The translations under genes were made by a program, and so were the position numbers. A stretch of DNA of 52,723 nt, taken from NCBI GenBank assembly GCA_009773005.1, contig WOUT01000014.1, positions 1 through 52,723 of the forward strand, written 5' to 3'. Below are positions 1-52,723 of the stretch, in pieces; position 1 is the first letter of the stretch; every line of letters begins with the position of its first letter. The stretch is from Chloroflexota bacterium. GTDB taxonomy: Bacteria > Chloroflexota > Anaerolineae > Anaerolineales > Anaerolineaceae. Below the pieces are notes generated by a model. It saw only the letters and a list, made by a program, of their open reading frames with translations. It had not been told where the DNA came from and did no database searches.

Positions 1-753
1 CTCCGGATGAGTATAGACGTTCAATTTTGGCAGCCGTGCGTGCCCGATCAGGGTCACCCCCAGGTCTGATGCAGTCCCAATCGCCATGCTGCTGATCGAA
101 TGCAAGGAGATCACCAACGCCACGCCCATTCGTTCGGCTTTCAGAACCATATCTGATGAAACCCTTCCAGTTGAGAGAAGTACCGGCTTTTTGGGTGTCT
201 TTTTCCCCAGCATGCAATCCCCCGCAATCTTATCCAAAGTGTTGTGTCTCCCAATATCGTTGCTGATAGAGATTACATCCAACCCGTCTAGCAGCATGGT
301 AGTATGCACACCGTTTCGAAGGTCTCCTAATTGCCCCACAGTGGTTAGAAATGCTTTTACTTGTTGTTGAATTTCCATAATTTCGTGTTTTTCAGTACTC
401 AATATTCTCTTAATACCTTTATTGGTCCGCTGACTCACACCACCCTGGCAGCCAGAGGTGCGATTCCAGCGTTCAGGTTTATTTATCGCATGGTTCAACC
501 ATACGTCAATATTGTCAAAACCTTCGCATATCGTAACAGAGCTGACTTCCTCGGCGGAATCAATGAATCGCTCATTGAATAAAAAACCAACCGCCAGGTT
601 CTCCAGGTGTTCAGGGGAACAGTGGAATCCTAGCCACTCCTTGCCGTTAACAGTCAAAGCAACCTCAGTTTCAACTGCAATTTGAGCCAGTTGGGGTTCA
701 CTGCCAATGCTGGAAAAAGCCAGGTATTCGTTTTCTTGATGTATTCCAGGCAT
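1..753 (-). CDS. fdhD: FdhD, formate dehydrogenase accessory sulfurtransferase (3' end cut by window)
   Basis: Reading the minus strand from the ATG at 753 gives 251 residues with no stop before the window edge, so only a few C-terminal residues are missing (the family is about 260 long). FdhD carries sulfur from a cysteine desulfurase to the molybdenum cofactor of formate dehydrogenase. Family hallmarks seen: the TSGCQGG segment holding the sulfur-carrying Cys (near residue 110), the DIGRHN..DK motif (near 176) and the STGRVSSDM segment (near 203). Its ATG overlaps the fdhA stop codon (TAATG), so it is translationally coupled to its client enzyme. Strong assignment. Confidence 0.95.
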   Translation of the reverse strand, partial: MPGIHQENEYLAFSSIGSEPQLAQIAVETEVALTVNGKEWLGFHCSPEHLENLAVGFLFNERFIDSAEEVSSVTICEGFDNIDVWLNHAINKPERWNRTSGCQGGVSQRTNKGIKRILSTEKHEIMEIQQQVKAFLTTVGQLGDLRNGVHTTMLLDGLDVISISNDIGRHNTLDKIAGDCMLGKKTPKKPVLLSTGRVSSDMVLKAERMGVALVISLHSISSMAIGTASDLGVTLIGHARLPKLNVYTHPE

Positions 754-3521
754 TACGAAACCTTTTCCAGTTTGACCGCGCATATTTTAAATTCAGGGAT
801 CTTGGCAACCGGGTCAAGCGCATTAATAGTAAGTGCATTGGTTGGGCTTTCGGAAAAGTGGAAATTGGCATAAATCGTACCTGCGGGCACCCGGTCGGTG
901 ATCCAGGCGTAGGCTTGCATCTCACCGCGTCTGGATACCACCCGCACCGGCTGGTAATCTTCCAGGATTCCATGCCTTGCGGCATCTTCAGGGTTGATCT
1001 CTACCAGCGACCGCGGATAAATTTCTGACAGACCTCGGGCGCGCCGGGTGATGGCTCCGCCGTGCCAGTGATAAAGAACGCGCCCGGTGTTGAGCAATAA
1101 CGGGTATTGAGCGTCGGGTAGTTCGACCGCTGGGTGATGGGTCGTGACCGCGAAAACCCCTTTTCCGCGTGTGAATTCACTTGTATGCAAAATGGGAGTG
1201 CCAGGCAAATCTTGCGATTTCACCGGCCATTGCAGCCGCTCTCCATTTTTAAGCCGTCGATGAGAAACTCCTGCGTAGCTTGGCGCGAGAGCAGCAATTT
1301 CATCCATGATTTGGGATGGATCAGAATAGTCCCATGAGGCAAAAGGCGCTTCTTTGGAAATTATACAATTGCCTTTACCAATCAACCGCTTGGCTATGTC
1401 ACTCGTAATCTGCCAGTCCTGCCTCGCTTCGCCGGTAGGGTCAATGGCAGGGTTCACCATCTGCACGCGCCTCTCTGTGTTGGTAAACGTTCCTGACTTT
1501 TCCGCGAAGCTGACTCCCGGCAAGAGGATATCCGCGTAGACCGAGGTTTCGGTGGGAAAAATCTCTTGCAGAACCATGAATTCCAATTCTTCAAGACAAT
1601 GACGCACATGGTTTGAATCAGGTTCGCTCGTGACAGGGTCTTCCCCAAGAATGTATAGCGCTTTGATCTTTCCATCACCTGCGGCAGGTATCATCTCTGT
1701 TACTGTCATTCCGATTTTATTATTAAGATCGATGCCCCATGCACCTTCAAATTTTTTTTGCGAATTCTCCTGAATGACAGATTGGTAAGCCGGGTATACG
1801 TTGGGCAGCGCCCCCATATCACAGGCGCCTTGAACATTATTCTGACCACGCAGCGGGTTTACCCCGCTTCCTGGAACGCCAATGTTCCCTAAAAGCATTT
1901 GCAAGTTGGCTAACGATTGCACATTTTGTACACCCGTTGTATGCTGAGTGATTCCCATTGCCCACAAAACCGCTCCAGGCTTAATGGTTCCAAGCATTTT
2001 TGCAGCCTGATAAAGTTTTTCAGTTGGAATACCCGTAAGATCGCTCACCAATTCTGCGGGATATTTTTTAACATTTGCAGAAAACTCTTCAAACCCTTCG
2101 GTACGGTTGGTAATGAATTCCTTATCTTCCCAACCGTTTTCAAGGATGATGTTCATCAATCCATTGAGCAGCGTAATATCAGTGCCTGACTTCATCTGAA
2201 GGTGGATGGTGGCAAATTCGGTCAAATCAATTTTCCGCGGATCAGCCACGATCAGCGTAGCCCCCCGTTGTAACACAGCCTGACGGATCATCGTCCCAAA
2301 CACAGGATGTTGTTCAGTCGTATTCGATCCGGTAACGAAGATCAGATTTGCCTGATTCGCGATGTCGTCCATTGAATTTGTCATTGCCCCTGACCCAAAA
2401 GAGGCCGCCAACCCAGCCACTGTGCTCGAATGACACAATCGCGCGCAATGGTCGATATTATTCGTGCCAACCACTTGCCGGGAAAACTTGTTCATTAAGT
2501 AATTTTCTTCGTTTGTGCATTTTGCCGAACTGAGGATGCCAATGCTGTTGCCACCATGGGTTTCACGGATGCGCGTGAGCTTTTCTGCCGCTAGTTCCAA
2601 CGCAGTATCCCAGTCGACCTTTACCCACTCCCCTCTATCCCCACCGGGTACGCGTTCTCTTTTCTCAAGCAGGTAAGCCCGCACCATCGGGTGAGTCAAC
2701 CTATCGGTGTGATGGACAAAATCGTAACCATAGCGCCCCTTCACGCACAAGCGCATTCCGTTTACCGGCGCATCCTGCGATGAATCTACCGACATGATCT
2801 TATTTTCACCAACGTTCAGCGTCACCTGGCAGCCTACGCCGCAGTAGGTACATGTAGTAACCACGCTTTTTTCAACTTTGCCAGAATTAATTGATAATTT
2901 ATTGGTTAACGCTCCGGTCGGGCAATATGCCACGCATGCCCCGCAGGATTCGCAGCGGGCCTCCAGCAGGCTCCCTCCCGAACCCGGGGTGATTTTATTC
3001 TTCATGCCTCGCCCGGTTAATTCCCAGACAAATCGGCCCTGGATCTCTGCACAGGCTCGGATGCAGCGGTTGCATAAGATGCATTTGTTGAGGTCCACTC
3101 GAATAAAAGGGTTATTATCGCTGTCAACGGAGTAACGGGGTTCCTTTCGGACAACCTTCTCGAGTTCAATTTTAAATTCTTCTGCCAGGGCGAGCAATTC
3201 GCTAACGCCATGCTGGTCATAAGGTTTGTCCCCGTCGTAATAATTGGAAAGAAGGAGCTCGAGGATTTTTTTTCGATCTTTCAACAGTGTCGGGGTTGCA
3301 GTATTTACCACCATGCCTTCAGCTATCGGCAGAGTGCAAGCGCTCAGAGGGAAACGGGTGCCGGCAACTTCAACGTTACATAATCGGCAGCCACCATATG
3401 AGGTCAAGTCGGGGTGATAGCACAATGTCGGGATGGAAACACCCACCTGTCTGGCTGCTTCCAAGACGGTTAGGCATTCGTCCACCTCATATTTCTTTCC
3501 ATCAAAAGTGATTGTTACCAT
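753..3521 (-). CDS. fdhA: Formate dehydrogenase catalytic (alpha) subunit, molybdenum-pterin, Cys type
   Basis: 922 residues. It oxidises formate to CO2 at a bis-MGD molybdenum site and passes electrons through Fe-S clusters. Order seen: N-terminal [2Fe-2S] domain (C34, C45, C48, C62), two [4Fe-4S] motifs (C147/150/153/157 and C190/193/196/200), the molybdopterin-domain cluster (C224, C227, C231, C259), then the large MopB catalytic region and C-terminal dinucleotide-binding domain. The active site aligns as ARLCHSS, so Cys363 replaces selenocysteine and is followed by His364. Start chosen at 3521 rather than 3551 because AAGGAG lies 7 bases upstream. Odd: the His-Cys3 cluster motif usual around residues 92-112 in NuoG-like proteins has no His/Cys ligands here. 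Soluble, cytoplasmic; likely partners with the NuoF-like protein upstream. Confidence 0.94.
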   Translation of the reverse strand: MVTITFDGKKYEVDECLTVLEAARQVGVSIPTLCYHPDLTSYGGCRLCNVEVAGTRFPLSACTLPIAEGMVVNTATPTLLKDRKKILELLLSNYYDGDKPYDQHGVSELLALAEEFKIELEKVVRKEPRYSVDSDNNPFIRVDLNKCILCNRCIRACAEIQGRFVWELTGRGMKNKITPGSGGSLLEARCESCGACVAYCPTGALTNKLSINSGKVEKSVVTTCTYCGVGCQVTLNVGENKIMSVDSSQDAPVNGMRLCVKGRYGYDFVHHTDRLTHPMVRAYLLEKRERVPGGDRGEWVKVDWDTALELAAEKLTRIRETHGGNSIGILSSAKCTNEENYLMNKFSRQVVGTNNIDHCARLCHSSTVAGLAASFGSGAMTNSMDDIANQANLIFVTGSNTTEQHPVFGTMIRQAVLQRGATLIVADPRKIDLTEFATIHLQMKSGTDITLLNGLMNIILENGWEDKEFITNRTEGFEEFSANVKKYPAELVSDLTGIPTEKLYQAAKMLGTIKPGAVLWAMGITQHTTGVQNVQSLANLQMLLGNIGVPGSGVNPLRGQNNVQGACDMGALPNVYPAYQSVIQENSQKKFEGAWGIDLNNKIGMTVTEMIPAAGDGKIKALYILGEDPVTSEPDSNHVRHCLEELEFMVLQEIFPTETSVYADILLPGVSFAEKSGTFTNTERRVQMVNPAIDPTGEARQDWQITSDIAKRLIGKGNCIISKEAPFASWDYSDPSQIMDEIAALAPSYAGVSHRRLKNGERLQWPVKSQDLPGTPILHTSEFTRGKGVFAVTTHHPAVELPDAQYPLLLNTGRVLYHWHGGAITRRARGLSEIYPRSLVEINPEDAARHGILEDYQPVRVVSRRGEMQAYAWITDRVPAGTIYANFHFSESPTNALTINALDPVAKIPEFKICAVKLEKVS

Positions 3522-3592
3522 TAATACACTCCTTTCCAGGCGTACTTCCAAGAACGATCCCTGGATGGGTTAAAGTGGAATTTCGTAATTGG

Positions 3593-5218
3593 TCATGAAT
3601 AATTATTAATCGCCTTGGTGGGGCAAACCTGTTTACAGATACCACAGCTAATACAAATCTCGGAGTTAATCAAATGGGGCTGGCGCGGTATTCCGGTAAT
3701 TGCCTGGACAGGACAATTACGCAGGCATATTACACAACCTGTGCACAGATCCGGAGTGATCTCGTAGCGGATTAATGACCGGCATACTTTTGCAGGGCAG
3801 CGTTTTTCGTAGATATGGGCTTCATATTCAGAGCGAAAATGTTTCAACGTACTTTCTACTGGATTGGGAGCGCCTTGACCCAACCCACACAAGCTGTTAT
3901 GCCTCGTGACATGGCAGAGCTCTTCAAGCTCTTCTAAGTCTGCCGGCTCTCCATGACCATCGCAAATTTTTGTGAGGATGTTAAGCATGCTAAATGTACC
4001 AAGACGGCAGGGAGTACATTTGCCACAACTTTCGTCCTGGATGAACTCCATGAAAAAGCGGGCAATATCCACCATGCAGCTTTCTTCATCCATCACAATC
4101 ATCCCACCGGAACCCATAATTGAACCGGCTGCGGAGAGCGATTCATAATCTATGGCTAGATCCAGAAATTCAGCGGGGAGGCACCCTCCCATGGGACCGC
4201 CGGTCTGGATGGCTTTAAACGCTTTATCTTCCTTAATCCCTCCGCCAACATCGTAAATGACTTCACGCAGGGTGATGCCAAAAGGAACTTCGATCAATCC
4301 GGTATGTTTGACATTTCCTGCCAGGGCAAACGTCTTGGTGCCTTTACTTTTTTCGGTACCCATGGAAGCATACCAATCTGCGCCTCTGAGAATGATCTGT
4401 GGAACGTTCGCGAAAGTCTCTACATTGTTGATATTGGTTGGTTTTCCCCACAAGCCGCTCACTGCCGGGAATGGCGGCCTGGGACGCGGCTCACCGCGTT
4501 GCCCCTCAATGGAAGCCATGAGGGCTGTCTCTTCTCCACATACAAAAGCGCCTGCTCCCATACGCACTTCAAGGTCAAAAGAAAAACCGCTGTTCAAAAT
4601 ATTGTGTCCCAATAAGCCAAGCTCTCTGGCCTGTATAATAGCAAGATTGGTTGTTTTTAACGCAATCGGATATTCTGCCCGACAATAGATATATCCTTGG
4701 GAAGAACCGATAGCATAAGCCGCAATTATCATTCCTTCAATCACAGAGTGTGGATCGCCTTCAAGCACTCGACGATTCATAAAAGCTCCTGGATCGCCTT
4801 CGTCAGCATTACAAACGATATACTTGGGAAAATTATTACTGTTTCTGGTAAGCTGCCATTTTTTTCCAGTTGGGAAACCTGCCCCACCCCGCCCACGCAG
4901 GCCTGAGCGCAGAACGGTATCAATCACATTCTCTGGAGCCATCTGGGTCAACACCTGTACCAGAGCGCTATAACCATCGTTGATAATATACTCTTCGATA
5001 TTTTCAGGGTTGATCAGGTTGCAATTTCGCAGTACAACGCGCACTTCCTTGGATGTTGGCGCGACCAGTTCTCCATCTCCATAAAAATGAAGCGTCGACC
5101 CTTGGCTGGCTACTGAATCCCATGTTAATGTTCTTTCTGAACCAGTTCTGGTTTTTAGCCGATCTTTTGCATCTTTCTGAATTTGTACCAGATCGGACGC
5201 TGAATCAATCCTGTCCAT
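3593..5218 (-). CDS. fdhB: NuoF-like NADH/FMN subunit of formate dehydrogenase
   Basis: 541 residues of the NuoF/HydB family. It should exchange electrons between NAD(H) and the formate dehydrogenase alpha subunit via FMN. Seen: the [14 protein letters not shown] nucleotide/FMN loop near residue 107, the [14 protein letters not shown] motif, the [4Fe-4S] SCGKCTPCR motif followed by a later Cys, and two C-terminal ferredoxin-type clusters ([11 protein letters not shown] and [11 protein letters not shown]). The first 60 residues, where HydB-type proteins carry a thioredoxin-like [2Fe-2S] domain, contain no Cys cluster, and no nuoE-like gene lies beside it. First gene of the fdhB-fdhA-fdhD operon; 71 bases separate it from fdhA. 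It diverges from mobA across 153 bases. Confidence 0.92.
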
Positions 5219-5335
5219 AGGTTATCATCTCCAAGTCATAAAGATAAAAACACCAATATTGATAACAGCATTTCAAATAATTGTAAATTTGGTATTGAAA
5301 GGTCAACTTCAAATTCAAGTAAAATAATCTAAATT

Positions 5336-5357
5336 GTACTATTTGATATTATAGTAC
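5336..5357. promoter_or_regulatory. Inverted repeat in the fdhB-mobA divergent intergenic region
   Basis: Perfect 7-bp arms GTACTAT / ATAGTAC separated by 8 bases (TTGATATT). It lies 15 bases upstream of the mobA start and about 118 bases upstream of fdhB, in an AT-rich intergenic region. The form suits an operator for a dimeric regulator of both transcription units. The regulator is unknown. Confidence 0.45.
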
Positions 5358-5371
5358 GAAAGTAGGGAATT

Positions 5372-5968
5372 ATGCTGACAGTCGGTATTTTGGCAGGCGG
5401 TCGCTCGCAGCGCATGGGTCAAAATAAAGCGCTGATGTTGTTTCACGGAATACCACTGATACAAAGAGTGGCAAACCGGGTCTCTTCCACCGCCACCGAG
5501 ATCAACATCATCTCAAACGAAGAACCCCTATACAAATTTTTGAATTTGCCAATTTTTCCAGATCAAATCCCTCAAAAAGGGGTTCTTGGTGGAATTCTTA
5601 CTGCTTTCTTGCGTGCTGGGCAATCGTTTGTTGCTCCTGTTGGATGCGACCTTCCATTTATCAGCCCGGCACTTTTAAATGCCGAGTTAAAAATAATTCT
5701 TGAAAGCGATGTTGATATTGTCATCCCGGAATCAAAAAATGGGCTTGAACCCCTGCACGCGGTTTACAGGAGGAGTACCTGCCTGCCCTTGGTTGAAAAA
5801 TCTATATTGCGAGGTGACAACCGCATCATTAGCTGGTTCGATCACGCTTTGGTTAGAACTCTTGTTTTATCGGAAGTGTCGCAATTCGATCCTGACCCGC
5901 ATATTTTCCTTAATCTCAATTACCCCGATGACTTTAAACAAGCCGAGGAACTCTCGGAACAGGAATAA
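5372..5968 (+). CDS. mobA: MobA, molybdenum cofactor guanylyltransferase
   Basis: 198 residues. MobA transfers GMP from GTP to molybdopterin, making the MGD cofactor that FdhA needs. The N-terminal nucleotidyltransferase signature LAGGRSQRMGQNKAL (residues 7-21) is intact, as is the PVGCDLPF metal-binding segment with its Asp (near residue 92) and the later EPLHAVYRR segment. The length is typical. The start has a modest purine-rich site (AGGGAA) just upstream. It diverges from fdhBAD, so cofactor maturation and enzyme genes share one regulatory region. Confidence 0.93.
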   Translation: MLTVGILAGGRSQRMGQNKALMLFHGIPLIQRVANRVSSTATEINIISNEEPLYKFLNLPIFPDQIPQKGVLGGILTAFLRAGQSFVAPVGCDLPFISPALLNAELKIILESDVDIVIPESKNGLEPLHAVYRRSTCLPLVEKSILRGDNRIISWFDHALVRTLVLSEVSQFDPDPHIFLNLNYPDDFKQAEELSEQE

Positions 5969-6031
5969 GTCTGAAGATTTGAATAATTAATTTTGCAATA
6001 ACAATCGATGAATCATTCTTCTTTTTTGATT

Positions 6032-6160
6032 AGCGCCTGCCACTGCACACTCAACCTGGCGCTCATCATCGCCGACCTCGCAGGCAGCGGGGCAATCGCT
6101 CATACCCATTTGATTGAGGTATCGCAATGCCCGCCAATAGTGAAAACGATTTATCGATAG
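6032..6160 (+). pseudogene. Decayed C-terminal fragment of a ComM/YifB (Mg-chelatase-like) gene
   Basis: Reading forward from 6032 gives SACHCTLNLALIIADLAG and then HTHLIEVSQ before a stop at 6158. This matches the C-terminal ComM/YifB family pattern SARAYHRVLKLARTIADLAG...AHLAEAIQYR, with many substitutions and no upstream domain. It is therefore a relic, not a gene. A second copy of the same segment lies at 9207-9297. The 480-base stretch 5969-6448 otherwise holds no gene I can support. It contains a run of 12 G at 6272-6283. Confidence 0.6.
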
Positions 6161-6271
6161 ATCAAATTAATAAATACTCACAGGTGTCCGTTGATAATTT
6201 CATAAGCAATTATCATTTTGAATTCGAATACGATAGGTGGTGATTTTGCAATCAGGGAGTAGGTCACCTGT

Positions 6272-6283
6272 GGGGGGGGGGGG
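6272..6283 (+). repeat. Homopolymer of 12 G
   Basis: Twelve consecutive G lie about 166 bases upstream of the WD40 lipoprotein start, in non-coding sequence. Such tracts slip during replication and are also error-prone in sequencing, so the exact length is uncertain. Confidence 0.9.
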
Positions 6284-6448
6284 CCAGCAATATCTTCATC
6301 AAGAATATTGAAATTGATAAATAAGTATGCAATAATCCTTATATAGTCCTGTTGTTTCTCCAAAAACCTATCCATTGAAGAGGGTTAATCCAACACTCCG
6401 GTTTCATTTCCCCGATCGTTTTTGTGGAATCAGGAGGAGGATTGCTAT

Positions 6449-7429
6449 ATGAAAACTCCCAAGTTTAGAATCACCGTGATTCTAATTCTTTTTTTCATTT
6501 GTGGATGTAAAACTCAAAAAGACATCGATCAGAACCAGATCAAGAATAACAGTTTTACCTTTCATGGGTCTGTGTCTACACTCACGCTTTCGTCACATGA
6601 TTACATGGTGGCCATTGGAGGTACATCAAACATCATTTCGAGATGGAATTATTCAACTGGGGTGATAATTGATGAAATTGAACTCGACGATAGAACAGGC
6701 ACTGTTTTTGCACTCGCCTTTTCTCCAGACGGGAAAATCTTGGCAACGCCTGAATATCCCCACGGACGAATCCTGCTATGGAATTTCACAGATCCTGTCC
6801 TGAAAACTTTAAAGTCAGACAAGATAAATGTGTTTTTTTGTATGACTTTTTCTCCTGATGGCTCGTTCCTCGCCTCAGGAGGAATGGACGGTACGATCTA
6901 TTATTGGAACGTAGATTCTGAAAAATTAGAAAAAACTTTCGGGCCTCAAAAAGACATGGTCATGGGCATTGCTTTTTCTCCAGATGGTAAAACGATCGTT
7001 GCAGGGTATTATGATGGAGCTGTAATCCTTTGGGATGTTTACTCAAGTCAAAAAATCCTCACTTTTGAAGGGCACACGGGTAGTATTGCCGGTGTGGTTT
7101 TCTCACCCGACGGTCAGACAATCGCATCTGGAAGTTTAGATAACTCAGTCATTTTATGGGACACTTCAACAGGGAAACAAATCGACAAGATTATCGCGGA
7201 CGATAAAATTACCAGTATTGCATTTTCTCCAGATGGTAGAGTCGTGGCATTCTCAGACCCAATCCAAATCAACCTTTGGAACTTGAACAAAAAAGAGATC
7301 GTGGCGACTTTCGATGGACATCAGGAAACAGTAAACGCGCTAGTGTTTTCACCGGACGGTAAAAAACTCATCTCAGGCTCTGAGGACACCACCGTAAGGG
7401 TATGGGATTTGGCCGGATCAGGAGATTGA
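6449..7429 (+). CDS. WD40-repeat lipoprotein (seven-bladed propeller)
   Basis: 326 residues. A short signal peptide ends in a lipobox (ICGC, lipidated Cys20), so the protein should be anchored outside the cell membrane. The rest is seven WD40 blades, most with the FSPDG turn followed by a W-[DN] blade end. Together they form one complete propeller, a protein-interaction platform with no enzyme motif. Start chosen at 6449, 9 bases after AGGAGGAGG at 6432-6440, rather than at the in-frame ATG at 6422. It is followed after 3 bases by the HEAT-repeat lipoprotein gene, so the two are probably co-expressed and may act together. Partner and pathway are unknown. Confidence 0.88.
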   Translation: MKTPKFRITVILILFFICGCKTQKDIDQNQIKNNSFTFHGSVSTLTLSSHDYMVAIGGTSNIISRWNYSTGVIIDEIELDDRTGTVFALAFSPDGKILATPEYPHGRILLWNFTDPVLKTLKSDKINVFFCMTFSPDGSFLASGGMDGTIYYWNVDSEKLEKTFGPQKDMVMGIAFSPDGKTIVAGYYDGAVILWDVYSSQKILTFEGHTGSIAGVVFSPDGQTIASGSLDNSVILWDTSTGKQIDKIIADDKITSIAFSPDGRVVAFSDPIQINLWNLNKKEIVATFDGHQETVNALVFSPDGKKLISGSEDTTVRVWDLAGSGD

Positions 7430-7432
7430 CCT

Positions 7433-9118
7433 ATGATACACATCCGATTCATCACTTCTTTATTAATAATCGTATGCATAATGGGTTGTGCATCGGTTCC
7501 TGAAAAAACAATCCCTGTACCTTCAGGAAAGTATGCAACGTTCGAATTTCCTGATCCTGAAGATATTTTGGCAACCTACATGGCGAGTTTACCATCGATC
7601 ACTCCTACTCTCACACCTACCCTTACTTCAACAATCACTCCGACTCCGACTCTTCCTTCTATAGAGGAAGTTGCTCAAAAATACAAAAACGAGATTCGCC
7701 CGCTTTTAGCCAAATTAAATACAGCAGAATCAGTCAGCGAATATACATTACCAGCCTCTTCGACTTGGCAGATCCATTTAATCCCTTCCAGTGAGAGGGA
7801 ATATTTGTTCCAGTATCTACTTTTTGGTGATCAAAAGTTTGGCAATCCCGATGGTCAAACCCAATTATTTATAACCTATTCCTATCAACGGGAGGGGTGC
7901 TTAAGTATCACTGGATTGGGATGCGACGTAGAAAAAGTAAAAATCATCAGCCGGTTGTATATCAAAGAAGGAGAATCGTATTATCAATTGGAAGAATTAT
8001 CGCCAGGAAGTGGAGGAATTGGAGCCCATTCCTGGGAGGAGATTATTATACGGTCAGTAAATTCATATAAAACATTAGGAGAACAAACGCAAAAAATCGA
8101 AGAAAAAATGGAGACCTTAATGTTGTATATCGGTGGTGTTGGTCCAAGATCTGACAATACTCGGCACAGAATTTTTCAGCCTGCATTTAATGCCCAGATC
8201 GCGATCTTGAAACTCGTGCTCTCCAGCCCATACTTGTCTGACCGAAGAGCCGCGCTTGATTCCCTTCAATGGATCGGCCCCGATGCGGTGGATGCTGTTC
8301 CGGAGATAATAAATGCATTGTACGATGAAGAGGATCGTGTGATTAGTATCGCTATCAGTGCGCTTGGAAGAATCGGACCAGGAGCAGTTGCTGCGGTTCC
8401 AGATTTGATGCAGATATTTCAAGAAAAGAATAAGTGGTACAGTTGCGATGCTGCATATGCACTTGGAAGTATCGGGGAGGGAGCCTTTGAATCCATTCCC
8501 GTGTTGATCGCTGAGATTGAAACGAATGGTAAATGTCTGAAAAAGGCTGCAGAAGTATTGGGGCAATTTGGGGAAGCGGCAGCACCGGCTGTTTCTTCAT
8601 TAATAAAATTACTTAATAACGAAAACGACGAGATCAGAGAATTAACTGTCAGAGCCTTAGGAAATATCGGTGAACCTGCCTCGGAAGCAATACCATCATT
8701 GATCAAAAGACTCGATGACAAAAATAAAAAGGTCTGGTGTGGAGCGGTTGTCGCGCTATCCAAAATTGGGAAAATTCCCGCTGAGACGGCTCCAACTTTA
8801 GCAACACTTTTGGATCAAGGTTACTGTATGGGGGCGCTTATTGACACATTGGAATTAATGGGTCCTGATGCAGCTCTAGCGGTTCCCGCACTCATCAAAA
8901 TCCTTGATCATGAGTACATGTCGATTTCTGCAGTAAAGGCGCTGGGTGCGATAGGCTCAGCAGGAATTGAAGCTATTCCGGCTTTGATTTTTATGCTGGA
9001 AACAGGGAATTATGGAAAAAGAGAAGCTGCCCAAAAAGCCATGGTACAAATCATCGGTCAGGACCTTGGTAATCAACCTGCAGCCTGGCGGCAATGGTGG
9101 GGTGAAAATAAACCGTAA
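7433..9118 (+). CDS. HEAT-repeat (PBS-lyase-like) lipoprotein
   Basis: 561 residues. A signal peptide with lipobox IMGC (lipidated Cys19) is followed by a Thr/Pro-rich linker (about residues 60-82), a middle domain (90-240) of no recognised family, and roughly eight HEAT/PBS-lyase-type helical repeats from about residue 265 to the end. Each repeat reads like AVPALI..L.d....vr..A..ALG.IG. No catalytic motif is visible, so this is probably an extracytoplasmic scaffold. The start lies 3 bases after the WD40 gene, with AGGAG inside that gene's end. The pair sits between two decayed ComM fragments, which hints at an inserted cassette. Confidence 0.85.
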   Translation: MIHIRFITSLLIIVCIMGCASVPEKTIPVPSGKYATFEFPDPEDILATYMASLPSITPTLTPTLTSTITPTPTLPSIEEVAQKYKNEIRPLLAKLNTAESVSEYTLPASSTWQIHLIPSSEREYLFQYLLFGDQKFGNPDGQTQLFITYSYQREGCLSITGLGCDVEKVKIISRLYIKEGESYYQLEELSPGSGGIGAHSWEEIIIRSVNSYKTLGEQTQKIEEKMETLMLYIGGVGPRSDNTRHRIFQPAFNAQIAILKLVLSSPYLSDRRAALDSLQWIGPDAVDAVPEIINALYDEEDRVISIAISALGRIGPGAVAAVPDLMQIFQEKNKWYSCDAAYALGSIGEGAFESIPVLIAEIETNGKCLKKAAEVLGQFGEAAAPAVSSLIKLLNNENDEIRELTVRALGNIGEPASEAIPSLIKRLDDKNKKVWCGAVVALSKIGKIPAETAPTLATLLDQGYCMGALIDTLELMGPDAALAVPALIKILDHEYMSISAVKALGAIGSAGIEAIPALIFMLETGNYGKREAAQKAMVQIIGQDLGNQPAAWRQWWGENKP

Positions 9119-9206
9119 TTATTGTATTCTTAATGCAAGAGTAATATATGGTGAGTTTGAATCAACTCTGAACAATAACTGCTTGACCCCGGTTGTGTCG
9201 AAATGT

Positions 9207-9297
9207 CGTATGTTCAATCAGGCGCGCACCATCGCCGACCTTGCTGGCTGTGAGCCAACCGCGCAAACCCCTTTAGCTGAACCATTGCAATACTGGC
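9207..9297 (+). pseudogene. Second decayed C-terminal fragment of a ComM/YifB gene
   Basis: The forward frame from 9207 reads RMFNQARTIADLAGCEPTAQ and then LAEPLQYW, matching the ComM/YifB C-terminal pattern ARTIADLAG...HLAEAIQYR. No ATPase domain precedes it; the reading frame upstream overlaps the end of the HEAT gene and has no family match. It covers the same protein segment as the relic at 6032-6160. It is better preserved, in the same orientation, about 3.1 kb away. Confidence 0.7.
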
Positions 9298-9352
9298 TGA
9301 CCTTGAATGTAAGCAACGCATTCTATTGCCCGTTTTCAACATTCCATTACTC

Positions 9353-9402
9353 TTTTTCAACCTACCATTTTTCAACCTACCCCTTGACACATACTGTATA
9401 AT
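9353..9402 (+). promoter_or_regulatory. Candidate control region upstream of the peptide importer
   Basis: Two copies of a 14-base unit (TTTTTCAACCTACC) at 9353-9366 and 9368-9381, with a weaker third near 9334, run into TTGACA (9384-9389). A TATAAT follows at 9397-9402, only 7 bases after TTGACA, so the two hexamers do not make one normal promoter. Either could pair with another element: TTGACA with TAATTA 17 bases downstream, for example. The 200 bases between here and the importer start are AT-rich and otherwise featureless. Confidence 0.4.
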
Positions 9403-9604
9403 ACTTTAATTACCTTGATTCATTTGAATAATCTGATTACTTCTCTTTATTCTTAAAAACCCTACCTTTGGCAACTTATCCGATTATTGTAATTTTAACA
9501 ATAATTGGTCATATAATCATAAGTTGAAAAGCAAATAAAAGAAATCAACGTTATTTACCGAGTAACCATAAACTTAAACAATATTGAGCGCGATGGAGAG
9601 ATTT

Positions 9605-10639
9605 ATGGAAAGCAGATCGACAATAGCAACGACTGAACCGCTTCTGGAAGTAAAGGGTCTGAAAACCTATTTCTATACAGAAGACGGGATCGTCAAAGCT
9701 GTAGATGGTGTCGATTTTTCGGTTAAAGCGGGAGAGGTTTTAGGCATTGTTGGCGAATCAGGTTGTGGCAAGAGCGTTACCTCATTATCGGTTATGCGCC
9801 TGGTCGGAATACCTGGGAAAATCACAGGCGGAGAAATTCTTTTCGAAGGAAAAGATCTGCTTAAACTTTCTGAGGAAGAAATGACAAAGATGCGCGGTGA
9901 CCGCGTTTCGATGATCTTTCAACAACCCCAATCCAGCTTAAACCCGGTGTTTCGCGTTGGTGACCAGGTGGCAGAAGTATTACAGATCCACAAAAAGATG
10001 AATAAGAAGGAGTCTTTTCAAAAAGCAATTGAACTTCTTACTCTGGTTGGGATTCCTGACCCAACACGAAAAGCCTACGCATACCCGCATGAAATGTCAG
10101 GGGGGCAGGCACAGCGAGTAATGATCGCCATGGCGTTGGCTCTTTCACCAAAATTATTGATCGCTGATGAACCAACCACTGCGCTTGATGTAACAATCCA
10201 GGCACAGATTTTAGATTTAATACGCGGACTGCGAGAGAAAATAAACACCGCTGTCATACTGATCACACATGATTTGGGAGTGATTGCAGACATTGCCGAG
10301 CAAGTGGCGGTGATGTACGCTGGTGAGATCGTAGAGTACTCAGGGGTAAAACCGCTGTTTGGCACTCCACTGCACCCTTATACGCAGGGGCTGATCGGTT
10401 CGATCCCGGTTCTCGGGAAAGTCGTTGAGCGGTTGGATGTCATCCCAGGGATCGTTCCAAATTTAATCGATTTGCCCAATGGCTGCCGTTTCTCTCCCCG
10501 CTGCCGTGCTCGTATTGAAAATCATCTTGATATTTGTGGTCAGGTAAAACCAGATCTCACAGAAGCGCTTCCAGGGCATAAAGTGAGCTGCTGGTTGTAT
10601 CAAAACACTGACGGACACCAATCACCTGTTCAATTGTAA
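9605..10639 (+). CDS. dppD: Peptide ABC importer, ATP-binding subunit (DppD/OppD type)
   Basis: 344 residues; hydrolyses ATP to drive peptide uptake through the two permeases encoded downstream. Seen: Walker A GESGCGKS (residues 50-57), the Q-loop, signature MSGGQAQR, Walker B LLIADEPTTALD, the switch His in ITHDLG, and the C-terminal oligopeptide-transporter extension with its Cys cluster (GCRFSPRC). Start placed at the ATG at 9605, with GGAG 6 bases upstream, rather than at the TTG at 9584. First gene of the five-gene set; the next ATPase begins 27 bases later. Substrate (di- or oligopeptide, or nickel) cannot be told from sequence. Confidence 0.92.
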   Translation: MESRSTIATTEPLLEVKGLKTYFYTEDGIVKAVDGVDFSVKAGEVLGIVGESGCGKSVTSLSVMRLVGIPGKITGGEILFEGKDLLKLSEEEMTKMRGDRVSMIFQQPQSSLNPVFRVGDQVAEVLQIHKKMNKKESFQKAIELLTLVGIPDPTRKAYAYPHEMSGGQAQRVMIAMALALSPKLLIADEPTTALDVTIQAQILDLIRGLREKINTAVILITHDLGVIADIAEQVAVMYAGEIVEYSGVKPLFGTPLHPYTQGLIGSIPVLGKVVERLDVIPGIVPNLIDLPNGCRFSPRCRARIENHLDICGQVKPDLTEALPGHKVSCWLYQNTDGHQSPVQL

Positions 10640-10666
10640 TTTCGAACGAGGACTTGAAGAGGATCT

Positions 10667-11677
10667 ATGACTGAAGCCAATCTGCAACATCGTGAACCTC
10701 AAAAAGATTTTTTGGCTGTAAAAAACCTTAAAAAATATTACTCTGTACGTGGTGGTGTATTTCAAAGAGTCGTTGCCCAAGTACAAGCCGTAGATGACGT
10801 CAGTTTCACAATTAAGCCCGGTGAGACATTGGGTTTGGTGGGTGAATCAGGGTGTGGTAAGACGACTATAGGACGGACAATCTTACGGTTGACCGAACCC
10901 ACAGCTGGTTCCATTGAATTTGACGGTGCAGAGCTTTTTAAATTAAAAGGTGCAGAATTAAAGGCAGTTCGCCGCGATATGCAGGTCATTTTCCAGGATC
11001 CATATGCCTCCTTGGACCCCAGGGTTTCGATTGGTGAATCTATTATGGAGGGCTTGGGAATCCATAATATTGGTGACACGAAAGAACGCTACGAAATTAC
11101 CCTTGCCACCCTAAAAAAAGTGGGACTGGAAGAGTATCATGCCAGACGCTATCCGCATGAATTTTCTGGCGGTCAAAGGCAGCGTATCGGCATTGCCCGG
11201 GCGTTGGCGCTGCGCCCCCGCTTTATTATCTGTGATGAACCGGTATCCGCGCTGGATGTCTCTATTCAGTCCCAGGTGCTGAACATCCTGAAAGATTTAC
11301 AGGCAGAATTTGGACTTACATACCTCTTTATCGCTCATAACCTGGGGGTGGTCGAACACATTTCCAACCGTGTGGCGGTTATGTATTTAGGCAAAATGGT
11401 TGAATTGACAAACCGGGACGAATTATTCCGTAATCCTTTACATCCCTACACCAAGGCATTGATGTCAGCGATCCCGATCCCCGATCCCACCTTGAAGCGA
11501 GAACGGATCATCTTAAAAGGAGACGTACCTAGCCCAATTAACCCGCCAAAAGGCTGCCGTTTCCATCCCCGCTGCCCGGTGGCAATCGCGGAGTGCAATA
11601 AAAATGAACCACCTTTCCTCGAAATCAACCTTGGTCATGCAGTGGCCTGTTGGGTTGCCCAGAGGTTGAAACTATGA
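10667..11677 (+). CDS. dppF: Peptide ABC importer, ATP-binding subunit (DppF/OppF type)
   Basis: 336 residues; the second ATPase of the importer, forming a heterodimer with DppD. Walker A GESGCGKT (residues 59-66), signature FSGGQRQR, Walker [13 protein letters not shown] and switch His (IAHNLG) are intact. The C-terminal family extension GCRFHPRCP with later Cys residues is present. Good ribosome site (AAGAGGATCT). It is followed by a 128-base spacer that carries a hairpin and then the binding-protein gene. A decayed copy of this protein's tail lies after the operon at 15770. Confidence 0.92.
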
Positions 11678-11754
11678 AATAAAAATCACACAAAAGGTGT
11701 TGATCTTGACCCCAAGGAGGTGAGGCAATAAGAAAAAATATTGTTCGCTCAAAT

Positions 11755-11774
11755 GAGTTTCCATGTGGAAACTC
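11755..11774 (+). other. Intercistronic hairpin before the binding-protein gene
   Basis: Perfect 9-bp arms GAGTTTCCA / TGGAAACTC with a 2-base centre, followed by GATTTT. It sits between dppF and the binding-protein gene. It could protect or process the mRNA so that the binding protein is made in excess, or act as a weak terminator or operator. Confidence 0.5.
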
Positions 11775-11805
11775 GATTTTGCCCGATTTTTTGGAGGAGA
11801 AAATA

Positions 11806-13518
11806 ATGAAACAGAAAAAAGTACTTGCTTTGTTTAGTGTCATCGTAATCGCAGCTATGTTTTTAGCAGCATGCGTTACAAAGACACCCGTTGCTACACA
11901 AGCCCCCGTGGTGACTGAAGCCCCGGTCGTTGCTAATCCGCTGCAGATCACTCTTTCTTTCCGCGTGGTTGACCGTGCCTACCTGCCTTCGCCTGATAAA
12001 GTAGCTCAGGAAATTCAGGCTCAATTGAAAGAGGTGGGTATTGTTGTCACACTTGAGGAAATGGAATCCGCCGCATTCATAGATGCCACATCAGCTGGTC
12101 AGAAACCATTCTATCTGCTTGGATGGAACGCCGATTATCCTGACGCTACCAACTTTTATGACTATCACTTCGGCAATGCCAACAACAAGCAGTTCGGGAA
12201 TCTCTACCAGGACATGGTGGATGAAATTTCAGCAGCAGGCAAGCTCTCTGATGCAGACGCCCGTCAGACTCACTACGACACGATCAATCAAATGCTAAAA
12301 GACTACTTAATGATGATCCCTGTTGCACATGGTGGCTCTTCGACTGCCTACCAGGCGAATGTAGTGGGTGCACATTCCAGCCCGCTTGGCAACGAGAACT
12401 TCAGTGTTGTAAGCAAAGGAACCGACACATTTGTCTGGATGCAGAACGGCGAACCCGCCTCTCTGTGGTGCTCTGATGAAACTGACGGCGAGACACTGCG
12501 CGCCTGCGAGCAGGTTTATGAATCCCTGCTGGCCTTTAGCGTTGGTGGTACAGACGTCATTCCTGCACTCGCAGAAAGCTACACTCCAAACGCAGATTTG
12601 AATGAGTACACTTTCACATTACGTCAAGGTGTCAAGTTTCACAATGGCGCCGCATTTGACGCCAATGACGTTGTTGCTTCTTATGTTGCCCAGTGGGATG
12701 CTGCCAGCCCGAATCATGTTGGCCGTACCGGCACCTTTGAGTACTTCGGTGCTTTCTTCGGTAGTTTCGTCAACGCTGAAGCCGCGACCGTATCCCTGAC
12801 CGATACCAATGGATTGCTCTCCATGGTTTCTCCGGATTGTGAATATGGTGGTGAATTTAAATCCATCGAAGCCGTCGACGCCAACACTGTCAAGTTCACC
12901 CTCTGCTTCCCTGATCCCGCCTTCCCTTCGAAGGTTGCCTTTACCGTCTTCAATATTCAGGATAAAGATTTCCTCGATTTGAACAACGGTGATTCAGTGA
13001 AAATGAGCGGATCTCCTAATGGCACAGGTCCATATATTGTAAAAGCATGGAACCGTGGTGACAAAGTGGTCTTTGAAGCCAATCCCAATTACTGGGGTGA
13101 TAAAGCGCTCACCCAGAACCTGATCTTCCGCTGGTCTGAACAATCGGCACAACGATTGCTCGAGCTCCAGGCTGGAACTGTGAATGGAATCGACAACCCA
13201 GGGCCGGATGATATTGCGACAATCGAGGCTGATTCTAACCTCAAGCTCTATCCTCGCGAGGGGTTCAATATCTTCTATATAGGTTTTAACAATACGATTC
13301 CACCCTTTGACAACCCGGATGTTCGCCTTGCCATTTCTTACGCGATCGACCGCCAAAGGATTGTAGAACAGTACTATGCGAAGGGTTCAAGCGTGGCAAT
13401 CAATTTCGTCCCGGCGTTCCTCAAGCCCGGCGCCAGCCTCGACAACCCCTGGTTTGATTTCGACCAAGCCAAGGCCAAAGAACTTCTTGTTAAAGCCGGT
13501 TATACCGTATCTAAATAG
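11806..13518 (+). CDS. Peptide-binding lipoprotein (SBP_bac_5 family), circularly permuted
   Basis: 570 residues; captures peptides outside the cell for the importer. Lipoprotein signal peptide with lipobox LAAC (Cys23) and a Thr/Pro/Val linker to about residue 45. Odd domain order: residues 46-202 read as the usual C-terminal part of the family (VAQEIQAQLKEVGI, YLLGWNADYPDATNF, the IPVAHGG segment). Residues 206-570 read as the usual N-terminal part (GEPASL, QVYESLL, LAESYTPNADL, LRQGVKFHNG) and end at AKELLVKAGY, the point that normally leads into the segment found at residue 46. The two halves together make one full-length protein in permuted order. Start at 11806, with GGAGGAG at 11793-11799. 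Family is certain; the permutation is my alignment from memory. Confidence 0.88.
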   Translation: MKQKKVLALFSVIVIAAMFLAACVTKTPVATQAPVVTEAPVVANPLQITLSFRVVDRAYLPSPDKVAQEIQAQLKEVGIVVTLEEMESAAFIDATSAGQKPFYLLGWNADYPDATNFYDYHFGNANNKQFGNLYQDMVDEISAAGKLSDADARQTHYDTINQMLKDYLMMIPVAHGGSSTAYQANVVGAHSSPLGNENFSVVSKGTDTFVWMQNGEPASLWCSDETDGETLRACEQVYESLLAFSVGGTDVIPALAESYTPNADLNEYTFTLRQGVKFHNGAAFDANDVVASYVAQWDAASPNHVGRTGTFEYFGAFFGSFVNAEAATVSLTDTNGLLSMVSPDCEYGGEFKSIEAVDANTVKFTLCFPDPAFPSKVAFTVFNIQDKDFLDLNNGDSVKMSGSPNGTGPYIVKAWNRGDKVVFEANPNYWGDKALTQNLIFRWSEQSAQRLLELQAGTVNGIDNPGPDDIATIEADSNLKLYPREGFNIFYIGFNNTIPPFDNPDVRLAISYAIDRQRIVEQYYAKGSSVAINFVPAFLKPGASLDNPWFDFDQAKAKELLVKAGYTVSK

Positions 13519-13536
13519 CAACACAAGTTAATTAAA

Positions 13537-13566
13537 TGGGTGGGGTTGGGTTACCAACCCCACCCA
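13537..13566 (+). other. Strong intercistronic hairpin between binding protein and permease genes
   Basis: Perfect 13-bp arms (13537-13549 and 13554-13566, GGGTGGGG-type) with a GTTA loop, followed by AAAAC rather than a T-tract. Such hairpins downstream of binding-protein genes commonly stabilise the upstream mRNA and lower expression of the permeases. Confidence 0.7.
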
Positions 13567-13592
13567 AAACAGATTATAGCGAGAGACACATC

Positions 13593-14669
13593 ATGCCTCA
13601 ATTCATCGGCCGCCGTTTACTCTTATTAATCCCTGTAATGCTCGGGGTAGTATTAGTCACTTTTATAATTGTGCGATTGATCCCCGGAGACCCGTGCGTG
13701 ACAATGCTTGGTGAACGAGCCACGCCAGCAAAGTGCGAAGCATTTTTAGAGCGTTACGGGTTAAATGATAATATTGCCGTGCAATTTGGCCGTTATCTGG
13801 TCAACCTTGCCAAGGGGGATTTTGGCAACTCGATTCGCTTCACTCGCCCGGTGGTGGATCTGATCGCCGAACGGCTGCCGCTTACGATGGAATTGACAAT
13901 GCTGGCGATGTTGTTTTCCACTGTTGTCGGGATATTTCTCGGAGTTATCTCTGCGATCAAACGAAATACGATCATCGATACAATAACCATGATCATCGCG
14001 AACATTGGAGTCTCTATGCCAGTCTTCTGGTTAGGACTGCTACTGGCTTACTTTTTCGCGTTAACACTAAAAGGAACACCGTTTGCGCTTCAACCCTCAG
14101 GGCGCTTTTCGGCAGAAATGGCGCTAATACCGCTTGCAGAAGTTTGGGGGCTTACCAATCTAAAAGGCATTCAAAAATTCGTTGTTGAATTAATGTCCAA
14201 CACTGTTTTAATCAATTGCATTTTTACAGGTAACTGGTCCATTTTTTGGGATTCTCTCAAGCATTTAATTCTTCCGGCTGTGGCGGTTGGCACCATCCCG
14301 ATGTCGATCACTGCCCGCATGACCCGTTCTAGTTTGTTGGAGGTTATGGGGCTTGATTACGTTCGCACTGCCCGAGCAAAAGGGTTAATCGAACGAAAAG
14401 TCATTTCAAAACACGCTATGCGTAATGCCATGATTCCAATCGTGACCATTATTGGAATTGAAACCGGAAGTCTACTCTCAGGGGCAGTATTAACTGAAAC
14501 TGTGTTTTCACTGCCCGGTGTCGGAACGGCTTTGATCGGGGCGATTCTTGCAAGGGATTACCCGGTCATCCAAGGTTTTACTTTGGTTATTGCATTTATT
14601 TTTGTTTTAGTTAATCTCATTGTCGATCTATCGTATGCGTACCTTGACCCGCGCATTCGGTTGGAATAA
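13593..14669 (+). CDS. dppB: Peptide ABC importer permease (DppB/OppB type)
   Basis: 358 residues, integral membrane. The N-terminus FIGRRLLLLIPVMLGVVLVT is the family's first helix. The cytoplasmic EAA-type loop that docks the ATPases reads YVRTARAKGLIERKV, followed by HAMRNAMIP. About six membrane segments are visible. Start taken at 13593 (MPQF), where the family begins, although the ribosome site is weak (GAGAGA) and an in-frame ATG exists at 13536 inside the hairpin. A longer periplasmic loop (about residues 160-205) separates helices 3 and 4. Confidence 0.9.
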   Translation: MPQFIGRRLLLLIPVMLGVVLVTFIIVRLIPGDPCVTMLGERATPAKCEAFLERYGLNDNIAVQFGRYLVNLAKGDFGNSIRFTRPVVDLIAERLPLTMELTMLAMLFSTVVGIFLGVISAIKRNTIIDTITMIIANIGVSMPVFWLGLLLAYFFALTLKGTPFALQPSGRFSAEMALIPLAEVWGLTNLKGIQKFVVELMSNTVLINCIFTGNWSIFWDSLKHLILPAVAVGTIPMSITARMTRSSLLEVMGLDYVRTARAKGLIERKVISKHAMRNAMIPIVTIIGIETGSLLSGAVLTETVFSLPGVGTALIGAILARDYPVIQGFTLVIAFIFVLVNLIVDLSYAYLDPRIRLE

Positions 14670-14681
14670 GGTGGTGTTACC

Positions 14682-15611
14682 GTGGATAGCCCTTCGAAAG
14701 TAACCACAGAATTCACTAGCCAACGCCGGTCACCTGCCCGCGAAGCCCTTCGGCATCTTTTCCGCCATTCTTCAGCCAGAGTTGGAATGATCATTCTGGG
14801 ATTTCTGGTGTTGGTTGCAATATTTGCCCCCCTGATCGCACCCTATGACCCAACCGAATTATTAAAGACTGAAAAAAGACGATCTCCCCCGTGCATTCAC
14901 CTGTTGGGATGCCCGGCAGACCAGGTAGAACATATCTTTGGAATTGACGGTAACAGCCGCGACCTATTTTCTCGAGTCGTTTATGGATCCCGGTTGTCAC
15001 TCCAGGTTGGTTTAGTCACAATGACCTTTGCTATTTTGATCGGTGTGATAATCGGTTCCATTTCCGGATTTATCGGCGGCTGGCTGGATAACTTATTAAT
15101 GCGCATCATGGATGTACTGATGGCGTTTCCAAGTTTGTTGCTGGCGATCGCGATCGTTTCGGTATTGGGTACAGGATTGATTAATGCCCTGTTGGCTATC
15201 GGTATTGTGTCCATTCCAAGATTTGCCAGACTGGTCCGCTCTACAGTTTTATCAGTGAAGGAGCTTGAGTATGTGCAAGCTTCAAGAGCGCTAGGGGCTT
15301 CACCGATGCATATTTTATTCAAACGAGTATTGCCTAACGCGATCACCCCATTGATTGTTCAGGGAACACTTGGAATTGCTACCGCAATCTTGGATGCAGC
15401 CGCACTTTCGTTTTTGGGTTTAGGAGCTGAGCCTCCCCGACCAGAGTGGGGTTTGATGTTGGGAGAGGAAAAAAACAGCATTTTTAATGCTCCCCACCTT
15501 GTGATTTTCCCAGGTATCGCTATCATGCTTACCGTGTTAGGTTTCAATTTGCTTGGAGATGGTTTGCGCGATGCACTCGATCCCAGGTTAACCCGATCTG
15601 GATCTTCATAA
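14682..15611 (+). CDS. dppC: Peptide ABC importer permease (DppC/OppC type)
   Basis: 309 residues, integral membrane; pairs with DppB to form the channel. GTG start at 14682, 12 bases after dppB, with AAGGTGG upstream. Seen: an N-terminal helix ending LIAPYDP (the family's hallmark), the FGIDGNSRDLFSRVVYGSR segment, the docking loop YVQASRALGASPMHI and the GAEPPRPEWGLMLGE motif near the C-terminus. Last gene of the operon, followed by a terminator. Confidence 0.92.
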   Translation: MDSPSKVTTEFTSQRRSPAREALRHLFRHSSARVGMIILGFLVLVAIFAPLIAPYDPTELLKTEKRRSPPCIHLLGCPADQVEHIFGIDGNSRDLFSRVVYGSRLSLQVGLVTMTFAILIGVIIGSISGFIGGWLDNLLMRIMDVLMAFPSLLLAIAIVSVLGTGLINALLAIGIVSIPRFARLVRSTVLSVKELEYVQASRALGASPMHILFKRVLPNAITPLIVQGTLGIATAILDAAALSFLGLGAEPPRPEWGLMLGEEKNSIFNAPHLVIFPGIAIMLTVLGFNLLGDGLRDALDPRLTRSGSS

Positions 15612-15631
15612 TAATTAGTTTTAATTGTGCC

Positions 15632-15667
15632 AGCCGAACTCCGTAATTAGGAGATCGGCTTTTTTTT
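15632..15667 (+). terminator. Rho-independent terminator of the peptide importer operon
   Basis: AGCCGAACTCC pairs with GGAGATCGGCT (one mismatch) around a 7-base loop, followed by a run of eight T. It starts 20 bases after the dppC stop. Confidence 0.85.
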
Positions 15668-15769
15668 CTGTCATGTTCTTCGGGCATCAATTTGATATTG
15701 GAATGGGCTGAGTTGCCTGCAGCGCGTCCTTCAATTTCAGCAATACAGCCTTGCGGCCTTGCAACATCA

Positions 15770-15883
15770 ATTTGTATTCAGAATTGCCTGTCCTGCAATC
15801 CTCCAGTTGGTTGTAACTTCACCCTTCGTTGTCCTACCGCTACCGAGGAATTTTCGTGTCTGAAGCAGAATATCGGGAATTAG
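15770..15883 (+). pseudogene. Decayed tail of a DppF/OppF-type ATPase
   Basis: The forward frame reads NPPVGCNFTLRCPTATEEFS, then a stop at 15881. This matches the C-terminal extension of peptide-importer ATPases (compare [19 protein letters not shown] in the intact protein ending at 11677). The nucleotide-binding domain is gone. An upstream SAIQP may be the remains of SAIP. It suggests a former second copy of the importer ATPase. The rest of 15612-16035 shows only the terminator. Confidence 0.65.
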
Positions 15884-16035
15884 AGCCCAAAACACTTTGT
15901 AGCTTGCCATCACGTTGAACAATTCTAATAATAACGCACCTGTCCGTTTGAAGTCTTTCATTACTCATGAGAGTCTGTCCAAGGTTATGAATGACAACCT
16001 CTTGAGTAATTAGAATGGTCAAACAGATTGATGAA

Positions 16036-16476
16036 TTATATCCCGTAGACGATCACGCCGCCCAGAAATCCAAGGACGCTTGCAAGTGCAAAAGGTGCAA
16101 AATATGCCAACAAATAAAACACTCGTGCGGTTTTTGGTGTCGAACAGATCTGGTTTCCGCCATCTGATCAACACCGTAATCGTTGTTATTAGAAACAGAA
16201 TCGAAGCCAGTATAATTTTTGCCACATGGTTGGCAGCATTGCCATTGTAGTATTTGAGATTATCCATTATTCCCGCAGCGCCCGCCACAATTGTGCTGAC
16301 CACCGCTAGAGAGAGATTGGCAAATGCCACCTTCTCAAGAATACCGCTCTTTCGAATGACCGCCAACAGGATGAAGAAAAATGCTGAAAAGGTCAACGCG
16401 ATTGGAAAATGAACCAATAGCGTATGCAAGGGGTGTACTTGTGTGATTGCGTGAATGATTTGTTGAATCAGACCAT
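16036..16476 (-). pseudogene. DUF2231-type small membrane protein, frame broken twice
   Basis: The central part (HTLLVHFPIALTF, then three hydrophobic helices and RWRKPD near 95) matches the DUF2231 membrane family. The ATG at 16476 with a strong AAGGAGGA site is out of frame with it and meets a stop after two codons (ATGGTCTGA), while the in-frame upstream sequence reads LIQQIIHAITQVHPL without an ATG. Near 16135 the frame shifts again. The continuous frame ends CTFCTCKRPW.. at 16019, but the other frame reads ARVFYLLAYFAPFALASVLG and stops at 16036, a normal family ending. Either a recent pseudogene or two sequencing indels. Function unknown. Confidence 0.65.
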
Positions 16477-16620
16477 GATTTCCTCCTTGAAATAATTACA
16501 ACCCTATCTTCGGGTAATAGTTCGTTTATTGATAAGAGGATGGGTTAACTTGACCTGTATCAAATTCCAATAAATGTCGGAGAAATTAATTATTTTTTTC
16601 ACCTTACAAAAAGGTAATGG

Positions 16621-17172
16621 TTACTTGATCAAAAGAAAAATCCCCAAAATTATTATGATCAAGATTGTGACCCAGGCCCAACCTTTGGGGTCAGAAGCGC
16701 CATTGCCAATCCCGATTGGTTTTATGCGAAGAAGAGGTAAATCAGAAATTTTCGGAGTCAGTTCATTATCGGAGATTTTGTAAGGATTATAGCCCTCAAA
16801 AAAACCGGCAAATCCCGCATTTTTTAAGACTTGTCGAATAACTATCCTGCGTACTTCCGGGTCATCTTCTACCTCAACATGACCATAAATGGCTCCACCC
16901 GGGAGGATAACTTCAATATCCGGCGTGACCAATATATTTTTATACCAGTCAGAGGTCTTGCGCCCACCCGAAACGAAATAGACGTAACCATCTTTTAGGG
17001 CATAGTTGACTGGGGCATAGTAAGTCTTCCCTGATTTTCGTCCTGTTACCTTGAGCACCATGATGTATCCGCTCAACGGGTTGAATAGGAAAGGTCCAAA
17101 CCCCAGACGAAACATGGGAACCATGAAAAACTTGTTGAGAAACCAAAAAATCCTTCGCATCAACGGCGGCAT
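16621..17172 (-). CDS. Deazaflavin-dependent nitroreductase-family protein with C-terminal anchor
   Basis: 183 residues. The central region (LKVTGRKSGKTYYAPVNYAL, then YFVSGGRKTSDWYKN and a VEVEDDPEVRR segment) matches the F420/flavin-dependent Ddn-like family (split beta-barrel). That family reduces quinones or nitro compounds using deazaflavin or flavin cofactors. Odd: a C-terminal hydrophobic helix (about residues 166-182) would tether it to the membrane. Start supported by GGGAGGGG five bases upstream. Cofactor (F420 or FMN) not decidable from sequence. Confidence 0.75.
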   Translation of the reverse strand: MPPLMRRIFWFLNKFFMVPMFRLGFGPFLFNPLSGYIMVLKVTGRKSGKTYYAPVNYALKDGYVYFVSGGRKTSDWYKNILVTPDIEVILPGGAIYGHVEVEDDPEVRRIVIRQVLKNAGFAGFFEGYNPYKISDNELTPKISDLPLLRIKPIGIGNGASDPKGWAWVTILIIIILGIFLLIK

Positions 17173-17285
17173 TATCGCCCCTCCCTGATTAATGGTTCTT
17201 GGCTGAACCAGCAGCTTCTACATGTCCAACCATTTCTTATTATTATGAATCAAAATCTCAAAATAATCTATCGCTTTAAATGCAT

Positions 17286-18065
17286 TTACACTGATTCCTG
17301 ATCCGTTCGCAAGAATCCCATCAATACCCAGGGAAAGATCGCAAAAAAACCGGCCAAAGCTGGTCCTCCTAAACCTGTGATCAATGCCATAACAATAGTC
17401 GTAGTCGCTGTGATAGTGTAGGAATACACAGCCCAGCGATCCGGGATTCCCAAAGGTTTTTCATCTATTTTCTTTGTGATCATGTAATAAAGACCCACTG
17501 CTGAAAAAGTTGTCAGCCACCAGCCTGCGAAGTTTTGCAGTGGAATTCCAAAGTAAGCGCCTTTCACCTCCCAAACCCAATTTCTCCCTATAACCATGAT
17601 CGGATCCATTGCTACATCCCAGGCGGTCATGATCACGCCGCTAATCGCAGCCACAACCAGCCCCTTTTTCAACCCTTTCCATGCCGTTGGAATGATACGA
17701 TCAGCAATGATCATTGAAGGATAAACCATGAACGTCCATGCCAACGGGATCAGATAAGGCACCAAGCCAAGAAATTTTGGCCCAAGTTTATCTGAGTAAT
17801 GATACGAACCGTAGACCAAACCGGTTGCAACCCCAAAACTTTCAAATGCCAAGCCGGTAATAAAAACGATTACCACAAAAAATGCGGCTTTTCTCCATCC
17901 TTCCCGCTGTCCGGCGTGGAGTACTGCAAAAACAAACGATGACACTGTTAAGAGGGGTGTCAACGGGAGACCAGGAGATATTTTCAGCCCAAGGGTTAAC
18001 ATACCCCACAAATAACCCAAAATAGAAATATTAAGAAAAATCAGCGTAATGTGGCGTAATGTCAT
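17286..18065 (-). CDS. CruF-like carotenoid biosynthesis membrane protein (DUF422)
   Basis: 259 residues with about seven hydrophobic helices. The segment FESFGVATGLVYGSYHYS followed by GLVPYLIPLAWTFMVYPS is the signature of the DUF422/CruF family, which hydrates the psi end of C40/C50 carotenoids. Later AWDVAMDPIMV and the G-x-YFGIPLQNFAGWW motif also fit. Start taken at the ATG at 18065 rather than the preceding TTG. No other carotenoid gene lies in the window, so the exact substrate is open. Confidence 0.82.
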   Translation of the reverse strand: MTLRHITLIFLNISILGYLWGMLTLGLKISPGLPLTPLLTVSSFVFAVLHAGQREGWRKAAFFVVIVFITGLAFESFGVATGLVYGSYHYSDKLGPKFLGLVPYLIPLAWTFMVYPSMIIADRIIPTAWKGLKKGLVVAAISGVIMTAWDVAMDPIMVIGRNWVWEVKGAYFGIPLQNFAGWWLTTFSAVGLYYMITKKIDEKPLGIPDRWAVYSYTITATTTIVMALITGLGGPALAGFFAIFPWVLMGFLRTDQESV

Positions 18066-18094
18066 CAAAAATACCCTAAAATATATTTTGTTAA

Positions 18095-19021
18095 TTACTT
18101 GATCTTTACCACAACAGAATTCAATGTCATTAAAGAACCGTCTGCCATACTTAATTCAGACAATTCCAGTCTGACGACAGAACCTGGTGGAAACACTGGC
18201 AAAGTTACCAGGTTGTTAAATATTGCGGGTGCGCCCATGTCGGTCGCTGAAACCATGAATCCTGAGTTGAACAGTTCAGCTCCGCTGAGATCGAGTACTT
18301 TGAAGGATAAATTATTCTCAAATGGACCGATCGGCATCGACCCTCCGATTTGAACCGTCGTTTGAACCTCACTACCGTCTGCTGGAAAATCGATATTAAT
18401 CGACCGTGCTTTTCCGGTTGCAGACATTGAGGATTGTGCAGTAAGTGTCACCGTCTCAATAAGCAGCCGATAGGTTTGTTCAACAGCAAAGGAAGGTGCG
18501 ACCAAAGCGTCGCCCACACTGTGGATGACTGCATTAACAATGATCTTGCCGTTTTCGATTGCAACCGAATTGATGATCGGACGGTCATCAAGGTATCTGT
18601 CACCTGCTTGATAGAATTGATCCCTATTGCTGGCAACCACAACCAAAGAGACAAATACGCCCGTCCCGCCGCTGCTTTCGGCAAGAAAAACAGCAGCGTC
18701 TTCGATGCCGTCTCCATTCAGGTCTCCGAAAGCGAGTTGAGGTTGAAGCGCGACAGAATAGGTCCCTGTAGAATCAGTCCCTTCATAATTACCGTTGGTG
18801 AGTTGCACGGATTTTTGTAACTTCGGGGCGTAATAAACCGAATTCATCAATGCGTCTGCATCCAAACCGGGTGCAACAACAGTTTGTGATGGTTCTACGA
18901 TTGCAGTGAGTTGGACCAACGTTGTGGGTTGCGGGAGTGCTGTCGGTGTGGGGATCATCGGCGTGCATGCGGTGAGTATAAGAATAAAACTGATCAACAG
19001 GAATCTACAAATTTTCTTCAT
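18095..19021 (-). CDS. Lipoprotein with C-terminal Gmad2 immunoglobulin-like domain
   Basis: 308 residues. Signal peptide with lipobox LTAC (lipidated Cys19), then a Pro/Thr-rich linker. The middle (about 55-200) includes a DLNGDGIEDAAVFL segment resembling a Ca-binding loop. The last 100 residues (INIDFPADGSEVQ to the end) match the Gmad2 beta-sandwich found in bacterial surface lipoproteins. Good AAGGAG site. 26 bases before the CruF-like gene, so probably one transcript. Role unknown, likely extracytoplasmic. Confidence 0.78.
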   Translation of the reverse strand: MKKICRFLLISFILILTACTPMIPTPTALPQPTTLVQLTAIVEPSQTVVAPGLDADALMNSVYYAPKLQKSVQLTNGNYEGTDSTGTYSVALQPQLAFGDLNGDGIEDAAVFLAESSGGTGVFVSLVVVASNRDQFYQAGDRYLDDRPIINSVAIENGKIIVNAVIHSVGDALVAPSFAVEQTYRLLIETVTLTAQSSMSATGKARSINIDFPADGSEVQTTVQIGGSMPIGPFENNLSFKVLDLSGAELFNSGFMVSATDMGAPAIFNNLVTLPVFPPGSVVRLELSELSMADGSLMTLNSVVVKIK

Positions 19022-19076
19022 AATAAATACTCCTTAGTTCCCAACCTTAATATTTTCTATTAATCTGTCAAACCAC

Positions 19077-19105
19077 TTGAATATCAGAAAAATAAAGCGT
19101 ATAAT
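19077..19105 (+). promoter_or_regulatory. Promoter of the dcw operon (mraZ promoter)
   Basis: -35 TTGAAT (19077-19082), 17-base spacer, -10 TATAAT (19100-19105). Predicted transcription start about 19112, which leaves a leader of about 78 bases before mraZ. Confidence 0.85.
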
Positions 19106-19115
19106 GTGTACATTG

Positions 19116-19140
19116 GTGGTAAATAGTGGGTCAAAGTGGA
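19116..19140 (+). promoter_or_regulatory. MraZ operator: three GTGG boxes with 10-base period
   Basis: GTGGT at 19116, GTGGG at 19126, GTGGA at 19136, exactly one helical turn apart, just after the predicted transcription start. MraZ represses its own operon by binding tandem TGGG-type repeats of this spacing. Confidence 0.85.
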
Positions 19141-19141
19141 G

Positions 19142-19161
19142 CGCCGGACAATAATCCGGCG
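19142..19161 (+). other. Leader hairpin before mraZ
   Basis: Perfect 7-bp stem CGCCGGA / TCCGGCG with a CAATAA loop in the 5' leader, ending 28 bases before the mraZ start. Could affect mRNA stability or translation. Confidence 0.5.
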
Positions 19162-19189
19162 TTCGCCATATCTACGAAAGGTAGAACTA

Positions 19190-19633
19190 ATGTTCCCGTT
19201 TTTTGTCGGCACCTACGAACACAACATCGATGAAAAAAACCGGATAACCTTCCCGGCTCGTTTTCGCGAGCAGTTAGGTGAAGGCGCTTACATCATTCGT
19301 GGGTTCGACAATAACCTTGTGGTTATGCCTTCTACTCGTTTCAAACAACTTTCCGATCTTGTCAATGCCCTGAACTTTGGTGACCCGGATGTTCGCGATT
19401 TTCAGCGTCTTTTATTCTCTAATGCATCCGAGATCGAATTCGATAAGAATGGTCGATTCATCATACCTCAAAACCTGCGCGGCTTGGCGAAAATTGACGG
19501 CGCGGTTGTTGTTCTAGGTTCAGGCGAAAAGATCGAAATATGGTCGCCTGAACTTCTTAGAAAACGGGAAGAACATTTTGAGAGCCCGAATGCAGTTGCG
19601 GAGCTCGCCAAGAAGTTCAACCTGTCATTCTGA
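19190..19633 (+). CDS. mraZ: MraZ, transcriptional regulator of the dcw cluster
   Basis: 147 residues. Two AbrB-like half-domains, each with the DxKxR pattern: DEKNRITFPARFRE (near residue 16) and DKNGRFIIPQNLRG (near 85), which form the DNA-binding surface in the ring-shaped oligomer. Represses the operon through the boxes at 19116-19140. Start at the ATG at 19190 (MFPFF), which matches family length; the GTG at 19136 would add 18 unrelated residues and lies inside the operator. Confidence 0.95.
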   Translation: MFPFFVGTYEHNIDEKNRITFPARFREQLGEGAYIIRGFDNNLVVMPSTRFKQLSDLVNALNFGDPDVRDFQRLLFSNASEIEFDKNGRFIIPQNLRGLAKIDGAVVVLGSGEKIEIWSPELLRKREEHFESPNAVAELAKKFNLSF

Positions 19634-20589
19634 TGGCTGTGATGATAGACAGCGGAATTAACCCACCGCATGTCTCAGTTCTTTACCAACAGATTATAAC
19701 TGCTTTGCGTCCAGAAAGTCCGGGGCTTTACGTTGACGCTACAATCGGAGCTGGAGGACACGCTTGGGGAATCCTCACTCAAAGTTCGCCAGATGGAAAA
19801 CTTCTTGGTCTGGACCTTGATCCTCAGGCGCTAGAAATCGCTCGCCAGCGCCTGTTGTCATTCTCTAACCGGGTGCGATTAGTTCACTCCTCCTACACTG
19901 CTCTCTCCACCGAATTGCTGACGTCAGGCTGGGACCACGTTGACGGCATCGTCATCGATCTGGGTGTTTCCTCGATGCAAATCGACTCTCCCGAACGTGG
20001 CTTCTCCTTCCTCAAAGATGGGCCGTTGGATATGCGTTTCGACCCGTCCCAGTCCGTCAGCGCAGCCGATTTGGTGAACCACGCCCCCGAAGAGGACCTC
20101 GCGGATTTACTGTGGCGGTACGGAGACGAACGCTCATCCCGCCGGATAGCCCGCGCTATCGTTCAAGCTCGTCCACTCCGCACGACTCTGGAACTGGCGA
20201 CGGTCATCGCCAAAAACGCAGGCAAACCCGGCAAGATCCACCCGGCGACCCGGTCGTTTCAAGCGCTGCGGATCGCGGTGAATCGTGAACTCAATTCATT
20301 GTCAGATTTCTTGCCTCAGGCAATCCAGGTTCTCGCGCCGGGCGGCAGACTAGCGATCATTTCCTTCCATTCGTTGGAAGACCGGATCGTAAAACAGTTT
20401 TTCAGGCAGGAAAGTCGGGATTGCATCTGTCCAACAGAACAACCTGTTTGCACTTGTAATCACAAGGCGTCAATCATCGAGATCACCCGGCGCCCTATCG
20501 AAGCTGAAGTTGAAGAAACAAAGAAAAATCCACGATCTCGCAGCGCCAAATTGCGGGTAGCAGAGAAAAAAATTGAGAATCTAACATGA
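19633..20589 (+). CDS. rsmH: RsmH (MraW), 16S rRNA C1402 N4-methyltransferase
   Basis: 318 residues. SAM-dependent methyltransferase: DATIGAGGHAWGIL motif I (near residue 36), DGIVIDLGVSSMQID (near 105), then GFSFLKDGPLDMRFD and the C-terminal SFHSLEDRIVKQFF. A Cys cluster (CICPTEQPVCTC) near the end is also a family trait. Its ATG overlaps the mraZ stop (TGATG). Confidence 0.95.
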   Translation: MAVMIDSGINPPHVSVLYQQIITALRPESPGLYVDATIGAGGHAWGILTQSSPDGKLLGLDLDPQALEIARQRLLSFSNRVRLVHSSYTALSTELLTSGWDHVDGIVIDLGVSSMQIDSPERGFSFLKDGPLDMRFDPSQSVSAADLVNHAPEEDLADLLWRYGDERSSRRIARAIVQARPLRTTLELATVIAKNAGKPGKIHPATRSFQALRIAVNRELNSLSDFLPQAIQVLAPGGRLAIISFHSLEDRIVKQFFRQESRDCICPTEQPVCTCNHKASIIEITRRPIEAEVEETKKNPRSRSAKLRVAEKKIENLT

Positions 20590-21107
20590 CTGTTTCAAAC
20601 GAAAGGACGACCAGAAGAAGAAAGCGCGCTAGTGTAAAGACCAAATTTACACAAGCCTTCAAACAAGCCCCTTGGCGAAACCAGGTCCAATACGCGGGTT
20701 TATTTCTGCTTGTTTTGGTGGTCATCCTACTGGTGGCTAGTGTCTATTTGAGCATTAGCGGTAGAGCCGCTGCCGCAGGGTTAAGCGCCTACCGTTTGAA
20801 TTTGGATCGTCAGGATCTCGAGCGACAGATTTCTGATCGCAAGGCGCAGATCGCGCAATTGACGTCCGCTGTTGTGATGGAAGAACGCGCAAAAGCCATG
20901 GGTTTCAAACGCATCGACCCTTCTCAAGCCATTTACATTTCTGTCCCTGGTTACGCCGGCAGACAGCCAGTAGTCTTGGCTGCCCCTCCAGGTATCGATG
21001 ATTCACATCGCTCGCTCGTTCTCCCTGGATATCGCCAATCATTATGGGATTGGCTCTTTCAGGGAATAAACCGTTTAAGCGAAAGTGTCGGAGGGAGATC
21101 ACAATGA
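20586..21107 (+). CDS. ftsL: FtsL-like cell division protein
   Basis: 173 residues. A basic N-terminal cytoplasmic tail (RRRKRASVKTK), one membrane helix (about 38-62), a short coiled coil (DLERQISDRKAQIAQL) and the AKAMGFKRIDPSQAIYI segment typical of FtsL/DivIC-type proteins, then a Pro-rich extracellular tail. It bridges FtsQ to FtsI/FtsW in the divisome. Overlaps rsmH by 4 bases and ftsI by 4. FtsL is poorly conserved, so the call rests on topology and position. Confidence 0.8.
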   Translation: MTVSNERTTRRRKRASVKTKFTQAFKQAPWRNQVQYAGLFLLVLVVILLVASVYLSISGRAAAAGLSAYRLNLDRQDLERQISDRKAQIAQLTSAVVMEERAKAMGFKRIDPSQAIYISVPGYAGRQPVVLAAPPGIDDSHRSLVLPGYRQSLWDWLFQGINRLSESVGGRSQ

Positions 21108-22882
21108 CTTTCTTCGGCAAACTCACCAGAATCAAGGCTTTAGGAATTCTGCTTTCTGCATTCGTCCTGGTCATCGCGATCCAGATGATCCGCATTCAAA
21201 CCAGCACTCATGCGGAATACCTCGATAAGTGGGCGAAAAATTATGGAGTCGAGGTTCGCACTATCCAGTCAGAGCGAGGGTATATTTATGACCGCTGGGG
21301 TCATTTGCTGGCTGGAAACAAAGAAGTCTATGAAGTAGGTGTTGAACTTCAATACGCAAGAAACCCGGCGGCAATAGCCTCTGCCGTGGCTTCTCTATTC
21401 GGCATTGATTACAACGAGGCATTCGCTTCAGCCAGCATGCCATTTAACGCCTCAACCAGCGTATATATCACGCTCGCGGATTTTATACCTTCAAATCAAA
21501 TCGAACAATTGGCGCAGCTAAAGAAAAATTACGAGAATGCCAATCCATTCGGGGATGATCCGGCCCTTCCATCATTGAGAGGCCTGGTTTGGACACCTCA
21601 CTTGCAGCGCATCTACCCGGAAGGCACTTTAGCCGCAAACGTCCTTGGCTTTTACACCTATTTTGACCGCGAAAACGGGAAGGGGTATTTTGGTGTTGAA
21701 GAGAAATATGACGACCTGCTGGCAGGGGTCAAACAGAAAGTACTTATCCAGTTGGATCCCTATGAAATGCAAGAGATCCCAACAGCGCCAGCTGGCGCCA
21801 GCCTCGTTCTGACATTGGATCGCGAAATTCAGAGTACAGTCGAAAAAATCCTTGATACCGCGGTTAAAAAAAATGGAGCCGCGAATGGCACAGTTATCGT
21901 GATGGATCCCAAAACTGGCGAGATCCTGGCTATGGCAAGCACTCCCCGTCTAAACCCCAACACTTACTGGGATTACGAAAAAGTGTTTACTCCCGGAATT
22001 CCTTTCAACAAAGCAGTCAGTCAAGTTTACGAACCAGGCTCGATTTTCAAGATTCTCACTATGGCAAGCGCATTGGATGCAGGTACCGTCAAACCCGATA
22101 CTCCCTTCATCGACACCGGAATCATTGAAGTCGGTGGATGGCCTATCTACAACTGGGACAGAGGTGCCTGGGGCGCCCAAAACATGGTCGGTTGCATGCA
22201 GCACTCCTTGAATGTCTGTCTTGCATGGGTTGCCACTCAGATTGGACCCACGCAGTTCTATGAATACTTGAACCGCTTCGGCATCGGCCACCGCACCAAC
22301 ATCGATCTGGCTGGTGAAGAAGCCTATCCACTCAGCGAGCCGGGTGATCCCATGTGGTACACCGTAAGTCTTGCCACGAACTCATTTGGTCAAGGTGTGG
22401 CAGTGACCCCTATTCAAATGGTGATGGCCGCTTCTGCGATTGCCAACAATGGTAAAATGGTCGCTCCGCACATTCTTCATGCCTACATCCAGAATGGACA
22501 GCAATATAATACAAATCCCCAAATTGTTGGAATGCCTATCACCGCAGAAACTGCACAAACGCTCACCCAAATGCTCACAATCTCGCTTGAAGAAGAATCT
22601 TCCAATGCATTGGTTGAAGGCTACCGCGTGGCAGGCAAAACGGGTACTGCTGAAATTGCAGTAAACGGAAGGTATTCCAGTAATTCTACTAACGCTTCCT
22701 TCGTCGGCTGGGGTCCAGTTGATGATCCAAAATTTCTGGTTTACGTTTGGCTTGAAAAACCCAAGAGCTCCATTTGGGGTTCTGTGGTCGCCGCCCCGGT
22801 ATTTCGGGATGTCGTGCAGGAATTGGTTGTTTTGATGAATATCCCTCCGGATGAGCTTCGTAAGAGCCTCCAGGGACAATAA
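21104..22882 (+). CDS. ftsI: FtsI, septal penicillin-binding protein (transpeptidase)
   Basis: 592 residues. One N-terminal membrane helix, a dimerisation domain (about 45-230), then the transpeptidase domain with all three motifs: SIFK with nucleophile Ser313 and Lys316, SLN at 368-370, and KTG at 512-514. Cross-links septal peptidoglycan. No PASTA repeats. Start is the ATG overlapping the ftsL stop (ATGA), with GGAGGGAG upstream. Confidence 0.94.
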   Translation: MTFFGKLTRIKALGILLSAFVLVIAIQMIRIQTSTHAEYLDKWAKNYGVEVRTIQSERGYIYDRWGHLLAGNKEVYEVGVELQYARNPAAIASAVASLFGIDYNEAFASASMPFNASTSVYITLADFIPSNQIEQLAQLKKNYENANPFGDDPALPSLRGLVWTPHLQRIYPEGTLAANVLGFYTYFDRENGKGYFGVEEKYDDLLAGVKQKVLIQLDPYEMQEIPTAPAGASLVLTLDREIQSTVEKILDTAVKKNGAANGTVIVMDPKTGEILAMASTPRLNPNTYWDYEKVFTPGIPFNKAVSQVYEPGSIFKILTMASALDAGTVKPDTPFIDTGIIEVGGWPIYNWDRGAWGAQNMVGCMQHSLNVCLAWVATQIGPTQFYEYLNRFGIGHRTNIDLAGEEAYPLSEPGDPMWYTVSLATNSFGQGVAVTPIQMVMAASAIANNGKMVAPHILHAYIQNGQQYNTNPQIVGMPITAETAQTLTQMLTISLEEESSNALVEGYRVAGKTGTAEIAVNGRYSSNSTNASFVGWGPVDDPKFLVYVWLEKPKSSIWGSVVAAPVFRDVVQELVVLMNIPPDELRKSLQGQ

Positions 22883-22892
22883 GAGGAAAAAG

Positions 22893-24311
22893 ATGTTAAC
22901 GCTGGCAGATGTTATTGAAGCAGAACAAAATGTGCGACCTGACCGCGCTTCTCTGGGTATCAGCGAAGCCGTGGTGGATTCACGCCAATCTATACCCGCT
23001 TCCCTTTTTGTCGCAATTCGCGGTGAGAAGGTAGACGGTCACAATTATGTCTCTGCAGCTTTCAAGAATGGCACTCATCTGGCTTTGATCCAACGGGAGA
23101 TTGACCCTTCGATTCCGGTTTTGGACCTCAGAGTTCCTTTTACGCAAGACACGGCTATTCCTGACCCTCCATTTGCCATTCGGGTCACAGATACAGTCAT
23201 AAGTCTTCAACAGTTATCAGGACACTGGCGTAAAAAATTTGATTTACGGGTTTTGGGCATTACTGGCAGTGTCGGAAAATCAACCACCAAAGAATTGGTC
23301 GCTGAAGTGCTTTGCCAGCGTTATCGCACATTGAAAAATCAGGGCAACCTGAATAACGAAATTGGGCTTCCCCTCACTCTCCTGCGCCTGAGCGCCGGGT
23401 ATGAGCGTGCGGTATTGGAAATGGGTTTCTATCAACTGGGAGAGATTAAATTCTTATGCAACCTGGCGTTACCGCACGTCGGCATTCTGACCAATATCGG
23501 TACTGTACATGCTGAACGCGCTGGTTCGCAGGAGGTTATTGCCCGCGGAAAAAGTGAGCTCGTTCAAGCCCTGCCCGCTGCGCCTACCGGGACTGCCATC
23601 CTGAATATGGACGATCCCTGGATCGTTCCCATGGCGAAAATCACGCATGCCAACGTTTTCTTTTATGGTCTCAATCAGGCTGCGGACCTTTGGGCTGATG
23701 AAATTGTCGGGCAAGGATTAAATGGCATACGCTTCCGTCTTCACTACCATGGTGAAAGCTTCACTATTCAGGCGCCAGTGATCGGTCAACACTCCATTCA
23801 TACCGTCCTGCGTGCGGTGGCAGCAGGGCTTGTTGAAGGGCTTTCGATGGACGAAATTGTGCATGGGCTACAGCAAGCCAGCAGCCAGTTACGACTTGTT
23901 GCTGTGCATACAAAGCAAGGGGCATTATTACTGGACGATACTTATAATGCCTCACCTGAATCCACGCTCGCTGCGTTGAATCTGCTTAACGAACTTCCGG
24001 GGCGTAAAATCGCTGTACTCGGTGGCATGTATGAACTTGGTATGTATGAAGAAACTGGTCACGAGTTGGTCGGCATTCGTGCTGCTGAAGTGGCTGACCA
24101 ATTGCTCACTCTTGGAGAACATGCCCGCATGATTTCCTCTGCTGCGATCAAGTCCGGTTTATCTTCATCCGCAGTAAATAATTTCGATGACTCGGCAGGA
24201 GTGGTTTCAGCCCTGCAATCATTATTAAAAGAAGGCGACGTCGTTTTGGTAAAAGGCTCACATGGTTTGAGAATGGACCGTATCGTCCAAGCCTTGGAGG
24301 TAGAAGAATGA
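22893..24311 (+). CDS. murF: MurF, UDP-MurNAc-tripeptide:D-Ala-D-Ala ligase
   Basis: 472 residues. Mur-ligase family: N-terminal domain with the DSRQSIPASLFVAIRG pattern, ATP-binding loop GITGSVGKSTTKE (near residue 122), a central NEIGLPLTLL segment (diagnostic of MurF) and DDTYNASPES at the start of the C-terminal domain. Adds D-Ala-D-Ala to the peptide stem. It follows ftsI by 10 bases, directly where murE usually sits. Confidence 0.95.
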   Translation: MLTLADVIEAEQNVRPDRASLGISEAVVDSRQSIPASLFVAIRGEKVDGHNYVSAAFKNGTHLALIQREIDPSIPVLDLRVPFTQDTAIPDPPFAIRVTDTVISLQQLSGHWRKKFDLRVLGITGSVGKSTTKELVAEVLCQRYRTLKNQGNLNNEIGLPLTLLRLSAGYERAVLEMGFYQLGEIKFLCNLALPHVGILTNIGTVHAERAGSQEVIARGKSELVQALPAAPTGTAILNMDDPWIVPMAKITHANVFFYGLNQAADLWADEIVGQGLNGIRFRLHYHGESFTIQAPVIGQHSIHTVLRAVAAGLVEGLSMDEIVHGLQQASSQLRLVAVHTKQGALLLDDTYNASPESTLAALNLLNELPGRKIAVLGGMYELGMYEETGHELVGIRAAEVADQLLTLGEHARMISSAAIKSGLSSSAVNNFDDSAGVVSALQSLLKEGDVVLVKGSHGLRMDRIVQALEVEE

Positions 24312-25300
24312 AAGAAACTTCATTGGCGCTTGCGTTAAGCGGATTGGGGTTCATCCTCGCGGTTATATGGGGAAGTCCATTATTACGGATTTTGCGCCAT
24401 TTCAGGCTTGGAAAAATGATCCGCGTTGATGGCCCCGACAGCCATATCACCAAAATGGGAACACCAACCATGGGAGGTGTTATGGTGATCGTACCGGTTG
24501 CAATCGTCTCAATTCTCTTAAATGCTGTCTCTCTTCTAGGACTAAATGTTCTTGGGCAGTCTATCTTGTTGCCTCTTTTGGTCATGGTGGCTTTCGGCAT
24601 TTTAGGCGCAATAGACGATTGGGAAGGCATCCGAGGTCCTCGTCATGGCATGGGAATGCGTGCCCGTACCAAATTCTTCATTCAAGTAATTTTGGCAGTT
24701 GCGACAGCTTATGCTCTCAAGAATATTTTAAACGTTCCTCAAATGTACTGGCCGGGATCCAAAGCCGTTTTTGATCTGGGTATTTTGTACATCCCACTGG
24801 CCACCTTTGTGATCGTTGCAATGTCTAATGCGGTCAACCTCACCGACGGGCTGGATGGTCTGGCTGGTTTAATCTCTGCCACTGCCTTTGCAGCATACGG
24901 CGGTATTGCTTTGATGCAAGGCAATTTATTTGTCGGGCGTTTCTGTTTCACCATCGTCGGCGCGATTTTTGGCTTCCTGTGGTTCAACGTTCACCCCGCC
25001 ATGCTCTTCATGGGTGATGCTGGTTCGCTCTCATTAGGCGCGTTGCTTGGCGTCATCTCATTAATGACCGGACAATGGCTATTGCTGCCCCTCATTGCGA
25101 TCATTCCTATTAGCAATAATGCCAGCGTGATTTTACAAGTTGCCTATTTCAAAATGACAAAAGGAAAACGACTCTTTAAGATGGCTCCTCTGCACCACCA
25201 TTTTGAGTTAATTGGTTGGAGTGAGACCCAGGTCGTACAACGTTTTTGGCTGATCAGTCTTTTGGCTGCCATGTTCGGCGTTGCGCTCGCCATGGCATAA
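24308..25300 (+). CDS. mraY: MraY, phospho-MurNAc-pentapeptide translocase
   Basis: 330 residues with about ten membrane helices. Catalytic/Mg motifs seen: IDDWEGI (near 102), NAVNLTDGLDGLAG (near 175), FMGDAGSLSLGALLG (near 236) and HHHFELIGW (near 297). Makes lipid I on the inner membrane face. ATGA overlap with murF. Confidence 0.96.
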   Translation: MKETSLALALSGLGFILAVIWGSPLLRILRHFRLGKMIRVDGPDSHITKMGTPTMGGVMVIVPVAIVSILLNAVSLLGLNVLGQSILLPLLVMVAFGILGAIDDWEGIRGPRHGMGMRARTKFFIQVILAVATAYALKNILNVPQMYWPGSKAVFDLGILYIPLATFVIVAMSNAVNLTDGLDGLAGLISATAFAAYGGIALMQGNLFVGRFCFTIVGAIFGFLWFNVHPAMLFMGDAGSLSLGALLGVISLMTGQWLLLPLIAIIPISNNASVILQVAYFKMTKGKRLFKMAPLHHHFELIGWSETQVVQRFWLISLLAAMFGVALAMA

Positions 25301-25308
25301 GGATAAAA

Positions 25309-26691
25309 ATGACAAATTGGAAAGGGAAACGCATTTTGATTATCGGAGCCGCCCGTCAGGGTCAGGCTCTGGCGCGTTTTCTTTCTCAACAAAGCGCGAA
25401 AGTCATTTTGAATGACAAGCGCTCCAAAGAGCAATTGAAAGGTGAAATGAGCGGGCTTCCAAAGATTGACATTGACTGGGTACTCGGAGAACATCCCCTT
25501 TCCTTGCTGGATCGGGTAGAGCTTGTTTGTGTTTCTGGCGGCATTCCGCTCAACCTGCCGATTATTCTTGAAGCGCAAAAACGAAAAATACAGATCAGCA
25601 ATGATTCTCAAATCTTTATGGAATCTGTCAAAGCCCCCGTGATCGCTATCACAGGTTCAGCCGGAAAGACTACCACAACCACTTTGGTTGGCAGAATGGC
25701 AACAGAAGCCGCGGTTTCACCCCAAAAAGTATGGGTTGGCGGCAATATCGGTGTGCCTCTGGTGGAATACCTTGATGAGATCCATCCGATTGATATCGTC
25801 ATTTTGGAACTTTCGAGTTTCCAACTGGAACAGATGACCGTCAGCCCGCATATCGCGGTGATCTTGAATATCACCCCCAATCACCTTGACCGGCATGGCA
25901 CCATGCAAGCCTATACCGCTGCCAAATCACGGATTCTGCAATTCCAGAATTCGGAAGATATTGCTGTTCTTAACCGCGAAGACTCTGGATCATGGGAATT
26001 ACGCAATCTCGTCAAAGGAAAACTGGTGACCTTTGGAATGCAACAACCTCCGATGGGTGAAACCGGTGTTTTCCTGAATAATGGGTTCATTACACTTCAG
26101 AGCAATAATGAAAATTATCCGATCATGCAGCATAATACCATTCAACTACGTGGGGAACACAACCTGCTAAACCTCCTGGCTGCCTGTGCAACTGCTTATG
26201 CTGCTGAATTCCCCTTTGAGGCAATGGTCAAAGGTATAGATGGATTTACAGGGGTCGAACACAGGCTGGAATTCGTGCGTACATGGAATGGCGTAATATG
26301 GATCAATGATTCCATCGCGACTGCGCCTGAACGCACTATGGCTGCCCTTCGTTCCTTCACTGAACCCCTTGTGCTTTTGCTTGGTGGACGAGACAAGAAC
26401 CTTCCTTGGGACGAACTCGCAGAACAGATTCACACCCGTGTAGATCATGTGATCCTCTTTGGAGAAGCAGCCGAAAAAATAGCCTCTGCCATCGGGCATC
26501 CCCATTCTGAAGACAGATTGATCGATGTACACAAAACCAATCGGTTTGAAGATGCCTTGGAAATTGCTGCCAGGGTGGCACGCAAAGGTAATATCGTTTT
26601 GCTTTCTCCGGGTTGCACAAGTTATGACGCTTTTTGTGATTTTGAGGAACGTGGAAACATCTTTAAGAAATGGGTCAATCAACAGCCATGA
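25309..26691 (+). CDS. murD: MurD, UDP-MurNAc-L-Ala:D-Glu ligase
   Basis: 460 residues. N-terminal nucleotide-binding domain (IIGAARQGQALARFL), ATP loop ITGSAGKTTTTTLV (near residue 110), then LELSSFQLEQ and NITPNHLDRHGT, both hallmarks of MurD, and a C-terminal LLGGRDKNLPW. Adds D-Glu to UDP-MurNAc-L-Ala. Start at 25309 with AAGGA upstream, 8 bases after mraY. Confidence 0.95.
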   Translation: MTNWKGKRILIIGAARQGQALARFLSQQSAKVILNDKRSKEQLKGEMSGLPKIDIDWVLGEHPLSLLDRVELVCVSGGIPLNLPIILEAQKRKIQISNDSQIFMESVKAPVIAITGSAGKTTTTTLVGRMATEAAVSPQKVWVGGNIGVPLVEYLDEIHPIDIVILELSSFQLEQMTVSPHIAVILNITPNHLDRHGTMQAYTAAKSRILQFQNSEDIAVLNREDSGSWELRNLVKGKLVTFGMQQPPMGETGVFLNNGFITLQSNNENYPIMQHNTIQLRGEHNLLNLLAACATAYAAEFPFEAMVKGIDGFTGVEHRLEFVRTWNGVIWINDSIATAPERTMAALRSFTEPLVLLLGGRDKNLPWDELAEQIHTRVDHVILFGEAAEKIASAIGHPHSEDRLIDVHKTNRFEDALEIAARVARKGNIVLLSPGCTSYDAFCDFEERGNIFKKWVNQQP

Positions 26692-27929
26692 ATGAAACGA
26701 TTAACACTTCATCGACACACCAGGCAAAAAAGAAGTTATCCTTCCGCGAGAACTTCGACCTTCCATTGACCATCACTGTCATCACCTTGTTTGCGTTCGG
26801 GTTACTCATGGTCTATTCAGCGAGCTGGCAGTTTGCCCGGTTCCAGGGCAACTCAGAATATGGGACTGTATTGCGGCAAATGGGCTACGGACTTGCTGGA
26901 ATTGCTGGTGCGGCAGTCCTAACATTTATAGATTATCACCGTTTCCGCAAATTTATCGTCCCTGGGATGTTAGTGATCTTTGTTTTATTATTTGGGGTGT
27001 TGATATTCGGCAAGGAAACAGAATTCGGCGCAAAACGAGGGTTATTCGCCGGTTCTATTCAACCTTCTGAATTTGCAAAGTTGATGGTTATCGTCTACTT
27101 GAGCTTCTGGCTTGATAGTAAACGGGATTCATTCAATCAGATGTCATTTGGGTTGATCCCTCTCACGGTCATCGTTGGATTTACCGCCGGCTTGATCCTG
27201 GCTCAGCCAGACGTATCCGCTGCAGCCACTGTCGTCCTCTTGGGAGGTGTCCTCTTTTTCAATGCAGGCGGTAAGCTCCGCCAAATCCTGATGATCGTTG
27301 GAGTGACCGCAGTCCTGGGTGTCCTCGTAGTTCTGGTAAGCGCAACCGCATCAACCCGTTTGCATGACTATTGGAACGGTCTGCAAAATCCCCAACAAGC
27401 CTCTGATCATGTCAAATGGTCATTGGAAGCCATTATTAACGGCGGCGTCTTTGGCGTTGGCATCGGACGTTCCACGACAAAATTCATCGGTTTGCCGGTT
27501 GCCCCAACCGACTCTATCTTTGCGGTAATTGCTGAAGAAACCGGGCTCATTGGAGCTTTCTTCGTGCTCGTGCTTTATGTTGCATTTCTCTGGCGCGGTT
27601 TGACAATCGCCTATCGCGCCAAAGATGATCTCGGTAAGTGGCTCGCAGCAGGCATCACCTTGTGGATCGCTATTGAAGCAGCCATTAACACTGGTGTTTT
27701 GGTTAACCTACTTCCCTTCGCCGGGAATGCGCTGCCCTTGATCAGTTCCGGTGGCTCTAATTTAGTAACCACCTTTGCCGGTATCGGCATCTTGTTGGGA
27801 ATCGCGCGTCAATCGAAGTTGGAGTCATCCACTTCAGAAAGGACCTCACCTCATGCGGTTGTTGATCTGCGCCGGGGGGACCGGAGGCGGAGTATATCCC
27901 GCCCTGTCCGTCCTGCAGGCTCTCGGTAA
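26688..27929 (+). CDS. ftsW: FtsW, septal peptidoglycan glycosyltransferase
   Basis: 413 residues of the SEDS family with about ten membrane helices. Seen: LMVYSASW in helix 1, the QPSEFAKLMVIVYLSFW segment, LAQPDVSAAATVVL, and the C-terminal NLLPFAGNALPLISSGGSNL (family consensus P..G..LPFiSyGGS). Polymerises lipid II at the septum with FtsI. The start overlaps the murD stop (ATGA). The last 25 or so residues, rich in Arg, overlap murG by 77 bases in another frame. Confidence 0.94.
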   Translation: MNETINTSSTHQAKKKLSFRENFDLPLTITVITLFAFGLLMVYSASWQFARFQGNSEYGTVLRQMGYGLAGIAGAAVLTFIDYHRFRKFIVPGMLVIFVLLFGVLIFGKETEFGAKRGLFAGSIQPSEFAKLMVIVYLSFWLDSKRDSFNQMSFGLIPLTVIVGFTAGLILAQPDVSAAATVVLLGGVLFFNAGGKLRQILMIVGVTAVLGVLVVLVSATASTRLHDYWNGLQNPQQASDHVKWSLEAIINGGVFGVGIGRSTTKFIGLPVAPTDSIFAVIAEETGLIGAFFVLVLYVAFLWRGLTIAYRAKDDLGKWLAAGITLWIAIEAAINTGVLVNLLPFAGNALPLISSGGSNLVTTFAGIGILLGIARQSKLESSTSERTSPHAVVDLRRGDRRRSISRPVRPAGSR

Positions 27930-28962
27930 TCGGGCGGAAGCCATTTTATGGGTGGGTGGTCAAGGCGGTATGGAAGCCGACCTGGTCGCTCAATATAACA
28001 TCCCATATACATCCATCCCTGCTGCAGGTGTTCATGGGGTTGGTTTGAGTGCGTTGCCCGGCAATTTGATCAAATTAGCCAAAGGTACCCTGCAATCCCG
28101 CCGTATCCTGCATGAATTTCAGCCTGACGTGCTGTTCTTCACCGGCGGTTATGTTGCCGTACCAATGGCAATTGCCGGAACAAGCGTCAACAGCCTGGTC
28201 TACGTGCCTGATATCGAACCTGGGCTGGCGCTTAAATCCATCGCTCGCTTTTCCGATATCATCGCTTTAACTGCCGCAGAATCCCGCCAGTATTTTGGGT
28301 CGAAGAAGCGCATGGTCGTCACTGGTTACCCCACCCGCTCAGACCTAAACCAGTGGGACCGTGAGAGTGCGCGAAAAGAACTTCTGTTGAGTAATGACCT
28401 GCCAGTATTATTGATCATCGGCGGCAGCAAGGGCGCCCGTTTGATCAACCAGGCTGTCCTACCTCAATTGCCTGCCCTGCTTAAGAAATCCCAGGTAGTC
28501 CACCTCACCGGACAGGCTGATTGGCAGGAAGCACAAAATGTGAAAGGTTTATTGCCTGCGTCCATGGTGAAGCGTTATCATCCACATCCTTATTTGCACC
28601 AAGAGATCGGCGCAGCCTTCGCTTGTGCAGATCTGGTAATCTCGCGCGCTGGTGCATCCACGCTCGGCGAACTCCCGTTATTCGGTCTGCCGGCTATTCT
28701 GGTTCCATATCCATTCGCATGGCGTTATCAAAAAGTGAACGCTGATTATCTGGCTTCACACGGCGCTGTTGAAGTGATCGAGAATGCTTTGCTTAAAGAA
28801 AAACTTATCCCGAGCGTTGTCCGGCTGCTTGCTGACCAACCGGTATTGGCCAAAATGCGCGAATCCATGAACAAGTTGTCAGCGCCTTATGCTGCAACAA
28901 AGATCGCTGACCTGTTGGTCGAATTGAGCGTCAAAAAAACGGGAGAGGGGCAGAATAAATGA
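27853..28962 (+). CDS. murG: MurG, lipid II-forming GlcNAc transferase (divergent)
   Basis: 369 residues, GT-B fold. N-terminal GGTGGGVYPALSV loop (residues 7-19), FFTGGYVAVP, LLIIGGSKGARLINQ (near 205) and SRAGASTLGE (near 268) with the UDP-GlcNAc-binding Glu. Adds GlcNAc to lipid I. Odd: the widely conserved GGTGGH loop has Gly instead of His, and the usual HEQN motif reads VPDIEPG. Start at 27853 (MRLLICAGG), inside the 3' end of ftsW. I am sure of the family; position in the operon supports MurG. Confidence 0.88.
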   Translation: MRLLICAGGTGGGVYPALSVLQALGNRAEAILWVGGQGGMEADLVAQYNIPYTSIPAAGVHGVGLSALPGNLIKLAKGTLQSRRILHEFQPDVLFFTGGYVAVPMAIAGTSVNSLVYVPDIEPGLALKSIARFSDIIALTAAESRQYFGSKKRMVVTGYPTRSDLNQWDRESARKELLLSNDLPVLLIIGGSKGARLINQAVLPQLPALLKKSQVVHLTGQADWQEAQNVKGLLPASMVKRYHPHPYLHQEIGAAFACADLVISRAGASTLGELPLFGLPAILVPYPFAWRYQKVNADYLASHGAVEVIENALLKEKLIPSVVRLLADQPVLAKMRESMNKLSAPYAATKIADLLVELSVKKTGEGQNK

Positions 28963-29501
28963 TCAGTCTCCATGTAATGCTCTTCATCTTCATCATTCTC
29001 TTTGCAATCATCGGTGCGATGCGAGGTTGGGCCAAAGAATTATTGGTCATGTTCAGCGTAATTCTCGCTCTTTTCACGATGAATGTGCTGGAATCATTTG
29101 TGCCGTTCTTCAAAGACACCATAAAGGCATCACTTCCAGGCACGGTTTTCTGGATCCGCACAGCGATTCTATCGGCTTTGGTTTTCTTTGGCTACCAGAC
29201 TCCAAAGTTACAGAAGCTCGCGGATAGCGGCAGATTCGTGCGCAATATGCTGCAAGATTCCTTACTGGGTGGTTTTCTGGGTGCGGTAAACGGTTACCTC
29301 GTCTTCGGAACTATTTGGTATTACTTGAACGCAGCAGGGTATCCCTTCTCCTTTGTGTTGGCGCCGGATCCTGTCACAGCGAATGGGATTGCTGCGATCA
29401 ATTGGATCAATTACCTGCCTCCTGCATGGTTGATGGGAACACCTGCAATTTACTTTGCAGTTGTGATTTGTTTTGTCTTTGTATTGGTGGTGTTCATCTA
29501 A
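28959..29501 (+). CDS. CvpA-family membrane protein
   Basis: 180 residues with four or five hydrophobic helices. The N-terminus (FAIIGAMRGWAKELLVMFSV) resembles the CvpA family's G..RG...E......l pattern, and LLGGFLGAVNGYLV is its second hallmark. Family role is unclear (envelope homeostasis). Overlaps murG by 4 bases and murC by 1, so it is translated as part of the wall operon and may assist envelope synthesis. Confidence 0.68.
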   Translation: MISLHVMLFIFIILFAIIGAMRGWAKELLVMFSVILALFTMNVLESFVPFFKDTIKASLPGTVFWIRTAILSALVFFGYQTPKLQKLADSGRFVRNMLQDSLLGGFLGAVNGYLVFGTIWYYLNAAGYPFSFVLAPDPVTANGIAAINWINYLPPAWLMGTPAIYFAVVICFVFVLVVFI

Positions 29502-30874
29502 TGAAACATATACACCTGATCGGCATCGGCGGCACCGGGATCTCATCGATCGCTCGTGTACTTCTTGAAAAAGGGTACATCGTGAGCGGTTCAGATCATG
29601 TATTGTCGCCCTTGGCCCTCGAACTGAAAAAGGTTGGCGTTGCAGTTTACGAGGGGCACGCACCCCAAAACATTCGGGGAGCTGATTTGGTCGTTCGGTC
29701 CTCTGCAATTTTGGATGATAATGTTGAGGTTCAGGCGGCGCATAAGCTTAATATTCCCGTCTTAAAACGGTCTGATTTCCTCGGTCGTCTGATGAAGGAA
29801 AATACTGGCATCGCCATCGCCGGGTCGCACGGAAAAACCACCACCTCAGCCTTAATGGCATGGTCACTCTATCGACTCGGACTTGACCCAAGTTACATCC
29901 TGGGCGGGGTCTCAAAGAATCTTGGCGTCAACGCCCATGCGGGATCTGGCAACTATTTTGTCATCGAAGCAGATGAGTACGACCGCATGTTCCTTGGATT
30001 AAGTCCCGACGTCATCTTAATCACGAATGTGGAATATGATCACCCTGATTGCTTCCCCACCCTTGCCTCTTACGTAGAGGCATTCCAGGAATTCATCAAG
30101 CGATTGAATCCTGGCGGCTTGATGCTCGCCAGTTACGAAAGTGTTTCGAAACTGAATTTGTTCGATGGCCTGCCTGAATCAACCAAAGCTTTTACGTATG
30201 GTTTGGAAGAAAAAGCAGATTACCAGGCGGTCAATCTCAAGCAAAACGGGATTGGCGGATTCACTTTTGATATTATTTTTTCAACACTAAGACAACCCAT
30301 AACTTCTGTCAGTCTGCAAATCCCTGGCGAGCACAATGTGCGCAATGCACTCGGTGTGGTTGGTATCCATCATCAACTGGGAACAAACGTCCAGGACGCA
30401 GCGCAATCATTGGCTGAATTCAAAGGCACCGGACGCCGGTTTGATGTCGTCGGCGAAGTGGATGGAATCACCATTGTTGATGACTATGCGCATCATCCGT
30501 CCAAAGTCAGGGCTACTCTCGCGGCTGCTCGCTCTCGTTACCCGGGTCGCAGACTTGTTGCGGTCTGGCAGCCACACACATATTCCCGCACTCGGGCACT
30601 CGCGACGGATTTCATCCAGTCGCTTGTGAATGCTGACCAAATTATCGTATCCGAGATTTACGCTTCACGTGAAAAGCCGGAGAATTACTCATCATATGAA
30701 CTGGTCCAAAAGATGGATCAGACAAAAGCTCACTATATCGCCGGGATGCCGGAAATTAGCGAATACCTGGTCAAAAACCTGCTTCCCGGTGATGTGCTTC
30801 TTGTTCTTTCTGCTGGTGACGCTGACCAGATTTGTAAGACCGTTTTGACTATCTTAAGTGAAAGGAAGGGTTAG
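29501..30874 (+). CDS. murC: MurC, UDP-MurNAc:L-Ala ligase
   Basis: 457 residues. N-terminal HLIGIGGTGISSIARVL (residues 3-20), ATP loop IAGSHGKTTTSALM (near 106), EADEYDRMFL (near 153), then DDYAHHPSKVRATL (near 327) in the C-terminal domain, all diagnostic of MurC. Adds the first amino acid to UDP-MurNAc. Start ATG overlaps the previous stop (TAATG at 29499-29503), so long upstream extensions of this frame were rejected. Confidence 0.95.
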   Translation: MKHIHLIGIGGTGISSIARVLLEKGYIVSGSDHVLSPLALELKKVGVAVYEGHAPQNIRGADLVVRSSAILDDNVEVQAAHKLNIPVLKRSDFLGRLMKENTGIAIAGSHGKTTTSALMAWSLYRLGLDPSYILGGVSKNLGVNAHAGSGNYFVIEADEYDRMFLGLSPDVILITNVEYDHPDCFPTLASYVEAFQEFIKRLNPGGLMLASYESVSKLNLFDGLPESTKAFTYGLEEKADYQAVNLKQNGIGGFTFDIIFSTLRQPITSVSLQIPGEHNVRNALGVVGIHHQLGTNVQDAAQSLAEFKGTGRRFDVVGEVDGITIVDDYAHHPSKVRATLAAARSRYPGRRLVAVWQPHTYSRTRALATDFIQSLVNADQIIVSEIYASREKPENYSSYELVQKMDQTKAHYIAGMPEISEYLVKNLLPGDVLLVLSAGDADQICKTVLTILSERKG

Positions 30875-30875
30875 A

Positions 30876-31067
30876 ATGGGAGATCCCCGAAAGTCAAGCT
30901 ACGATAATTCAAACATCGATTTTAATACCCCGCGTTACTTCTCTGATTTTCCACGCATTCAGGTCGCTCCTCAACGCCTTAATCGAGACGAGGAATTCAA
31001 ATCGCTCAGTACTCCTGAAAGACAAGAGTTGCTGGAAAAATTGATTGATCGAGTAAAGACACTCTAG
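30876..31067 (+). CDS. Small hypothetical protein in the wall operon
   Basis: 63 residues, hydrophilic, no signal peptide or membrane helix. The N-terminal half is rich in Asp, Asn, Arg and Ser; the C-terminal 20 residues (PERQELLEKLIDRVKTL) look like an amphipathic helix. ATG at 30876 with GGAAGGG upstream, 2 bases after murC and about 16 bases before murB. The tight spacing and ribosome site argue for a real gene. No family recognised; could be a small partner of a Mur enzyme or division protein. Confidence 0.65.
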   Translation: MGDPRKSSYDNSNIDFNTPRYFSDFPRIQVAPQRLNRDEEFKSLSTPERQELLEKLIDRVKTL

Positions 31068-31083
31068 GTTTGCAAGGATGAAA

Positions 31084-32001
31084 ATGCTGGATTTTGAGCG
31101 TTTAAAGAACCATTTTGGTAGCCGGTTGCAAGAGAACATCCGACTGGCGAACCATACCACCTCCCGCGTTGGAGGATTGGCTCGATTCTTCGTTGTCTCA
31201 AATTCAGCGGATCAGCTCGCATCGGATGTGGAATTCCTTTGGGTAAGTAATATATTCTTCTTGTTGTTAGGCAGCGGTTCAAATGTGTTGGTTAGTGATG
31301 CGGGCGTTGATGCTGTAGTTCTTCAGAATCGTGCGAAATCGATTTCGTTTGAGACTATCAACGCTCAACCCGTCATTTTGGCAGAATCTGGAGCCAATCT
31401 AGGGACGGTGTCCCGCGAAGCTGCTCAAAAAAGTTTCACTGGTCTTGAATGGGCTTCGACCATTCCAGGCACACTGGGCGGAGCAGTTTACGGTAATGCC
31501 GGCGCTCATGGCGGAGAGATGAGTGGAAATCTCATTTTGGCAGAAATCTTGCACCGTGAAAAGGGCAGACTGTCGTTCGATACCGAACAGATGGGTTATT
31601 CCTATCGTTCCAGTATTCTCAAGCGTCAGCCTGGTTCTGCGGTGATCCTCTCGGCAAAATTAGCTTTGCATCATGGAGACTCCGCAGAGATAAAGGCGGT
31701 CATGCAAGCCAACGCTGAAAAACGCCGCAAGACTCAGCCGACCGGTCCGAGCATGGGATCTATGTTCAAAAATCCGGTCGGAGATTACGCCGGACGATTG
31801 ATCGAGGCGGCGGGATTGAAAGGAACGAAAATTGGTGGAGTTGAGATCAGCCCCATCCATGCAAATTTTATGATCAACAATGGCACCGCAAATGCCGAAG
31901 AATACCATCGCTTGGTTCTTTTGGTTCAAAACACGGTCCAAGAGAAGTTCAACATCAAACTTGACCTCGAGATCGAATTATTGGGAAAGTGGCAGGATTA
32001 G
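31084..32001 (+). CDS. murB: MurB, UDP-N-acetylenolpyruvoylglucosamine reductase
   Basis: 305 residues. FAD-binding fold: HTTSRVGGLARFF (near residue 23), LGSGSNVLVSD (near 62), WASTIPGTLGGAVYGNAGA (near 122), YRSSI and the C-terminal GPSMGSMFKNP, which carries the proton-donating Ser. Reduces UDP-GlcNAc-enolpyruvate to UDP-MurNAc with NADPH. ATG at 31084 has AAGG six bases away; the in-frame ATG at 31078 has no spacing from it. Confidence 0.94.
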   Translation: MLDFERLKNHFGSRLQENIRLANHTTSRVGGLARFFVVSNSADQLASDVEFLWVSNIFFLLLGSGSNVLVSDAGVDAVVLQNRAKSISFETINAQPVILAESGANLGTVSREAAQKSFTGLEWASTIPGTLGGAVYGNAGAHGGEMSGNLILAEILHREKGRLSFDTEQMGYSYRSSILKRQPGSAVILSAKLALHHGDSAEIKAVMQANAEKRRKTQPTGPSMGSMFKNPVGDYAGRLIEAAGLKGTKIGGVEISPIHANFMINNGTANAEEYHRLVLLVQNTVQEKFNIKLDLEIELLGKWQD

Positions 32002-32003
32002 AC

Positions 32004-33110
32004 ATGTCAGAAAAGATGAAAATCGCAGTGATCTTTGGCGGCCGTTCAGGCGAACATGAAGTCTCTCTCATGAGCGCCCGTTCAGTGTTATCAGTGCTCA
32101 GCCCCGAAAAATTCGAAATCACCCAAATTGGCATCACGCATTCAGGAGCCTGGTTGACCGGTAAAAATGTCATCGAAGCTTTTGAGTCCAATTCATTCGA
32201 TCATCTCTTACCGGTAGTTTTGCTGCCAGAACCTCGTAAAGGTTCCCTCTATGTACTGAAAGGCAATGTGCTTGAATCTCTGCCGCAAATGGATGTCGTG
32301 TTCCCGGTTTTACACGGAACTTTCGGAGAAGACGGCACAATGCAGGGGCTGTTTGAACTCGCAGATGTTGCGTATGTCGGTTGCGGTGTCCTTAGTTCAG
32401 CCGTTGGCATGGACAAGAACCTGTTTAAAGATGTCATGCGCGCCAACAATATCCCGGTCGTTGAATCCGTGCTATTAACACGATCCCAGATATCATCCTC
32501 AATGGATAAAGTGATCAGCAACATCGAAAACACTTGCCCTTATCCGGTTTTCGTGAAACCCGCCAACCTCGGTTCGTCAGTTGGTATCAGTAAGTGCACA
32601 AGCCGCTCAGACCTTATGGAAGGGCTGATGGAAGCCGCCCGTTTTGATCGCCGGGTGCTGGTGGAGCGTGGTATCAACGCTCGCGAGATCGAGGTTAGTG
32701 TGCTTGGCAACGAAAATCCCATCGCTTCCATTGCTGGCGAGATTCGCCCTATGGATGAGTTTTACACCTATGAAGCCAAATACCTTGATGACACGTCCGA
32801 GTTGATCATCCCTGCCCGGCTGGATGAAACCACAATGACCAAATTGCAGCAGATTGCCATTCAGGCTTTCCAGGTGATTGATGGCGCTGGCATGGCGAGA
32901 GTGGATTTCTTACTCGACCGCGATACCAATGAGATTTACTTGAGTGAAGTCAACACAATTCCAGGCTTTACCAAGATCAGCATGTACCCAAAACTTTGGG
33001 GAGCCAGCGGGATTTCTTACCCGGATCTGGTTGACCGTCTGATCTCATTAGCCCTGCAGCGTAAACAGGACCGAGATAACACAGAACGCAGTTTCAGGAG
33101 AAACGAGTGA
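32004..33110 (+). CDS. ddl: Ddl, D-alanine-D-alanine ligase
   Basis: 368 residues, ATP-grasp. N-terminal IFGGRSGEHEVSLMSA (near residue 9), VFPVLHGTFGEDGTMQGLFE (near 98), PVFVKPANLGSSVGISK (near 181) and EVNTIPGFT (near 317), all standard. Supplies D-Ala-D-Ala to MurF. Start at 32004, 2 bases after murB. Confidence 0.95.
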   Translation: MSEKMKIAVIFGGRSGEHEVSLMSARSVLSVLSPEKFEITQIGITHSGAWLTGKNVIEAFESNSFDHLLPVVLLPEPRKGSLYVLKGNVLESLPQMDVVFPVLHGTFGEDGTMQGLFELADVAYVGCGVLSSAVGMDKNLFKDVMRANNIPVVESVLLTRSQISSSMDKVISNIENTCPYPVFVKPANLGSSVGISKCTSRSDLMEGLMEAARFDRRVLVERGINAREIEVSVLGNENPIASIAGEIRPMDEFYTYEAKYLDDTSELIIPARLDETTMTKLQQIAIQAFQVIDGAGMARVDFLLDRDTNEIYLSEVNTIPGFTKISMYPKLWGASGISYPDLVDRLISLALQRKQDRDNTERSFRRNE

Positions 33111-34138
33111 GCGACAGAACAGCCCGTTCACCTCTTTCTAGAGCCGACCAGCTCCGTCAAAAACGGCAGCCGTCATCGCGCACACTCGTTACTCCGGTGA
33201 AGAAACCCGCGCCGCGTCCGGTTCAACGCGCCGCTGCGGTCACCACTCGCAGTTACCCTTACTCAACTCCCCTGCGCCAATCCGTAAATACTTCTCCGCG
33301 CCGCAAGATCTACCGGGTTGGAGCAAATGGCGTAGAGACCCGCTTGCCTTCTCTTCCAGTCATCCATTTCAACTGGCAGTGGCTTTCAGGCAGTCTTACT
33401 GTCATATTACTTGTCCTCGTTCTCCTGTTGACCAACCTGCCAGCTTTTGAAGTGAATTCAATGGACATCAAGGGTATCCAAAGGATTACCAACGCGGATG
33501 TCGAAACTATCCTCCGTAATTCAACTGGTTCGATCTTCACCCTGGATCGCCAGAAAACCATTGATTCCATTGCGATTGCCTTCCCGGAATTGACGGATAT
33601 CCGCCTGCGTGTCGGATTATCTGGTACGGTCAATCTCTCCGTCCGCGAACGCCAACCCATCCTTGCCTGGATATCTGGCGACCAGACCCTCTGGGTGGAT
33701 GCGGAAGGCGTTGTTATGCCGCCACGAGGAGATGCTGGTACTTTATTGACCATTCAGTCCGTTGACGCCGCGCCCCTCACCAAACCGGCAGTAAACCCCA
33801 AAAGCGCTCTGGATTACGCTATGCTCGTCCTTGAGCGTAAAACAACTCCCCTCACTCCGCAAGATGCGATGAACAATATCGATCCGGTTGTGTTAAAGGC
33901 TGCGATTGACTTGAGCGCTCAAATGCCCGCAGGAGCCACCCTTGTCTATGACTCCATCTCCGGTATGGGATGGCAGGACCCGCGTGGATGGAAAGTTTAT
34001 TTTGGTCTTTCACTAGCAAATATCCAGTTTAAGCAGCTTGAATACCAGGCCATCGTTGACCGTTTGGGTCAGATGGGCATCACACCTTCAACGATCAGCG
34101 TTGAGCATATTGACGCACCGTATTATCGAACGGAGTAA
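33107..34138 (+). CDS. ftsQ: FtsQ/DivIB cell division protein
   Basis: 343 residues. A long basic, Pro/Arg-rich cytoplasmic N-terminus (about 1-90), one membrane helix (about 92-112), a POTRA-type domain (FEVNSMDIKGIQRITNADVE, residues 113-185) and the FtsQ C-domain. Links FtsL/DivIC and FtsI/W to the septum. GTG start overlaps the ddl stop (GTGA). The long N-terminus may bind cytoplasmic partners or DNA. Confidence 0.88.
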   Translation: MSDRTARSPLSRADQLRQKRQPSSRTLVTPVKKPAPRPVQRAAAVTTRSYPYSTPLRQSVNTSPRRKIYRVGANGVETRLPSLPVIHFNWQWLSGSLTVILLVLVLLLTNLPAFEVNSMDIKGIQRITNADVETILRNSTGSIFTLDRQKTIDSIAIAFPELTDIRLRVGLSGTVNLSVRERQPILAWISGDQTLWVDAEGVVMPPRGDAGTLLTIQSVDAAPLTKPAVNPKSALDYAMLVLERKTTPLTPQDAMNNIDPVVLKAAIDLSAQMPAGATLVYDSISGMGWQDPRGWKVYFGLSLANIQFKQLEYQAIVDRLGQMGITPSTISVEHIDAPYYRTE

Positions 34139-34147
34139 GAGGATCTT

Positions 34148-35386
34148 ATGGTTGATCCAATTGTCGTCGGAATAGACATCGGCACCACCAAAGTTTGCAC
34201 ACTAGTCGCTCGGTTGGAAGGCGAAAGTGACATGCGGATTTTAGGCGTGGGTATTGAGCCGTCACAAGGAATCAAAGGCGGTTCAGTCGTCGATCTCGCT
34301 GCTGCCTCACAATCTATCTCACGTTCCATCGAAAAAGCAGAGCGAACATCAGGGCTTGAGATCACTTCCGCCCTCGTCAGCCTGGCTGGCTCGCATGTTT
34401 CTGCCGTCAATTCACGCGGAGTCGTTGGAATCTCTGGCGGCGTCATCGACCAGGAGGATGTCTGGCGTGCATTGGATGCCGCCCAAGCAGTCGCCATCCC
34501 CCACAATCGCGAGATCATCCATGTCATTCAACGCGGTTTCACCGTGGACGGACAGGAAGGCATCCAAACCCCGGTTGGTTTCTCGGGTTATCGTTTGGAA
34601 GTGGAAGCCCACATCATCACCGCTGCCGCAGCGACTGTCGAAAATTTACGTCAATGTGTTCAAACATCCGGCGTTAATGTTTCACAATTCGTGCTCAACC
34701 CGCTCGCCTCGGCTGAAGTCGTTTTGAATAAGACCGAACGCGAAATGGGTGTGTGTGTTTGCGATATCGGCGGTGGCACCAGTGACCTCGCTATTTACAT
34801 TAACGGTGATGTCTGGCACACCATGGTCTTGCCGGTCGGCGGTGCTCACATTACCCAGGATATCGCCGTCGGTCTGCGCGTCAGCCCCGATCAAGCGGAA
34901 CAGGTAAAAAAGCAATACGGACACGCTATCAAGAGCGAGGTCAGCGAGGAAGAATTCTTCACCCTTCGCGCTTTCGGAGAAGAACAACCTATCCAGGTTA
35001 GCCGCCGTGATCTGGCGCACATCATTGAAGCCCGCGTTGACGAGATCTTCACCCTCCTGCAGCAAGAGATCCGGCGTTCTGGTTATGATGGGCTGCTCCC
35101 TGCAGGGATGGTCTTGACAGGCGGCACCAGCCTGCTGGCAGGCATCCGGCCGTTAGTCAGCCGTGTGCTCGGCATGCCAGTGCGCGTTGCCCGCCCTGAA
35201 AACCTGATCGGCCTGGTCGACCAGCTTCAGTCGCCCGCTTTTGCAACCAGTGTCGGACTGCTCAAATGGGCAGAATTAATGAACGAACCTATGGGAAATC
35301 CCACCCGCTCCAAATCAAAGGGGCATACCATCCCGGTCACCAATTGGGACGATATCAAGGGGTGGTTAAAACGTTTGTTACCGTAA
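34148..35386 (+). CDS. ftsA: FtsA, actin-like membrane anchor of the Z ring
   Basis: 412 residues. VGIDIGTTKVCTLVA phosphate-1 loop (residues 6-20), SHMA-like insert with SLAGSHVSAVNSRGVVGI (near 79), VCDIGGGTSDLAIY phosphate-2 (near 202), LTGGTSLLAGI adenosine motif (near 320), and a C-terminal amphipathic helix (WDDIKGWLKRLLP) for membrane binding. Good AGAGG site. Confidence 0.95.
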   Translation: MVDPIVVGIDIGTTKVCTLVARLEGESDMRILGVGIEPSQGIKGGSVVDLAAASQSISRSIEKAERTSGLEITSALVSLAGSHVSAVNSRGVVGISGGVIDQEDVWRALDAAQAVAIPHNREIIHVIQRGFTVDGQEGIQTPVGFSGYRLEVEAHIITAAAATVENLRQCVQTSGVNVSQFVLNPLASAEVVLNKTEREMGVCVCDIGGGTSDLAIYINGDVWHTMVLPVGGAHITQDIAVGLRVSPDQAEQVKKQYGHAIKSEVSEEEFFTLRAFGEEQPIQVSRRDLAHIIEARVDEIFTLLQQEIRRSGYDGLLPAGMVLTGGTSLLAGIRPLVSRVLGMPVRVARPENLIGLVDQLQSPAFATSVGLLKWAELMNEPMGNPTRSKSKGHTIPVTNWDDIKGWLKRLLP

Positions 35387-35390
35387 GAAA

Positions 35391-35410
35391 CCAGACACGC
35401 CAATGTCTGG
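35391..35410 (+). other. Hairpin between ftsA and ftsZ
   Basis: Perfect 7-bp stem CCAGACA / TGTCTGG with a CGCCAA loop, 5 bases after the ftsA stop and 35 bases before ftsZ. No T-tract follows, so processing or stabilisation of ftsZ mRNA is more likely than termination. Confidence 0.55.
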
Positions 35411-35445
35411 ACATTGATGAAGTTTAACCAACGGAGGAAATTACA

Positions 35446-36648
35446 ATGGAGACCAACAACAGATCACTACCCAACATGCCTGTAAATCGCAGCCGCGCCA
35501 CGGATGCAGAAAACAGGCCCCAAACCGAAGCGTTCGCTCGCATTAAAGTGATCGGAGTGGGCGGCGGCGGTTGTAACGCTGTCAATCGCATGATTGACGA
35601 AGGCGTTCAGGGAATCGAGTTCATTACTGTGAACACTGACGCCCAGGCGCTTGTCATGTCAATGGCGCAGACCAAAGTCCGCATTGGTGATAAGACCACC
35701 AGCGGTCTTGGCGCTGGCGGCAACCCGGATGTCGGTCGTAAATCAGCCGAAGAATCCTCTGAGGAATTGTACGAAACCCTCAAGGGCAGCGATATGGTCT
35801 TTGTCACCGCCGGTATGGGCGGGGGCACAGGCACAGGCGCCGCCGCTGTTGTGGCGCAGATCGCAAAGGAAGTCGGCGCTCTGACCATTGGCGTGGTTAC
35901 CCGCCCGTTTACCTTTGAAGGATCCAAACGCTTGCAAGCTGCCGAGCAAGGTATCGCCCGCCTCAAGGAACACGCTGATACTCTCATCGTCATCCCCAAC
36001 GACCGTCTGCTCCAGATCGTAGACCGAAAAGCCACTTTGCAGGATTCATTCAAGACCGCAGATGACGTATTGCGCCAGGGCATACAGGGAATTTCAGAGT
36101 TGATCACCGTCCCTGGTTTGATCAACCTCGACTTCGCCGACGTGCGCACCATCATGTCGGAGGGCGGAGCTGCCCTCATGGCAGTCGGTCGCGCCTCGGG
36201 TGAGGACCGTGCCCAAAAAGCCGCTGAGCAGGCTATCTCCAGCCAACTGCTAGACATTACCATCGACGGCGCCCGGGGCATCCTCTTCAACGTCACCGGC
36301 GGACCCAGCTTGACCTTGTTCGAGGTCAACCAGGCCGCTGCCATTATCAAAGAAACCGCCCACCCCGATGTCAACCTGATCTTCGGTGCCGTGATTGACC
36401 CGACAATGGGCGATGACCTGCGGATTACCGTCATTGCTACGGGTTTTGATCAGGCTGGCATTCGATCGGCCAGCAGCGCCCAGACTTCCCGCTTTGACCC
36501 AACTCGTATTGTTCAGCGCCCCACCATCGGCGAACCGATCGAAGTGGACGTAAACAGACGAGGAGATAGTGTTTTTGAGCCGCGCGTCATTGACACGAAA
36601 GACCTCAATGTACCCGCATTCCTGCGCAACCGTCTCAACGACAAATAA
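35446..36648 (+). CDS. ftsZ: FtsZ, tubulin-like Z-ring GTPase
   Basis: 400 residues. [15 protein letters not shown] (residues 36-50), [16 protein letters not shown] (near 88), [14 protein letters not shown] tubulin signature (near 126), the NDRLL and DFADVRTIM segments, and a C-terminal conserved tail region ([15 protein letters not shown]). Strong GGAGGAAA ribosome site. Last gene of the dcw operon. C-rich codon use suggests high expression. Confidence 0.97.
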
Positions 36649-36698
36649 GCAGAGATTAAGGTTTATGGTTAAAGTTGATGTTGTTCCTCCATAGAACG

Positions 36699-36777
36699 AC
36701 AGGCTCTCGCTTGGCGGGTTGAGTCTGTGCGAATGCATAAATTTCGGCTGGCGGTTGGTCACTGCCAGCCGTTTTCT
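36699..36777 (+). terminator. Terminator of the dcw operon, preceded by a second hairpin
   Basis: Stem CGGCTGGC (36745-36752) / GCCAGCCG (36764-36771) followed by TTTTCT. Just upstream, ACAGGCTC (36699-36706) pairs with GAGTCTGT (36721-36728), one G-U pair, around a 14-base loop. The rest of the 494-base gap 36649-37142 is AT-rich and holds a promoter at 37009. Confidence 0.8.
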
Positions 36778-37008
36778 AATAATACGAATTGGTTGTGTTT
36801 TAATCAGAACCGTTTTGAACGGATATTTGACATTTTTTTCCCAAAAAAACCTTTCCTCCCTTTTACTCTTCACTTAACGATATTTGTGACAATCCAATTT
36901 GGCGAGAATACTCCAATCGGATAGATCATGATTTGAAACATACTTCAATTCGTGAATGAACATTTTTCACAAACCTTTGCTTAACTCTCTTCATATTTTT
37001 GTTTTTTC

Positions 37009-37037
37009 TTGTAATATGTCGGTTTTAGTGATATATT
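37009..37037 (+). promoter_or_regulatory. Candidate promoter of the small exported protein gene
   Basis: -35 TTGTAA (37009-37014), 17-base spacer, -10 TATATT (37032-37037), about 105 bases before the start codon at 37143. Confidence 0.5.
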
Positions 37038-37142
37038 CTGTAAAGTTATTGTAAGGTATTTTTACGGTAATTATATATCAATTCAATCCGATTATCGTTA
37101 AAATATCTTCAATCGTAATATCATTCGCTTAAGGAGAATAAA

Positions 37143-37502
37143 ATGTTCAAGAAAAGTATGAAGACCCTGATTTTAGTCGTTGTCATTATCGCTCTCTCTG
37201 GATTCACATTTGCCTATGCCGCTGCTAACACTGTCAATAGTTCATATGCAGGCGATGGAGTTGGCACAGTTTCTGGTTACAATGTGACGAATGTCGTCTA
37301 CAACCTCAACGCCATTAACCCTGCCAACATTGACTCCGTTTCATTCACATTGAACGCCGCTGCAAACCTCGTCAAAATACGCCTTGTAAGCGCTTCAACC
37401 ACTTGGTACAACTGCAATACGGGCACAGCCATCACATGCACAACCGCTGGCGCAACTGTTGCTGCTGCGGATACACTACAAGTTGTTGCCTCCAGCAATT
37501 AG
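37143..37502 (+). CDS. Small exported fibre/pilin-like protein, probable SipW-type signal peptidase substrate
   Basis: 119 residues. Basic start, hydrophobic stretch (about 9-24), then AYAAANTV, a likely cleavage region. The mature part (about 92 residues) is rich in Ala, Thr, Val, Asn and Ser, with beta-strand pattern (GVGTVSGYNVTNVVYNLN, NIDSVSFTLNAA) and two Cys (CNTGTAITC) that could form a disulphide. It resembles TasA/camelysin-like or uncharacterised exported beta-proteins, not a classical type IV pilin (no GFxxxE). Strong AAGGAG site. It lies next to the signal-peptidase fusion, whose other neighbour carries a similar AAxNTV junction; I infer that the peptidase processes both. Confidence 0.7.
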   Translation: MFKKSMKTLILVVVIIALSGFTFAYAAANTVNSSYAGDGVGTVSGYNVTNVVYNLNAINPANIDSVSFTLNAAANLVKIRLVSASTTWYNCNTGTAITCTTAGATVAAADTLQVVASSN

Positions 37503-37586
37503 GCTTATCATCGTCTCAACCGGATTGAGGAAACTTTATTGTATCGTTGAAAATGTTCGCTCTCTAAGTTACTTGGTCCAACTAAT

Positions 37587-37647
37587 AAAAAACCAGGCGT
37601 GCTATAATGGCAAATTGTGATTAATTCACAATCAGTCCTGGTTTTTT
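37587..37647 (+). terminator. Terminator hairpin with a promoter nested in its loop
   Basis: Outer stem AAAAAACCAGG (37587-37597) / CCTGGTTTTTT (37637-37647); inner stem ATTGTGA (37614-37620) / TCACAAT (37626-37632). Between the left outer arm and the inner stem lies an extended -10, TGCTATAAT (37600-37608). Transcripts reading through from 37143 would form the full hairpin with its T-run and stop. Transcripts starting at about 37615 lack the left arm and could pass. Confidence 0.6.
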
Positions 37648-37665
37648 TAATGGCATAAAATACTT

Positions 37666-40110
37666 ATGAGTGTCAAACGGCGTTGGTTCTATAATTTCTT
37701 TGCAGGTTTTGCCCTTGTATTGGCCGCTATCTTCTGGATTCTCTTTGCTCCTGTCCGTCTTGGCGGGCAAAACGAATATATTCTCATCAATGGCAACAGC
37801 ATGGAACCAGCCATCAAGCAAGCTGACCTCATCATCGTTCGCAAGTCTGATTTTTACCGGGTCGGCGATGCCGTGGCTTACCGCAGCCCGGAACTGAAGA
37901 ACGTTGTCTTCCATCGCATCATCGGGTTGGAACTGGACCGTTATATTTTTCAGGGTGACAATAATGATTGGATTGATTCATATAAACCAAATATTTCTGA
38001 CCTGATTGGAAAACAGTGGATCCGTATCCCAAATGCCGGAAAAGTTGTAGAATGGATTCGAAAGCCGCTTTTTGCAGCGTTGCTGGTTGCCGGGTCGGGA
38101 GGTATCATTTTGGGATTTCTATTCAATAAATCCAGGAAGAAAAAAGTTGGAACAACAGTGGATCCGATCTCCAGGTTCAAGGAAGGCGTTATTAAAACTT
38201 GGGACACAACTTCACGTTCAGAAAACGCTATCCCTTCATCTGCGATCACTGTGAACCCTCCTTTTTCAGAGCCAGAACATAGTAGATCCAGTCAAATGTT
38301 AAAAGCCCGCCATTTAAATGGAGTCATTGAGGTTAGTTTCTTTTTATTGGGTTTATTCGCGCTCGCATCTCTGGCTTTGGGCGCTTTTGCCTTCTTTAAT
38401 CCCCTCACCCGCCTTACCACGCAGAATAACCTTTATCACCAGAAAGGCACATACACCTATAACGCGCCCGCCCCGGCCGGGGTATACGATTCTCAAATGG
38501 TAAAATCTGGCGATCCGGTTTTTACAAAACTCACATGTAGCATGAAATTATTGTTTAATTATGCAATCATGGCTGATGGTCTGCAAAATCTCACCGGAAC
38601 ACACCAGATAACTGCCGTTCTTTCAGACCCCACCAGCGGTTGGACAAGGGTGATCCCCTTGGAACCGCTTCAGACTTTCAACCAGGATAATTTCAGCAGT
38701 CAGGTTCAAGTCGATCTCTGCCAGATGCAAACCATCACAAAGGAGATGGAAGCGCAAACCGGTATGACTTCCTATAATTATTCCCTCGCTTTAAGCCCAA
38801 ACGTGACCATCACCGGGCAATTGCAAAATGCAGACTTTAATGACACCTTTACCACCCCGTTGGTTTTCCAACTTGATGCAGTACGCGCTTATATGGTCAA
38901 ATCTGATCCACAAATTGATCCTCTCAACCCTATCAAAGATGGAATCGCAAAATTTGAATTTATCGAGCCAAACTCTCTGACCATACTAAATATAAAAATA
39001 CCTGTTGCTTCAGCTCGAACTCTATCCATGCTTGGTTTTTCCGTCTCCTTGGTAGGGTTGCTGGTATTGTTAACCCTCATTTCCCACACCTCCAGGCGGA
39101 GCAAGGAAATGCTCATTCGTATGAAGCACGGTTCTTCTATGATTGACGTTGAGTCTTCAGACATTAGCCTTACCCGGTCAGCTGTGGATGTATTGGATAT
39201 CGATGACCTTGCCCGCCTGGCAGAACAAAACAACACTGTCATACTGCACGAAGCCCGGGGATGGCTGCATACGTATCTTGTTGAAGCAGACCAGATCACT
39301 TACCGGTATACTCTGAATGACGCACAGGAAACCTCCAAAATTGAGCAACACCAGGAGAGCCGCGTAAGCGCTTTCAACCTTCAACAAGGTATCAAAAATG
39401 GAGAATTTAAAGTCTTCTATCAGCCGATTGTATCCATTCTGGATAGGCGAATCCTGGCTGTTGAAGCTTTGCTGCGCTGGCAGCACCCGCAAAACGGGCT
39501 GCTTTCTGCAAAAGATTTCATCAATCAGGCAGAAACAACCGGGTTGATTGATACACTTGGAGAATGGATGCTGCAAGAAGCCTCCAGGCAGGTTAAAGAG
39601 TGGCGCAAGAACGGCTTTCCACTACGCCTGGCAGTAAATTTCTCCCGGAGTCAGATCGAAAAACAGCCCGCCCGTTTAATTTCTCAAGTACTGGACCGAA
39701 CGGGCATGAGTCTGGACGCGTTGCAAATCGAGATCTCGGAAACCAGCCTCATAAAGAACCCCGAGTTGATATTCTCTAATTTAATGGAACTGCAAAAAAT
39801 GGGAGTTCATCTTTCAGTGGACGGTTACACTGGTGATTCCTCGCTAACAAATTTAAAACAGCTTCCTTTTGAGAGCATCAAGATCGACCGCAATCTAATT
39901 ATGAAACTTGACCAGCCCCAGGAAGCAGAATATGTGCAAGGCATCATTTCAGCGGCTCTCGACCGGGGTTTGAACGTCGTCGCGGAGGGCGTTGAAAACC
40001 GCTTCCAGATGAATATGCTGCGATCACAATATTGCTCTCAAGCCCAGGGTTATCTAATCGCGCGTCCCGCACCCGCAGTAGAGATTTCTGCCCTGCTTTC
40101 GGGTAAATAA
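37666..40110 (+). CDS. SipW-like signal peptidase fused to DUF5305-like region and degenerate EAL domain
   Basis: 814 residues. Residues 1-130: membrane-anchored type I signal peptidase of the ER/SipW class, with Ser45 in GNSMEP, His83 in VFHR (in place of bacterial Lys) and the GDNN motif (97-100). Helices at about 136-153, 222-246 and 445-466. The extracellular part between the last two (about 250-440) resembles DUF5305, a common partner of SipW-type peptidases. After a cytoplasmic linker with a DIDDLARLAEQN helix (about 505) comes an EAL domain (576-812): EALLRW (E600), AVNFS, EISET, KIDR, AEGVEN and QGYL are kept, but the DDFGTG loop reads VDGYTGDSS (718-726), losing one Asp and one residue. 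Phosphodiesterase activity is doubtful; cyclic-di-GMP sensing is possible. No clear ribosome site. Confidence 0.85.
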   Translation: MSVKRRWFYNFFAGFALVLAAIFWILFAPVRLGGQNEYILINGNSMEPAIKQADLIIVRKSDFYRVGDAVAYRSPELKNVVFHRIIGLELDRYIFQGDNNDWIDSYKPNISDLIGKQWIRIPNAGKVVEWIRKPLFAALLVAGSGGIILGFLFNKSRKKKVGTTVDPISRFKEGVIKTWDTTSRSENAIPSSAITVNPPFSEPEHSRSSQMLKARHLNGVIEVSFFLLGLFALASLALGAFAFFNPLTRLTTQNNLYHQKGTYTYNAPAPAGVYDSQMVKSGDPVFTKLTCSMKLLFNYAIMADGLQNLTGTHQITAVLSDPTSGWTRVIPLEPLQTFNQDNFSSQVQVDLCQMQTITKEMEAQTGMTSYNYSLALSPNVTITGQLQNADFNDTFTTPLVFQLDAVRAYMVKSDPQIDPLNPIKDGIAKFEFIEPNSLTILNIKIPVASARTLSMLGFSVSLVGLLVLLTLISHTSRRSKEMLIRMKHGSSMIDVESSDISLTRSAVDVLDIDDLARLAEQNNTVILHEARGWLHTYLVEADQITYRYTLNDAQETSKIEQHQESRVSAFNLQQGIKNGEFKVFYQPIVSILDRRILAVEALLRWQHPQNGLLSAKDFINQAETTGLIDTLGEWMLQEASRQVKEWRKNGFPLRLAVNFSRSQIEKQPARLISQVLDRTGMSLDALQIEISETSLIKNPELIFSNLMELQKMGVHLSVDGYTGDSSLTNLKQLPFESIKIDRNLIMKLDQPQEAEYVQGIISAALDRGLNVVAEGVENRFQMNMLRSQYCSQAQGYLIARPAPAVEISALLSGK

Positions 40111-40148
40111 ATAGCGATAGCTTTGCTTTAAAAAAGTTTGGAGTTTTT

Positions 40149-40562
40149 ATGAAATGGTACAGAAACACCCATTTGATTGTTGCCGCCTCTGCTTTCATTC
40201 TGATCGGGTTGATCATCGCGATGAGCCTTACAGCTCTGGCTGCGTCGAATACTGTGCCGTTGACCCGCCTGGATCAGGTCGCGCGTGCCAAACTGATCGC
40301 TGATTTTAGACCCGCAGGCTGTGCCGGTATGACATTGGTCAATTTTGTTTTTTGCACAGGAACCAAGCTTTGCAACGGAACGAACCAAGCTGATCTCATT
40401 CTTGGCGACTCTGCAAATAATAACATCAGCGGGAAAAATGGCGGAGACTGTATTATTGCTGGTGGAGGTGATGATACAGTAAACGGTGCGAACGGTTCGG
40501 ATGTCTGCATCGAAGGACCCGGAAACGACAATTATTCAAGCTGCACTGTTGTCAACCCTTAA
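40149..40562 (+). CDS. Small exported RTX-like (haemolysin-type Ca-binding repeat) protein
   Basis: 137 residues. A long N-terminal hydrophobic segment (about 9-32) ends ALAASNTV, like the junction in the protein at 37143. The C-terminal half has degenerate RTX nonapeptides: NQADLILGDSANNNISGKNG, GGGDDTVNGANGSD. Six Cys in the mature part suggest disulphides in place of some calcium sites. Located 38 bases after the signal-peptidase fusion, so probably co-transcribed and processed by it. No protease or lipase domain is attached, so it is not a classical RTX toxin. The 413 bases after it hold no gene, only the nrd promoter region. Confidence 0.72.
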   Translation: MKWYRNTHLIVAASAFILIGLIIAMSLTALAASNTVPLTRLDQVARAKLIADFRPAGCAGMTLVNFVFCTGTKLCNGTNQADLILGDSANNNISGKNGGDCIIAGGGDDTVNGANGSDVCIEGPGNDNYSSCTVVNP

Positions 40563-40812
40563 AAACCAACGCAGACATTGTTCACTGACATCACAAACCA
40601 TCTTCAACTTCTATCATGTTTTTTAAGTTTTCCCATCTTTTTTTAATTTGAGAATTATTCTCTCCCTCTAAGGTATCTTTTCCGCTAATTCATGAAATCT
40701 TTTCAATAATTATGCCAATTTCTTCCTGATCTGTGCCCTGACGCCAGTGTACTTTCAAGTAAAAAAATGATTAGGTTCATTTTCTTTTAAGATTAAAATT
40801 CGACAGGGGATA

Positions 40813-40841
40813 TTGAACTGTTCACTTCTTTGTGCTATTAT
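40813..40841 (+). promoter_or_regulatory. Promoter of the nrdR-nrdJ operon
   Basis: -35 TTGAAC (40813-40818), 17-base spacer, -10 TATTAT (40836-40841) with an extended TG-C just before it. Predicted transcription start about 40848. Confidence 0.75.
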
Positions 40842-40846
40842 AGATG

Positions 40847-40892
40847 GCATAGATATACGGTTACTTTCTTCACATCCCCCTATATATGGGGG
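40847..40892 (+). promoter_or_regulatory. Pair of NrdR-box-like sites
   Basis: Box 1 GCATAGATATACGGTT (40847-40862) and box 2 CCCCCTATATATGGGGG (40876-40892), both with an AT-rich TATAT-type core. The centres are about 30 bases apart, close to three helical turns. NrdR represses ribonucleotide reductase genes through paired boxes at this spacing, and the sites directly follow the predicted start, so autoregulation is likely. Confidence 0.6.
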
Positions 40893-40975
40893 ATAGTTTT
40901 TCAGGATGAACACTCTCGCCCCAACGCCGGTGGTCTCAACCGGATCTATCATCATACACTCACGAGGAGGGATTT

Positions 40976-41425
40976 GTGCGCTGTCCGTATTGTCAGGATG
41001 ACAACTCAAGGGTTTTAGACACAACTCACGACAGCCGCGGAGGGGTGCGCCGCCGCCGCGAGTGCGAACACTGCAAACAGCGCTTCTCAACTTACGAGCG
41101 CCCAATTCTCGCCAGCCCGCTCATCATCAAGCGCGCCGGAACGCGCGAGGAATTCAATCGCGAAAAGCTGCTGGAGGGTATCCGCATTTCCTGCGCCAAA
41201 CGCCCCGTCTCCGCCGCCGATATTAACCACCTGGTCAGCGAGATCGAGACCAACCTCCAGAAAATGGGGCGCGAAGAAGTCTCTTCCCGGGTCGTGGGCG
41301 ACATGGTTATGAATGGACTCAAATCCCTCGACCAGATCGCCTACATCCGATATGCTATCGTTTACCTTCAACTCAGTGATCTGCAATCCATTCGCAACGA
41401 AATTGATCGACTTTTAGAAGTTTAG
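40976..41425 (+). CDS. nrdR: NrdR, transcriptional repressor of ribonucleotide reductase
   Basis: 149 residues. N-terminal zinc ribbon (CPYC at 3-6 and CEHC at 31-34), followed by RFSTYER, then the ATP-cone domain (VIKR-type [17 protein letters not shown], near 49) that senses ATP/dATP. GTG start with CGAGGAGGG upstream. It lies 10 bases before nrdJ, its direct target. Confidence 0.96.
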
Positions 41426-41435
41426 GAGTTTCAAC

Positions 41436-44051
41436 ATGGAAACCAGCACTCATACTTCGCAGCGCTCCTTGCTAGACATCGGCACAATGCCCAAAGACTT
41501 GCCCGCCGTGGACCTGACGGATAACGCCCGCCAGGTGCTCATCAAACGCTATGTTCGCCGCGGAGCAGACGGACAGCCCTCCGAGACCGTGGAGGAGATG
41601 TTCTGGCGCGTCGCCATCAATATCGCCGCAGTCGAAGAAAAGTGGTCCACTGACGTGGAAACCCTGGCGCGCAAATATTACGTTCTGCTTACCTCCAAAG
41701 CCTTCTTTCCCAACTCACCCACCTTCACCGGCGCCGGCACCCCGCTTGGGCAACTCGCCGCCTGCTTCGTCCTCCCCATCAATGATGACATGGGGCGCGA
41801 TTCCGCCGGCATCTTCCAAACCCTGCGAGACGCCGCTCTCATCCAGCAGACCGGCGGCGGCAATGGATTCTCCTTCTCCCGCCTGCGTCCCAAGGGTTCG
41901 CTCGTTAAAACTTCCTCCGGTGAAGCCACCGGTCCGGTCGGCTTCCTGCGCGTCTATGACAACGCCTTCGGTGAGGTCGCCCAGGGTGGCACCCGCCGCG
42001 GCGCCAACATGGCCGTTCTGCGTGTGGATCACCCGGATGTGGAAGAATTCATCACCTGCAAGACCAACGAAAACCAGATCACCAACTTCAACATTTCTGT
42101 CGGCATCACTGACCTCTTCATGACCGCCGTGGAAGAAGACCGCGAATGGTCTTTGCGCTTCCCTGATCTCAGCGACCCTCGCTCCAAGGGCTTCAAAGGC
42201 ACCTTCGAACAAGCCGAAGCCCAGGGCATCCCCTTCCGCACCCATAAGACTATCCGCGCCCGCGACCTCTTTGAAAAGATCGTCAAGCAGGCTCATCACA
42301 ACGGCGAACCCGGACTGCTCTTTTTAGATGCCGCCAACCGCGGAAACCCCGTCCCGCACCTCTACCAGCTCGAAGCCACCAATCCCTGCGGTGAACAGTG
42401 GCTCGGACCCTACGAGAACTGCTGCCTAGGCTCCATTAATCTCGCCCAGCACCTCGGGTCTGAACATTCGGTGGATTGGGACAAATTGCGCGAAAACACC
42501 CGCCTCGCCACCCGCTTCCTGGATGATGTCGTGGACGCCAATTCCTATGTGCCCGCCGTGCCGCAGCTCCATGAGGCCGCCTTGCGCGCCCGCCGCATCG
42601 GGCTCGGCATCATGGGTCTCGCCGACCTGATGTACCACGTCGGTGTGCGTTACGGCTCCCCCGCCGGCGAGGATTTCGGCGCCCAGGTGATGGAATTTGT
42701 GCGCTACACCTCCATGCAGACCAGCATCGAGCTGTCGCGCGAACGCGGAGCCTTCCCAGCCATCGAAGGCAGCATCTACGACCCCACCCACTTGCTCTGG
42801 CAGCCGCCTGTTTCTCCCTTCGAGAACCAGCAGTACTGGTCCCGCCCGCCCCTCGATTGGACTCTCATCACCGAGGGCATCAAGCGTTACGGCATCCGCA
42901 ACGCTGCCCAGACCACCGTCGCCCCCACGGGGACGATCGCCACTGTCGCCGGGTGTGAAGGCTACGGCTGCGAACCTGTCTTCGCTCTCGCTTACATTCG
43001 TCATGTCAATGACAATGGCAAGGATCTCAAACTCACTTACGCCAGCCCCATGTTCGAACAGGCGCTCATCGAATCCGGCGTTTCAGATATGGACAGGCAG
43101 GATATCTTCGATCAGGTCATGCGCGAAGGCACCTGCCAGAACATCACCGCCGTGCCCGACCGCGTGAAAGAGGTTTTTGTGGTCAGCGCGGATATCACCG
43201 CTGAAAACCACGTGCGCACCCAGGCTGCCCTTCAAGCCTTCGTGGATAATTCGCTTTCCAAGACCGTCAACTTCCCCGAGAACGCCACCGAAGAAGACGT
43301 CGCCACCGCGTATATGACCGCCTGGCAGCTCAACTGCAAGGGTATCACCGTCTACGTCACCGGTTCTCGCGATCAGGTCGTGCTCGAAACGCACGGCACC
43401 GCGGGCAAGAAAGCCCCTGTCACGTCTCAAGAAGACCAGATCAAGATCTGGCAAGAGACCAAGAAACCGCGCCCGCGCGCCCTGCTCGGGCAGACCTACT
43501 CGGTGGAGACCCCCCTCGGCAAAGCCTTCATCACCATCAATGAGAACGGCTCCGACCAGCCCTTTGAGATCTTCATCAACACCGCCAAAGCCGGCTCAGA
43601 TACCGCCGCGGTCAGTGAAGCCATCGGACGCCTCATCTCTTACGTACTGCGTCTCTCCTCGCCCATCGAACCCACCCAGCGCCTCACCGATCTCACCCGC
43701 CAGCTCGGCGGCATCGGCGGCGGACGCTCGCTCGGTTTCGGACCCAACCGCGTGCGCTCCCTGCCGGACGGCGTCGCCCAGGTGCTGGAAGAATACCTCA
43801 ACGAACGCGCCGTGCGCATCGGCAAGAACGAAGCCGGTCATTACGAAAGTATGCACACCCTTGTTGAGAACGTCTCAGACGTGCAGGCCATTACCGAAAA
43901 GGTCATCAAGGGCGTCACCGCGCTGGAATCTCCCGCCGCCGTCCTCGGCGCGCCCAAGATCGGCGACCTCTGCCCCGAGTGCGGCGTGGCCGCCGTCATC
44001 AATGAAGAGGGCTGCCGCAAATGCTACTCATGTGGGTATAGCGAGTGTTAG
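41436..44051 (+). CDS. nrdJ: Class II (adenosylcobalamin-dependent) ribonucleotide reductase
   Basis: 871 residues. Makes deoxynucleotides without oxygen. Seen: the [15 protein letters not shown] start of the barrel, [14 protein letters not shown], the finger-loop [21 protein letters not shown] (NPCGE, active-site Cys in the loop), [18 protein letters not shown], and the C-terminal zinc/redox tail CPECG...[12 protein letters not shown]. No iron-subunit gene lies near, as expected for class II. Markedly richer in G+C and C-ending codons than the genes downstream, probably from high expression. No cobalamin riboswitch was recognised upstream. Confidence 0.96.
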
Positions 44052-44057
44052 TGGCTT

Positions 44058-44199
44058 CGAGAATCGAAAGCAGAGAGTATAGAACCGTTCAATCAATAAC
44101 CAGGGTTGGAGGACAAGATTCGATTATTTGAGCGTTGAGAATAATAACTACGGTAACTGAGATCGCATAGCAGATTGTTTTTCCGTCTCTCGATTCTCG
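44058..44199. repeat. Imperfect inverted repeat flanking a 116-base non-coding segment
   Basis: CGAGAATCGAAAG (44058-44070) and CTCTCGATTCTCG (44187-44199) are inverted copies with one mismatch. They fill most of the gap between nrdJ and the next gene. Could be a small non-autonomous element or a long-range hairpin; no coding sequence inside. Confidence 0.45.
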
Positions 44200-44224
44200 A
44201 TTTTCGTTTCTCGGCACTTATACA

Positions 44225-45178
44225 ATGAAAAAATACACGCACGCCTGGATCGCCTTCAAAGCCGTGGAGCGCCTCGCCAAGGTACAGCTCGCGGACGCCA
44301 ACAAACCCTTCGCTGACTATCTCATCAACTGGTTCGAAGACCACAAAGACGGCGTCATCCGCGGCGCGTGGTACCCCGACGAGATCATCAAGGATAACAG
44401 CACCAGCCATGTGTTGAAACACAAACCTCTAAACGAAACGCCTTTGGCGTTCCGCGTCCTGCCCTCCACCTCGCTGCTCTACATACTGGGCAAAACCTCG
44501 CCCCTGCGCGGCAAAGCGTATACGCTCGGCGCCAGCGGCAACCTGCCGGATCGCTGCGAGGCGCTCTCCCACTCCGTCATAGATAACCTGCGCATCCGCG
44601 AGCGCGAAGACAAAGGGTCTTCGCTCACACCCACCGATAACCACATCGCCCTCATCCTCTTCATGCTCAGCCACTACATCGCGGACGCCCACATGCCCAT
44701 GCACTGTGACGCCCGCAAGGATGACTTCCTCGGTTTCAACCTGCACGCCGAAGCGGAACAGCTCTGGGAAGAAGATGTCGTTCGTTCTTACGAAATCGAC
44801 AGGTTCCACCAGCGCTTCCGCTACAACCCGCAGGGCTTTCCACTGCTTAAGAATGATCCGTCTCATGCTACTTCAATCCTCAAGAGCGTGGAAGACGAGC
44901 TTAACGCGCGCGAGTTCCAGATCGGCTACGGGCAGCACAACGACAACGTCCGCGAATACATCACGGCTGTCTGCCAGCATTCCTACCTGCTTTCTTACGC
45001 CTGGCTTCCGAAAGACGTCACCCCTGCCGTCTTTGACCGCCCTGCCCTGCAAACCGCGGGCGCGCTGCCCTTCAGGGACATGAGCATCGCCGCCCTTTCA
45101 GACGCCGTGGACGCCGTCGCCCGTGTCTGGTTGCGTGATTTGAGAAGGTACATGAAGTGGGAGAAGGAACAAATCTAG
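44225..45178 (+). CDS. S1/P1-nuclease / zinc phospholipase C-like protein
   Basis: 317 residues, no signal peptide. The segment LMLSHYIADAHMPMHCDARK (near residue 142) matches the metal-binding H-x3-D...H motif of the zinc-dependent phospholipase C / S1-P1 nuclease fold, and an N-terminal HAWIAFKAVERL adds the usual early His. A second acidic/His-rich stretch (FNLHAEAEQLWEEDV) also fits. Substrate (phospholipid or nucleic acid) is not decidable. High G+C, like nrdJ. It starts 173 bases after nrdJ. Confidence 0.6.
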   Translation: MKKYTHAWIAFKAVERLAKVQLADANKPFADYLINWFEDHKDGVIRGAWYPDEIIKDNSTSHVLKHKPLNETPLAFRVLPSTSLLYILGKTSPLRGKAYTLGASGNLPDRCEALSHSVIDNLRIREREDKGSSLTPTDNHIALILFMLSHYIADAHMPMHCDARKDDFLGFNLHAEAEQLWEEDVVRSYEIDRFHQRFRYNPQGFPLLKNDPSHATSILKSVEDELNAREFQIGYGQHNDNVREYITAVCQHSYLLSYAWLPKDVTPAVFDRPALQTAGALPFRDMSIAALSDAVDAVARVWLRDLRRYMKWEKEQI

Positions 45179-45260
45179 GGAATTGATATTCATTTAGGAT
45201 TAGAATTCAATGATCGCAAAATATATGAGAATATGGATTATTGGCTATAATTGAGTCAGA

Positions 45261-47798
45261 ATGACCAATATTCTGAACCAATATCCTAATACGATAAAAC
45301 AAAATCCAATCACCTTCATTGAAGATATGGATTATATTCGTATTAATGCTCAGAATGCAATTAATAAAGACCGACAATCTGAGTTTGGTCAATTCTTTAC
45401 ACCCCCCGCTGTATCTAAATTGATGGCAGAAATGTTCTCTTTTTATAAGAACAGTATCCGCATTTTGGACCCTGGAGCAGGCGTAGGAAGCTTATCCGCA
45501 GCTTTCATATCCAATTCAATTTCCAATCCTCGATGCCCAAAAGAAATTTTTCTTACAGCTTATGAAATTGAACCGGATCTAATTAAAAGCCTTAATAAAA
45601 CGTTGTTAGATTGTAAAGACCTTTGCAATCAAAACAATGTCGTTTTTAACTTTGAAATAATCCGAGAAGATTTTATTAACTCAAGTATTGATTTAATACA
45701 TGGTGAATTCTCGCTATTTCCTGTAAAAAGAAAATACTTTGATTATGCAATATTAAATCCCCCTTATAAAAAAATAAAAACTTCCTCACTAACCAAACAA
45801 AAATTGAAACTCTTAGACATTGATACATCAAACTTGTATTCTGCATTTGTTTGGTTATCCGCTATGCTTCTTGACTCTAATGGCGAACTAGTAGCTATAA
45901 TTCCAAGGAGTTTTTGTAATGGAACGTATTTTAAAAAATTTCGGCAATACCTCTTGTCCTCGATGACGATTAAGCGAATTCATATATTCGAATCCCGTAA
46001 TAAAGCCTTCAAAGAAAGTGATGTCCTCCAAGAAAATATCATTTTGAATGCATTAAAAGTTAATAATCAAAAAACGCCCATATTGATTACTTCGAACAAC
46101 AATCCAGCGGACAACGATATTATCTCTAGCTCAATCAACTATGATCAATTTATTGGACCAAATGACAATGATTATTATTTTAGAATTATTCCTAACCATT
46201 TAGATCACCAAATTTCCTCCCAAATTAATGGCTTGGCTTGCACACTTAAGGATTTAGGTATTACTGTTTCGACTGGAAAAGTTGTTGATTTTCGTTCAAA
46301 AGAATTTTTAAAGTCTACCCCTAATGATGAAACTATTCCCTTAATCTACCCAAACAACTTACAAGATGGCATGGTAAGTTGGCCAATAACAAAATCAAAA
46401 AAACCACAATACCTAACCTTTAACCATTTAACAGAAAGTTTGGTTAGTCCATCTAAGTTTTATGTTTTTGTTAAAAGGTTTTCAGCAAAAGAAGAAAAAC
46501 GTCGAGTATATGCTGCTATATATGATCCAGAAAAGCATCCATTTGAAAAAATAGGAATTGAAAATCACCTGAATTTTTATCATAAAAGATATGGCGGATT
46601 ATCCAAAGATTTGGCGAAGGGTTTGGCAGTCTTCTTAAATTCTTCAATTGTTGATCAGTTTTTTCGACAATTCAGCGGCCACACCCAAGTAAATGCTGGT
46701 GATTTACGAAGCATAAAATATCCTACTGAATCGCAATTAGTTACGATTGGAAAAATATTTCAAGACTCATTTCCAACTCAGGAAAATATTGACAAAATAA
46801 TTATCGAGGAGTTAACTTTGAACAACAATGACTCAAATTTACAAGACCCAATTCGAGCAAAGAAAAAAATAAATGAAGCTTTATTTATACTTCAATTACT
46901 GAATGTTCCAAAAGCACAACAAAATGACCGATCAGCTTTGACTTTACTAGCTTTAGTAAATATTAATCCTTCAAATCAATGGTCTGACGCAAAAGGTAAC
47001 TTAATTGGAATAACTGAAATGATGGATTATTTCAGAGAAAATTACGGGATTAATTATGCACCAAATTCAAGAGAAACTGTCAGACGCCAAACAATTCATC
47101 AATTTATGCAGATGAACATGATTGCTGCAAATCCAGATGACCCTTCCAGACCGATCAATAGTCCTCATACCAAATATTTAATTGTTGATGGGTTACTAAA
47201 CTTACTAAAATCATTTGGGTTGAAAAATTGGGAAGTAAATCTTAAGGAATATCTTAATATTTCACCAGCTTTACGCAACCTTGAAGTGAGAGAACGAAAA
47301 ATGCCAATGATACCTGTCACCTTACCGACAGATGAAATCCTGTATCTAACAAGTGGCGGTCAAAACGTATTAATTAAAAGAATTATCGAAGATTTTTGCC
47401 CGAGGTTTGCTCCAGGTGGAAAAGTAATTTACATTGGAGATGCCGGAAAAAAAATTAATGACAACGATTTAAGCTACTTTGAAAATATCGGAATTACTAT
47501 CAACATACATGGGAAAATGCCAGATGTTATCGTCGAATTAAAAAACAAACAATGGCTGATACTTATCGAAGCAGTGACAAGTCATGGTCCGATTGATATC
47601 AAACGTCATAATGAACTCAATGGTCTTTTCGGTAAAGGTAAATATGGATTGGTTTACTTAACTGCTTTTGAATCAAAAAAGGCGATGACGAAATATTTTT
47701 CAAATATTGCTTGGGAGACAGAAGTCTGGGTCTCTGAAGAACCAAGTCACTTAATCCACTTCAACGGGGATAAGTTCCTTGGTCCTTATCAATCATAG
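45261..47798 (+). CDS. Fused restriction-modification enzyme: adenine methyltransferase + BsuBI/PstI-type nuclease
   Basis: 845 residues in one frame. N-terminal half: SEFGQFFTPPAVSKLMAEMF (40-59), SAM motif I DPGAGVG (70-76) and catalytic NPPY (166-169), typical of N6-adenine methyltransferases of the M.BsuBI/PstI/Eco57I kind. From about residue 530 the protein matches the BsuBI/PstI restriction endonuclease: helical domain (LLNVPKAQQNDRSALTLLAL) and a PD-(D/E)xK-like core with MPDVIVELK (Asp755) and LIEAVTSHGP (Glu770). In known systems these are two genes, and their summed length is about the same. If specificity is kept, the target would be CTGCAG. Strongly AT-rich, unlike nrdJ, suggesting transfer. 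No ribosome site is obvious. Confidence 0.85.
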   Translation: MTNILNQYPNTIKQNPITFIEDMDYIRINAQNAINKDRQSEFGQFFTPPAVSKLMAEMFSFYKNSIRILDPGAGVGSLSAAFISNSISNPRCPKEIFLTAYEIEPDLIKSLNKTLLDCKDLCNQNNVVFNFEIIREDFINSSIDLIHGEFSLFPVKRKYFDYAILNPPYKKIKTSSLTKQKLKLLDIDTSNLYSAFVWLSAMLLDSNGELVAIIPRSFCNGTYFKKFRQYLLSSMTIKRIHIFESRNKAFKESDVLQENIILNALKVNNQKTPILITSNNNPADNDIISSSINYDQFIGPNDNDYYFRIIPNHLDHQISSQINGLACTLKDLGITVSTGKVVDFRSKEFLKSTPNDETIPLIYPNNLQDGMVSWPITKSKKPQYLTFNHLTESLVSPSKFYVFVKRFSAKEEKRRVYAAIYDPEKHPFEKIGIENHLNFYHKRYGGLSKDLAKGLAVFLNSSIVDQFFRQFSGHTQVNAGDLRSIKYPTESQLVTIGKIFQDSFPTQENIDKIIIEELTLNNNDSNLQDPIRAKKKINEALFILQLLNVPKAQQNDRSALTLLALVNINPSNQWSDAKGNLIGITEMMDYFRENYGINYAPNSRETVRRQTIHQFMQMNMIAANPDDPSRPINSPHTKYLIVDGLLNLLKSFGLKNWEVNLKEYLNISPALRNLEVRERKMPMIPVTLPTDEILYLTSGGQNVLIKRIIEDFCPRFAPGGKVIYIGDAGKKINDNDLSYFENIGITINIHGKMPDVIVELKNKQWLILIEAVTSHGPIDIKRHNELNGLFGKGKYGLVYLTAFESKKAMTKYFSNIAWETEVWVSEEPSHLIHFNGDKFLGPYQS

Positions 47799-47849
47799 AC
47801 CACATAGATGCCATTTTATTTATCTTACCATTTGATAGATCACAGGCAA

Positions 47850-48608
47850 TTAATTAATCAACAATTCAAGAATTCTCTTCCCCCCTTCATTATCAATTCC
47901 CAGCGAAGATGATCTTGCTTGGTTTGCAGGAAAAACGATTGTGTGTTTATCATTTTCCAAACCCCAGTCAACAGCTTTCCTTATCACAACAATGTCGATT
48001 TCACCTTTTTGCGCCTTTGGTTTTAAAACTTGATGAACAAATTCTTTGAACATTTTCGTTGATTCAAGGTTTGAGATTCCACACCCTTTAGTAGAGTGAT
48101 AAGGAACAAGCTCAACGCAAGCGACTTTATTGCTTATCAATCTTAATGCATTGTCATAAGTTATTTGGTTTTCAAGAAGTTGGTTAATAATCGAGGAAAA
48201 TTTTCGTTCCCAATATATAAAACCGCCAAGCCATGCAAATTCAATGTTTAAAGACATGAATGGGTATTCATCAAAATTTTCTTGCCTTAGATTAATTATC
48301 AACTGTTTTCGATATTTGGAGTCATCATACTCCCCCTTGTAATTCGTCGTTCCTAAACCAGGATTCGCTGTCAAAATGAAAAATTTAGCCGTTTCAAGGT
48401 TCCCGACATAAGGTACTGGTATTAAACCAACGTGAAGTTTGTTCGGAAATTCTTTGACCTCTCCGAGGCGTGCTACATATTCCTCATAAGATTTTATATC
48501 AGGGTCAATTTTCCTGCCTCTAATTAATTGCTCGTCTCCCGGAAAAATATATGGAGGTTTCTCTAAATCCACCTGTCGCCATTTTTCAACTAAATTGTTA
48601 TCAATCAT
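47850..48608 (-). CDS. Unassigned protein next to the restriction-modification gene
   Basis: 252 residues, cytoplasmic, AT-rich. Start at 48608 with GGAGGGG four bases upstream; the in-frame ATG at 48659 was rejected. Features: FFILTANPGLGTTNY (near 75), a Trp/Phe-rich AWLGGFIYWERKF (near 125), VELVPYHSTKGCG (near 171), and a C-terminal IVVIRKAVDWGL (near 208). The NPG and PYHS segments recall the uracil-DNA-glycosylase superfamily, but the match is weak. Convergent with the restriction-modification gene (51 bases apart), with the same base composition, so they may have arrived together. It could be a defence accessory; function not assigned. Confidence 0.7.
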   Translation of the reverse strand: MIDNNLVEKWRQVDLEKPPYIFPGDEQLIRGRKIDPDIKSYEEYVARLGEVKEFPNKLHVGLIPVPYVGNLETAKFFILTANPGLGTTNYKGEYDDSKYRKQLIINLRQENFDEYPFMSLNIEFAWLGGFIYWERKFSSIINQLLENQITYDNALRLISNKVACVELVPYHSTKGCGISNLESTKMFKEFVHQVLKPKAQKGEIDIVVIRKAVDWGLENDKHTIVFPANQARSSSLGIDNEGGKRILELLIN

Positions 48609-48799
48609 GATTCCCCTCCATAAGTCATTGCTTAAATTTAGTCTATTTAATCCCAACATTCTGAATTAATTCTATACCTATTTCCATTTTTATTTTCTTG
48701 CATGCTTGCAGCTCTTGATACGGGGGTTTTTTTAATATAAATATAGGATATTTTTTATACGTGCGTCGCGACCTTGGCGCTCTACGATCTTCGTATCCC

Positions 48800-48898
48800 C
48801 GAGCTGCGCGTTTTTTACGTACGAGCAAGGCCGAGTAGCATTTACGAAGGGGGTGCGAGAGGGACCGAGCAACGCGCTTTTTGCATGCGAGAGAGGTC
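48800..48898. repeat. Array of about three degenerate 33-bp tandem repeats
   Basis: Units at 48800-48831, 48832-48865 and 48866-48898 each begin CGAG and share a C/G-rich start, a central T-run or equivalent, then TGCGAGAG/GTACGAGC and a GG-C end; a partial fourth (GCACGAGAC) follows. The strand-minus reading gives Lys/Arg-rich repeats (RKKRAAR type) with no start context, so it is not coding. This fills most of the 327-base gap 48609-48935. G+C is higher than in the AT-rich genes upstream. Confidence 0.6.
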
Positions 48899-48935
48899 GC
48901 ACGAGACAATCTTTTCCACTCCCAACCACCCAGCC

Positions 48936-50018
48936 CTAAAACTTTTTATGACTTGCAAAAAAGGCTTGGCAGGTCTCATTTCTCAGGTGGTTCTCAAGCC
49001 CCTTCAGCGCCGCAAAACCGTCCTTCACCAGGTTGTTCACTTGCGGGGTTGAGGTGGCTGTGACGGCCAGCTTCTTGTAATTGATCCACTGTTCGCACAA
49101 CCAGGTGCAGTCGCACACATTTTTGGCATAGCACATCACCTGCGCCTCAAGGTTCGGCTGATAGATCGTGTCCTGCATAAAGGTAAACGTCCCGGCGTTG
49201 AAATTGGTGATACTGAAATTGGTCAGATCTTCACCGAAGACTGTCGTGGTTAAATTGGGGATTTGCGGCTTGTTCACTCCCTCTTCCGGTCTGAACGTGA
49301 TCGCTCCGTGCTTCGGGAAGAGCACTTTTACCAGGCTGCCCAGATCAAGCAGTCTCATCTTATCCACCGGCGTCAGTACACCCGAAACACCCGGCGTGTT
49401 TACGAACGCCAGGTTCCAGAAACTTGGCCTTGTACCATGATCAGCGGGTAAAAATCCATCTTTCAGCAGGGTATCTTTATAAAGCTTGAAGATTTCTTTT
49501 AAGCTGTAAGATTCACCGTTCAATTCAAACGGGTTCCTGGCTGGGTCGCGGAAAATATCGATCTGGTCCCTCAGTTCTGCCGGGGTAAAATCCTTCTTGA
49601 GGCGAATTTCCATCCGCACTGACCAGCCCAGTGAGTTTAGCATCAAATAGGAGTCGACTTTAATCTTTTTGTCATCCTCCTTTAGTTGACCCGACAGGCT
49701 TAATTCATGTTTCCGCAGTCTCACATAGAACGGTACCTGCCGCTTCCAGTATTCCGGTTGGGTATCCGCTACCGTCTGCATATATCGTTTCCAAACTTCC
49801 GATTCACGCAGCCGGTTATCAATGTACCGCTGGATTAAAAAATGATCGGTCAGGATCTTTTCCTCAGATGACTGAAATTTTTCATACCTGTTTTTGCTTG
49901 TCAGGAATTTGTATCGGGTTTTACTCACCTGTATCTTTTGTTCGTTCAGTACCGTTGGCGTTGAATTGATATCGAAGAATTGGATGAAAACGTCCTTAAG
50001 AACATAAGGCCTTAACAT
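48936..50018 (-). CDS. Conserved-looking hypothetical protein, cytoplasmic
   Basis: 360 residues, no signal peptide or membrane helix. Basic N-terminal third with a long charged helical region, a middle segment with a GWSVRMEIRLKK beta pattern, and a Cys-rich stretch near the C-terminus (CYAKNVCDCTWLC, residues about 296-308) that could bind metal. Strong GGAGGG ribosome site. No family recognised. Same orientation as the membrane protein gene upstream at 50233-51501 and separated from it by 214 bases holding a hairpin and a candidate TTGACA, so perhaps separately transcribed. Confidence 0.65.
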   Translation of the reverse strand: MLRPYVLKDVFIQFFDINSTPTVLNEQKIQVSKTRYKFLTSKNRYEKFQSSEEKILTDHFLIQRYIDNRLRESEVWKRYMQTVADTQPEYWKRQVPFYVRLRKHELSLSGQLKEDDKKIKVDSYLMLNSLGWSVRMEIRLKKDFTPAELRDQIDIFRDPARNPFELNGESYSLKEIFKLYKDTLLKDGFLPADHGTRPSFWNLAFVNTPGVSGVLTPVDKMRLLDLGSLVKVLFPKHGAITFRPEEGVNKPQIPNLTTTVFGEDLTNFSITNFNAGTFTFMQDTIYQPNLEAQVMCYAKNVCDCTWLCEQWINYKKLAVTATSTPQVNNLVKDGFAALKGLENHLRNETCQAFFASHKKF

Positions 50019-50205
50019 ATTTATTCCCTCCAGTTAAAACAGATGCCCGCACATAAAAACTTAATGATTCATCATTACTGGTTGTCAAGCCGTCCCATAT
50101 TGAAAACCATATTATTTTTTGTTACAATGTTGTTGAGGAACAATTTCCTTCAGCTTGATGCTGTTACCCCTCGCTAAGTTGCGAAACGAAATTGAGGGCT
50201 TCTGG

Positions 50206-50229
50206 ATAATGGCCGTAACAGGCCATTAT
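50206..50229 (-). other. Hairpin after the membrane protein gene
   Basis: Perfect 9-bp stem ATAATGGCC / GGCCATTAT with a 6-base loop, 4 bases past the stop codon. No T-tract on the minus strand, so a weak or Rho-assisted terminator, or a 3'-end stabiliser. Confidence 0.5.
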
Positions 50230-50232
50230 CTA

Positions 50233-51501
50233 TTAATCAACAATTTCCAACAGTGCGGTTTCTTCATTTCCAACAAGACTGGCGTTATATTCTTCTTTCT
50301 TGATCTCATAAAACGGGAGATTCTCGAAAAATTCTGTCGCCATGGTCTCCGGGTTGATCCGAGCGACTGGCTGTGAGATCTCAAATGCTTTTCCGGTATC
50401 AGCGCTGATCAATTCAATGACTCTGAGTATTTTTTGCGAGTCGGCACAGATCCTTCCAACATCCCCGCCCTCTTGTGCCAGGTATTCTCTTACTTTATCT
50501 TTGATTTCATCGTCCGCGATCTGGGAGACGGTCAATCTGAATTGCGGGAGGACCTGATTCAAAGTATCCGTTGTCACATAATGCGCCCCGATGATCCTGA
50601 AATTATTTGCTTTGTTCTGGAAAACAACAGATCCGCCCGAATACTTTTGATTGGACAATAACGATTTTTTGATCACCAAATTGTAAGAATCTCTGAAATT
50701 GATCAGCAGTTGTGCCTTTTTCTGCGTTTGTCTGGCATGGTTGGATCCGATCGCCACTCCCAACACCAGACCGATCGCGATAAAGATCGCCAGGCGCTGA
50801 AAATTCACCTGTTCGTTCAGATTAAATGGCTGTAACCATGCACCCGCATCTGGGCGATTTGCAAAATATGAAAATGGGCCAAGCAGCAGCAGTGAAATGA
50901 ATACGCCGTAGATGATCCTGTCTTCAGTAGCGAGATTTACAGCCCAGGGTACCTTGAACCATTTCAGGGTCATTAACAGCATCAAACCCGGCAATACAAA
51001 ACCCGCAAAAGCCAGAGGGATGCCCAGAATGGTCTCCCCTCCGATCAAATCAATTTCGACAGGTTTCTCCACCGTCACCAGATTGGTTTTCTCTCCCCAG
51101 GTGTAGATTAATGTGAAGAACAGGTTATAAGTCCCCGCGTATGCCTTGTCTAAATTCAGCTTAAAGCAGACGTTCTGGGTTTTAACCGAATTGGCTTTTA
51201 TTTCACCGAAACCATAATCCGCCGGTTGCAGCAAAGTATTACAAGTTTGGTCATACAAGACTAAAGACTCCGGTACAAAAATGGATAAGTTCGCCGCGTC
51301 AATATTGACATCGGATTGGTTTACCACCGAGATGATCGCCGGGATCGGTTCGTTGATCCTTATCTTGCCTTGTTGTAATGAAATGTTCAAAACCACCGTC
51401 GGTGATTTTACTTCCTGTGCATGAACAACCGCGCCAGGTGCGAACATCAACAATACCCAACTCAAAATAAGCGCCGTCAGGAACAATTTGTAAATTTTCA
51501 T
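50233..51501 (-). CDS. Hypothetical exported membrane protein with Ig-like extracellular domain
   Basis: 422 residues. Signal peptide (about 1-29, ending VVHAQ), an extracellular beta-rich domain (30-150, SPTVVLNISLQQGKIRINEP, like CARDB/BACON-type folds), three membrane helices (about 160-180, 196-213 and 231-250), then a cytoplasmic region (255-422) with no recognised motif. The ATG at 51501 gives best spacing to GAGGTGAG; 51504 is a close alternative. An insertion sequence sits 125 bases upstream and may have displaced or supplied its promoter. Function unknown. Confidence 0.68.
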   Translation of the reverse strand: MKIYKLFLTALILSWVLLMFAPGAVVHAQEVKSPTVVLNISLQQGKIRINEPIPAIISVVNQSDVNIDAANLSIFVPESLVLYDQTCNTLLQPADYGFGEIKANSVKTQNVCFKLNLDKAYAGTYNLFFTLIYTWGEKTNLVTVEKPVEIDLIGGETILGIPLAFAGFVLPGLMLLMTLKWFKVPWAVNLATEDRIIYGVFISLLLLGPFSYFANRPDAGAWLQPFNLNEQVNFQRLAIFIAIGLVLGVAIGSNHARQTQKKAQLLINFRDSYNLVIKKSLLSNQKYSGGSVVFQNKANNFRIIGAHYVTTDTLNQVLPQFRLTVSQIADDEIKDKVREYLAQEGGDVGRICADSQKILRVIELISADTGKAFEISQPVARINPETMATEFFENLPFYEIKKEEYNASLVGNEETALLEIVD

Positions 51502-51600
51502 CATCTCACCTCTGCAATTAGTTTCCCCGATGTTGTCTGCAATGATGAACTGGCTCAAACAATTGAATTATACAGACGAGTGAAACAATAAATCAAGATA

Positions 51601-51625
51601 CCAAAAGTTATTACGGTTTGCACCC
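51601..51625 (+). repeat. 25-bp direct repeat, left copy (flanks insertion sequence)
   Basis: Identical to 52694-52718 and ends exactly where the insertion sequence begins (TGTAGG at 51626). Confidence 0.9.
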
Positions 51626-52693
51626 TGTAGGTTTACACTACATATTGGACAGAGGGAGAAAAAAAAAGATAGCAGGAAAAGGAAAACACCGTTATTGTTA
51701 TAGCGCTGAAACCAAACAAAACGGAGGATCCAAATCCTGCTATGAATACAATAACACAAGAAGTGAGATACAGGAACACAGTGGTAAGGTATGCCCAAGA
51801 TAAAGGTGTTTCGAGGGCAGCGAGGAAATTCAACAAAGGACGATCTTATATCTATTTTTGGCTTGAAAGGTACGAAGGAACTCTGGAATCTCTGGTAAGC
51901 AGATCCAGACGTCCTCACGGGCATCCAAACCAACAGAATCAAGAAGAGATCAAATTAGTAGCAAATATGCGTAAAAGGAACCCAAAACTGGGTCTGATGG
52001 AATTCTGGTTCAAACTACGAGAACGCGGGTACCAGAGACATTATGTCAGTCTCTTTCGTCTGATGATGCGAATGGGATGGTTTGTTAGGGCAGAACACCA
52101 AAAACAACAGTACATACCAAAACCTTATGAACAAATGAGTCACCCGGGAGAACGAGTACAAATTGACGTGAAATGGGTCCCTTTGGAATGTAATGTGGGC
52201 GATACAAGGCAAAGGTTTTACCAATTTACAGCTATCGACGAATATAGTCGATTAAGGTACTTGGGCGCTTTCGATGAGGCCACCACACATACGGCCATGT
52301 TATTTGTGCGGGACACAGTGGCTTGGTTCGCCAGGCGTGGGATCAAGATCGAGTGTGTGCAAACGGACAATGGTCATGAATTCACCAAACGGTTGCTGCG
52401 AACACGTGATGAAGAAAACCTGACCTCGTTTGAACTATTGTTACAAGCTCTGGGAATTCGCCACAAATATATCAAACCTTACACTCCTCGTCATAATGGG
52501 AAAGTCGAAAGGAGCCATCGAGAAGATCAAAAACGGTTGTATGACTCAGCTAAATTTCATTCCTTTGAAGACTTCGCAAATCAATTGAAAAGACATAATC
52601 AGCGTTCTAACAATATTCCCATGCGTCCTCTAGGGTTCACCTCTCCTAGACAATTCTTACTTAACACTGTCCAATATGTTTGACAATCCTACA
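51626..52693 (+). mobile_element. Complete insertion sequence, 1068 bp (IS481/IS3-like DDE)
   Basis: Ends TGTAGG ... CCTACA, the TG...CA ends common to this group. Imperfect terminal inverted repeats of about 27 bp share the perfect 13-base core ACATATTGGACAG (left at 51640-51652; inverted at the right end around 52665-52677, overlapping the transposase stop). One transposase gene inside. Both flanks are the same 25-bp sequence. Confidence 0.85.
51742..52683 (+). CDS. DDE transposase (rve integrase core, IS481-like)
   Basis: 313 residues. N-terminal helix-turn-helix (VVRYAQDKGVSRAARKFNK, residues 15-33), then the retroviral-integrase core with the catalytic triad: Asp in VQIDVKWV (near 140), Asp in VQTDNGHEF (near 212) and Glu in HNGKVERSH (near 255). 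Complete, no frameshift, so the element may be active. Ribosome site CGGAGGATCC. The last codons form part of the right inverted repeat. Confidence 0.9.
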   Translation: MNTITQEVRYRNTVVRYAQDKGVSRAARKFNKGRSYIYFWLERYEGTLESLVSRSRRPHGHPNQQNQEEIKLVANMRKRNPKLGLMEFWFKLRERGYQRHYVSLFRLMMRMGWFVRAEHQKQQYIPKPYEQMSHPGERVQIDVKWVPLECNVGDTRQRFYQFTAIDEYSRLRYLGAFDEATTHTAMLFVRDTVAWFARRGIKIECVQTDNGHEFTKRLLRTRDEENLTSFELLLQALGIRHKYIKPYTPRHNGKVERSHREDQKRLYDSAKFHSFEDFANQLKRHNQRSNNIPMRPLGFTSPRQFLLNTVQYV

Positions 52694-52718
52694 CCAAAAG
52701 TTATTACGGTTTGCACCC
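52694..52718 (+). repeat. 25-bp direct repeat, right copy
   Basis: Begins at the base after CCTACA and is identical to 51601-51625. Only five more bases (CTGTT) remain before the window ends. Confidence 0.9.
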
Positions 52719-52723
52719 CTGTT

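Follow-up and report, generated by a model that had tools for sequence, protein, structure and literature searches.

A Chloroflexota signal peptidase fused to DUF5305 and a degenerate EAL domain, a candidate for control by cyclic-di-GMP

In a 52,723-nucleotide stretch of Chloroflexota DNA (the window, by which we mean this whole stretch), a single ATG-started frame joins a signal peptidase, a DUF5305 domain, and a cytoplasmic EAL domain in one chain. Judging from their residues, the EAL domains of this fusion, and the HD-GYP domains found at the same place in other genomes, are selectively broken as enzymes. We consider it fairly probable that the protein is a one-chain, cyclic-di-GMP (c-di-GMP)-responsive receptor of the LapD/LapG kind that gates a dedicated signal peptidase, with ligand binding, gating, and cleavage all being predicted activities.

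RESULTS

Domain architecture and membrane topology

The features of the locus are collected in Table 1. The original prediction, that one frame joins a signal peptidase to DUF5305 and to an EAL domain in the cytoplasm, is borne out by profile searches and by the topology of the structure model. EAL (PF00563, residues 572 to 801) scored 198.3 bits against a Pfam gathering cut-off of 31.3, and DUF5305 (PF17231, residues 328 to 548) scored 46.6 bits (gathering cut-off, 29). For the peptidase part, Pfam Peptidase_S24 (residues 38 to 103, 28.8 bits; cut-off, 23.3) and the NCBIfam model of archaeal-type signal peptidase I, TIGR02228 (53.9 bits; cut-off, 51.85), both pass, and the Pfam Peptidase_S26 model stays below its cut-off (17.5 versus 22.9 bits); the proposed search for EAL and S26 signatures came out in favor of the fusion. 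Ser45 and His83, the residues singled out in the original prediction and which we take to be the catalytic pair of the S26B domain, are invariant in all 14 aligned rows. By sequence, then, the protein is an archaeal/ER-type (S26B) signal peptidase with putative cleavage activity. Archaeal-type signal peptidase I is paired with DUF5305 in archaea, and the window protein likewise passes both models.

Table 1. Features of the fusion gene and its neighbors (window coordinates)
Feature	Position	Strand	Basis
Candidate substrate 1, small secreted protein, 119 aa; signal segment, then A-A-N-T-V	37143..37502	+	
A-A-N-T-V of candidate substrate 1 (residues 27-31), directly after its hydrophobic segment	37221..37235	+	
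Fusion gene, S26B signal peptidase-DUF5305-EAL, 814 aa, one ATG-started frame	37666..40110	+	
Membrane helix 1 (residues 12-30)	37699..37755	+	Hydropathy; model puts helix at 3-27
Signal peptidase fold, extracytoplasmic (residues 36-121; Ser45, His83, G97-D98)	37771..38028	+	Profiles, alignment, model
Membrane helix 2 (residues 135-153)	38068..38124	+	Hydropathy
Membrane helix 3 (residues 225-243)	38338..38394	+	Hydropathy
DUF5305 extracytoplasmic beta domain (residues 248-446)	38407..39003	+	Pfam, model
Membrane helix 4 (residues 454-472)	39025..39081	+	Hydropathy
Helix 553-577, linking the small cytoplasmic domain and the EAL barrel	39322..39396	+	Model
EAL domain (residues 572-801)	39379..40068	+	Pfam, model
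Altered DD loop V718-S726	39817..39843	+	Alignment
Candidate substrate 2, small secreted protein, 137 aa, RTX-like repeats	40149..40562	+	
A-S-N-T-V-P of candidate substrate 2 (residues 32-37), directly after its hydrophobic segment	40242..40259	+	

The structure model and hydropathy give four membrane helices, with the S26 and DUF5305 domains on one side of the membrane and the EAL barrel on the opposite side. The pLDDT is 94.4 for residues 238 to 577, and residues 555 to 559 fall below 50; the helix that contains them (residues 553 to 577) is, in the model, a possible signalling helix. Foldseek with the DUF5305 model returned no match at E values up to 0.001, and the top VIA-align row was RbmA (Z score 8.8, RMSD 2.6, 105 aligned). 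Because this Z score is little above the stated background (7 to 8), DUF5305 is described here as a beta sandwich and nothing finer, and its assignment to a known fold was rejected; that other families are missing from the VIA-align rows carries no weight. A riboswitch governing the operon was likewise rejected, as neither the window nor any of six relatives gave a match at Rfam gathering cut-offs.

EAL or HD-GYP on one scaffold in relatives

The search for the same architecture in relatives, which the original prediction had proposed, was productive: the S26B-DUF5305-EAL fusion occurs within a single taxonomic order, in 23 frames from 22 genomes of three families, the window included, which leaves 22 further frames in 21 other genomes. 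In 11 more genomes, HD-GYP, an unrelated c-di-GMP domain, occupies the place of EAL, and 39 of the 72 near-full-length relatives lack a c-di-GMP domain; long frames were fetched deliberately, and these counts (23, 11, and 39) are not frequencies. All 33 frames of at least 700 residues from three surveys terminate in EAL or HD-GYP. Pfam matches cover 17 of the 23 fused EALs, the others being assigned by alignment, and all 11 fused HD-GYPs, with the tails in the HD-GYP comparison classed by reading. The DUF5305 model passes in five of the eight relatives scanned; two score below its cut-off (L010, 24.2; L013, 27.2), and one HD-GYP form (L018) has no DUF5305 match at E values up to 0.01, but all three still align through the family alignment profile. 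Among named organisms, a contig search with the full-length alignment returned ordinary EAL proteins, with the peptidase core at 0 of 80 loci (frames of at least 200 residues); the core was also found in 0 of 24 of the genomes of those proteins, a weak negative without a positive control.

Residues kept and lost in the EAL domain of the window

The EAL motifs named beforehand (E600, the Asn, ISE, KIDR, and the QGYL region) are present as E600, N658, E689/E692, K739-I-D741-R, and Q794-G. The DD loop, which the original prediction had called shortened and altered, is indeed so: it reads V718-D-G-Y-T-G-D-S-S726 versus the canonical DDFGTGYSS, with the second Asp replaced by Gly720 and one residue missing, and D719-G720 stands in place of the intact DDFG metal-binding loop. 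E600, N658, K739, and the base Glu, E774, are all kept; apart from the loop and its second Asp, nothing is missing from this EAL. We strongly infer that the fused EAL has lost hydrolysis while keeping its ligand pocket, and would thus read c-di-GMP rather than destroy it.

Selective degeneration of the fused domains

Q586, E600, R604, N658, K739, and Q794 are each kept in 23 of 23 fused EALs. Some of these residues (E600, N658, and K739) are also needed by active enzymes, so that what is retained does not serve binding alone. The invariance bears on an alternative that we regard as unlikely, in which EAL and HD-GYP bind no ligand and merely dimerize the protein or hold a partner, for instance a GGDEF protein, near the translocon. 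Degenerate EAL domains can indeed act as protein-binding parts, and the HD-GYP protein RpfG is reported to interact with GGDEF proteins (PMC4159591); free scaffolding, however, would not need invariant pocket residues such as Q586, R604, and Q794, and it is also opposed by the occurrence, at the same place, of two folds that are unrelated but have a ligand in common.

Catalytic residues fare differently. Of the 23 fused EALs, 5 keep the second Asp of DD and 7 keep the base Glu; at least 1 of 13 tested residues is lost in 22 of them, and DDFG is found in 0 of 23 versus 16 of 17 unfused controls showing the region. In the same genomes, 15 of 18 unfused EALs are intact, these controls being the unfused matches above cut-off (20, two of them without a locus) and including one cut by a stop (L143), one without a start (L166), and one divergent sequence (L163); a partial match under the cut-off (G000:C29) was left out. 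Fisher values for the comparison of fused and unfused EALs take no account of relatedness. For HD-GYP, the catalytic Lys is kept in 0 of 11 fused domains versus 26 of 26 unfused ones, the latter drawn from 30 loci returned, with a bias to high scores, for the 11 HD-GYP genomes and the window's genome; the HD pair is retained in 6 of the 11 fused domains. The selective loss in fused as opposed to unfused domains agrees with the bind-but-not-cut type of change that had been suggested for the window's EAL.

An active phosphodiesterase as the main role was rejected for most members on this loss of catalytic residues. The same losses, set against the intact unfused domains, render rather improbable an outside-in arrangement, in which DUF5305 or the peptidase would sense a substrate or a surface state and control a still active (or trigger) phosphodiesterase in the cytoplasm, even though Pfam recognizes a clear EAL, trigger phosphodiesterases are known effectors (PMC5052742), and the EAL of L004, alone among the 23, has lost none of the 13 tested residues and could remain able to cut c-di-GMP. 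GGDEF domains occur in 26 of 26 genomes checked, and 6 of 16 genomes have no EAL other than the fused one; therefore, the ligand is likely made, and the fused EAL is not likely to serve as a general hydrolase.

Two families of small secreted proteins flank the fusion gene

By clustering, the upstream family is present at 30 of 41 loci (close and on the same strand at 27) and the downstream family at 31 of 41 (close and on the same strand at 28). A profile of the upstream family finds it in all 21 searched genomes that have the peptidase versus 0 of 7 same-genus genomes without it. Both families share A-x-N-T-V in the signal region, in which the Asn is invariant (N29 in 26 aligned upstream rows, the motif Asn in 27 downstream rows), with L119 (upstream) and L114 (downstream), from which the motif is absent, excluded from these alignments. 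A strict motif pattern missed 9 of the 55 flanking proteins picked, and in 7 of these 9 the Asn is in place by eye. In candidate substrate 2, RTX (PF00353) matches two stretches at 17.7 against a gathering cut-off of 23, and GGxGxD-like repeats are seen in the 27-row alignment of its family. The two flanking proteins are probably the targets of the fused peptidase, and cleavage would take place at the A-x-N-T-V site.

The c-di-GMP domain is missing from 8 of the 41 loci, 5 of which have both partners. Since these 5 loci keep their partners and 39 of 72 relatives do without the domain, the sensor is, on sequence comparison, an accessory to a module able to work without it. Absence of this extent would also suit a domain that only places the peptidase, without regulation, or one that does nothing and is decaying; we find this very improbable, as decay would not spare the pocket residues, which are invariant although the fused EALs of relatives have only 27 to 55% identity to that of the window.

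The joining of two genes by an assembly or annotation artefact, which the original prediction had proposed to look for as split genes in relatives, was rejected as hardly credible: the same frame recurs in 22 genomes, and its joint is shared by another kind of fusion. Nothing in favor of an artefact was found for the DUF5305-EAL joint; in G266, the peptidase part and DUF5305-HD-GYP are in different frames, a break that lies elsewhere in the gene. Frames are broken in the core of several relatives (e.g., G128, G266, and G374), which counts against the receptor reading favored here.

DISCUSSION

In the receptor model that we favor, the S26B domain outside the membrane would strip the signal sequence from the two dedicated partners encoded next to it, and the cytoplasmic EAL, with hydrolysis lost, would bind c-di-GMP as a sensor. 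Binding may bring about a change in helix 553-577 or in the EAL dimer that would be relayed through the small cytoplasmic domain and membrane helices 3 and 4 to DUF5305 and on to the peptidase, which, by analogy with LapD and DvhD, would be opened or closed to its substrate, c-di-GMP being either activating or inhibiting. In other lineages, the degenerate HD-GYP would do the job of EAL.

LapD of Pseudomonas fluorescens is a degenerate-EAL membrane receptor whose inside-out c-di-GMP signalling alters extracytoplasmic proteolysis (PMC3032553). As in LapD/LapG, a membrane protein here combines a degenerate EAL inside with an extracytoplasmic protease, presumably under c-di-GMP control; LapD, however, has HAMP and GGDEF and a separate protease, whereas in the window protein the protease is a signal peptidase and part of the one chain. 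The window protein has no Pfam match to HAMP or GGDEF before its EAL at E values up to 1 and fails the LapD model NF045673 (66.9 bits versus a cut-off of 1020). The HD-GYP form is paralleled by DvhD of Desulfovibrio vulgaris, which belongs to a Lap-like protease system and whose HD-GYP, inactive with HD changed to SQ, binds c-di-GMP; unlike the fusion, DvhD/DvhG has dCache and PAS domains, a separate protease, and an adhesin substrate (PMC13090378).

In Bacillus subtilis tapA-sipW-tasA, a dedicated signal peptidase gene lies between its two substrate genes (PMC4551309). The window gene has on both sides genes of secreted proteins, which are candidate substrates; TasA and camelysin models are not among the neighbors' matches at E values up to 1, a search in which HMMER filters drop weak ones. 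The SipW label of the original prediction is not supported as it stands: the SipW model NF046067 scores 23.4 bits versus a cut-off of 190, and a true SipW equivalog was rejected on this score, the protein being SipW-like in class only. Processing of matrix proteins, also proposed there, is unsupported for these partners. SipW is said to have a second, regulatory function (a finding attributed to Terra, 2012), and to our knowledge it has neither DUF5305 nor a c-di-GMP domain. FimX, an EAL relative among solved structures, is a degenerate EAL serving as a c-di-GMP receptor and, unlike the window protein, has no protease part.

Signal peptidases are usually regarded as constitutive, and c-di-GMP outputs in Chloroflexota have, as far as we know, been little studied. 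The literature searched, with most subscription papers outside its scope, yielded no case of a signal peptidase that carries EAL or HD-GYP in one chain and no mention of DUF5305, and the terms "peptidase" and "Chloroflex" are absent from a review of c-di-GMP sensing (PMC8846402). The chances seem to us evenly balanced that this is the first known second-messenger-gated signal peptidase, an old design with enzymatically dead EAL and HD-GYP as interchangeable plug-in sensors and c-di-GMP deciding, after synthesis, on the maturation of the two dedicated partner proteins. If so, signal sequence removal would join the steps under c-di-GMP control in a little-studied lineage, and DUF5305 would gain a testable role in transmitting from the sensor to the peptidase. 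That EAL and HD-GYP replace each other in nature on one scaffold, each with catalytic residues gone, offers a ready comparison for testing which features a c-di-GMP receptor requires.

Architecture of the window protein

The 814-residue window protein is encoded by a single frame with an ATG start, and the three domains of the original prediction, a signal peptidase, DUF5305, and EAL, are all found above their Pfam cut-offs. The peptidase is matched as Peptidase_S24 and lies under the cut-off of Peptidase_S26 proper (17.5 versus 22.9, Pfam); NCBIfam assigns the N terminus to archaeal-type signal peptidase I (TIGR02228; 53.9 bits versus 51.85). The protein is SipW-like in class only and fails the SipW equivalog model, with 23.4 bits versus the 190 required. 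The expected EAL motif residues are present, as is the shortened, altered DD loop at residues 718 to 726, which reads VDGYTGDSS, with D719 followed by G720 in place of the second Asp and one residue missing.

Features of the window protein and its surroundings
Feature	Position	Basis
Window protein frame	37666-40110 (+)	
Peptidase_S24	residues 38-103	Pfam, above curated cut-off
DUF5305	residues 328-548	Pfam, above curated cut-off
EAL	residues 572-801	Pfam, above curated cut-off
Hydrophobic segment 1	residues 12-30	
Hydrophobic segment 2	residues 135-153	
Hydrophobic segment 3	residues 225-243	
Hydrophobic segment 4	residues 454-472	
Small secreted protein (upstream partner)	37143-37502 (+)	
RTX-like secreted protein (downstream partner)	40149-40562 (+)	
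ftsZ	35446-36648	Pfam
nrdR	40976-41425	Pfam
Ribonucleotide reductase gene	41436-44051	reading only

The four hydrophobic segments would place the peptidase and DUF5305 outside and EAL inside, a topology to which the Lys plus Arg counts before and after each segment (3/1, 4/5, 2/1, and 2/5, in order) are a modest fit. The AlphaFold model agrees with this topology (mean pLDDT 81.9 for the whole chain and 94.4 for residues 238 to 577); because the whole-chain pTM is 0.46, its domains are trusted and their mutual placement is not. The structure aligning best with the DUF5305 sandwich (residues 18 to 170 of model mf1c1a61d01c2) is the biofilm scaffold protein RbmA, with a near-background Z of 8.8 (rmsd 2.6, 105 aligned).

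Distribution of the fusion among relatives

A 14-row profile built on the peptidase-DUF5305 core was scanned against overlapping samples of 147 family, 400 order, 396 class, and 400 phylum genomes. At E up to 0.001, 63 of the 147 family genomes matched, many of them just over a short stretch of the peptidase; with E limited to 1e-20, matches were found in 101/400 order, 25/396 class, and 43/400 phylum genomes. Among the loci fetched, 84 distinct frames match the core, fragments among them, and their C-terminal remainder is EAL in 23 (22 genomes; families f1, f8, and f12 of the window's order), HD-GYP in 11 (one each in 11 further genomes; families f12 and f13, likewise of that order, and f53 from its class), a tail of 65 to 153 residues in 22, and shorter in 28; long frames were fetched deliberately, so these class counts are not frequencies. 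Pfam itself matches 17 of the 23 fused EALs, the other six being assigned by alignment, and all 11 HD-GYPs. All 33 frames of at least 700 residues listed in the family, order, and class scans carry EAL (23) or HD-GYP (10); at the eleventh HD-GYP locus, L120 of genome G266, a different frame encodes the peptidase part. The same fusion across 22 genomes and three families rules out an assembly or annotation artifact. In the 16 phylum-scan loci read from outside the class, tails reach at most 90 residues, so these carry neither EAL nor HD-GYP.

On a quick-method tree of 72 near-full-length cores (23 EAL, 10 HD-GYP, 39 none), the tail labels are clustered, with five changes for EAL and two for HD-GYP, each matched in 0/500 shuffles, and seven for both labels together, matched in 0/200. 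The EAL form is spread over three families and has undergone several losses or gains, which the tree does not distinguish.

Among f12 relatives with no c-di-GMP domain, most have a low-complexity C terminus whose last part is a conserved peptide of the type EYVIxTGEIEF...LRKIKL; such tails are seen at loci L006, L009, L066 to L078, L081, and L101. In other classes of the phylum (L253 to L255, L258, L262 to L265), the same core bears a conserved tail of ~85 residues (W.D.FL.ALRE.GL..EAC...GID..TAY.ER...FA.AW..AR). By its sequence this tail resembles a small helical domain, and it might represent a third type of accessory domain.

Loss of catalytic residues in fused EAL and HD-GYP domains

When the 23 fused EALs were compared with 18 unfused ones from the same genomes, Q586, E600, R604, N658, K739, E777, and Q794 were each kept in 23/23 and E689 in 22/23; we take Q586, R604, and Q794 to be pocket residues. 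Retention is lower for the first and second Asp of DD (16/23 and 5/23), the Asp of KID (12/23), the base Glu774 (7/23), and E692 (11/23), and DDFG occurs in 0/23. All 13 residues are intact in one fused domain (locus L004) versus 15/18 unfused controls, the three exceptions being interrupted by a stop (L143), without an N terminus (L166), or divergent (L163). This selective degeneration supports the predicted resemblance to EAL domains that bind but do not cut c-di-GMP. In L163 (G022), nearly all catalytic and pocket residues are changed.

The metal ligands of PA3825 are Glu39, Asn98, both Asp residues of DDFGTG, Asp183, and Glu217 (PMC5301497), and our mapping suggests their counterparts in the window protein. 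LapD has an Arg just after its EAL motif at the center of the c-di-GMP site, and the loop sequence typical of active enzymes is not conserved in it (PMC3032553). The fused EAL is the sole EAL match in 6 of 16 genomes (G093, G154, G112, G156, G190, and G178); GGDEF domains occur in all 26 genomes checked, with 12 matches in the window's own.

The 11 fused HD-GYPs, compared with 26 unfused ones from those genomes and the window's, show a parallel loss. No fused domain retains the HDxGK Lys (0/11 versus 26/26), and the Asp of HD persists in 6/11 versus 26/26; the two His residues of HHE remain in 7/11 and 8/11 (the second in 24/26 unfused), the first His in 10/11, and the late Asp in 9/11, and GYP is kept in every fused and unfused domain. 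By numbering, the lost Lys is K225 of PmGH, whose replacement by Ala impaired activity as loss of a metal ligand does (PMC4159591). EAL and HD-GYP, unrelated enzymes with one ligand in common, were thus joined to the same scaffold and both lost catalytic residues; in our view, no other single observation speaks as strongly for a receptor role.

Neighboring genes as candidate substrates

Clustering of neighbors at 41 loci (L101 to L140 and the window) gave two widespread families, a small secreted protein upstream (30 loci) and an RTX-like secreted protein downstream (31 loci); no other cluster covers more than 6. Close, same-strand partners were picked at 27/41 (upstream) and 28/41 (downstream) loci; the downstream gene starts −76 to +124 bases from the peptidase stop, within 20 bases in 19/28 (longest frames). 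In both families, a hydrophobic segment is followed directly by A-x-N-[TIV]-V or a near variant. The Asn of this motif is unchanged throughout the alignments of 26 upstream and 27 downstream sequences, from which L119 (upstream) and L114 (downstream), lacking it as picked, were omitted.

Over 28 whole genomes, the upstream-family profile matched 21/21 with the peptidase and none of the 7 peptidase-free genomes of the same genus, of which three are at least 90% complete. Strong matches adjoin a peptidase gene, with the sole exception of G178:C6:44329, which lies 5 kb from one within its contig. The G048 match is split in two by a stop. Five weak matches (E 1.3e-4 to 0.009, model positions 4 to 46) fall on the downstream gene, indicating a signal region common to both partners, which we infer to be dedicated substrates of the peptidase. 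At 5 of the 8 loci that have no c-di-GMP domain, both partners are present, so the module can also occur with no sensor. No Rfam family reached gathering score in the seven sources searched.

Proposed mechanism and locus context

Beyond the observed architecture, conservation, selective degeneration, neighborhood, and co-occurrence, we propose that the EAL domain would bind c-di-GMP, that the signal would pass via helix 553-577, membrane helices 3 and 4, and DUF5305 to gate the peptidase, and that the latter would cleave the products of both neighboring genes. LapD/LapG and DvhD/DvhG are the closest working models; in the latter, an HD-GYP without metal ligands binds c-di-GMP and fills LapD's part (PMC13090378). 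One Lap-like system uses EAL and another HD-GYP, which independently parallels the exchange on the peptidase scaffold. Text searches of literature mostly outside subscription journals brought up no paper on a fusion of a signal peptidase with EAL or HD-GYP, as far as listings and abstract openings show, and no mention of DUF5305. As a kind of system, a single chain would combine a SipW-type dedicated peptidase operon with Lap-type inside-out control, both already known.

At positions 35446-44051 of the window, the module is placed between ftsZ and nrdR, with the ribonucleotide reductase gene beyond. Locus L111 (G269) carries tandem EAL-type peptidase genes (5387-7939 and 9838-12426) with an upstream-family match beside each, and at G709:C85:27054-27861 two upstream-family copies stand in a row before an HD-GYP-type peptidase gene.
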